Source: an uncultured Eubacteriales bacterium (GTDB taxonomy: Bacteria; Bacillota; Clostridia; Oscillospirales; Acutalibacteraceae). From it: 36,781 bases of DNA. Both the position numbers and the translations under genes were made by a program. Positions 1 to 36,781 of this stretch are shown here, piece by piece. The DNA lies in assembly GCA_900315815.1 (NCBI GenBank), contig ONAS01000008.1, forward strand, positions 1-36,781. Direction: 5' to 3'. The notes beneath the pieces are model-generated. The model saw nothing but the letters and a program-made list of their open reading frames with translations. It was not told the DNA's origin and did no database searches. Within the stretch, counting starts at the first letter, position 1, and each line of letters begins with the position of its first letter.

Positions 1-1
1 C

Positions 2-259
2 AAATTTTCAGCCACTAAATGGAGAAAAATTATTCCGATTTTTCAACCACTAATTACAGATGTTTCCTATATTCGCAAGCATTGTTCGGGCAGAAAAGAA
101 TGTGTTCCAACGTTGAGGAAGAGACACAACTACTGGGTTCTTTCTTTTTCATTTGAGGAAAAGGTGAAGCTGACCGATATCCCGCTTGAGGAACAGATAA
201 TCCTTTCCGTTGACCTTGGAATTAACAGCGCCTGCACTTGTTCGGGACATCTGCCGATA
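2..259 (+). pseudogene. tnpB: IS200/IS605-family TnpB fragment, truncated at both ends
   Basis: An open frame runs in from the left edge and stops at the TAG ending at 259. Its translation carries the block SVDLGINSACTCS (codons about 206-244), which matches the first RuvC-like catalytic motif of TnpB, including the catalytic Asp of DLG. Upstream residues such as IRKHCSGRKECVPTLRKRHN and YWVLSFSFEEKVKLTDIPLE fit the beta-rich region before that motif. TnpB is the RNA-guided nuclease of IS605-type elements. Everything after the first RuvC motif is missing, because the DNA becomes the 3' end of purB on the opposite strand. The 5' part lies outside the window. This is either a decayed element or one side of a chimeric assembly join. 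Family assignment is good; function is lost. Confidence 0.72.
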
Positions 260-1578
260 TAGTCGGCGGGATTCAGCACGCGGTTCATCTCATCGAGCGT
301 CAGGGGAAAATCGGGATGCGCCGCAAGCTGCTCGAGCAGATCGCAGCCTTCGCCGTTATCCATGCGGGCGATCGCCTTCATCGAGCACTGACGGATGATC
401 TCATGGAGATCCTGACGGCTTGCGCCGCGCTTGACGCCCTCCATCATCAGGTTCTCGGTCGCGATAAAGGGCAGATACTCGCGCACTGCTTTTTCGATCA
501 CGGGGGTGTTGACCACGATATCGGCAGTGACCTTCTGCACCAGACGCAGGACCGCGTCGGCGCAGAGGAAGCCCTCGGGCAGTGAGACGCGGCGGTTTGC
601 GGAGTCGTCAAGGGTGCGCTCCATCCACTGGACGGAAACGGTCATCGGCGCGTTCAGCGCGTCCGCCATCAGATAGCGGGACAGCGAACAGACGCGCTCG
701 CACATCATCGGATTGCGCTTGTAGGGCATCGCGGACGAGCCTACCTGTGTTTTGCCGAACGGCTCGAACAGCTGGCGGTCATGCTGCAGCAGACGCATGT
801 CGGTCGCGAATTTGTGGGCGGACTGAGCGATAGAGGACAGTGCGTTGAGGATGCGGGCGTCGACCTTGCGCGGGTAGGTCTGACCCTGTACGTCGAAGAT
901 TTCTTGAAAGCCGAAGGCAGAGGCGATCTTCTGATTCAGCGCGCTGATCTTATCGCTGTCGCCGTCAAACAGCTCGACGAAGCTCGCTTCTGAACCAGTC
1001 GTGCCGCGGCAGCCGAGGAACTTGACGTTTTTCAGAGCGAAATCGATCTCGTCGAGGTCGCTGACGAAATCCTGCAGCCATAAAGAGGCGCGCTTGCCGA
1101 CGGTGACCAGCTGGGCGGGCTGGTAATGGGTGTAGCCGAGTGTGGGCATCGCCTTGTATTTTTCTGCAAAATCGGCGAGGTTCGCGATGACCTTGAGCAG
1201 CTCGCCGCGGATGTAAAGCAGTGCGTCGCGGTAGAGGACGAGGTCCGCGTTATCCGTGACGTAGCAGGAGGTCGCGCCGAGGTGGATGATGCCTGCCGCT
1301 TCGGGAGCGACAGCGCCGTAGGCATGGATATGCGCCATGACGTCGTGCTTGAACTCCTTTTCCTTTTCGGCGGCGTAATCAAAGTCGATGCTGCCGACAT
1401 TGTCCTCAAGCGCCTTGACCTGCTCTTCGGTGATCGGCAGTCCCAGCTCGCTCTCGGCGCGGGCAAGCTCGACCCACAGTCTGCGCCAGGTCTCGATGCG
1501 TGTCTGGGCGGAGAACAGCTCGCTCATATAGTCCGACGCGTAGCGCGCGGAGAAGGGGGATACATAATTGTTTTTCAT
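130..1578 (-). CDS. purB: Adenylosuccinate lyase, C-terminus replaced by foreign sequence
   Basis: PurB cleaves adenylosuccinate to AMP and fumarate, and SAICAR to AICAR, in purine synthesis. The fumarase/aspartase-superfamily signature SSAMPYKRNPMMCERV is present, and family-like sequence runs from the N-terminus to the block ADYIGRCPEQVQ. The chosen ATG at 1578 has GAGAGGA at good spacing. An in-frame ATG at 1599 lacks a ribosome binding site and overlaps the TGA of the upstream esterase. After about position 226 the frame enters the antisense of a TnpB fragment and continues for about 33 unrelated residues to a stop at 130, so the native last 15-20 residues appear to be missing. It is the third gene of a purA-esterase-purB operon. 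The enzyme may still fold, or the end may be an assembly artefact. Confidence 0.9.
   Translation of the reverse strand: MKNNYVSPFSARYASDYMSELFSAQTRIETWRRLWVELARAESELGLPITEEQVKALEDNVGSIDFDYAAEKEKEFKHDVMAHIHAYGAVAPEAAGIIHLGATSCYVTDNADLVLYRDALLYIRGELLKVIANLADFAEKYKAMPTLGYTHYQPAQLVTVGKRASLWLQDFVSDLDEIDFALKNVKFLGCRGTTGSEASFVELFDGDSDKISALNQKIASAFGFQEIFDVQGQTYPRKVDARILNALSSIAQSAHKFATDMRLLQHDRQLFEPFGKTQVGSSAMPYKRNPMMCERVCSLSRYLMADALNAPMTVSVQWMERTLDDSANRRVSLPEGFLCADAVLRLVQKVTADIVVNTPVIEKAVREYLPFIATENLMMEGVKRGASRQDLHEIIRQCSMKAIARMDNGEGCDLLEQLAAHPDFPLTLDEMNRVLNPADYIGRCPEQVQALLIPRSTERIICSSSGISVSFTFSSNEKERTQ
226..244. other. tnpB/purB junction
   Basis: Within these bases the plus strand still reads as the TnpB motif (…SACTCS) while the minus strand still reads as the PurB C-terminal region (…EQVQAL). 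The two homologies meet or overlap here with no spacer, no target-site duplication and no IS end visible. Such a join in microhomology fits an illegitimate recombination event or a short-overlap assembly chimera. Confidence 0.55.
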
Positions 1579-1595
1579 ATGATTTCCTCTCTTTT

Positions 1596-2825
1596 TCATT
1601 TTTTCTGCAGCGGTTCGATCCGCTGAAACACCGTCGCTTCGAGGAACTCCGAAAAGAATCTGCGCCAGAAGGTCACGTGGTGACCGCCCGGTTCATAGAA
1701 TTCATACGCCAGTTTATCTTCCGGGTATCCCATCTTTTTCAGCCTTTCCGCCATTGCGGTGACGTCGCCGTCCATATCGGTATCGCCTCCGCCGCCGGAA
1801 TAAATATAGAGAAACGCCGTATTCTTTTCAAAGTCTTTTTGCTTCAGATACTCCGTCCACGCGGTGTCGCCGTAGGTCCAGAACGACGGAGACAGCGCGC
1901 CGACGGTACCGAAAATATCCGGATACTCCATGCCGATGTAGAACGCCTCCAGTCCTCCGAGCGACGCACCGGTCACAGAGGTGTGCCGCGCGTCGGAATA
2001 AACGTGGTAGTTCTGCCTGATATACGGCACGAGCGTTTCGGCGACAAAGCGGGCAAAATCATTGCCTGTCCTTTTTGACATGGCGCTGTATTCGCTGTCT
2101 GCCATTTCTCCGATGTCGGGGATGAGCTCGTCGTCGCGCGAATAGTTGACCATATCGCCGTAGGTACTGATGCCTATGATGATTGCCCGATAGCCGGTCG
2201 TCGCGGTCATGCTTCTGACCTGCTCGGGGATATTCATGACGTCCTTCGGCGTTGATCCCGGTTCTTCGATAACGGCGTCATCCTGACCGTCGAGTAAATA
2301 GATGCTGGCATACGGTTCATCAGAGTCCGGATCATAGCCGTCGGGCGTCCAGATATGGATCTTCTTGTCATAGCCGTTGCAATCGATGGTGAAATGCTCA
2401 TAATGCGGGAAATAATCGATTTCTTCGCCCTCTGTATACGGCAGAAAACCGTATTCGGAATTGTTCCAGCCGCTGACGCAATTGTTGAACGCAAAGTCAT
2501 TGGTCTTTTTGTCGCCGTGGGTGATATACGCCATGTTGTAAACGGCGGTGTCGCCCTCACAGGAAAAGGTGCAGGAATCGTCATCCTCCTTGATCTTTTC
2601 CATTTCAACGTCCGTACTGTTGCCGTCGGCGCTGTTGAAGAAGGTGACGACGGCTTTATCGCATTTATCTTTATCTTTGAAGTAAAGGATATGATGCCTT
2701 TTGTCTGTTTGGATCGTATGATTCGTTGGGGATCGGACAGCGTCTGACGATTGGTTTGAACCGCACGCCGTGAACAGCGACGCCAGCATCACTGCGGTCA
2801 GCAGTGCCGACAAAAGCCTTTTCAT
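1596..2825 (-). CDS. Secreted lipoprotein esterase (esterase D / enterochelin-esterase-like)
   Basis: This is an alpha/beta hydrolase of the esterase D family (PF00756) anchored as a lipoprotein. The start at 2825 gives a signal peptide, MKRLLSALLTAVMLASLFTA, with lipobox LFTAC. A longer in-frame start at 2948 would overlap purA and bury the signal peptide, so it is rejected. The nucleophile elbow SVTGASLGGLEAF contains GxSxG, the oxyanion-side strand reads ASIYLLDGQDD, and the catalytic His is probably in GGHHVTFW near the C-terminus. The gene starts 7 bp after the purA stop without a clear Shine-Dalgarno, so it probably depends on translational coupling; its TGA touches purB. Relatives hydrolyse acyl or feruloyl esters or siderophore esters; the substrate cannot be read here. 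It acts outside the membrane, which is odd for an operon otherwise devoted to purines. Confidence 0.85.
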   Translation of the reverse strand: MKRLLSALLTAVMLASLFTACGSNQSSDAVRSPTNHTIQTDKRHHILYFKDKDKCDKAVVTFFNSADGNSTDVEMEKIKEDDDSCTFSCEGDTAVYNMAYITHGDKKTNDFAFNNCVSGWNNSEYGFLPYTEGEEIDYFPHYEHFTIDCNGYDKKIHIWTPDGYDPDSDEPYASIYLLDGQDDAVIEEPGSTPKDVMNIPEQVRSMTATTGYRAIIIGISTYGDMVNYSRDDELIPDIGEMADSEYSAMSKRTGNDFARFVAETLVPYIRQNYHVYSDARHTSVTGASLGGLEAFYIGMEYPDIFGTVGALSPSFWTYGDTAWTEYLKQKDFEKNTAFLYIYSGGGGDTDMDGDVTAMAERLKKMGYPEDKLAYEFYEPGGHHVTFWRRFFSEFLEATVFQRIEPLQKK

Positions 2826-2832
2826 ACGATCG

Positions 2833-4107
2833 TTAACGGATGATGATGCTGTCGCGCTCGGCGCCGACAGAGATGTATTTGATGAAGCAGCCGATCTGCT
2901 TTTCGATATAGAGAACGTAGTCCCGCGCTTCCTTGGGAAGATCCTCAAAGCGGCGGACGCCGGAGATATCGGTCTTCCAGCCGGGCAGATATTCGGTGAC
3001 CGGCTCTGCCTTCGGGAGAAGGCTCGGGAACGGGAATTTGTCGGTGGTGCGGTCGCCGACCTTGTATTTGGTGCAGACGGGGATCCTGTCCATATAGCTG
3101 AGGACGTCCATCTTGGTCAGAGCGATCTCGGTCGCGCCCTGCATGCGTACGCCGTAGCGTGTTGCGACAACGTCGAAGGAACCGACGCGGCGGGGTCTGC
3201 CGGTCTTTGCGCCGAACTCGCCGCCCGCCTCGCGGAGCTTTTCGGCTTCCTCGCCGAACCACTCGCTGGTGAACGGACCTTCGCCGACACAGGTGGAATA
3301 CGCCTTGACGACGCCGATGATCTTGTCGAGCCGCAGGGAGGGAAGTCCCGCGCCGATGGGCGCGTAGGCGGCGATGGTGGAGGAGGAGGTCGTGTAGGGA
3401 TGGATACCGAAATCGATATCTCTCAGAGCGCCGAGCTGTGCCTCGAACAGCACATCCTTGTCGGTGTCCTTGGCATTGTCAAAGAAGTATTCGAGATCGC
3501 CGATATAGGGCATCAGCTTGATGCAGTAATCGTTATACCACTGCTTGAGCTCCTCTGCGGTCGTCGGCTTTGCGCCGTAGACCTTTTCGAGGGTGAGGTT
3601 TTTCCATTCCATGATCGGGATCAGATGCTCAAAAAACGCTTTTTCGTCCAGTATCTCTCCCGCGAGGACGGTTTTTTTCTGGTACTTATCGGAGTAAAAC
3701 GGCGCGATGCCCTGTTTGGTGGAGCCGTATTTTTTATCGGCGAGGCGCTGCTCCTCCAGACAGTCCAGCTCCTTGTGCCACGGCAGAAGGAGAGAGGCGC
3801 GCGAGCTGATCTTCAGGTTGTCGGGATTCAGCTTGATCCCCTTTTCGCGGACATACTCGATCTCCTTGATCAGGTTTTCCGGATCGACGGCGACGCCGTT
3901 GCCGATCACGGATACGACATCCTTGTGAAAAATACCGGAGGGCAGAAGATGCAGAGCAAATTTGCCGTAGTCGTTGATGACGGTATGACCGGCGTTTCCG
4001 CCGCCCTGATAACGAACGACGACGTCATAGTCGGCACAGATCAGATCGACCATCCTGCCCTTGCCTTCATCGCCCCAGTTGATGCCTACGATTGCGCAGT
4101 TTGACAT
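2833..4107 (-). CDS. purA: Adenylosuccinate synthetase
   Basis: PurA joins IMP and aspartate using GTP to make adenylosuccinate, the first committed step to AMP, in the cytoplasm. The N-terminal GTP/IMP loop GINWGDEGKGRMVDL carries the catalytic Asp, and GGGNAGHTV carries the catalytic His. Later family blocks such as YTTSSST, GEGPFTSE and KTGRPRRVG are all present. At 424 residues the length is normal. The start ATG at 4107 is preceded by a strong AGGAGG. It is the first gene of an operon with the esterase and purB, so both enzymes of the IMP-to-AMP branch are made from one transcript. The first two steps of this transcript are probably driven by the extended -10 promoter just upstream. Confidence 0.97.
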   Translation of the reverse strand: MSNCAIVGINWGDEGKGRMVDLICADYDVVVRYQGGGNAGHTVINDYGKFALHLLPSGIFHKDVVSVIGNGVAVDPENLIKEIEYVREKGIKLNPDNLKISSRASLLLPWHKELDCLEEQRLADKKYGSTKQGIAPFYSDKYQKKTVLAGEILDEKAFFEHLIPIMEWKNLTLEKVYGAKPTTAEELKQWYNDYCIKLMPYIGDLEYFFDNAKDTDKDVLFEAQLGALRDIDFGIHPYTTSSSTIAAYAPIGAGLPSLRLDKIIGVVKAYSTCVGEGPFTSEWFGEEAEKLREAGGEFGAKTGRPRRVGSFDVVATRYGVRMQGATEIALTKMDVLSYMDRIPVCTKYKVGDRTTDKFPFPSLLPKAEPVTEYLPGWKTDISGVRRFEDLPKEARDYVLYIEKQIGCFIKYISVGAERDSIIIR

Positions 4108-4172
4108 AGTTACCTCCTAACGGTAAATCACATAACTTGATAGTTGCGTTTGACGATACCTTTCCGCATGAA

Positions 4173-4203
4173 ATTATAGCACATATCAACGGCTGTGGAG
4201 CAA
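4173..4203 (-). promoter_or_regulatory. Probable purA operon promoter (extended -10)
   Basis: On the minus strand TGCTATAAT gives a perfect -10 (plus-strand 4173-4178) with an extended TGC. The -35 is weak (TTGCTC, plus 4198-4203, 19 bp spacer). It lies about 65 bp upstream of the purA start. I saw no clear PurR box or guanine riboswitch in the leader. Confidence 0.55.
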
Positions 4204-4270
4204 AAAAATGCGGTGTGGACAGAATTTTGGATACATGAATAAAATTGCAGGGAGAATTCATGCTTTTGTA

Positions 4271-4298
4271 TTGAATTTTGATGGCGCTTTGCTATAAT
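4271..4298 (+). promoter_or_regulatory. Promoter for the dockerin gene at 4333
   Basis: TTGAAT (4271-4276) and TATAAT (4293-4298) are separated by 16 bp, with an extended TGC before the -10. A strong GGAGGAG at 4321-4327 sits before the ATG at 4333. It is divergent from the purA promoter. Confidence 0.75.
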
Positions 4299-4332
4299 AT
4301 AAGTGTACATAATATATAAAGGAGGAGTTATT

Positions 4333-6321
4333 ATGTTCAAACGTACGATCTCCGTCATCCTGGCGGTGCTTCTGGTATTCGCGGCGGCATCGGTCGCCTT
4401 CGCGGCAGAGCCTGCCCGGGAAACCGGTGACGGAGCTCAGAAAACGCCGGTCATATATTTCGACTCCGAGACCGCAGGATGGTCGGACGCGAAGTATATC
4501 GGCTTCCATATCTGGGAGATCGGCGCGGCTGCGTTCAGCGACTGGGGCGGAAAGGCAGAGCGCGGGACCCGGGTGCTCGAGTATGACGGCGAAATCGTGA
4601 TCGATACGCCGAGCCTTGTCTGGCAATTCGATTTTGCCGCAAAGGGCATCACGCTGGAGGACGGCAAACAGTACGGTGTGATCTTCTACAACGACAAGGG
4701 CGGTCAGACCTATAATCTGCTGTTTGACACCACCTGCCTCGGCGATACCGCTTACTGTGATGTTGATAACGTTTATGAGAATCCCGAGGACAGCTCCAAG
4801 GAAACGCTGCCCGCGTTCTGGGAGCATCAGGATCCGACGATCAACGGTCCGCAAAAGGTCATCAGCTCGGTCGGCAACGTGGTCGGCACCTGTATTCCGA
4901 AGAGCATGACAGCGCAGACCCTGTTTGAGGATTTCCTTGTCAAAACGCTCGACAACGCGCGCACCTTCTCGCTGAAGGACGATCAGAAACTGCTCGATGA
5001 TATCGGCGCGGATCTGGGCCTGACAGCGGACGAGGTCAAAGAATCGCTGGAAAAAGCCGACGTTTCTTCCTCGTGGAAATACAACAGCTCGACGCTTGAG
5101 AAGGAGCATGAGGATCCCGATCCCCAGCCCGAGGGCAGCGTGATCAGCTTTGATGCGAATTCCGCCGGCTGGACAGATTCCGCTTATGTCGGCTTCCATA
5201 TCTGGGAGGTCGGCAAAGGCTCGTTCTTTGAATGGCTATCCAAAAAGGAGTACGGTTCCGATCCGGATCACGACGGCGTATGGAGCTATGATCTCGGCGC
5301 CAACGGCATCAAGCTCGATCCCGCAAAGCATTACGGCGTGATCTTCTATAACGAATACGGTATGGAGCAGACCTATAACCTTCTGTTCGACACTGCCTGC
5401 TTCGGCGACATTGCCTACTGCGCGGACGACGCGATTTTGGAGAATCCCGTCGACAGCGATAAGAAAACGAAGGCCGCCTACTGGAAGAAGCAGGATCCCA
5501 CCGTCAACGGCCCCGAGATGATCGTCACCACCATCGGTACGGTAGCCGGCGTCTGTATCCCGAAGGGTCTCACCGCGTTTGACCTGTTCCTGGATTTCCT
5601 GCTGTACAACTTTGGAGCAGCGAAGGAGTATTCCGGTCTGACAGAGCATCAGCTGATCGAGAATGTCGCAAAGGAACTGGGTCTGACTGTCGAGGACGTC
5701 AAGGACGCGATCCGTATCGCGGGCATCACACCGGATTGGAACGAGGCGCGCTCCGAGCTGGAGCACGAAGCGATCGAGCCGGGCGCTCCCACCAGAGAGC
5801 CCTGTACCGCGGACATCGCTGAGGGCGCTGGCATCGTATCCGCCGACAAAAAGTATCTGGTCATCAATTACAGCCTGCAGCCCGAATATGCCTATGATAC
5901 CGTGACGCTGACCGCCGTGCCTGCCTACGGATATGCGTTCGTTAAGTGGCAGATCGAGGGTGATTACGAAATCGCCGATGATTCCGATCTCTCGAGTACG
6001 GAACTGACGATCAAAGCGTTCAGCGCGATCTCCGCTCACGCGGAATTCAAAGAGGAGCCTCAGACAGAGCCGATGCGCGGCGACTATGACAGCGATAAGG
6101 AAATCACCATCATGGACGCGACCCGCGCACAGAATATCATTGCTGAGCTGATCGAAAGACCCGACAATGAATTCATTGTCGCGGTCGACGCGGATAAGGA
6201 CGGCGAGCTGACGATCCTTGACGCGACGAGGATCCAGCGCGTGATCGCCGATCTGTGCGACTGGGACGGCAACCCGCTCCCCGTGAGCGAACCGGACGAG
6301 CTTCCGCTGAATCCGGCATAA
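4333..6321 (+). CDS. Secreted dockerin protein with a duplicated large domain
   Basis: A 662-residue exported protein. The signal peptide MFKRTISVILAVLLVFAAAS ends in AFA-A. Two related domains of about 210-230 residues follow (roughly 40-260 and 270-478), sharing blocks such as AGWxDxxYxGFHIWE, YGVIFYN, TYNLLFDT, DIAYC/DTAYC, ENPxDSxK and NGPxxxxxxxGxVxGxCIPK. This domain recurs in Ruminococcaceae dockerin proteins, but I know no established activity for it. Residues about 500-575 resemble an InlB-type beta repeat (VTLTAVPAYGYAFVKW). The C-terminus (from about 581) is a type I dockerin with two calcium loops, GDYDSDKEITIMDAT and DADKDGELTILDATRIQ, so the protein should dock to a cohesin-bearing scaffold or surface protein. 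No catalytic glycosidase module is recognisable. The start is set by the RBS and signal peptide. Confidence 0.88.
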   Translation: MFKRTISVILAVLLVFAAASVAFAAEPARETGDGAQKTPVIYFDSETAGWSDAKYIGFHIWEIGAAAFSDWGGKAERGTRVLEYDGEIVIDTPSLVWQFDFAAKGITLEDGKQYGVIFYNDKGGQTYNLLFDTTCLGDTAYCDVDNVYENPEDSSKETLPAFWEHQDPTINGPQKVISSVGNVVGTCIPKSMTAQTLFEDFLVKTLDNARTFSLKDDQKLLDDIGADLGLTADEVKESLEKADVSSSWKYNSSTLEKEHEDPDPQPEGSVISFDANSAGWTDSAYVGFHIWEVGKGSFFEWLSKKEYGSDPDHDGVWSYDLGANGIKLDPAKHYGVIFYNEYGMEQTYNLLFDTACFGDIAYCADDAILENPVDSDKKTKAAYWKKQDPTVNGPEMIVTTIGTVAGVCIPKGLTAFDLFLDFLLYNFGAAKEYSGLTEHQLIENVAKELGLTVEDVKDAIRIAGITPDWNEARSELEHEAIEPGAPTREPCTADIAEGAGIVSADKKYLVINYSLQPEYAYDTVTLTAVPAYGYAFVKWQIEGDYEIADDSDLSSTELTIKAFSAISAHAEFKEEPQTEPMRGDYDSDKEITIMDATRAQNIIAELIERPDNEFIVAVDADKDGELTILDATRIQRVIADLCDWDGNPLPVSEPDELPLNPA

Positions 6322-6346
6322 CGATTGAATTGAGTATGAAAAACGG

Positions 6347-6370
6347 CCTCCCCGTCGGACGGCGGGGAGG
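6347..6370. other. GC-rich hairpin after the dockerin gene
   Basis: CCTCCCCG (6347-6354) pairs with CGGGGAGG (6363-6370). No T-run follows on the plus strand; the poly-A before it would be a T-run on the minus strand. It could stabilise the 3' end of the mRNA, but it is not a convincing plus-strand terminator. Confidence 0.4.
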
Positions 6371-6400
6371 TCGGAATATGTACAGGCTTTGGAGGCGCAT

Positions 6401-7093
6401 ATGAAAAAAACGACGATCGCGATACTGGGCGCCGCCGCTTTGGCTGTTTCGCTGGCGGCGGGGTACTTTTTCAGCGTCGGCTCTTCGACCTACGGCATGC
6501 TGCTGGGCGCGGTCGGCGCGCTGCTGCTGTGGTTTCTGATCTCCCGCATGCGTTCTTCGGAAAAGAAAGCCGCAAAAACCGCGTGGGCATTCGAGCATCC
6601 CGCGATCAACCTCGCCTTTTACAGCGAGCTGAGCCGTCTGATCGACGAGGGCAAGGACATCAACGCTCAGCTGCGCTCCTGCGGAGCGCCGCAGAACATC
6701 GTCAAAAGCGTGAATATCGGCGGGGCGACGCGATGGTATTATCACAAGGACGGGATGCCGTACAATGAGTTCTGCGCGGATATCCCCGCAGGCGAGACGC
6801 CCGCGGTTTCCCATCCGAACGTCACGGCACAGCGTACCGATATGCAGAACGGGAAAGCGGTCCATGTGATCACGGTCGATCTGTACCGCGCGCTGTGGGA
6901 CTGGGGCGAGCAGCATCCCGAGAAACGCCGCTATGCCAATTCGATGCGCATCGCGTTCCACGGCGCCTACAAGCCCGATACGGAGAGCGGCGGCAACTCG
7001 TATCTGGACAAGTCCATCGAGTCGGTGCGGTCGGCGCGCAAGGCAAACAAGAAAAAACCGAAGAAGAAGCGTCGGGATACCGACCCGAAGTAA
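6401..7093 (+). CDS. Membrane-anchored protein of unknown function
   Basis: I do not recognise this 230-residue protein. The ATG at 6401 is preceded by GGAGG at 6391-6395; an in-frame TTG at 6389 overlaps that site and is less likely. Two hydrophobic segments lie at the N-terminus (about residues 4-24 and 31-48, containing GMLLGAVGALLLWFLI), followed by SRMRSSEKK, so the body is probably cytoplasmic. That soluble part (about 55-215) holds NLAFYSELSRLIDEGKDINA and RWYYHKDGMPYNEFCADIP, with no catalytic motif I can name. The tail is very basic (KANKKKPKKKRR), which may contact phospholipid or nucleic acid. It sits alone between the dockerin gene and fbp on the same strand. No promoter of its own is obvious, so it may be read through from the upstream gene. 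Confidence 0.72.
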   Translation: MKKTTIAILGAAALAVSLAAGYFFSVGSSTYGMLLGAVGALLLWFLISRMRSSEKKAAKTAWAFEHPAINLAFYSELSRLIDEGKDINAQLRSCGAPQNIVKSVNIGGATRWYYHKDGMPYNEFCADIPAGETPAVSHPNVTAQRTDMQNGKAVHVITVDLYRALWDWGEQHPEKRRYANSMRIAFHGAYKPDTESGGNSYLDKSIESVRSARKANKKKPKKKRRDTDPK

Positions 7094-7300
7094 CAGCCTC
7101 TGCGGTCCTTTAGACAGCGGCGGCTGTTCTGCTTATCGGAAAATTCGCGTTCGCCGAAAGACTCTGAAAGCGGCGATCATTCTGTGATGAGCGGAGCGGA
7201 CGTCGATCCGCTGTTTTGTCCGGGGACGGCGTCGGGGAAGCCGAACTGCGGAAGGACCGGCGGATTTTGCCCCGCGCGGAAAAAAGATCTTCCCGCCGCA

Positions 7301-7329
7301 TTTACAAAACGCGCGGACTTTGCTACAAT
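7301..7329 (+). promoter_or_regulatory. fbp promoter
   Basis: TTTACA (7301-7306) and TACAAT (7324-7329) are 17 bp apart, with an extended TGC before the -10. The -10 overlaps the upstream in-frame ATG at 7328, so that ATG cannot be the translation start if this promoter is used. Confidence 0.75.
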
Positions 7330-7357
7330 GAGAAAAAGAGCCGAAAGGAGCATGACC

Positions 7358-9268
7358 GTGAACCTGAATCCGTCGACCGAAAGCAATAAATATCTGCGGT
7401 TGCTTTCCGAAAAATATCCGTCGGTGCGCGCCGTGACGCGCGAGATCATCAACCTGAGCGCGATACTCAACCTGCCCAAGGGCACCGAGCATTTCATGAG
7501 CGATATCCACGGCGAGTACGAGGCGTTCTGTCATATCCTCAACAACTGCTCCGGCGTTGTCCGCGAAAAGCTCAAGGCGCTGTACGGCGACGCCCTGAGC
7601 CCTGAGGAGCAGAGCGAGCTGTGCACCCTGATCTACTATCCCGCCGAGAAGCTGCGGCTGAATCACAGCGAGCTGCATATCGACCGCGAATGGTACCGCG
7701 TGACGCTCGAGAGGATGATCGAGATCGCGCGCGTGCTGTCGTCCAAATACACGCGCTCCAAGGTGCGCAAGGCGATGCCCGAGGACTATGCCTATATCAT
7801 CGACGAGCTGCTCCACGCCCAGAAGGACGAGGACAATAATCAGGTGCGCTATCACCGCAATATCCTTGACACCATCATCAGCATCAACGCCGACGACTTT
7901 GTCATATCGCTGGCGGGGCTGATCAAGCGTCTGGCGGTCGACCGGCTCCATATCGTCGGCGATATCTATGACCGCGGCGATTCCGCGGACAAGATCCTCG
8001 ATCTGCTGATGCGGCATCACTCGCTGGACATCGAATGGGGAAACCACGATATCCTGTGGATGGGCGCTGCGTGCGGCAGCGACGCGTGCATTGCCGCCGC
8101 GGTGCGCAACTGCATCAACTACAAGGCGGTGCGTACCCTTGAGAGCGGGTACGGCATCAGCCTGAGAAAGCTGGTCACCTTTGCCCGCGATACCTATCCC
8201 GGCAAAAAGCCGATGGAAGCCGCCCTGCACGCGATCACCGTCATGGAGTTCAAGCTGGAGGGGCAGATCATCCGGCGCAATCCGTCCTTTCAGATGGACG
8301 ATCGGCTGCTGCTGGACAAAATAGACCTTGAAAACGGAACGATCGAAATCGACGGCGTGACCTACGCGCTCAACGAGACCTGTTTCCCGACGGTCGGCTG
8401 TGAGGATCCCTACGCGCTGAGCGAGGGGGAGAAGACCGTGATGGACGAGCTGCGTACCGCGTTCCTCGAGAGCGAAAAGCTGCAGCAGCATACCGCGTTC
8501 CTCTATGAAAAAGGCGGCATGTATCAGATCTATAACGGCAACCTGCTGTATCACGGCTGTGTGCCGCTGAATGAGGACGGCACCCTGCGCGAGGTGGAAT
8601 TCTTCGGCGAAAAGTTCAGCGGAAAGGCTTATTTTGACATGGCGGATACCATCGCGCGCCATGCCTACTACGGAGAGAGCAAAAACATCCTCGGTCTGGA
8701 CTTCATGTTTTATCTGCGCTGCGGAGAGAATTCACCGCTGTGCGGCAGAAAGATCAAGGGCTTTGAACGCGCGTTCATCAACGACACGCGCGCGTGGCAC
8801 GAGGAAAAGAACCCCTACTACCGCCACTATTACAACAAGCAGATCTGTGAGATGATCCTCGGCGAGTTCGGACTGCACGCGGCGTCGGCACACATCATCA
8901 ACGGGCATACCCCTGTGCGCACCGTCAAGGGCGAGCTGCCGATCCGCGCTGAGGGCAAGCTGCTGGTCATCGACGGAGGCTTCTGCAAAAACTATCACGC
9001 GACCACCGGCATCGCGGGCTATACGCTGATCTTCAATTCACACGGACTGCGGCTGAAGGCGCACCGTCCGTTCCGGACCATCGACGAGGCGCTGCGGGAA
9101 AACCGAGACATCCATTCGGATTCGGAGATCGTCGAGACCGAACAGCAGCGTATGATGGTCGGAGATACCGACAGCGGCGCCGTTCTGAGAAGTCAGATCG
9201 ACGACCTGTACCGCCTGCTGGGAATGTACCGCAGCGGGGCGATCTCGGCGCGCGAGCAGGAGGATTGA
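7358..9268 (+). CDS. fbp: Fructose-1,6-bisphosphatase, class III
   Basis: This hydrolyses fructose-1,6-bisphosphate to fructose-6-phosphate in gluconeogenesis; class III is the calcineurin-like metallophosphatase type of Firmicutes. Metal-binding motifs are visible in order: SDIHGEYEAF, GDIYDRGDSADK, GNHDILWMGAA and INGHTPV. The length, about 636 residues, is close to family members. The frame is open back to 7184, but the promoter at 7301-7329 rules out starts before about 7335. AGGAG at 7346-7350 lies 7 bp from a GTG at 7358 and only 1 bp from an ATG at 7352, so GTG 7358 is the better start. The gene is monocistronic and ends at a palindromic terminator. In the family, activity is often controlled by AMP and phosphoenolpyruvate. 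Confidence 0.95.
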   Translation: MNLNPSTESNKYLRLLSEKYPSVRAVTREIINLSAILNLPKGTEHFMSDIHGEYEAFCHILNNCSGVVREKLKALYGDALSPEEQSELCTLIYYPAEKLRLNHSELHIDREWYRVTLERMIEIARVLSSKYTRSKVRKAMPEDYAYIIDELLHAQKDEDNNQVRYHRNILDTIISINADDFVISLAGLIKRLAVDRLHIVGDIYDRGDSADKILDLLMRHHSLDIEWGNHDILWMGAACGSDACIAAAVRNCINYKAVRTLESGYGISLRKLVTFARDTYPGKKPMEAALHAITVMEFKLEGQIIRRNPSFQMDDRLLLDKIDLENGTIEIDGVTYALNETCFPTVGCEDPYALSEGEKTVMDELRTAFLESEKLQQHTAFLYEKGGMYQIYNGNLLYHGCVPLNEDGTLREVEFFGEKFSGKAYFDMADTIARHAYYGESKNILGLDFMFYLRCGENSPLCGRKIKGFERAFINDTRAWHEEKNPYYRHYYNKQICEMILGEFGLHAASAHIINGHTPVRTVKGELPIRAEGKLLVIDGGFCKNYHATTGIAGYTLIFNSHGLRLKAHRPFRTIDEALRENRDIHSDSEIVETEQQRMMVGDTDSGAVLRSQIDDLYRLLGMYRSGAISAREQED

Positions 9269-9305
9269 GGGATCGCTCTCCCGGAAAAACAATATATTGA
9301 CAGCA

Positions 9306-9343
9306 AAAAGCAGACGGCGTCACGCGTGACGCCGTCTGCTTTT
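9306..9343. terminator. Bidirectional terminator between fbp and the RyR membrane gene
   Basis: A perfect 38-bp palindrome is centred between 9324 and 9325, with A-runs on the left and T-runs on the right. It can end the plus-strand fbp transcript and the convergent minus-strand operon. Confidence 0.9.
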
Positions 9344-9358
9344 GTATCTGTAAGCCGA

Positions 9359-11551
9359 TCAGAAATCGAAAAAGGGATAATCGTATATTTTATAGTCGTT
9401 CTGTTCAAAGCCTTTTTTGATATAGTCATAAGAGAATCTTCGTGACATGGAGTCCAGCCTGTCGAATGTCAGGGAAGCATCCTTATCGCCGAGCTTTTCA
9501 AACAGATCCTTCCGTTTGCCGTTTTCATCGCACTCGACGATGCACGGATGGATCTTCAGGGGAATGCTCTTCTGACAGCCGCGGTTTGTTTTATCGCCCA
9601 GTCTTGCGTCCGGAAGCCGTCCCACATAGCCCTGTTCTTCCTCGACCGACGGCTCGCGGAAGCCTCTGGAGCGCATGAAGGCGTTCCATCTGCGATGCTC
9701 CAGCCATGCCAGTCTGTCGTTCTGATTCAGCGCGCTGTCTTCCTTCTGTGCTTCTTCGGCGTATTTTTCTGTTGTCATGTGCACCGAATACGCTTTGTAC
9801 TGGATATGGATCGCCCGCGTGATGTTCGCCCAGTAGGAATACGGGTCGTTGAGCATATTTCTCAGTGCTTTTTCATCGGTCGTTTTATCGCTGATCGCCT
9901 TGAGATACGCGTTGTTGATGGATTTGGCCTTTTCACGGATGCCCTCCAGCACCACCTTGGTATAATTGAAGGTCTCTCCGCGCGAGCCGAACGGGTACAT
10001 ATCTGCCGCGTAATGATGAGCGTCCGCGTTTTGCTTGAGCGTTTCGTTGAGCGCGTCATCGTAAACGACATACGCGATCGGGACATCAGCCGCAGGCTTT
10101 GAAAGACGATTGACGGTCACGAGCCGTCCGATCATATCGGCGATCTCGAGATTGTCCTGATCGCTGCCCAGCGCGACCACGAAGTAATCGGAATCGATCA
10201 TCCTGCCGTTTTCCGAATCCTTCAGCATTTTGGAATACAGATCATCCTGACGGATATCGGTCCTCAGATAATCAAAGCTGAAATAGACGGGAGACCGGGG
10301 AGAATCCGGTTTATCGTATATCCTGAGCAGATCCGAATCGCTATTCGAAGTTTCCATGATATCCGGATTGATGTGATTGATCCTGGCGATGAAGGCATTT
10401 TTCCGTTCCTTTGAAACGACGGTGATATGCAGCTGCTTGTCCAGCATCTGACCGCACCAATACGCCGCAAGAAACATTTCCGTACCGATCTGACCGGAAC
10501 CGAATATGGTGATATGGAAATCCTTGCTGCTTTTATCAAGAGCGGTGAAGAGGGGCTTATCCTGAAGCAGGTTATAGACAAGACTGCGGATGCTTTTCAC
10601 CGAGAAAATGAACGGTGTATTGTCGGCGCCCAGCCTTGATTCCATATAGCCGCGCACGTTGCGGACTACCAGCTGGTTGCTGTCATCGGTACCGAAAAGA
10701 TAGATCTCATCCTCTTCCGTCAGGCGTTCCAGCTTTCTGTCATCCTTGAAGCAGGACAGCGCGCGCAGGCTGCCGATCTCGTTTCTGTCCATCAGGAAGA
10801 AGCGTTTCCCTTTTCTTTTGAGGATGGTGATGTCGGAAATATCGTCCTTGAGGCACACGGCATTCATGTGCTTTGCTTTCTGGATACGTTCCGTCACCGC
10901 CTCGTCGTCGCTGTCCGCATATACGTCGGAGAAGATGAACAGCGCGTTTTTCAGATTGCCGCCCTCGGAGCGGATGCTCATTGCCAGCGCGAGAGAGTCG
11001 TCGTTCAGCTCGGAAAAATAACACACCGGCTTCCATACCATCAGCGACATCACCCACAGCCGGACTCTCGGGAAGATCGTGGTGAGGATGGCAAAGATGA
11101 TCGCGCCGCCCGCAACGGGACAGATGGCGTTGAGGAAGGAGGTATATAGCGCATACAGCCAGATCATCACAGCGGAGCCGCCGTAAAGCTCGCCGACCAG
11201 GACCTTGCCTTGGGTGAGATACTCGGAGTAATTTTCATCCATGCTGAAGGACTGCAGCGCATGGACAAAGCTGTTGAAGATCTCCTCGGGTCTTGACAAT
11301 CCCTCTGCGATCAAGCCGGAAAGTCCGACGGCATATCGGATGCACCATGTCGCGCAGAACAGCAGACCCGTGAAGATCACGATGCGCTTTTCCGGCGAGT
11401 AGAGATTGTTCTTATGGAATTTGTTGTGAAAAACCAGATAATACAAACCGATGAAAAACAATACCGCTGAGATCGCGAAGATGATGCCAAACTTCACATC
11501 GTCGATATTGGAGCTGATCTCCACCATTTTTTCGCATGTGTTCTCCTGCAT
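9359..11551 (-). CDS. Membrane protein with TrkA-N/RCK-like domains and a C-terminal RyR domain
   Basis: A 730-residue protein. About four hydrophobic segments occupy the first 170 residues (for example FGIIFAISAVLFFIGLYYLV and AGGAIIFAILTTIF). Two Rossmann-like regions follow: FSELNDDSLALAMSI near 178 and HITIFGSGQIGTEMF near 345 with GxGxxG, as in the TrkA-N/RCK domains that gate potassium channels. The C-terminal part (about 610-720, LAWLEHRRWNAFMRSRGF) matches the prokaryotic RyR domain. The layout suggests a ligand-gated channel or sensor whose cytosolic part binds a nucleotide, though no potassium selectivity filter is evident. The gene is second after the CARF nuclease, 52 bp downstream, with an AAAGGGGAA ribosome site. 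Its fold calls rest on motif reading only. A damage-responsive membrane effector is a reasonable hypothesis. Confidence 0.75.
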   Translation of the reverse strand: MQENTCEKMVEISSNIDDVKFGIIFAISAVLFFIGLYYLVFHNKFHKNNLYSPEKRIVIFTGLLFCATWCIRYAVGLSGLIAEGLSRPEEIFNSFVHALQSFSMDENYSEYLTQGKVLVGELYGGSAVMIWLYALYTSFLNAICPVAGGAIIFAILTTIFPRVRLWVMSLMVWKPVCYFSELNDDSLALAMSIRSEGGNLKNALFIFSDVYADSDDEAVTERIQKAKHMNAVCLKDDISDITILKRKGKRFFLMDRNEIGSLRALSCFKDDRKLERLTEEDEIYLFGTDDSNQLVVRNVRGYMESRLGADNTPFIFSVKSIRSLVYNLLQDKPLFTALDKSSKDFHITIFGSGQIGTEMFLAAYWCGQMLDKQLHITVVSKERKNAFIARINHINPDIMETSNSDSDLLRIYDKPDSPRSPVYFSFDYLRTDIRQDDLYSKMLKDSENGRMIDSDYFVVALGSDQDNLEIADMIGRLVTVNRLSKPAADVPIAYVVYDDALNETLKQNADAHHYAADMYPFGSRGETFNYTKVVLEGIREKAKSINNAYLKAISDKTTDEKALRNMLNDPYSYWANITRAIHIQYKAYSVHMTTEKYAEEAQKEDSALNQNDRLAWLEHRRWNAFMRSRGFREPSVEEEQGYVGRLPDARLGDKTNRGCQKSIPLKIHPCIVECDENGKRKDLFEKLGDKDASLTFDRLDSMSRRFSYDYIKKGFEQNDYKIYDYPFFDF

Positions 11552-11603
11552 TTCTATTCCCCTTTCATTCGCCGCTGAGGCGATCGGTTGTGATTGCGCA
11601 TTA

Positions 11604-12872
11604 TTATCGGGTCGTCCCGCATGGCTCAGATTGCCACAGAGTCCCCATGATCCGTTTCAGTTTCCCGCCTGACATTTTCTGCGGGTTTTCGATCAGACAG
11701 ATCCCCATATCCTTGGCGCGCTGTCTGATATAGCCCGCTCTCCGACTGTTTTTTCCCATCGCGGACGTGATCAGCGCCTTTTTCACGTATTTTCCGCCGA
11801 ACCGCGACGCGACGGAGTCGAGCTTGTACAGCTCGTCGATTTCAAAGCTCCCGTTTTTGCAGGATACAAATACGGGGATCATCTCGTGCATCATCAGCAC
11901 GTCGATCTCGTTATGGGTATCATAGAAGCCCTTTTGTGTGTGGACGTCGCCGTCCCAATCGATATAGGCGCCGTTGACGACGTCGTTGTAAACGGGATCG
12001 CCGTCGTCGCCGATCGCTTCCATCGCGGCGGTCGTGACGACCATTTCCAGGATCTGACCCGCCTTGGTCAGGCATTTCTTGATCTGACCGTTCTTGAAGG
12101 TCAGGACGATCCTATCGGCGGCAGAGGTGTCCGCGGTGATCAGCCCCAGCTTGACAAGACCGTTGATGATGCGCGGGATCATTTTATATTTTGTGCCGGC
12201 GGATTCCAGCAGCTTCTTCAGCGAGCCGATATCGGCGGTGCATTTCAGCGATTCGGAATGATTAAACCCGGCGATCGCCGCAAATATGCCGACCTGTGTG
12301 TTCCACATAGAGACGTCGATGCGGCAGATATCCCACATCGCCAGGATGTCCTTGCGGAAATCCTCTGTCCAGTCCCATCTGACCGTCGTGCCGCCGCGTT
12401 CGCTCTCAAATACCAGCGAGCCGCCGAACAGCATGATGTTCTCCTCGACGGTGAGCCGGGGCAGATTGTTGATGCTGATGAAGTTTCCGTCGTTGTCACA
12501 GTCATAGACGCGGTTATTGAGGATATTGAACCGGTGCAGCTGGAGATCCATGTCACGGTAGCGGTAGTATACGATGCCGGTCGCGACCAGAAACAGATCC
12601 CCGCCGCCGGTCAGGTCAAAAGCACAGTCTTCGTATTCCTCCACGATCCCGCAGAGCAGGTCGACGATCTCGCTGAGATTGTTTTTATCGACCTCCTCGC
12701 AGATGAATTCTATTTCAATGCCCCTGTTCAGAAACAGACGGCGATATCGTTCTGCGTGCGTTTTCAGCATTTGCTCGCTGTCTCCGATCAGGATGACCTT
12801 TTCCGGTGTTCCGGTGAGGCAGGCGCAGATATTCTCCGCTTCATTATTATCAAAAAACTCTATGTATGTCAT
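11604..12872 (-). CDS. CARF-domain DUF1887 nuclease, Card1/Can2-like
   Basis: A 422-residue protein. The N-terminal 140 residues form a CARF-type Rossmann region (KVILIGDSEQMLKTHAERY; the ligand loop AFDLTGGGDLFLVATG). The middle is likely winged-helix. The C-terminus is a PD-(D/E)xK-like nuclease with NEIDVLMMHEMIPVFVSCKN, where the Asp and Lys are visible but the usual acidic residue two before Lys is Ser. Card1/Can2 enzymes are switched on by cyclic oligoadenylate from type III CRISPR complexes and cut DNA or RNA; here no CRISPR or cas gene is in view. The ATG at 12872 follows GGAGG closely; an upstream ATG at 12902 lacks support. It leads an operon with the RyR membrane protein and diverges from the RyR/DUF4062 operon. 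Family assignment is strong; activator and target are unknown. Confidence 0.87.
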   Translation of the reverse strand: MTYIEFFDNNEAENICACLTGTPEKVILIGDSEQMLKTHAERYRRLFLNRGIEIEFICEEVDKNNLSEIVDLLCGIVEEYEDCAFDLTGGGDLFLVATGIVYYRYRDMDLQLHRFNILNNRVYDCDNDGNFISINNLPRLTVEENIMLFGGSLVFESERGGTTVRWDWTEDFRKDILAMWDICRIDVSMWNTQVGIFAAIAGFNHSESLKCTADIGSLKKLLESAGTKYKMIPRIINGLVKLGLITADTSAADRIVLTFKNGQIKKCLTKAGQILEMVVTTAAMEAIGDDGDPVYNDVVNGAYIDWDGDVHTQKGFYDTHNEIDVLMMHEMIPVFVSCKNGSFEIDELYKLDSVASRFGGKYVKKALITSAMGKNSRRAGYIRQRAKDMGICLIENPQKMSGGKLKRIMGTLWQSEPCGTTR

Positions 12873-12913
12873 GATTCCTCCGCACAAGCGGGCCAACCGC
12901 ATAATCTATGCCG

Positions 12914-12943
12914 ATTATATCACTTTTTGTCGGTTTGTGTCAA
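12914..12943 (-). promoter_or_regulatory. Promoter of the CARF nuclease operon
   Basis: On the minus strand a perfect TTGACA (plus 12938-12943) and TATAAT (plus 12914-12919, preceded by GTGA) are separated by 18 bp. This is a strong SigA-type promoter about 40 bp upstream of the start codon. Confidence 0.85.
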
Positions 12944-12989
12944 TGTATGCGGGCAAACATATGAATCGCAAAAAACAATGATGTTTTGG

Positions 12990-13018
12990 TTGCAATCCAG
13001 CAAAAAGCTTTATATAAT
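12990..13018 (+). promoter_or_regulatory. Promoter of the RyR/DUF4062/phosphatase operon
   Basis: TTGCAA (12990-12995) and TATAAT (13013-13018) are 17 bp apart. It lies back to back with the CARF operon promoter, about 47 bp between the two -35 boxes, and leaves a leader of about 100 nt before the RyR start at 13123. Confidence 0.75.
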
Positions 13019-13122
13019 AAAAGCAGATATCGGGGAATGCACGGCAAGCGGCCGAAAAGCTGCGAAAAAACGGCGCCGATACCGTTTCAACAGACAGAAA
13101 TCAAATAAAGAGGTGAGTTTCT

Positions 13123-13404
13123 ATGTATTGTCCTCAACCGATCGACACGACTTCTGTTGAGCTGAGCGAGGAGCTGAAACAGCTGGGAGAGCTGTTGGCA
13201 GAGAATGTCCACGACGTATGGGCGCTCGGCAGGATCAGGGAAGGCTGGACCTACGGCGAGCGGCGCGACGACGCCCTCAGGCAGACTCCCTGTCTGGTGC
13301 CGTATGATGAGCTGCCGGAATCCGAAAAGGATTTTGACCGCAATACCGCGATGAATACCATCAAGGCGATCCTTGCGCTGGGATTCAGGATCGAAAAGGA
13401 ATAA
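13123..13404 (+). CDS. Stand-alone RyR-domain protein
   Basis: This 93-residue protein is essentially one ryanodine-receptor repeat domain (PF02026). Family blocks include PQPIDTTSVELSEEL, HDVWALGRIREGWTYG, RRDDALRQTPCLVPYDELPE and YDRNTAMNTIKAILALGF-like spacing (here FDRNTAMNTIKAIL). In bacteria such domains occur singly or fused to membrane and Rossmann modules, and have been proposed to bind nucleotide-type ligands; that is not proven. It begins an operon with the DUF4062 and phosphatase genes, and a second RyR domain sits at the end of the divergent membrane protein, which argues for a shared ligand or direct interaction. The start has AGAGGTGAG upstream. No signal peptide or membrane segment; cytoplasmic. 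Confidence 0.9.
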   Translation: MYCPQPIDTTSVELSEELKQLGELLAENVHDVWALGRIREGWTYGERRDDALRQTPCLVPYDELPESEKDFDRNTAMNTIKAILALGFRIEKE

Positions 13405-13476
13405 CCGGCGATCCGCGAGGGAACGGCATGAGCCGCCGATCGCCCTGTCGGAAAACACGGGAAAGGAGAATCAGAT

Positions 13477-14526
13477 GTGAAACGATATACCGCCTTTATC
13501 TCTTCCACCTATGCAGATCTTGTCCGCGAGCGGTCGGAGGTGATCGACGCTTTGATGGACAGCAATATCATCCCTGTCTGTATGGAGCATTTTACCGCGT
13601 CCTCCTCCGAGTGCTTTCACAAGCTGGAAAAGCTGATCGATACATCCGATCTGTTCATCCTGATCCTGGGCGACAGATACGGTACCTGCGGCGATGACGG
13701 GATCAGTATTACGGAAAAAGAATTCCGTTATGCCCGGAAAAACCACAGTTTGTATTTTGTTCTCAGGACAAAAAGCCACAGGGATCTGCTCAGACGCAGC
13801 GACGACGGCGAAGAGCTGACCGAGGACGAGCAGAAAATGGTGAAGTTCGGGGAAAGCATCACCGATCTTTGTCAGGATATCTCAACGCGTATGCCGATCT
13901 CCAAGATCATCGCGCAGCTGGTCGGATCCACAGATTTCGACCAGCTCAAGGGATGGTATCGCGAAACAAAAGAAGATCTCGAAAAATGGGAGAGGGCAAA
14001 TACGCGGTATCGTCTGGAGGGAACATGGTATCATGTGCACCTCAAGCAGCAGGACAAGAGCTATCTGCGTGTCGGTACCGTGGAGATCAAGCAGAACTTC
14101 AACCGGAACGAATACCGTCATCTGTTCTTTGAGGGACAGAATTACAGCGTTCAGGACGTGGATCACGAAAGCCACTGTCTGACATACAACTATGTGCAGA
14201 ATACCACATGGTCGGGCGAATACTTTTTGAAGAACGACCGCACGATCATGGGACTGTATAAGACCGTGCGCTATTTTGACGGGATGTTCTGTGATAAGAA
14301 CGTCGGAGAGGGCGCTTACTCAGGACTGCATGAATTCAGGGTGAAGAGCCTGGATCTTAACAGAGACGGCAAGCCGGACGGCAGCTACTTCATTGCGGGG
14401 AGCTTTCACGACATTTTCCCCACTCCTACCAAAACGGGACAGATCTTCATGTTCCGTACTCCCGAAGAAAGATATGAATTCCTCATGAAATTTTACAAGG
14501 ACATTTTGGAGGGCGCGCAAAAATGA
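13477..14526 (+). CDS. DUF4062 protein with an unrecognised C-terminal domain
   Basis: The N-terminal 100 residues match DUF4062 (PF13271): YTAFISSTYADLVRERSEV, then ECFHKLEKLIDTSDLFILIL and GDRYGT. This is a Rossmann-like fold related to TIR and SLOG modules and is often fused to NLR/STAND or other conflict effectors. A helical linker (about 100-180) leads to a beta-rich domain (about 185-345) containing RLEGTWYHVHLKQQDKSYLR, LDLNRDGKPDGSYFIAG and GQIFMFRTPEERYEFL, which I cannot assign. The start is GTG at 13477, 8 bp after AAAGGAG; the ATG at 13475 is out of frame and stops at once. The stop overlaps the ATG of the phosphatase gene (ATGA), so the two are coupled. It lacks the usual long effector region, so it is probably a sensor or adaptor. 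Confidence 0.82.
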   Translation: MKRYTAFISSTYADLVRERSEVIDALMDSNIIPVCMEHFTASSSECFHKLEKLIDTSDLFILILGDRYGTCGDDGISITEKEFRYARKNHSLYFVLRTKSHRDLLRRSDDGEELTEDEQKMVKFGESITDLCQDISTRMPISKIIAQLVGSTDFDQLKGWYRETKEDLEKWERANTRYRLEGTWYHVHLKQQDKSYLRVGTVEIKQNFNRNEYRHLFFEGQNYSVQDVDHESHCLTYNYVQNTTWSGEYFLKNDRTIMGLYKTVRYFDGMFCDKNVGEGAYSGLHEFRVKSLDLNRDGKPDGSYFIAGSFHDIFPTPTKTGQIFMFRTPEERYEFLMKFYKDILEGAQK

Positions 14527-15320
14527 ATACTATCAATTTTGACAAGGTGATCGACGCGGTAAAAAGAACAAAGGCGATCGTGCTGGACAAAGAATTGAAG
14601 CAGCACATTTCCATGAAGGGCGACGCGGACTTTGTCACGGAGGTGGATTTCAGGATCAGCAGCTTCCTGCAGAAGGAGCTGGCGGTGCTGACGCCGGAGA
14701 TCGGTTTTATGAGCGAGGAGGAGGATAATACCGCTATCAGCCCCACCCGCTGGATCCTGGATCCGATCGACGGGACCACGAACCTCGTCTATGAATACAA
14801 TATGTGCTCGGTCTCACTCGCGCTCTGCGTGGATGAGGTGATCGAGTTCGGCGTCGTCTATAATCCCTTTAACGACGATACGTTTATCGCTTACCGCGGC
14901 AAAGGCGCTTTTTTCAACGGAGAAAAAATGGGCCCCGCTCCCGACAGGGAACCGGAAAAATGTATCATTGAATTCGGCGCCGGGTCCACAAAGAAGTACA
15001 TGGCGGATCTTGCATTCGATATCGGAAAGGATGTTTTTGTGCATTGTCTGGATCTGCGCCGCATCTGTTCTTCCGCGCTGTCCGTGTGCTATGTTGCGGC
15101 GGGCAGGCTCAACGGCTATTTTGAAAAGGAGATCAAGCCGTGGGATTATGCAGCCGCCACCCTCATCCTCAGGGAATGCGGCGGATATATGTCCGACTGG
15201 TACGGCAGCGAGATCCAGTTCATCAAGCCCTCCGGATATGTGTGCGGCACGAAAAAGGCGTTCCGGCTGCTCAGAGAGATCATCGATAAGCATGAGAACG
15301 GAACGGCGGATCGACCCTGA
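14523..15320 (+). CDS. Inositol-monophosphatase-family phosphatase
   Basis: A 265-residue Mg-dependent phosphatase of the IMPase/CysQ/FBPase-I fold. Metal ligands are visible: DFVTEVD (36-42), EEE (65-67), WILDPIDGTTN (77-87, with D80 and D83) and WDYAAATLILRECGG starting at W207. Family members remove phosphate from inositol-1-phosphate, from 3'-phosphoadenosine 5'-phosphate (CysQ) or from sugar phosphates; this sequence alone does not decide. It starts inside the last codons of the DUF4062 gene, so it is translated together with it, and a strong terminator follows. In this context hydrolysis of a phosphonucleotide signal or by-product is attractive, but it may simply be an inositol phosphatase carried along. 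Confidence 0.9.
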   Translation: MNTINFDKVIDAVKRTKAIVLDKELKQHISMKGDADFVTEVDFRISSFLQKELAVLTPEIGFMSEEEDNTAISPTRWILDPIDGTTNLVYEYNMCSVSLALCVDEVIEFGVVYNPFNDDTFIAYRGKGAFFNGEKMGPAPDREPEKCIIEFGAGSTKKYMADLAFDIGKDVFVHCLDLRRICSSALSVCYVAAGRLNGYFEKEIKPWDYAAATLILRECGGYMSDWYGSEIQFIKPSGYVCGTKKAFRLLREIIDKHENGTADRP

Positions 15321-15335
15321 CTGAAAAAATGAATC

Positions 15336-15374
15336 GCGCCCGAAGAAACGTTTTTCGGTTTCTTCGGGCGCTTT
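15336..15374 (+). terminator. Terminator of the RyR/DUF4062/phosphatase operon
   Basis: A perfect 14-bp stem (15336-15349 with 15358-15371) closes an 8-nt loop and is followed by TTT. It separates this operon from the vWA/tubulin operon. Confidence 0.9.
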
Positions 15375-15515
15375 ATGTTGTCCGGCTGTACAGAAAAAAG
15401 CGCGCATGCGTCGGCTTTTCTGCAAGATCCGCGATTTTTGTCGAAAAGTTCTGACGAAAATTAACTAAATGTCGGGAATTATAGTGAAAAAGCATGAATA
15501 ACGGCGTGCTTTATC

Positions 15516-15545
15516 TTGACTGATTCGTGCAATATGTGATATAAT
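15516..15545 (+). promoter_or_regulatory. Promoter of the vWA/tubulin operon
   Basis: TTGACT (15516-15521) and TATAAT (15540-15545, preceded by GTGA) are 18 bp apart. Spacing and the GTGATATAAT block match the CARF operon promoter. The leader before the start at 15607 is about 55 nt. Confidence 0.85.
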
Positions 15546-15606
15546 TTTTAACGTGGGTTTCTGTATCGATCAGCAGATTGCCCAAAAAGCGAAAGGATGG
15601 GGGCTT

Positions 15607-18300
15607 ATGAAAAAAACGATAGCGATCGCGCTGTCGCTGTTGCTGGTTTGCAGCTCATTGGCGATGATGCTTGTGCTGCCTGCACACGCGGAATCTTTGT
15701 ATATCAGAAAGATCGTTTCTGTCGTATATGACGATTCCGGAAGTATGGAGGATGACAACAAGTGGTCGTTCGCCAATTATGCCATGCAGGCCTTCTGCGG
15801 GATGCTGAACAGCGAGGACAAGCTATTCATCACGTATATGAGCGACGCATGGGCGTATGATGAAGCCGTAAAACAAAATAACGAAAACTCTCAGTTCTAC
15901 AACGAGGATCCGTCGGATACGCCGTTTGAGCCTCAGGAAATGAATCTGTCCTCCGGCGGCATCCAGAATTCCGTCGACAGCATCCATTATCACACCAACA
16001 CGGCGTCGACGCCGTTCAGCTCAGTCAAATATGCTTATGACAAGCTGCAGAGCGTCGAAGACTCCAATCCCAATACGCAATACTGGCTGGTAGTCATCAC
16101 GGACGGAGATTTTGATGAGATCAAGGATGAGCAGTTCGGAGAAACCCCCGAACAGGCGAAGGAGCGGAAAAAGGAATTCCTGAATGAATCGATGGAGAAG
16201 TTTCTCGGCACAGAAATGAAGAATCAGTCGCGTCCGCAGGTCACCTTCCTCACGATCGGCAATAACGTCATTCCTCCCGATGAGGATACACAAAAAGGTC
16301 TGTATACCTTCCACGCGGCGGACGCAAACGAGATCACAGAGGCAATGTCGAGTATGGCGGACCGCATTTCCGGACGGACGCGTCTGCAGAAACAGGACAT
16401 CACTCAGGTGGACGACACGACCGTTCAGGTCTCGTCCTCTATCCCGCTTCTGAATATCGCCGTGTTCTCTCAGAACTCGGACGCTGTCGTCACGAGCGCC
16501 GCATACGGCAACGAGATGGATATCCCCGTTACCCGCAAGGCAGATCTGGCATATCCTCTGCCCGGCGGGGATCTGTACGGCAGCGCGGTGCTGCTCGGCG
16601 ATTCGCAGAAGGTGATCGGCGCCGGCACCTATACCATCACCTTTGATAAAAAGATCAGCCTTGAGGACGTTGTCGTTCTGTTTGAACCGGCGCTGGAAAT
16701 GCGGGTGTCGGTGACCCTCAACGGCAGGGAGATCGCGTCCAAGAATGAGTTGTCGGATGCCAGTGTCGGCGACAGGATCGCCGCCTCTTGCAAGATCTAC
16801 GAAATGGGCACCGATACAGAGGTCGATCCGTCGCTGCTGCCTCCCGGGACGGGATTCGATATCACACTGAGGCAGAACGGCGATGTTGTCCGTCACACCG
16901 ACAGTAAGGAAATGAAGATCGACGAGTACGAGCTGCAGGACGCGGATACGAACCTGCACGCCGCCGTTTCGATCGAGGGCTTCAATCCGATCGAGTACAA
17001 CGCGGATTTTCATCCCAAGGACAAGCCCGACGTCGTGACTGTTTCCGCAGATTATCTGAATCAGACCAAGAGCATCAAGCTGGATCAACTCGCTTCCAAC
17101 AGTGAGCTTGCGATCAGCTTTACGATATCCCTCAACGGGGAAAGGATCACCGACCCCGACGAGGTCAAGGCGTATCATCCCGTGATCAGCACGTCTGTGC
17201 CGGATAACGACGGCGACGTCACCTATTCGGATGGCGGCAGAATCATTTTCACGCCGCGATACGCAGGCGGCTATGAGGGAGGCGCCGACAGCTTTGACGT
17301 TACCGTTACCTGTACGCTGGATAACGGTGAGAGCGCCGGGCTGACATACACGGTCCTGATCTCCGATTACGCGGTGATCCCTATCGACGCGGAGGACGCG
17401 GTCCGCAAAACCGAATTTTACGAAAATCAGATCGGTGCGTCGTTTTATATTCTGAAGGACGGCGTCCGCCTCGGCAAATCACAGGTGGAAAAGGACATTT
17501 CCGTCAGCCTCAACGAGCCGTACGCAAAGCTGAAAACAAAGATCTCCGTCGCGGACGACGGACTGATCACCGTGGTTCCGTATGACGAGGAGGAGCACGA
17601 GATCAACTTCGGCAGCTGGTGGGGCAACTGGTGGTACTACTGGTTCGAGCTGAGCAATGACGACGTCGTCATCACGCTGCAGCATCCGTACGGTACCGCT
17701 GACGCGAAAATCAAGGTGACAGGAGCGACAACAGAGTACCTGATCCGGTGCGTCTGGCTTCCCTTGGCGGTCGAGATCTTCCTGTTGATCTGGCTGCTGT
17801 TCATTTTGATCAAGCCGAAGTTCAAGGGCGGATCCCTGTATGTCGGCTATCTGCTGTACGATGAAGTAAGACATCTCCATATCCTCAGCGACTTTAACGA
17901 GTACAGGCTGAGAAAATTCAGGAGAAAAGGATTGTTCAGTCCCAAGCCGGTAGCAAAGAAGGTCAACGTCGGCGGGATCATGGTCCGCGCAGCCTATAAG
18001 GGCAGGATCATCGTGGAATCGCCGACTCCCTGGTACAGGGATACGATCAATCCTTATGATATCAATCAGCCGCTCAATACGCCCGCGGACATCTGCGACT
18101 ATCTGATGACCCAGACAATGGACAACAGCATCCCGATCAGGGAGATCCGTACCGATAACGTCGTCCCTGAGGACAATCGGTACCTTGACCATCAGTATGA
18201 GCAGCCGCTGGAATATACGGTCATTTCGACAACGGGAGAACCGAGCGAGATCAACGGCAGATTGGTAATTGAATCAGGTTGGATATTTATCTATCAGTAA
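15607..18300 (+). CDS. Membrane-anchored von Willebrand A-domain protein
   Basis: An 897-residue exported protein. A signal peptide (MKKTIAIALSLLLVCSSLAM, ending near AHA-E) is followed by a vWA domain with the metal-ion-dependent adhesion site YDDSGSM (D42, S44, S46) and the later Asp in ITDGDFDE (D166). Extracellular beta-sandwich-like regions run to about 700, with a Trp/Tyr-rich patch (GSWWGNWWYYWFELS) just before the membrane. One helix (about 715-736, LPLAVEIFLLIWLLFILI) crosses the membrane and leaves a cytoplasmic tail of about 160 residues (SLYVGYLLYDEVRHLHILSD). The geometry would link an outside ligand to the tubulin-like protein encoded next. The start is set by the signal peptide; an in-frame start at 15553 lacks support. 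Similar vWA-transmembrane genes neighbour FtsZ-like genes elsewhere. Confidence 0.87.
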   Translation: MKKTIAIALSLLLVCSSLAMMLVLPAHAESLYIRKIVSVVYDDSGSMEDDNKWSFANYAMQAFCGMLNSEDKLFITYMSDAWAYDEAVKQNNENSQFYNEDPSDTPFEPQEMNLSSGGIQNSVDSIHYHTNTASTPFSSVKYAYDKLQSVEDSNPNTQYWLVVITDGDFDEIKDEQFGETPEQAKERKKEFLNESMEKFLGTEMKNQSRPQVTFLTIGNNVIPPDEDTQKGLYTFHAADANEITEAMSSMADRISGRTRLQKQDITQVDDTTVQVSSSIPLLNIAVFSQNSDAVVTSAAYGNEMDIPVTRKADLAYPLPGGDLYGSAVLLGDSQKVIGAGTYTITFDKKISLEDVVVLFEPALEMRVSVTLNGREIASKNELSDASVGDRIAASCKIYEMGTDTEVDPSLLPPGTGFDITLRQNGDVVRHTDSKEMKIDEYELQDADTNLHAAVSIEGFNPIEYNADFHPKDKPDVVTVSADYLNQTKSIKLDQLASNSELAISFTISLNGERITDPDEVKAYHPVISTSVPDNDGDVTYSDGGRIIFTPRYAGGYEGGADSFDVTVTCTLDNGESAGLTYTVLISDYAVIPIDAEDAVRKTEFYENQIGASFYILKDGVRLGKSQVEKDISVSLNEPYAKLKTKISVADDGLITVVPYDEEEHEINFGSWWGNWWYYWFELSNDDVVITLQHPYGTADAKIKVTGATTEYLIRCVWLPLAVEIFLLIWLLFILIKPKFKGGSLYVGYLLYDEVRHLHILSDFNEYRLRKFRRKGLFSPKPVAKKVNVGGIMVRAAYKGRIIVESPTPWYRDTINPYDINQPLNTPADICDYLMTQTMDNSIPIREIRTDNVVPEDNRYLDHQYEQPLEYTVISTTGEPSEINGRLVIESGWIFIYQ

Positions 18301-18345
18301 TGAAAGATAACGGAATAAATCTATCAACAAAATCGGAGGAAAACA

Positions 18346-21300
18346 ATGGCACAATCATTATTAATCGGCTTAGGCGGCACCGGCAGCAGAGTAGTCAACG
18401 AAGTTGCCAGAGAGCTGACCAAAAACGGAAAAAGCTTCAACGACGGGTTGGGACAGATATGTCTTGCGGTATTGGACAGCAACACAAACGATAATAAGAG
18501 CATTATTGAAAGCAAAACGGGCGTGCCGGTGTATGAGATCAGCAAACCGAAAAAGATCGAGGGTTATCTGAACGATTACAATCACCTGGATATGCTGAGA
18601 TGGTGTCCCGATTCTCCTTCCTTCAGAAAGGAGAGCATGACCGACGGCTGCTCGGAGATACGTGTCAAATCCAGGATCGCTTTCATGGATTGTTATGAAT
18701 CCGGCGTGACCCGTGATCTTCAGATGAAGCTCAACGAGATCCTGAAGTTCAACGACAAATCGAAAATCAGGATCATGGTCGTTTCGTCGCTTTGCGGCGG
18801 TACCGGCTCCGGTATGTTTATCCAGATGGCGCTCTGGCTGCGTCAGATCCTTGCGCAGAGCGAGATCTCTATCCGCGGTATTTTCCTGATGCCCGACATT
18901 TTTATCGAGAACCTCGAGGATATCCGGAAAAATCCCTCTACCCAGGTGCGTCACTACGCCAATGCTTACGCGGCGATCCGCGAGCTGAACACCATCACCA
19001 AGCTGAGAAAAGAAACGGGCAGCCTCAAGCTTTCCGAGCGGATCGTGCTGGACAAGCTGTTTGACAGCAAATCCAATGTCGGCAAGGGCTCGCCGGTATA
19101 CGATTTCGCGTTCTTTGTCGATAATCAGGACGAGAACGGCATCCGTCTGAACAGCATGGCGGAATATGAGAGAATGGTCGCCCAGCTGGTCTATATGCAG
19201 CTGTATGCGCCGATGGAAAGCGAAATGAAATCCGAGGAGGACAACACCTACGACAAGTATCGCAGCAGCCCCGAGCCCCTCTACGGTTCCTGCGGTACCT
19301 CAAAGGCGGTCTATCCGGTGGAAAGCGTCAAGATGTACTGCACTATCCGCGCGACCCAGGACAGCCTGTCCGGCAGCTGGAGAAGGATCGACGATGAAGT
19401 CGACGCGCTGAAGGAAGAAAGAGAGCGGAATGAATCCACCTACGGTTTCGATACCCGCTATGAGTATGTCAAGTTCTTTGAGGAAAAGGTCCATGAGGAT
19501 CCGGACAAAGCAGGCTCCGATCACTTCCTGATCTCTCTGGTCGATGATATCAGAAATACCAAGCTTGAGAAAGGCTCTGACAATCAGATGCACAAGGTCC
19601 ACACCGACAGGATCGGCGATTTTGTCAGCGCGATCAAAACATCCTTGATTGATACCTCCGTCCATGCACACGGCGGATATCACACCATCAAGCTGGACAG
19701 CGGTACGTTTTTGAAAAACACCAACGACAGCGTTGAAAAGATGCTGGCGCTGGTCAAGAACAAGGACCTTGCGATCGAAAGGGCGGTCAAAGACTTTACG
19801 GATCACGCCAAGGAATACGCGAGAGAAGTTGTCAACAAGGTCTTCACGTACAGCATGGGAGACGTCAAAGCGTCAAACGCAGAATCCGTTTACGGTCTGT
19901 TCTCCAGGGTGAACGAAGACGGCGAACGCCTCTTTATCCATCCTGTTTCCGCAAGATATCTGCTGTATAAGCTGTATGCAGCGCTCAAGGATATGAAAAA
20001 CCGGTGCAATCCCGAAAGCGCCAAGGCGACTGCCCTCAAAAAGGAAGTTTCCAATTCCGATATCGATTACCCCTGGTCCTTTACGAAAACAGAGAAGAGC
20101 CCCACGGAATATCTGATGAGCCGCAAGAAGGTGCATCCCGAACAGGATTTCGTGATGGGATTCAAGAAAAAGTATCTGCCGTACCTGACAAAGAGAGTCG
20201 ACCTTGTCGAAACCTATGAAAAAGAATTCCTGCAGCAGCTTGTTTACGAAGAGCTGATGTCCAGAGTCAAGGATCTGTACGAACAGTTTGAAGCCTTTTT
20301 CAAGACCCTGCCGGATACCAGGGACGCTCTCAATAACAAGCTTGAGGAGAATGTCATTGCCGATCAGGATGACAAGGTCATCTATGTTTTCAGCAAAAGA
20401 AAGGATAGAGAAGGCGTCTATCAGTCACTGGATCTGAAGCTGGATTCCAGCGACAGTGCGATCAATCAAAGCGTCATCAACGCCGCGTACGGTATCGTAT
20501 GCGCAAACGCCAGACCGAAGAACGAGCTGAATATGCCGTATGCAAACTACAGTATTGCTTCGGGCTTTGTCAGAGAATCGCTGAAAACCTTCAGAGAGCG
20601 GATCGAAAATGACGAACAGAACGCGGCCAACGTCGAGATGGATATCTATACCGCGATCTGTAAAGAAAGCGATATCGCGGCGATGGAGGAAGAGGACGAA
20701 AACAAAAAGAAGAACAAACTCAAAAACAATATGCTGGATGATATCGACTTCAAGACCGGCAAGCAGATCGATACCGGCGTTTCTGTCAGAGAAAGACACA
20801 GAGTGGCATTCAAGAGCTACAAAGACCGTCTGTTCTCAAAGGCGGCGCCGTACCTCGTCCTTTCACCGGAACCGACACAGGGTAAATTCGGTTCAAGGAC
20901 CATGCATCCGAAAACGTTCTGGGGCTTCCATCCCAGACTGACGCAGGCATATAACGGCGTAGGCGCAGAGCTGGGCACAAATGAGGAGATCGCTCAGAAG
21001 GACGCATACCCGTTCAACGAGCTTTACTGCTATCGTGCCGTTTACGGTCTGAAGGCCGTGTATATCCCGAAGTTTGTGGAAACGGAGGACGGAGTATATT
21101 ACGCCGCTTACCGCGAGATCGTCGACAAGATGATCGCGGACTGTGAAAACGACGGAAACGAATACGCTCTCGCCAGCACGCCGCATCTGGACAAATACTG
21201 GCACAAGTACCTGCCGTATATCACCCCGGATATGCAGCAGCAGGGCGATACCGATTTCAGCCTCGGCATCCTGCTGGCGCTGGCTTACGGTCAGCTCAAG

Positions 21301-21891
21301 CTGGATAAGCAGGGCTGCTTCGTGATCCGCAGAGCGATCGATACCGGCTTCGGTACCCCTGTCAACAAGGACGTCCCCATTCTTTACAAGGATAAGCCCG
21401 TCAAGAGCACAGACGTCAAGGGCTTGATCGACGCCCTCAAGAAGGACGAGGTGTTCTCGAACATCGACATCCCCGCCCTGAAAAAGAAGTACGAGAAGGA
21501 TCTTGATGATCTGGTGACCTACGAAGGCACCGACGTCTTCAAGGGTCTGACCGGCAGAGGCGAGGACTTCAAGCCCGTGACCGTCATCATTCGGTATAAC
21601 GAGGCGCTCGGACACGACTTTTATATTACCGCCGGACTGATCGGCGCGCTGGAAAAGATCGCGTCCGATCTGGCTGAGCATTACAACATGGTCCGTTCCG
21701 ACGAACAGATCGAAAAAGCCAAATTCAGGATTTGCAGAAGATTCTATGATTCCAGCAAGCGTATCGCCGGCAGAGAGAATCTCTTTGACGTATGGGAAGA
21801 AAAGTTCAAAGAGTTCGATATCAGGAAAGAAGCGCCCAAGTCATCCTCCCCAAAAAGCGCTTCCGGCAGCGGCTCTGCCGACAAAAAATAA
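18346..21891 (+). CDS. Large tubulin/FtsZ-like GTPase (Tubulin_2 type)
   Basis: An 1181-residue cytoplasmic protein. The N-terminus begins with the nucleotide loop LLIGLGGTGSRVVNEVA, and the tubulin signature follows at SSLCGGTGSGMF (residues 147-158), equivalent to the FtsZ G-box. Family members bind GTP and may polymerise. FtsZ is about 350-400 residues, so roughly 800 residues here are extra; they are largely helical and charged, with a Lys/Glu-rich stretch (EEEDENKKKNKLKNN, about 785-800) and a Ser-rich end. FtsZ-like families of this kind have been predicted to remodel membranes, usually beside vWA-transmembrane genes, as here. RBS GGAGG lies 6 bp before the ATG, 45 bp after the vWA stop. 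It is not the division FtsZ: the sequence is far diverged and there are no division genes nearby. Confidence 0.87.
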   Translation: MAQSLLIGLGGTGSRVVNEVARELTKNGKSFNDGLGQICLAVLDSNTNDNKSIIESKTGVPVYEISKPKKIEGYLNDYNHLDMLRWCPDSPSFRKESMTDGCSEIRVKSRIAFMDCYESGVTRDLQMKLNEILKFNDKSKIRIMVVSSLCGGTGSGMFIQMALWLRQILAQSEISIRGIFLMPDIFIENLEDIRKNPSTQVRHYANAYAAIRELNTITKLRKETGSLKLSERIVLDKLFDSKSNVGKGSPVYDFAFFVDNQDENGIRLNSMAEYERMVAQLVYMQLYAPMESEMKSEEDNTYDKYRSSPEPLYGSCGTSKAVYPVESVKMYCTIRATQDSLSGSWRRIDDEVDALKEERERNESTYGFDTRYEYVKFFEEKVHEDPDKAGSDHFLISLVDDIRNTKLEKGSDNQMHKVHTDRIGDFVSAIKTSLIDTSVHAHGGYHTIKLDSGTFLKNTNDSVEKMLALVKNKDLAIERAVKDFTDHAKEYAREVVNKVFTYSMGDVKASNAESVYGLFSRVNEDGERLFIHPVSARYLLYKLYAALKDMKNRCNPESAKATALKKEVSNSDIDYPWSFTKTEKSPTEYLMSRKKVHPEQDFVMGFKKKYLPYLTKRVDLVETYEKEFLQQLVYEELMSRVKDLYEQFEAFFKTLPDTRDALNNKLEENVIADQDDKVIYVFSKRKDREGVYQSLDLKLDSSDSAINQSVINAAYGIVCANARPKNELNMPYANYSIASGFVRESLKTFRERIENDEQNAANVEMDIYTAICKESDIAAMEEEDENKKKNKLKNNMLDDIDFKTGKQIDTGVSVRERHRVAFKSYKDRLFSKAAPYLVLSPEPTQGKFGSRTMHPKTFWGFHPRLTQAYNGVGAELGTNEEIAQKDAYPFNELYCYRAVYGLKAVYIPKFVETEDGVYYAAYREIVDKMIADCENDGNEYALASTPHLDKYWHKYLPYITPDMQQQGDTDFSLGILLALAYGQLKLDKQGCFVIRRAIDTGFGTPVNKDVPILYKDKPVKSTDVKGLIDALKKDEVFSNIDIPALKKKYEKDLDDLVTYEGTDVFKGLTGRGEDFKPVTVIIRYNEALGHDFYITAGLIGALEKIASDLAEHYNMVRSDEQIEKAKFRICRRFYDSSKRIAGRENLFDVWEEKFKEFDIRKEAPKSSSPKSASGSGSADKK

Positions 21892-21901
21892 TTGATCCGA
21901 T

Positions 21902-21933
21902 GCCTGAAGGCGCTCACGCGAGCGCCTTCAGGC
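21902..21933 (+). other. Intercistronic hairpin in the tubulin operon
   Basis: A perfect 14-bp stem, GCCTGAAGGCGCTC with its complement, closes a 4-nt ACGC loop, 10 nt after the tubulin stop. No T-run follows, so it should not terminate efficiently. It may protect the upstream mRNA end or lower downstream expression. The next start at 21961 has AAGGGGG upstream. Confidence 0.75.
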
Positions 21934-21960
21934 GACTGCCTTGACAAGGGGGCATCGTAT

Positions 21961-24201
21961 ATGCATACATTTTTTATCAATACCTCCAAAAAGGATCTGA
22001 GCGTCTATGACGTTCTCTTTGAGATCCATTATGAGAGAAAATCGATGATATCGCTGGCCTGCCCGATGGACAAATGGGATGATCCCGAAAAGGGATACAA
22101 GGTCTGTGTGGAGAAAATGCGTGAGATGATCGAAGGCTTTGTAGAGCTGACCGACGCCTACAATCTGATCGTTTATATCGATCTGGCGGAAAACGAGGAT
22201 TACGCATCTATCCCGAGAGGCGAGGAATACGACAGACAGCGTGAAGCTTACTGTCGCGCTATGTATATACTATACACTCGTGTCATCAATTCGACGATCG
22301 TCGACACCCTGGACAGAGCAGGCAGCAAGCCCCGCAATATCCTGCTGATGTTCGGTCAGGAAAAAGCGTTTCTGGATGAATTCAAGACAAAGGATGACGC
22401 AAAAGAAACAGAGGTCAGGGACCGGCTGTTCGGCTGTCTCGGTCTTCCCGATGAAAAGGCTGTCAAAAAAGTCAAATTCGGTTCGGACGGCAAAAAGCTG
22501 GAGGATCAGAGCCTTTTTGAAAAAGAGATCGCCAAGCTGTACGGCGAAGAGCTGATCCCCGGGATCCGGTTATGCTATCAGAACGAGCTGGAGCTTTGGA
22601 TGGGTGAACTCTACAACCGCTCGGATCTCAACGCCGCGCAGGAGTATCTGTTCAGAAAAATCAAAGAAACATATTCTGCTGAGAAGGGAAAAAACGGGGT
22701 GGAGATGGTATCCTGCCCGTATGATTGCGAGGCCTCAAAGGTCAACAAAAGAGTTATGGCGCTCACCCGTCTGAACATCGCTCTGCACGTTTACAAATGC
22801 GTGGAAAACAATTCGATCTACGAGGTCAGTGCGGCTGAAAGCAGCGTTTCGGTCGCTCCCTATTATTCCTATACGGCCGAAGAGATCGCGCCGCTGCTGC
22901 TCAGCAAAAAGGATCAGTACACCGAAAAGGATAAGGAGCTCGGATCATTGGAGTCCACCTATTCGAAGCTGAAGCTTGCGCCGAAGCCTAGGGTGTTCGA
23001 TCACAACAAATTCCATCTTGATGAATACGGCGGGAGAAAGATCAAGCTGGTCGTCAGCGATGTGCCGCCTCAGGAGAAAAATCCCGATCAGACCGACGCG
23101 CAGAAGGACAAGCATCACGACGTCGTGAAAGGCAAGGGAAACACCAAAAAGGTGGAGGCTGTTTACGCAAAGGGCGAGTCTCTGTTCAAGGCTGATGAAT
23201 TCCGGCTTTTTGACAGCACCTTTGAGTATAACGGCGACGCTATGCTTGACAGAGATACAAAGCCGGATGAATTCATCGAGCAGGCGTACTGCGTCAGGAT
23301 GCATCATATCAACTATCTGAAAAAGCTGAAGATCCATATCAAAAACGCGCTTTCCAATTATGCGGGAAACTCAAAGGACAACAAAGCCGCCCTGCTTCAG
23401 ATGGGCCGCTATCGTTATGAAAAGGGAGACCACACCGATCAAGAAACCGATCAGGCGGCGATCCTCGAAACCAGAGAAGGTGTTGCCGAGCAGGCTTACA
23501 ATACCGTGATGCGGCAGTATATGGAATTCAATGCAAGCAGGAACATCGAGATCACGGACATCGAGGAACAGTGCGATTGGTTCGTAAACAGAGTGGACCA
23601 GATCACCGAGAGCCTGAAACGGCTGAAGCTGGTCGCGGTAGGCGTGCTTGCCGGAATCGTCCTGCTGTACCTTCCTTTCCTGATCCTGCAGTTTGAGTCG
23701 ATCGTGCGCAATGTCATCACGGTCGCCGTTGCCGCCGCGTCGTTTTTGGTCCCGGTCGGGATGCTGTACGCAATTTTCGGCTATGCGGTAAGAAAACAAA
23801 AGGACAGATATGTCGAAGCGTGGAAGGAATTCAAGAAAAAATCCGATGAAGCGCTGATGAACAATACCCGCGCCGCGCAGATGTATGACGAGCTGCTGTG
23901 CTTCGTGACGCCCTCGCTCCGCTGGGTATATGAATACCGGCTGGATATCGCGTACGCCGCAGAATGCTGCAGTGTCGCCGACGCGAAGATCAATCATCAT
24001 AAGATGAAGATCCGGGAACGCATCGAGGCGATCGACAATATCCTCGGCGATCTGGAATATGTGAGATCAAAGGTAAAACGCGATCAGAAAAACAGCACGC
24101 CCGGCAGTATCGACTATTCGGTGCCGTTCTGCACAGGCGAGGATAATCAGAAATTCTATTCTGTTGTCGACCTGAACAGGCTGACACGGCGTAAGGCGTA
24201 A
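21961..24201 (+). CDS. Unknown protein with two membrane helices, tubulin-operon partner
   Basis: A 746-residue protein I cannot assign to a family. The ATG at 21961 follows AAGGGGG; the frame is open to 21892 but that stretch is the hairpin. The N-terminal part has alternating strands and helices (MHTFFINTSKKDLSVYDVLF, NLIVYIDLAENEDY). A charged, probably disordered linker lies near 375-405 (QEKNPDQTDAQKDKHHD). Two membrane helices lie near 557-577 (LVAVGVLAGIVLLYLPFLI) and 582-606, followed by a long helical, likely coiled-coil tail (KDRYVEAWKEFKKKSDEALM, KMKIRERIEAIDNILGDLE). With no signal peptide, both long ends are probably cytoplasmic. It may anchor the tubulin-like polymer to the membrane. 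Its stop lies 13 bp before the next start. Confidence 0.78.
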   Translation: MHTFFINTSKKDLSVYDVLFEIHYERKSMISLACPMDKWDDPEKGYKVCVEKMREMIEGFVELTDAYNLIVYIDLAENEDYASIPRGEEYDRQREAYCRAMYILYTRVINSTIVDTLDRAGSKPRNILLMFGQEKAFLDEFKTKDDAKETEVRDRLFGCLGLPDEKAVKKVKFGSDGKKLEDQSLFEKEIAKLYGEELIPGIRLCYQNELELWMGELYNRSDLNAAQEYLFRKIKETYSAEKGKNGVEMVSCPYDCEASKVNKRVMALTRLNIALHVYKCVENNSIYEVSAAESSVSVAPYYSYTAEEIAPLLLSKKDQYTEKDKELGSLESTYSKLKLAPKPRVFDHNKFHLDEYGGRKIKLVVSDVPPQEKNPDQTDAQKDKHHDVVKGKGNTKKVEAVYAKGESLFKADEFRLFDSTFEYNGDAMLDRDTKPDEFIEQAYCVRMHHINYLKKLKIHIKNALSNYAGNSKDNKAALLQMGRYRYEKGDHTDQETDQAAILETREGVAEQAYNTVMRQYMEFNASRNIEITDIEEQCDWFVNRVDQITESLKRLKLVAVGVLAGIVLLYLPFLILQFESIVRNVITVAVAAASFLVPVGMLYAIFGYAVRKQKDRYVEAWKEFKKKSDEALMNNTRAAQMYDELLCFVTPSLRWVYEYRLDIAYAAECCSVADAKINHHKMKIRERIEAIDNILGDLEYVRSKVKRDQKNSTPGSIDYSVPFCTGEDNQKFYSVVDLNRLTRRKA

Positions 24202-24214
24202 AGGAGGCGGAGGT

Positions 24215-27200
24215 ATGACTTTTTTGACCGGTTTACTGAAGATCCTCTTTATCATCGCCACGATCCTTTTGATGGCGGCGCCGCTTGCGATGGAGTTTCT
24301 GACCTTCCGTCGGGACAAGATCAAAAAGATCAGCTACAAACGTTTCAGGATCATCGTATATACCTTTATTTATATCATTGCCGTAACGATCGGGCTGTAT
24401 CTGCTCAAGGAAATATACCTGTGGGTGGAATCCCTTCCGTTCGTTCAGTGGATCTCGCAGAAAATCGCCTTCAGCGTGCGCCTCACCTATTGCGCGAAGG
24501 TGCTGGCCGCGATCCTGATCAACTTTGCCATCGGCATAATGTATGTAATTTTCAGCAAGTTTGTCAGGATCGGCCTGAAAAAGAAGAATCTGCTGAAGCC
24601 CAAAAAGAAAAACAAAGAGCTTGATTGGCGGCAGAAGCTGGAGCGCGGGATCATCCGCTTCTTCTGCACCGAAACATGGTTTTTCGTCGGCAGGATCGTC
24701 AAGGTTTTGAGCATCGGTCTTTCCGTCTTTTACGCCGCTGTCTTCGTCCTGTACCAGATCCCGGCGCTGTTCGGACTGAAATGGACCCCGTATCACTTCA
24801 TTTCGATGCTGTTTGAATCGGGGTATATCTTCCCCGTGATCACGCTGTTGGCGCTTTGGGAGATCAGCTTCTTCCTCGAAGGCATCAGACAGGTGGCTGA
24901 CGAATGTCCTGAGCTGCTCAGGGATGAAAAGAAAACCGTCAAGGTGACGGAGCCGGATCTGGAGGCGATCGACGAAGAGGTCCGCAAGCAGTTCGGCGAT
25001 TATTACGCGTGTGATGCGGATATGTCCTCCATGGTCCATGTGGAGATCGCCTCGACCGACCGTGATCCGATCACGGAATTGATCGGCAAAGCGGTAGAGA
25101 ACGATCAGCGCAATCCTCTTGTGAAAAACGAAGTCTATCTGGACGGGATCGACAAGCTGATTACCGGCAAGAAAGGCATCCTGATCAACGGCAATTTCTT
25201 TTCCGGCTTTTCGATGTATTTTCTGCGGTATCTGTCCGCGATCATCGCGCGCGGCGATAACGCGGTATTCGTATGCAACGATGACAGGCAGATCGATGAG
25301 GTATACAGCTTCATCACTCACGGATTTGAGCAGATATCCAGCCTGTACTGCAAGGATTTCCGGCAGGACGCCATCGATTTTGACGAGCCGATCTGGCGCG
25401 TTATCAAGGTCAGCGGAGAACACAGCGTGCTGGAGGAAGCGTCGGTCGATGAGAACAACATTCTTGTCACCTCGCTCGGATATCTGTGTTCCGACCGCTT
25501 TGAAGCGGAACGCAGTGCATTTATCGCGCTGGTTGATGTCGTTGTTTTTGTCGACGCGCTCAATACGGTCAATCAGTTCAACCGTCAGCTTGCCATGCTG
25601 AATACCCGCATCAAGAACCTGACCGCCAAGAATTCCCTGAAAGTCAAAAACAACGATTCGGACAATATCGACGAGAACGTTTATGTCTTCAGATATTTGT
25701 CACGTCAGGTACAGTATATCTGCTTTGACGATACCAGAACGCCCGGTCTGGATAAGGTGCTGAAAAATCTGCTGTCCGTCGACTTTGAGTCGGTCGACAT
25801 CATGAACTATCATCCGAAGACGCTGGTACGCTGCTATCGCTATGAGGGCAAGCCGGATGAGAACGGCGAGAGGATCTGTCCGCATTTTGTCAATACGGAG
25901 GAAGAGCTGGGAGCCGTCATCAATATGGCGATCCTGTGCCTTGCCAAGGGCGCGTCCAATGTCACCGTATTTACGGACAACGCTATCCCGTACGGGAATT
26001 TTGCGGAATCCATCGCGGCGAACTCCGGTCAGATCAACGTTAAGGTGGATTCGGATAAGATCCGGCTGAACAAGCCGTTCTGGAACCCCGGGGATTATTC
26101 AGTGATCATCGCGGTGGACTCGAGGGACAATCTTCCTGCCGCGGTCAGAAAATACTCCGCTCTGGTAACGGAAAAGCCGACGCTGGTCATCATCTTTTCC
26201 CGTCCTTATCTGATGCGCGATTATTATCTTGCCAATATCGGCGATGTGCTGAATAACCAGCTGGAAAGGATCCCCGTTGAGGAGGAGACCAATAAGGATA
26301 TCGCCCAGCGGATCCTGATAAAGGCGAACGAGGGCGGCATCTCTACGGACGAGGTCTTGCGGCTGGTGAACGGACTGCCGGGCTTTGAAAAGTACGTCGA
26401 CAGCAGGGATGTCAGCGGCATTCTGCTCAAGATCATCGGCATCTATGACGAACAGCAGGACGCGTCGCAGATCGATAAAACATATCTGTACAAATGCTTT
26501 GAATTCATCTCGACGCAGGTCTTCGATGATAACGGAAAATACGCTTCTCTGGACAAGATCATCCTCCGTCGGGAAGGCAGACTGTTCGACAAGATCAACA
26601 GCCGCGACATGATCGTGATGACGAAGGGTGACGCCGAGGTGATACTCCCGCTGCCGCGTTCCAGAATCACACAAAATTATATCGCCGGTCAGAATCTGCT
26701 TTATAACGGCGAAATCTATTATATCCAGAAGATCAATACCGAGGCCGGCAAGATCTTTGCGCGGCTGGCTGTCGGCGGTAAAAACGATGAAGCATATCGG
26801 TATGTTCAGGTGCGCAGATATAACCTGCAGTTCAACGCCGAGACAGAGACCGTGTTCCCCGCCAAGCACGTTGTTTTGGGGCGTTCGGGTGACAGCGTCA
26901 CCGTCAGCGACGTATATATTTCCGTATTCCGCACCCCGATGGAGGCAGTGACAAAGGGCTACTATGAGGTCGATCCGCACTCGCTGTCTGTCAACGTCGA
27001 AACGAACGCGTATCACAGCATCGACGACCCCGGCAACGATGTGCTGGCGAAACAGACCTACCGCATCTACGGCAAAGAGTTCGATAATCCGACCTATTCC
27101 ACGGAAGAGATCATGAAAGTCACCCAGCTGAACCGCAAAATCAACGGAGCCTTGATGATGTCGCTGCGGATCTGCGGTCAGTTCGGTGAGGATACCGATA

Positions 27201-29452
27201 AAGCCGCAGCGCTTGCCGCGGCAATGCTCAACGAGCTGTTCCGCTCGATGTTCCCGTCGGTAGCGGATTCCGTCGCTGTCTGTCCGATACTGCATCAGAC
27301 GCCGGATGACGAGGAATCGCAGCTGGTTCTCCGGACGCTGCCGCAAATCGCGTATTCGGGCGAGACCGACCTGATCTCTCAAGAGGATTTCGATCTCGTG
27401 ATCATCGAGGACTGCGCGGCGGATCTGGGCGTCGTATCCATGCTGATGTCTGCCGGCGACGACATGCTCAAGCTGCTTTTCGGGCCCGTTTTCAAATACC
27501 TTGAATGGTATCTCAACGCGGGCGAAAAGAGCGATTATCTGTATTACGGACTGGATCATGAGCCGGCATGCTTTGATTTCAATTCCCTGTATCAGCTGTC
27601 CGAGCTTCTCGGCAGCGGCAGCTATCAAATGAGCTTTATGGATATCGGCACCATCGCGGAATACTATGTCTGCGACTTCTGCGGAAAGCATTATTCCGAC
27701 AGTACGGATGTTGTCGAGCTGGATGACGGCAGAAAGATGTGCAGAGAATGCGCCGAGCACCTTATGGGCAACAACAAGAAGTATCTCAGATCGGCGCTTG
27801 CTCACGCCAGGATGTTCCTGGAGAGCAACTACGGGATCAAGCTGGATGACGATTATGAATTCTGCTTCGAGTCCACGGTTAAGATCATCAATACGCTCAA
27901 GATGAATCCCGGTCTTGCGGGACGCGGTTCCGATATCCCGCTGAAATCCTACGTGGGCGATAAAAAGAAGGTTCACCTCGAATATGACCTTCCGTCCGCC
28001 AGTCTCGGCGAGCTTCTTGTGCGCGAGCTGACGCATACATGGCAGCTCAAGCATCTGCCTGAGCTGGAGGAGGAGCTTGCCGAAGGTCACATCGCGCTGG
28101 TTTCGGTCCAGTATCTGAGGTACCTTAACCTGAATGCGATCCTTGCGGCACGGACGTCCTACTACGAAAGCACGGGCAATATCTCCGGCGTCGGCTACAG
28201 ACGGCTGGTCAAGGAACTGCTGAATCATCCGGAATACCGGAACAACCCGTTCCGGTATCTGGCAGAGATCGCCGGATCGGTGGTTGTGGACGAGGTCATT
28301 CCCCCGAAAAAGAAAGACCCGGTGGGAGAATACGGACTGCCCTATAAGGCGCAGAAGCCCGACAGGACAAAAGACTCAAAGAGCGTGTATTTTTACCGTT
28401 CCAGGCTGTCCGAAAAGAGCGGAAAGCTGTATGACGATCTCGTTTCGGCGATCGGAAGCTTTGCGCCGACCGTGGAAGCGCCCGACTTTACGATCGATGA
28501 GGTCGGGGACATTCTGCTTTTGATCCAATATGACCATCCCGAGCTGTTCTGGTGTAACTACGGCTGTTCGATGACCGGCAGTACCGTCAGTCTGGGCTAC
28601 TGCGCAGCTGCCGGCGAAGCGGCGAATCTGCAAAAACGGATCGACGAGGCGGCGGCAGAGTATCTTAACGGCATCGATGATTCCATGAGCGCGTATGACG
28701 TCGCTCTGCGTCTGCACGTCAAGCTGATCTCCAAGGTCGATTATGATACTCTTACGCTGCAAAAGGAGAAGGACGGCAGTTACTCCTCCGACAAAATCGA
28801 CTATATCAGAACGATCTGCGGCGTATTTCTGGACGGTAAGGCGGTTTGCGCCGGATACAGCCGCGCGATGGAATATATGCTGCAGAAATGCGGTATCGAA
28901 TGCACCTATGTCGCCGGCGTCTGCAAAAAGCCGTCGGGAGAGCCGGGGGGTCCCGGTGACAGGCACGCATGGATCGTCCTCAAGGTGGACGGTGACTATT
29001 ATTATCTCGACACTACATGGGACGACAGCTCCAGTACCGTTCAGGTGGTCAAAAACTACGATCTGAGCTTTGATTACTTCTGCGTCACAGAGGAAGAGCT
29101 GATGAGAACGCGCACGATCGAAAAGCATCACGATCAGTTCCCGACCTGTACGGCGACGCGTGCGAATTATTTCAGCCACAACGATCTGGTCATCCAGACA
29201 TACGATCCCGAAAAGCTGAAGACCATTGCCCGTACAGCCGCGGAGAGCGGTCAGAAGGAGTTCCGTTTCAAGTGCTCCTCCAAGGCGCTCTTTGATCAGA
29301 TGATCGGCAGGTTCGGCGCTGTCAGCGATAACTGCTATTCAGAGATCGTTCGCTATGCCGCCAAGGGCAACAAGCGCATCCGAGGCGACTACTACCATTA
29401 TGACAGAGACACCCATCTCTGGACCATCACCGTCAGATTTGTGGAGAAATAA
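24215..29452 (+). CDS. Giant membrane protein: helicase-like region, zinc ribbon, degenerate DA1-like region, transglutaminase
   Basis: A 1745-residue protein. About five membrane helices fill the first 225 residues. A Rossmann/P-loop-like stretch follows (about 315-460: GKKGILINGNFFSGFSMYFL, VVVFVDALNTVNQFNRQLAM) that looks like a helicase fold without its Walker lysine, though GKKG remains; this is tentative. A zinc ribbon has C1153-x2-C1156 and C1176-x2-C1179. Next, LGELLVRELTHTWQL and EGHIALVSVQYL resemble the DA1 peptidase, but HExxH reads R1270-E-L-T-H1274 with E1290 downstream, so zinc catalysis is doubtful. The C-terminus is a transglutaminase-like domain with an intact triad: C1545 (GKAVCAGYSRAME), H1584 (RHAW) and D1599 (YYYLDTTW). 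AAAGGAGG precedes the start. It is the last gene of the operon and ends at a strong terminator. The active triad suggests protein cleavage or cross-linking at the inner membrane face. Confidence 0.82.
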   Translation: MTFLTGLLKILFIIATILLMAAPLAMEFLTFRRDKIKKISYKRFRIIVYTFIYIIAVTIGLYLLKEIYLWVESLPFVQWISQKIAFSVRLTYCAKVLAAILINFAIGIMYVIFSKFVRIGLKKKNLLKPKKKNKELDWRQKLERGIIRFFCTETWFFVGRIVKVLSIGLSVFYAAVFVLYQIPALFGLKWTPYHFISMLFESGYIFPVITLLALWEISFFLEGIRQVADECPELLRDEKKTVKVTEPDLEAIDEEVRKQFGDYYACDADMSSMVHVEIASTDRDPITELIGKAVENDQRNPLVKNEVYLDGIDKLITGKKGILINGNFFSGFSMYFLRYLSAIIARGDNAVFVCNDDRQIDEVYSFITHGFEQISSLYCKDFRQDAIDFDEPIWRVIKVSGEHSVLEEASVDENNILVTSLGYLCSDRFEAERSAFIALVDVVVFVDALNTVNQFNRQLAMLNTRIKNLTAKNSLKVKNNDSDNIDENVYVFRYLSRQVQYICFDDTRTPGLDKVLKNLLSVDFESVDIMNYHPKTLVRCYRYEGKPDENGERICPHFVNTEEELGAVINMAILCLAKGASNVTVFTDNAIPYGNFAESIAANSGQINVKVDSDKIRLNKPFWNPGDYSVIIAVDSRDNLPAAVRKYSALVTEKPTLVIIFSRPYLMRDYYLANIGDVLNNQLERIPVEEETNKDIAQRILIKANEGGISTDEVLRLVNGLPGFEKYVDSRDVSGILLKIIGIYDEQQDASQIDKTYLYKCFEFISTQVFDDNGKYASLDKIILRREGRLFDKINSRDMIVMTKGDAEVILPLPRSRITQNYIAGQNLLYNGEIYYIQKINTEAGKIFARLAVGGKNDEAYRYVQVRRYNLQFNAETETVFPAKHVVLGRSGDSVTVSDVYISVFRTPMEAVTKGYYEVDPHSLSVNVETNAYHSIDDPGNDVLAKQTYRIYGKEFDNPTYSTEEIMKVTQLNRKINGALMMSLRICGQFGEDTDKAAALAAAMLNELFRSMFPSVADSVAVCPILHQTPDDEESQLVLRTLPQIAYSGETDLISQEDFDLVIIEDCAADLGVVSMLMSAGDDMLKLLFGPVFKYLEWYLNAGEKSDYLYYGLDHEPACFDFNSLYQLSELLGSGSYQMSFMDIGTIAEYYVCDFCGKHYSDSTDVVELDDGRKMCRECAEHLMGNNKKYLRSALAHARMFLESNYGIKLDDDYEFCFESTVKIINTLKMNPGLAGRGSDIPLKSYVGDKKKVHLEYDLPSASLGELLVRELTHTWQLKHLPELEEELAEGHIALVSVQYLRYLNLNAILAARTSYYESTGNISGVGYRRLVKELLNHPEYRNNPFRYLAEIAGSVVVDEVIPPKKKDPVGEYGLPYKAQKPDRTKDSKSVYFYRSRLSEKSGKLYDDLVSAIGSFAPTVEAPDFTIDEVGDILLLIQYDHPELFWCNYGCSMTGSTVSLGYCAAAGEAANLQKRIDEAAAEYLNGIDDSMSAYDVALRLHVKLISKVDYDTLTLQKEKDGSYSSDKIDYIRTICGVFLDGKAVCAGYSRAMEYMLQKCGIECTYVAGVCKKPSGEPGGPGDRHAWIVLKVDGDYYYLDTTWDDSSSTVQVVKNYDLSFDYFCVTEEELMRTRTIEKHHDQFPTCTATRANYFSHNDLVIQTYDPEKLKTIARTAAESGQKEFRFKCSSKALFDQMIGRFGAVSDNCYSEIVRYAAKGNKRIRGDYYHYDRDTHLWTITVRFVEK

Positions 29453-29495
29453 CGGGACTGTACCGAACCGCTGATACTGAAAGCCAACAATCACA

Positions 29496-29550
29496 CAGCC
29501 GGCTTCGTCGTCATACGCAAAGGATATGACACGGAAGCCGGCTGCTTTTT
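29496..29550 (+). terminator. Terminator of the vWA/tubulin operon
   Basis: An 11-bp perfect stem, CAGCCGGCTTC (29496-29506) with GAAGCCGGCTG (29534-29544), is extended by an inner GTCATA/TATGAC stem and followed by CTTTTT. It isolates the operon from suf. Confidence 0.9.
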
Positions 29551-29591
29551 GTCCGAAAATCCGGAATTGACGGAATTTGTCGCCGAGATCA

Positions 29592-29620
29592 TGGACAAAA
29601 TGAATTTTTTGATATATAAT
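29592..29620 (+). promoter_or_regulatory. suf promoter
   Basis: TGGACA (29592-29597) and TATAAT (29615-29620) are 17 bp apart. No Fe-S regulator site was identified. Confidence 0.7.
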
Positions 29621-29666
29621 ATACAATACTGCTTATGAATCACGGCATCACAGGAGGAGAACAGCC

Positions 29667-30401
29667 ATGCTGCAAATACGGAACCTATCGTTCTCGGTCG
29701 ATAGTCAGGGACAGGAAAAGGAAATACTCAGGGACATCTCCCTTGAAATACCCGACGGCAAGCTGTTCGTCATCACCGGACCCAACGGCGGCGGAAAATC
29801 CACCCTTGCCAAGCTGATCGCCGGTATCGAAAAACCGACGTCCGGTCAGATCCTGTTCAACGGAACGGACATCACCGATATGAGCATCACCGACCGCGCA
29901 AAAATGGGGATCGCTTTCGCGTTCCAGCAGCCGGTCCGCTTCAAGGGGATCCAGGTAGCGGATCTGATCCGCCTGGCGGCAGGCAAGGAGCTGACGATCT
30001 CCGAGGCGTGCGCCTATCTGTCGCAGGTCGGACTGTGCGCCAAGGATTATATCCATCGCGAGGTCAACGCCAGCCTTTCCGGCGGCGAGCTGAAACGCAT
30101 CGAGATCGCCTCCGTGCTCGCGAGAAAATCTCTGCTGACGCTCTTTGACGAGCCCGAGGCGGGGATCGATCTGTGGAGCTTCAACAACCTGATCGAGGTA
30201 TTCCGCGCCCAGCGCGAGGAGATCAGCGACCGTTCCATCCTGATCATCTCGCATCAGGAAAGGATCCTGAATATCGCGGACGAGATCGTCGTCCTCGAAA
30301 ACGGCTCGCTCAAACAGAAGGGCGACAAGGAAAAGGTGCTGCCCGGCTTGATCGGCACGCCTTCCGCAGTGGCGAATTGTCAGGGAATAAGGAGTAAATG
30401 A
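29667..30401 (+). CDS. sufC: Fe-S assembly ATPase SufC
   Basis: SufC is the ABC-type ATPase that drives Fe-S cluster building on SufB/SufD-type scaffolds in the cytoplasm. Walker A is GPNGGGKST (38-46), the Q-loop region reads AFAFQQPVRF, the ABC signature is LSGGELKR, Walker B is LTLFDEPEAG and the switch His is in IISHQ. At 244 residues the length is normal, and no membrane permease accompanies it. AGGAGGAG precedes the ATG. The stop TGA overlaps the leader of the next gene, whose start follows after 1 bp. Only one scaffold gene follows, so this is the minimal SmsC-SmsB arrangement rather than sufBCDSU. Confidence 0.93.
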   Translation: MLQIRNLSFSVDSQGQEKEILRDISLEIPDGKLFVITGPNGGGKSTLAKLIAGIEKPTSGQILFNGTDITDMSITDRAKMGIAFAFQQPVRFKGIQVADLIRLAAGKELTISEACAYLSQVGLCAKDYIHREVNASLSGGELKRIEIASVLARKSLLTLFDEPEAGIDLWSFNNLIEVFRAQREEISDRSILIISHQERILNIADEIVVLENGSLKQKGDKEKVLPGLIGTPSAVANCQGIRSK

Positions 30402-30402
30402 T

Positions 30403-31326
30403 ATGCAGCTGAATGATATACAATTGGATCTGCTCAGGGAGATCGCCGACATCACCGATATTCCCACAGGCGCGTACAATATCCGCTCCGACAGTCAGTC
30501 TATCGGCAGACAGTCCAGCGCGAACATCGATATCGTCCCGAAGGAGGGCGTCAGCGGACTGGATATTTTTATCAAGCCCAACACCAAAAACGAGACCGTG
30601 CATATCCCCGTCGTGATGACAAAAAGCGGTCTCAAGGAAAAGGTCTATAACGATTTCTTCATCGGGGACAATGCCGATATCGAGATCGTCGCCGGCTGCG
30701 GCATCAACAACTGCGGCGCGCATGACTCTCAGCACGACGGCATCCACCGTTTTTACGTCGGCAAAAACGCACGCATCCGTTACGCCGAAAAGCATTACGG
30801 CTCCGGCGACGGAAGCGGAAAGCGGATCCTCAACCCGGTCACCGAGGTATATATGGAGGACGACAGCTACTGCGAGATGGAAATGGTGCAGATCAAGGGC
30901 GTCGACGATACCAAGCGCACAACGGTCGCAGAACTGAAGCAGGGCGCGAAGCTGGTCGTCAGAGAGCGCCTGATGACGCACGGCGTCCAGCAGGCTGACA
31001 GCGTGTATACCGTCAGCCTGAACGGGAAGGATTCCTCCGCGGACATCGTATCGCGCGGCGTCGCGAGAGACGATTCATTCCAGCGGCTGGATCTGAAAAT
31101 CGTCGGAAACGCGGAGTGCAAGGGGCATACCGAGTGCGACTCCATCATCATGGACAACGGAAAGATCCTAGCCGTGCCCGCGCTGGAGGCGAACAACGTG
31201 GACGCGTCGCTGGTGCATGAGGCGGCGATCGGCAAGATCGCCGGAGAACAGCTGATCAAGCTGATGACCCTCGGTCTGACGGAGGCTGAGGCAGAGGAAC
31301 AGATCATCAACGGCTTTTTGAGATGA
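30403..31326 (+). CDS. sufB: SufB/SufD-family Fe-S scaffold (SmsB-like)
   Basis: A 307-residue member of the SufB/SufD family, about two-thirds the length of E. coli SufB. The beta-helix core is recognisable from GINNCGAHDSQHDGIHRF through KNARIRYAEKHYGSG to DIVSRGVARDDSFQRLDLKI and GHTECDSIIMD, ending in the SufC-binding helices (ASLVHEAAIGKIAGEQLIKL, LGLTEAEAEEQII). Conserved Cys and His in GINNCGAHDSQHD may hold the cluster. Short two-gene forms like this are described as the ancestral minimal SMS (SmsB with SmsC). GGAG at 30391-30394 lies 8 bp before the start. Cysteine desulfurase and SufU are not in the window. The symbol sufB is the usual database label; smsB may be more exact. Confidence 0.88.
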   Translation: MQLNDIQLDLLREIADITDIPTGAYNIRSDSQSIGRQSSANIDIVPKEGVSGLDIFIKPNTKNETVHIPVVMTKSGLKEKVYNDFFIGDNADIEIVAGCGINNCGAHDSQHDGIHRFYVGKNARIRYAEKHYGSGDGSGKRILNPVTEVYMEDDSYCEMEMVQIKGVDDTKRTTVAELKQGAKLVVRERLMTHGVQQADSVYTVSLNGKDSSADIVSRGVARDDSFQRLDLKIVGNAECKGHTECDSIIMDNGKILAVPALEANNVDASLVHEAAIGKIAGEQLIKLMTLGLTEAEAEEQIINGFLR

Positions 31327-31369
31327 TCGCTGAATGATACTGATACTCATTAAAACACATTAATTATTC

Positions 31370-31485
31370 GATATATTCCGCATAGCTGTGTTGGACTCCT
31401 TGACAGACGACAGTCTGCCTGCGTCGTCCGCCTTGCTCTGCGAAATATCTCGCTGATAAATATTTGAAGCATTTATTTTAGTATA
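31370..31485. repeat. Possible interspersed intergenic element
   Basis: Between sufB and the next terminator is a non-coding block rich in short inverted repeats: CAGAC-GACA-GTCTG near 31403-31416 and GACGAC…GTCGTC around 31406-31428. It is flanked by AT-rich ends. The layout resembles small dispersed intergenic elements seen in Clostridia, but only one copy is present here, so repetition cannot be shown. Confidence 0.3.
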
Positions 31486-31492
31486 AGAAAAC

Positions 31493-31523
31493 AAAAACCG
31501 CGGGCGGCTGCTCGCGGTTTTTT
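31493..31523. terminator. Bidirectional terminator between sufB and the CAP-dockerin gene
   Basis: AAAAACCGCG pairs with CGCGGTTTTT around a 10-nt loop, with poly-A on the left and poly-T on the right. It serves both convergent units. Confidence 0.85.
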
Positions 31524-31543
31524 CGTTATCCCGATAGGATCGC

Positions 31544-33337
31544 TTATGCGCTGATCGGCTTTCCGATACCTTCAAAGGCGGAAAGTCCGGCGATGTGGCG
31601 CTGGATAGAGGTCGCGTCAAGAATGGAAATGGAGCCGTCGTTGTCCGCGTCGGCAGCGGCCTCGATGAATCGCTTGATGATAAAATCTGCCAACTTCCGC
31701 TGAATGGTCGTCGCGTCGAGAATGGTTAACTCGCCGTCGCCGTCCGAGTCGCCTCTGATGATAACAGGCGGTGCGTCGGTGGGAGCGGCAGTGGGCGCTT
31801 CGGTAGGCGGATCGGTCGGAGCGGGTGTAGGCGCCTCGGTAGGCGGGTCGGTCGGAGCGGGTGTAGGCGCTTCGGTGGGAGGATCCGTCGGTGCGGGTGT
31901 AGGCGCCTCGGTAGGCGGATCCGTCGGTGCGGCAGTAGGCGCCTCGGTGGCGGCCGCCGTTACGGTGATCTCATATTCCGCCGTCAGTCCGCTGAAGGTG
32001 GACGCGGTGACCGTTGCGGTACCTGCGCCGACGCCTGTGACTTTACCGCCGCTGACCGTCAGGATACGATCGTCGGAGGACGTCCATGTGACGTCGTCGC
32101 TGAGAAAGACATGACCGCGCCATCCGCCGATGTTCGTATCGGCGATAAAGGTGAGATCGGCGGTATCACCGGATTCGACGGATTGCTCCCCGCTCAGACG
32201 CGGGTTGGACAGGTATTCTGTCTTGACCTCGATCGTGACGTTCATTTTTTCGGTGGGTGTACCGTATGTGGTGTCAAAGCCTTGTTTTGCGTCCGACAGC
32301 CAACAGCACAGGCTGGAATCATACGGACCGCAGTCGGAATGGAACCCGCCCACGCCCACGCTGTAGAAAGCGGGGCTGATCAGGGACGTATAGTGACCGG
32401 TCTGTCCGCCGGTCTTATTGATCCAGTCGGATTTTTCTTCGTAGAATTGATTGATGCCGGTCAGCATATCGGTGCTGTAGTTCCACGCCAGATTTTCACC
32501 TAACTGAGAGGCGGCGGTAAAGGTATTGACCGTGAAGCATCTCTTTCCGTTCGGGCGAGTGTGTCCGCGAAGCAGGATCGCCTCCGCCGCGCGGTAACGG
32601 GTGATCTTTTCCAGCTCTGAGGACCAGACGACAGGATGATAATCGTCAAGCGTCAGCGGATTGCCCGGGTTGACGGGATTTTCGATACCCTCCGCGCATG
32701 CCTCGTAGCGGATCTCGTTGATCCTGTCAACGGTCGCCTGGATATTGGTGAAATAAGAGCCGCTGACCTGTGCGGTCGTGATGCGGGGATCCTTGGGCGG
32801 TTCGATATACGCGCTGCCGAGGATCGATTTGATCTTGCCCGTGATATCTTCAACGCTCAGGTAACCGCAGCCCATATCGCGGACATTGCCCGCAGAGTCG
32901 ATGAATACCATGACCGGCATCGACACGGATCCGTTGACATAATCGGCGATCAATCTCCACATCATACTGAGGTAGCTGCCGTAGCAGTATGTGATATCGG
33001 AAGAATACTTGCTTGCCATCTGAGCGATGACATCCTTGTCTTTGTTCGCGGTATCCGCGTAGATAAAACGGTACTCCCCGACCATCAGCAGCGTGGAATC
33101 GGACAGCTCATCCAGCATGACGGAGATATAGTAGTAGTCGGGAGAACCGAACAGGATCACGCTGAGCACTTCGGGTGATTCCGGAACGGCTGATACGGTC
33201 TCCTCGTCGATAGAGGTCAGCGTACAGCCCTCTGCGGAAACGGCAGAGGCGGAAATGCCGAAGGATGCCGGAAAGCCGGCAAGGGTACAGCACATCAAAA
33301 GGGATACGATCAAAAGGAAGGATAAGGACTTTTTCAT
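31544..33337 (-). CDS. Secreted thioredoxin-like / CAP / Ig-like / dockerin protein
   Basis: A 597-residue exported protein; the start at 33337 has GGAGGTG upstream and gives the signal peptide MKKSLSFLLIVSLLMCCTLA. Domain order: an N-terminal thioredoxin-fold-like region with no CxxC (SVSMPVMVFIDSAGNVRDMG, about 125-160); a CAP/SCP domain (about 210-375; RYRAAEAILLRGHTRPNGKR, LGENLAWNYST, GHYTSLISPAFYSVGVGGF); a Big_2-like Ig domain (about 395-475, DRILTVSGGKVTGVGAGTAT); a PT/PPTEA linker; and a type I dockerin with loops DSDGDGELTILDATTIQ and DADNDGSISILDATSIQ. CAP domains bind sterols, lipids or wall components in other bacteria; the role here is unknown. The dockerin should mount it on a cohesin scaffold, like the protein at 4333. 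It is monocistronic. Confidence 0.88.
   Translation of the reverse strand: MKKSLSFLLIVSLLMCCTLAGFPASFGISASAVSAEGCTLTSIDEETVSAVPESPEVLSVILFGSPDYYYISVMLDELSDSTLLMVGEYRFIYADTANKDKDVIAQMASKYSSDITYCYGSYLSMMWRLIADYVNGSVSMPVMVFIDSAGNVRDMGCGYLSVEDITGKIKSILGSAYIEPPKDPRITTAQVSGSYFTNIQATVDRINEIRYEACAEGIENPVNPGNPLTLDDYHPVVWSSELEKITRYRAAEAILLRGHTRPNGKRCFTVNTFTAASQLGENLAWNYSTDMLTGINQFYEEKSDWINKTGGQTGHYTSLISPAFYSVGVGGFHSDCGPYDSSLCCWLSDAKQGFDTTYGTPTEKMNVTIEVKTEYLSNPRLSGEQSVESGDTADLTFIADTNIGGWRGHVFLSDDVTWTSSDDRILTVSGGKVTGVGAGTATVTASTFSGLTAEYEITVTAAATEAPTAAPTDPPTEAPTPAPTDPPTEAPTPAPTDPPTEAPTPAPTDPPTEAPTAAPTDAPPVIIRGDSDGDGELTILDATTIQRKLADFIIKRFIEAAADADNDGSISILDATSIQRHIAGLSAFEGIGKPISA
31771..31950 (-). repeat. 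Five 36-bp tandem units encoding the PT linker
   Basis: The linker between the Ig-like domain and the dockerin is built of five copies of a 12-residue unit (consensus DPPTEAPTPAPT). The first and last copies vary (AAPT). It is likely extended and O-glycosylated, and copy number may vary between strains. Confidence 0.9.
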
Positions 33338-33364
33338 AACAACACCTCCATAGTGATTACTTCT

Positions 33365-33393
33365 ATTGTAGCATGATTTCAGGCGCGGGACAA
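33365..33393 (-). promoter_or_regulatory. Promoter of the CAP-dockerin gene
   Basis: On the minus strand TTGTCC (plus 33388-33393) and TACAAT (plus 33365-33370) are 17 bp apart, with an extended TGC. It matches the extended -10 style of the fbp promoter. Confidence 0.7.
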
Positions 33394-33425
33394 GGGCGAT
33401 CATGCGTTTATTCCAAAATCTTCAG

Positions 33426-33467
33426 AAAAAACCGGCACCCTGCATCCAAAAAGGAGCAGAGCGCCGG
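33426..33467 (-). terminator. Terminator of the zinc-ribbon membrane gene at 33479
   Basis: On the minus strand CCGGC-g-CTCTGC pairs with GCAGGG-t-GCCGG and is followed by a T6 run. It lies directly after the stop codon. Confidence 0.8.
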
Positions 33468-33478
33468 CAGAGTATGGG

Positions 33479-34507
33479 TCATTGGAGTCTCTGACCGCAG
33501 AATTCACAGAATGCAGAGCCGTTCTTCGCGGGCGTGCCGCAGTTCGGGCAGAATTGAGCGGATGTCTGCGGCTGCGCGGGAGTGTTGTCCGGATAATAAG
33601 GAGCGGAGTCGTAGGGAGAAGCATAGCCGGGATAGGCGGCGGCGGGATCCTGATAGGTCGGGTAGGTGTTCTGGTAAGGAGTCTGGGGCGGATAATACGC
33701 GCCGGGAGCGTTGGGTACAGCTGCCGCCTTCTTGAAGCCGAACGCCATGAGCGCCTCGATCACGTTGCCTGCAGCACCGACAAGGAACGCCAGAATGATA
33801 CAGATCAACAAAATGATGACGGTGGCGGGAGCGGAACCGCGGGCCGCAGACAGCATGCGGATCAGGGAAACGGTCATCAGGATGCCGAAGCCGCCCTTGA
33901 CGATCGCATTGATGATCTTGAAGGCGCCGTAAGCCGAAGCGCCGCCGGTATAAAAGGTGTTTTCGTTCATGGATTTCTGCACGTTGCAATAGAAGGTGTT
34001 GCGCAGGATCGCGGTCGGCAGCAGACAGAGAACGCCGATACCGGTCAGGATCAGCGAAATGATACCCGAGGCTTTGTCGGAGCCTGCGATAAGAACCGGC
34101 GAAGAAACCTGGGAGCTGCTTCTGGCGGTGACTGCGCCGATCAATATCAGCATCACAGAGAACGAGGCCATAAAGCCAACGATGGATAAGGTCAGTGATG
34201 AAGCGGAAACGGAACGAAGGATGGAGCCGTCGTTCGTCGGGTCGGTGGAACGGCTGAGAGAAACCGTCCACGCGATCGCCATACCGATCAGGATCAGGAT
34301 CGGAATCATTTCCAGCAGGATCGCTCCCACGGATGCGACGCCTGCGCCGAAGGAACCCATGATGCCGAGGCTGACAGAGTTCGAGCCGGATGCAAATATC
34401 ATTATGACTGCAACGATCATCAAAACCGCGCCGATGATCTTGAACACGCCGAGTGTTTTTGCATGACCTTTGGAAAAATATGCTTTTGCAGAATTTGTGT
34501 CGTTCAT
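33479..34507 (-). CDS. Multi-helix membrane protein with C-terminal zinc ribbon (paralogue 1)
   Basis: A 342-residue protein starting at 34507 with AGGAGG just upstream. The first 275 residues hold several hydrophobic helices (TLGVFKIIGAVLMIVAVIMI, ILLEMIPILILIGMAIAW, VIILLICIILAFLVG). A Tyr/Pro/Ala-rich linker (about 285-320, PYQNTYPTYQDPAAAYPGY) follows, and the tail is a zinc ribbon with two CxxC knuckles, FCPNCGT and FCEFCGQ. The layout matches its neighbour at 34633, and the two are probably paralogues. Such proteins are common in gut Firmicutes without a known function; the ribbon may bind a partner or sense metal. It has its own promoter and terminator. Confidence 0.8.
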   Translation of the reverse strand: MNDTNSAKAYFSKGHAKTLGVFKIIGAVLMIVAVIMIFASGSNSVSLGIMGSFGAGVASVGAILLEMIPILILIGMAIAWTVSLSRSTDPTNDGSILRSVSASSLTLSIVGFMASFSVMLILIGAVTARSSSQVSSPVLIAGSDKASGIISLILTGIGVLCLLPTAILRNTFYCNVQKSMNENTFYTGGASAYGAFKIINAIVKGGFGILMTVSLIRMLSAARGSAPATVIILLICIILAFLVGAAGNVIEALMAFGFKKAAAVPNAPGAYYPPQTPYQNTYPTYQDPAAAYPGYASPYDSAPYYPDNTPAQPQTSAQFCPNCGTPAKNGSAFCEFCGQRLQ

Positions 34508-34549
34508 TTTATCCTCCTGAGGTTTGATTTGACATGATTTGCCTTTTCT

Positions 34550-34578
34550 ATTATATAGTACCGTTTCTGAATAATCAA
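34550..34578 (-). promoter_or_regulatory. Promoter of the zinc-ribbon gene at 33479-34507
   Basis: On the minus strand TTGATT (plus 34573-34578) and TATAAT (plus 34550-34555) are 17 bp apart, just downstream of the previous gene's terminator. Confidence 0.7.
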
Positions 34579-34586
34579 TTCCCCGC

Positions 34587-34620
34587 AAAAAAAATACTGT
34601 CCCTTTTTTCAAAGGGACAG
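34587..34620 (-). terminator. Terminator of the zinc-ribbon membrane gene at 34633
   Basis: On the minus strand CTGTCCCTTT pairs with AAAGGGACAG across a 4-nt loop, followed by a long T-run (plus-strand A-run 34587-34594). Confidence 0.9.
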
Positions 34621-34632
34621 CGTATGATATGA

Positions 34633-35829
34633 TCAGAGCTTTGATCCGCATTGACCGCAGAAGGGTGCGTCGGGATCGACCTTCGCGCCGCAGGAGGGAC
34701 AGGTCGGTTCGGCTGCGGACTGCGTATCGTTATAGGGATTGACAAAGGTCGCTTCCTGTATGGAGACGTCCTGGTTCTGCTGCGAGGGCTGGGCAAGATA
34801 GCTGTAGGGATTGTTCTGCTGGGTGCTGACGCCTGCGCCCTGAGGAACATACGGGGTCGATGCGGGAGGCTCGCTGTAGCCGTACTTTTTGTCATCGATA
34901 TACTGCGCGTAACCGAGCGCGAGCCTTGAGCGGATGATCAGGATCGCCAGCGAGACCGCGTTCATGATCAACGACATGACCATCGGCAGGGTGGTTTTTG
35001 CCTTGATGACGATGCCGTATTCACGGAGGACATCCAGATTGTTGGTAAACAGTGCGGAAATCGAAGAGATCAGGCTCAGTCCGGTGAAGACAGCAGCGAT
35101 CACGCAGAAGATACCGTAGGGCTTCGCACCGCTGCGGCTCAGCTCAACGGAGGTCATGCCCTTTCTGACGGAAGAAATATAGCGCACGCGGTTGATGGTG
35201 ACAAAGAGTGTGACAAAGCTGAGGATGATAAACAAGATGATCATAGCGATCGCCAGGATCAGCATCAGTGTCGCGTCGACCTTGAGCGGCTTATTGAAGA
35301 CCGTGAAGGTGAACGCGAGATCGGGTTTGCGGGTAAACTCGGCATAAAGGATGAACAAAGCGACGATCAGGATGCACATCGAGACGGTCAGGATGATGGC
35401 GCCTACCAGAGAAAGGATCGCAAGGACATAAAGAATGGTAAAGCCTGCCGTCGGCGCAGTCTCGGGATTGCTGCTGCGGCTCATGAAGTAAACCAGCATG
35501 ATGCCGACAACGGACAGGATTCCGACGATGGAAACAGAGCTTAACACGGAAAGCACGGAGGAACCGGCTGAGGAAACCTGACGCAGGGCGTTGGCGATCT
35601 GCTTTGCACCTTCCTGTGCGCTTGAGTCGGAAAAAGACGACTTGTCAAAGATATCCGCCGCAGCTGCGGTGATTTCCTTTGCAAGATCGGTGGACAACAA
35701 GGAATTCACGGCGGACAGAATCATTGAGACGATGCTCAGAATACCCAGTACCAGAACCATCGGCGACTTGAAGTAATTCTTGATGATGTCGATGTTGTTC
35801 CGATAAGGGTTATAAGGTTGTTCGTACAT
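34633..35829 (-). CDS. Multi-helix membrane protein with C-terminal zinc ribbon (paralogue 2)
   Basis: A 398-residue protein starting at 35829 with AAAGGAG upstream. About six hydrophobic segments are visible (MVLVLGILSIVSMILSAVNS, VLSVLSSVSIVGILSVVGIM, LMLILAIAMIILFIILSFVT). A Gln/Asn/Pro-rich linker (QQNNPYSYLAQPSQQNQD) leads to a zinc ribbon with CPSCGA and CGQCGS. The region between the first two helices (LSTDLAKEITAAAADIFDK) is probably extracellular and helical. Same layout as the gene at 33479, but each has its own promoter and terminator. I cannot name a substrate or function; a transport or stress role is possible only by analogy. Confidence 0.8.
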   Translation of the reverse strand: MYEQPYNPYRNNIDIIKNYFKSPMVLVLGILSIVSMILSAVNSLLSTDLAKEITAAAADIFDKSSFSDSSAQEGAKQIANALRQVSSAGSSVLSVLSSVSIVGILSVVGIMLVYFMSRSSNPETAPTAGFTILYVLAILSLVGAIILTVSMCILIVALFILYAEFTRKPDLAFTFTVFNKPLKVDATLMLILAIAMIILFIILSFVTLFVTINRVRYISSVRKGMTSVELSRSGAKPYGIFCVIAAVFTGLSLISSISALFTNNLDVLREYGIVIKAKTTLPMVMSLIMNAVSLAILIIRSRLALGYAQYIDDKKYGYSEPPASTPYVPQGAGVSTQQNNPYSYLAQPSQQNQDVSIQEATFVNPYNDTQSAAEPTCPSCGAKVDPDAPFCGQCGSKL

Positions 35830-35860
35830 AACGGTGCTCCTTTATACATTAGTATATACT

Positions 35861-35889
35861 ATTATATATGATACAGGGCAAAATTGCAA
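35861..35889 (-). promoter_or_regulatory. Promoter of the zinc-ribbon gene at 34633-35829
   Basis: On the minus strand TTGCAA (plus 35884-35889) and TATAAT (plus 35861-35866) are 17 bp apart. It is divergent from the rRNA promoter. Confidence 0.7.
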
Positions 35890-36067
35890 GAGGTCGGAAT
35901 AAGGGGCATTGTCGGCGCAATTCGTGCCGGATCTCTGGGAAACGAGCCGATTTATGGGACTTTATTATTGTAAATCGGCGAACAGACCACAAGATATAGC
36001 GATTTTAAGCCATTTTTGGGACTATAAATTGGGGAGAAAAATTTTTTGGATTTTTTTAAAAAAAGAC

Positions 36068-36096
36068 TTGACTTTTGCGCATCTACGCAGTATAAT
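36068..36096 (+). promoter_or_regulatory. rRNA operon promoter
   Basis: TTGACT (36068-36073) and TATAAT (36091-36096) are 17 bp apart. An A/T-rich stretch at about 36038-36065 fits an UP element. It lies about 295 bp before the 16S gene. The region 35890-36037 shows no gene. Confidence 0.88.
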
Positions 36097-36102
36097 TTGA
36101 AT

Positions 36103-36390
36103 GTTCGCTAATCAAGAACACGACCGCGAAAACGCTTCGGAATCCGCTTCCGGACTGGCTTTCAAACCGTATTTTTGAGCGGCGGCAAGGACCTTGAAAA
36201 TTAAACAACGAAGAAGAACCCGTAATTACTTTGAGAGCATTTGTGGAGACACAAAGAGTACTCAAGAAATTACAGATGTTAAACTTTAACATCAGGTAAT
36301 CTGGAGAACAGATTATTCAAAACGCGAAAGCGAATGATGAGCAGATTAGCTCTGAGAATGATTTTAAGTCCTTAGGGATTTGAGATACCA
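36103..36390 (+). other. Structured rRNA leader
   Basis: No gene is seen here. The transcript can form several hairpins: a long stem from about 36221 to 36273 (outer GTAATT…AATTAC, inner TTTGTG-gaga-CACAAA); a perfect GATGTTAAA/TTTAACATC stem at about 36275-36293; and AATCTG/CAGATT at about 36298-36315. These fit an rRNA leader with processing or antitermination elements, though I found no clear boxA. Confidence 0.6.

Positions 36391-36781
<391 letters not shown>

What the first reader, a model, noticed from the sequence alone, without database searches (positions are those of the whole stretch)
15516..29550. Four-gene tubulin / vWA / membrane / transglutaminase operon as a candidate membrane-remodelling machine
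One strong promoter and one strong terminator bracket four tightly spaced genes: an exported vWA protein with one membrane helix and a cytoplasmic tail, an 1181-residue tubulin-like GTPase, an unknown protein with two membrane helices, and a 1745-residue multi-pass protein with an active-looking transglutaminase triad. FtsZ-like families beside vWA-transmembrane genes have been predicted to remodel membranes (established as prediction). The two large partners are not described to my knowledge. The set reads as outside sensor, cytosolic polymer, membrane anchor and membrane-bound enzyme.
Basis: partly seen in the sequence, partly recalled or inferred. Interest (0 to 1): 0.85.

Follow-up and report, generated by a model that had tools for sequence, protein, structure and literature searches.

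The report
Tubulin operon with dead membrane helicase
A set of four bacterial genes that stays together in distantly related bacteria joins a tubulin-like protein, an outward-facing sensor-like protein and a membrane-tethered protein built like a broken helicase that carries protein-processing enzymes; what it does is unknown, but its parts now make it testable.

Summary
The four genes are real and conserved as a block. Starting from the tubulin-like gene, 16 of 18 other genomes of its family and order keep four genes in the same order. Starting from the largest gene, 61 of 80 loci hold all four; 18 of the other 19 end at a contig edge and one lacks genes 1 and 2. Gene 2 belongs to the known FtsZl1/Tubulin_2 family. 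The new result is gene 4: a homologue's core is modelled with the fold of the DUF1998/YprA helicase MrfA (Foldseek E 2.6e-24), without the ATPase motifs, behind about five membrane helices, followed by a zinc-finger/zincin module (dead in the window) and an optional transglutaminase. 'Membrane remodelling' is tested by nothing here. A variable island with a CARF nuclease, a recurrent channel-like neighbour and the defence role of YprA helicases lean towards an immune-type sensor-effector complex; a TIR-gene control showed no enrichment. New variant of a known kind (FtsZl1-vWA operons), with a core partner I found described in no listed paper.

The parts
15516..15545 (+). sigma-70-like promoter, 11 of 12 matches, extended -10
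15610..18300 (+). gene 1: exported vWA protein, 896 aa (ORF opens at GTG 15553); signal segment 4-22, MIDAS residues, one helix 716-734, 162-residue cytoplasmic tail
   Evidence: profile without the window and its two nearest relatives scores it E 3.3e-49
18346..21891 (+). gene 2: FtsZl1/Tubulin_2 GTPase, 1181 aa; Tubulin_2 domain residues 5-340
   Evidence: PF13809 2.8e-48, PF00091 2.7e-4; glycines of both GTP loops invariant in 28 of 28
21902..21933 (+). 14-bp hairpin between genes 2 and 3, no T-run
21961..24201 (+). gene 3 ('mid'): 746 aa, membrane hairpin at residues about 557-610 followed by a helical C-terminal part
   Evidence: homologue model; profile-profile match of the hairpin region to other mids
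24215..29452 (+). gene 4 ('big'): 1745 aa multi-pass pseudo-helicase with zinc finger, zincin-like and transglutaminase domains
24233..24883 (+). gene 4 membrane helices (about five, residues 7-223)
   Evidence: hydropathy
25034..27532 (+). gene 4 core, residues 274-1106: YprA/MrfA-like fold without Walker A and DExH motifs
   Evidence: fold of homologue L104; homology of the window to that family E 3.8e-35 without the window in the profile; motif comparison
27671..27751 (+). gene 4 four-cysteine finger, C1153/C1156/C1176/C1179
   Evidence: invariant in 16 of 16
27980..28213 (+). gene 4 zincin-like module; HELTH is RELTH here, so probably inactive
   Evidence: weak Pfam DA1-like match
28682..29011 (+). 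gene 4 transglutaminase core, residues 1490-1599
   Evidence: PF01841 5.8e-7, above its cut-off; PDB chain 9crn_A E 9.9e-13; triad kept in window, G107 and G264
29496..29550 (+). terminator-like hairpin and T-run

Best explanation
The operon encodes one membrane-bound sensor-effector complex of the biological-conflict (immune) type. SHOWN by sequence or prediction: an outside vWA domain with an intact metal site on a one-helix stalk; a cytosolic FtsZl1/Tubulin_2 GTPase with intact GTP-binding loops; a protein with a two-helix membrane hairpin; a multi-pass protein whose soluble part has a YprA/MrfA-type helicase fold without ATPase motifs, followed by a zinc finger and zincin module and, in some lineages, a transglutaminase; strict co-conservation of the four. 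INFERRED: the vWA domain and/or the dead helicase binds a trigger (an outside ligand, or nucleic acid or protein inside); the tubulin-like GTPase assembles on the membrane through the hairpin protein and the vWA tail; assembly switches on the attached protein-processing enzyme. In most lineages that enzyme would be the zincin; in the window's lineage the zincin is dead and the transglutaminase takes its place.
For: Four-gene block kept in 16 of 18 genomes and 61 of 80 loci, in a patchy spread: gene 2 in 14 of 197 order genomes, gene 4 core in 4 of 291 class genomes. Gene 4 core has the MrfA/YprA fold, a family that PMC12458937 describes as central to several antiviral systems. Enzyme modules are exchanged: separate peptidase genes in 11 loci and separate transglutaminase genes in 8 loci; all 6 of 16 homologues with a lost HExxH carry the transglutaminase, against 4 of the 10 with it intact. 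The window block lies in a variable 20.4-kb stretch, 4.7 kb in one same-genus genome, next to a CARF nuclease (5.3e-32). Channel-like family C0 co-occurs with gene 2 in 9 of 14 carriers against 4 of 183 others. Tubulin plus vWA genes occur in published predicted conflict systems (PMC7159879 section 29).
Against: No functional data. TIR genes are not enriched near the block: 2 of 59 lie within 20 kb, about 1.3 expected (by hand). PADLOC has no model for the four proteins beyond a weak chance-like Csn2 match. Of the 9 carriers with C0, it is beside the block in only 2 of the places that one search lists, and one of the 9 (G225) has no four-gene block. MrfA itself is, to my knowledge, a DNA-repair helicase. 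Kinship was not corrected for in any count. The window's immediate downstream neighbours (SufC/SufB-like) look like housekeeping genes.
Confidence: 0.42

Rival explanations
1. Membrane-remodelling or vesicle machine (first reader; Makarova and Koonin 2010): a tubulin-like polymer bends or partitions membrane, the hairpin protein anchors it, and the enzymes process envelope or partner proteins. No immune role.
For: Published prediction for FtsZl1-vWA operons; three of four proteins have membrane segments; the mid homologue model is a long helical hairpin protein, with only insignificant fold hits to pore toxins and a dynamin pair.
Against: No known membrane-shaping domain found; the fold hits of mid are not significant (best E 0.054); a dead helicase with peptidase and transglutaminase is not expected from this reading; patchy spread.
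Confidence: 0.25
2. Envelope or protein-processing/secretion system: the complex senses the cell surface by vWA and cuts, links or moves proteins at the inner face, with the tubulin-like protein and, in one clade, an FtsK-like ATPase supplying energy.
For: Zincin motif intact in 10 of 16 homologues found through gene 2; FtsK/SpoIIIE-like gene directly after gene 4 in 8 loci (one representative scanned); lipoprotein-like gene after gene 4 in 8 loci; separate transglutaminases have N-terminal hydrophobic segments, 8 of 8.
Against: No conserved substrate gene; the FtsK-like neighbour is limited to 8 of 80 loci; the peptidase is dead in the window's lineage.
Confidence: 0.18
3. Ordinary FtsZl1 operon whose lineage-specific partners are already among the unnamed associated families of the 2010 paper, so nothing beyond a known prediction.
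For: PMC2875224 reports lineage-specific, membrane-containing partners and families A1-A2, B1-B9.
Against: The parts read (1 and 2 of 5) name no helicase fold, peptidase or transglutaminase among them.
Confidence: 0.15

Closest known systems
FtsZl1 (Pfam Tubulin_2) and vWA operons, Makarova and Koonin 2010 (PMC2875224)
   Same: Tubulin_2 gene beside a vWA gene with signal and membrane segments; membrane-bearing partners
   Different: No OmpA, kinase or P-loop GTPase partner found in the scanned genes; here a fixed four-gene block with a pseudo-helicase partner
GAP1-N2 GTPase-centred conflict systems with tubulin and vWA (PMC7159879, section 29)
   Same: Tubulin protein with long C-terminal part, extracellular vWA with membrane helix, found in firmicutes and actinobacteria
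   Different: No GAP1 or GTPase gene recognised in the block or the ten flanking window genes scanned; gene 4 type not mentioned in the passages read
YprA/MrfA (DUF1998) helicases and their antiviral systems (DISARM, Druantia, Dpd, ARMADA; PMC12458937)
   Same: Overall fold of the gene 4 core
   Different: Walker A and DExH lost; membrane helices; fused to peptidase/transglutaminase rather than nuclease; that paper's main text has no tubulin, vWA, transglutaminase or metallopeptidase
DA1 (LIM finger plus peptidase) and other zincins (Pfam DA1-like, DUF6782, BSP)
   Same: Four-cysteine finger followed by HExxH and a downstream EG in most homologues
   Different: Only sub-threshold profile matches; attached to a pseudo-helicase; LIM architecture of DA1 is recalled

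Membership tests
FtsZl1 / Tubulin_2 | Match to PF13809 above cut-off | tested here: met
   2.8e-48, 165 bits against cut-off 27; 28 of 28 members match
FtsZl1 / Tubulin_2 | Signature GTP-binding glycine loops | tested here: met
   GxGGxG and GGTGxG glycines invariant in 28 of 28
FtsZl1 / Tubulin_2 | GTP-dependent polymer formation | not testable with these tools
   needs purified protein; the 2010 paper could not place T6-H7 elements in this family
FtsZl1-vWA operon | vWA gene with MIDAS next to the FtsZl1 gene | tested here: met
YprA/MrfA helicase | RecA1-RecA2-OB-CON-DUF1998 fold | tested here: met
   whole-length Foldseek match of homologue L104, E 2.6e-24, TM 0.55 by target, rmsd 11.4; the window's own core was not modelled
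YprA/MrfA helicase | Walker A and DExH ATPase motifs | tested here: not met
   TPTASGK(S/T) faces NNPFYxDL and DExH faces EPSx; window GNFFSG and DAL
YprA/MrfA helicase | MZB/DUF1998 (PF09369) sequence match | tested here: not met
   no PF09369 match in own genome nor in Pfam scans of gene 4 and 8 homologous proteins
GAP1-N2 tubulin systems | GAP1 and GTPase genes in the neighbourhood | tested here: not met
   not seen by Pfam in the four proteins or ten flanking window proteins; other loci only by ten representatives
Zincin metallopeptidase | HExxH plus downstream Glu | tested here: not met
   window has RELTH; intact in 10 of 16 homologues found through gene 2
Transglutaminase-like superfamily | Core domain with Cys-His-Asp | tested here: met
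   PF01841 above cut-off; triad in 3 of 3 of the window's subfamily; activity untested
Known anti-phage systems (PADLOC 2023) | Match of the four proteins to a system's core proteins | tested here: not met
   only a weak Csn2 match, E 0.0018, of gene 3's helical part

The most novel reading that the evidence does not exclude
A new class of immune system in which a tubulin-superfamily polymer, controlled from outside by a vWA receptor and from inside by a membrane-anchored, ATPase-dead YprA-type helicase used as a nucleic-acid or protein sensor, switches on an attached protease or transglutaminase. To my knowledge no such union of a tubulin-like protein and a pseudo-helicase in one membrane machine is known.
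Probability: 0.3. Interest if true: 0.93.

Novelty: new variant of a known kind. Interest (0 to 1): 0.75.

Why it matters
FtsZl1/Tubulin_2 proteins are bacterial tubulin relatives whose role was a prediction in 2010 and, in the papers listed by my searches, still is. For one branch this defines a compact, conserved four-gene set with recognisable folds in the partners, so function becomes directly testable in isolates that carry it (Pseudoflavonifractor sp. An44, Butyrivibrio sp. FCS014, Leucobacter salsicius M1-8; titles, blocks). It also extends the YprA helicase fold, known from DNA repair and antiviral systems, to a membrane-anchored, ATPase-dead form joined to protein-processing enzymes.

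Tried and rejected
Rejected: the transglutaminase as the point of gene 4 (absent in 6 of 16). Rejected: gene 4 as an active helicase. Tested and not supported: TIR genes enriched round the block. Weak and not used: SLATT match of gene 3 (E about 0.02), Csn2 match, pore-toxin-like hits of the mid model. The first genome scan, with the window's gene 2, confirmed no relative. A sequence profile of the gene 4 core finds no convincing PDB relative. Gene 3: a profile of 46 distant mids without the window finds no match at E 10; only profile-profile comparison supports homology, over the hairpin region (91-97% against 1.3% and 0.2% for two controls); the other proteins of the controls are unrelated families. 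The RyR-like label for family C0 is a recalled motif seen by a script; Pfam did not report it. The class census used a profile that includes the window. The 80 loci were found with the peptidase motif, so they are biased to keep it. In some searches ORFs were picked greedily by length, which hides some genes (the tubulin genes of G234 and G196, seen).

Full report
What is there. The window is a whole contig (C95) of a 2.38-Mb genome in 142 contigs. Equal contig lengths tie sister genomes of its order to Pseudoflavonifractor sp. An44 and to a 'Ruminococcus' MAG; the order is probably Oscillospirales (my inference). Four same-strand genes lie at 15610-18300, 18346-21891, 21961-24201 and 24215-29452, with gaps of 45, 69 and 13 nt, behind a promoter-like site and before a strong terminator-like hairpin.

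Gene 1 is an exported vWA protein: signal segment, MIDAS residues invariant in 24 of 24 aligned proteins, one membrane helix, 162-residue tail. Pfam finds no vWA in the window copy, but VWA_2 in 6 and VWA in 4 of 24 members. Gene 2 is an FtsZl1/Tubulin_2 protein (PF13809, 2.8e-48; 28 of 28 members match). No structure was predicted for it. Gene 3 has a membrane hairpin; the model of a homologue (pLDDT 87.2, pTM 0.65) has no significant fold match (best E 0.054).

Gene 4. Sixteen homologues align over membrane helices, a long core, a four-cysteine finger and a zincin-like region. The core of homologue L104 (1110 aa; 52-row alignment including the window at 18% identity) was modelled with pLDDT 87.0 and pTM 0.84. 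The first four PDB hits by Foldseek are the DUF1998 helicase MrfA, E 2.6e-24 to 3.7e-12, followed by Hel308, Lhr and other SF2 helicases. A sequence profile finds no convincing PDB relative. hhalign to eight MZB-bearing helicases from the phylum gives a collinear but weak match (434 columns, E 0.0071, probability 5%); in it TPTASGK(S/T) faces NNPFYxDL and DExH faces EPSx. So the fold claim rests on the model of a homologue. The substituted sites are themselves nearly invariant (P94 51 of 52, F95 52, E193 50, P194 51, S195 51), which suggests reuse rather than decay; the window has changed most of them again. A profile without the window scores gene 4 at E 3.8e-35, in three pieces over residues 274-1333.

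Enzymes. HELTHxWQ is intact in 10 of 16 homologues found through gene 2 and lost in six, the window among them. All six carry the transglutaminase (the cut-off G264 copy was completed); 4 of the 10 intact ones do. Kinship is not corrected. Among the 80 loci, which are biased to keep the peptidase motif, the finger-peptidase module is a separate ORF in 11 (8 actinobacterial, 2 clostridial, 1 Treponema); the 8 checked have no membrane segment. A transglutaminase-like gene follows gene 4 as a separate gene in 8 loci (L102, L113, L116-L119, L137, L144), all with an N-terminal hydrophobic segment. In gene 4 itself no membrane segment follows residue 223 apart from a hydrophobic stretch inside the core at 434-452, and the K/R pattern puts the soluble part inside. 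So the stand-alone peptidases agree with a cytoplasmic place, but the stand-alone transglutaminases look exported, which conflicts with a cytoplasmic fused transglutaminase. I leave this open.

Conservation. Gene 2 matched in 6 of 150 family genomes and 14 of 197 order genomes, own genome counted in both: 18 other genomes. Sixteen have the four genes in order (14, two more as L087 and L088); in most of them gene 3 is recognised by place and size, BLAST finding it only in G107 and G264. G294 is split over contigs; G225 has only distant Tubulin_2 genes. G107 has a second, lone Tubulin_2. A scan with the gene 4 core found 127 relatives, 80 kept: mostly Clostridia, with Actinobacteria and one Treponema. 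Sixty-one hold all four on one strand in order; 18 of 19 others end at a contig edge; L125 has genes 3 and 4 and 6.9 kb upstream without genes 1 and 2. Distances between the four proteins correlate over 56 loci, r 0.66-0.90, permuted maximum 0.15; shared organism descent would also give this.

Context. Upstream in the window lie a C0-family protein (9359-11551; 30% identity over 351 aa, E 1.7e-31), a CARF nuclease (5.3e-32), DUF4062 and an inositol-phosphatase. Of 13 same-genus genomes searched, 5 have SufB; in one, FBPase and SufC are 4.7 kb apart with other genes between, against 20.4 kb in the window; in the other four no FBPase lay in the stretch fetched. Families C0 and C1 occur near the block in 19 of 80 loci each, an FtsK-like family directly after gene 4 in 8, two families whose representatives are TIR-LRR proteins in 6 and 4. 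Control: 17 carriers hold 59 TIR matches, 2 of them within 20 kb of the block, about 1.3 expected (by hand), so TIR proximity is no evidence. C0 co-occurs with gene 2 in 9 of 14 carriers against 4 of 183, but of the places listed only two (G234, G327) lie beside the block, one of the nine (G225) has no four-gene block, and the own genome's listed place is on another contig.

Literature. FtsZl1 plus vWA as predicted membrane remodelling: PMC2875224, parts 1 and 2 of 5 read. Tubulin plus vWA in GAP1-N2 conflict systems: PMC7159879, section 29 and passages. YprA helicases in defence: PMC12458937 (preprint), abstract, passages, sections 7 and 9. Tubulin_2 as sparse and divergent: PMC9871819, passages. 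PMC10067837, passages, not relevant. Ten searches list, among the rows shown, no title on this four-gene set; lists are capped and most subscription journals are missing.

Verdict. Membrane remodelling is possible but untested; a membrane sensor-effector complex of the conflict type fits the parts somewhat better, at modest confidence. The pseudo-helicase is the surprise.

Noticed in passing
window 11604-12902 (-): CARF plus PD-(D/E)xK nuclease, Card1-like (PADLOC 5.3e-32; Pfam PF09002 1.3e-5, just below cut-off); no CRISPR array or other CRISPR gene was looked for.
   Followed up: partly
window 9359-11551 (-): 730-aa multi-pass, Rossmann-like protein of family C0, with an E-H-R-R-W-N motif that recalls RyR domains (recalled label); relatives lie near the four-gene block in 19 of 80 loci.
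   Followed up: partly
window 13477-14526 (+): DUF4062 protein (1.7e-23) directly before an inositol-monophosphatase gene and the operon.
   Followed up: no
window 21902-21933: Perfect 14-bp hairpin between genes 2 and 3 without a T-run; may set the ratio of the genes on either side.
   Followed up: no
L122, L123, L124, L126, L128, L132, L135, L145: FtsK/SpoIIIE-like gene of about 1165-1194 aa (474 aa in L132) directly after gene 4 (L126 scanned).
   Followed up: no
L125:13029-22085: 3018-aa ORF right after a block that has genes 3 and 4 but not genes 1 and 2.
   Followed up: no
G000 genome-wide: The window's genome has 12 TIR-domain matches, more than any of the other 16 carriers searched.
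   Followed up: no
L075 (G225:C60) and L011 (G107:C32): Other, distant Tubulin_2 genes without the four-gene block; L075 carries two.
   Followed up: no
L153, L103, L107, L099, L078: Loci with both C0 and C1 channel-like families downstream of the block; C1's only Pfam hint is a sub-threshold Castor/Pollux match of one representative.
   Followed up: no
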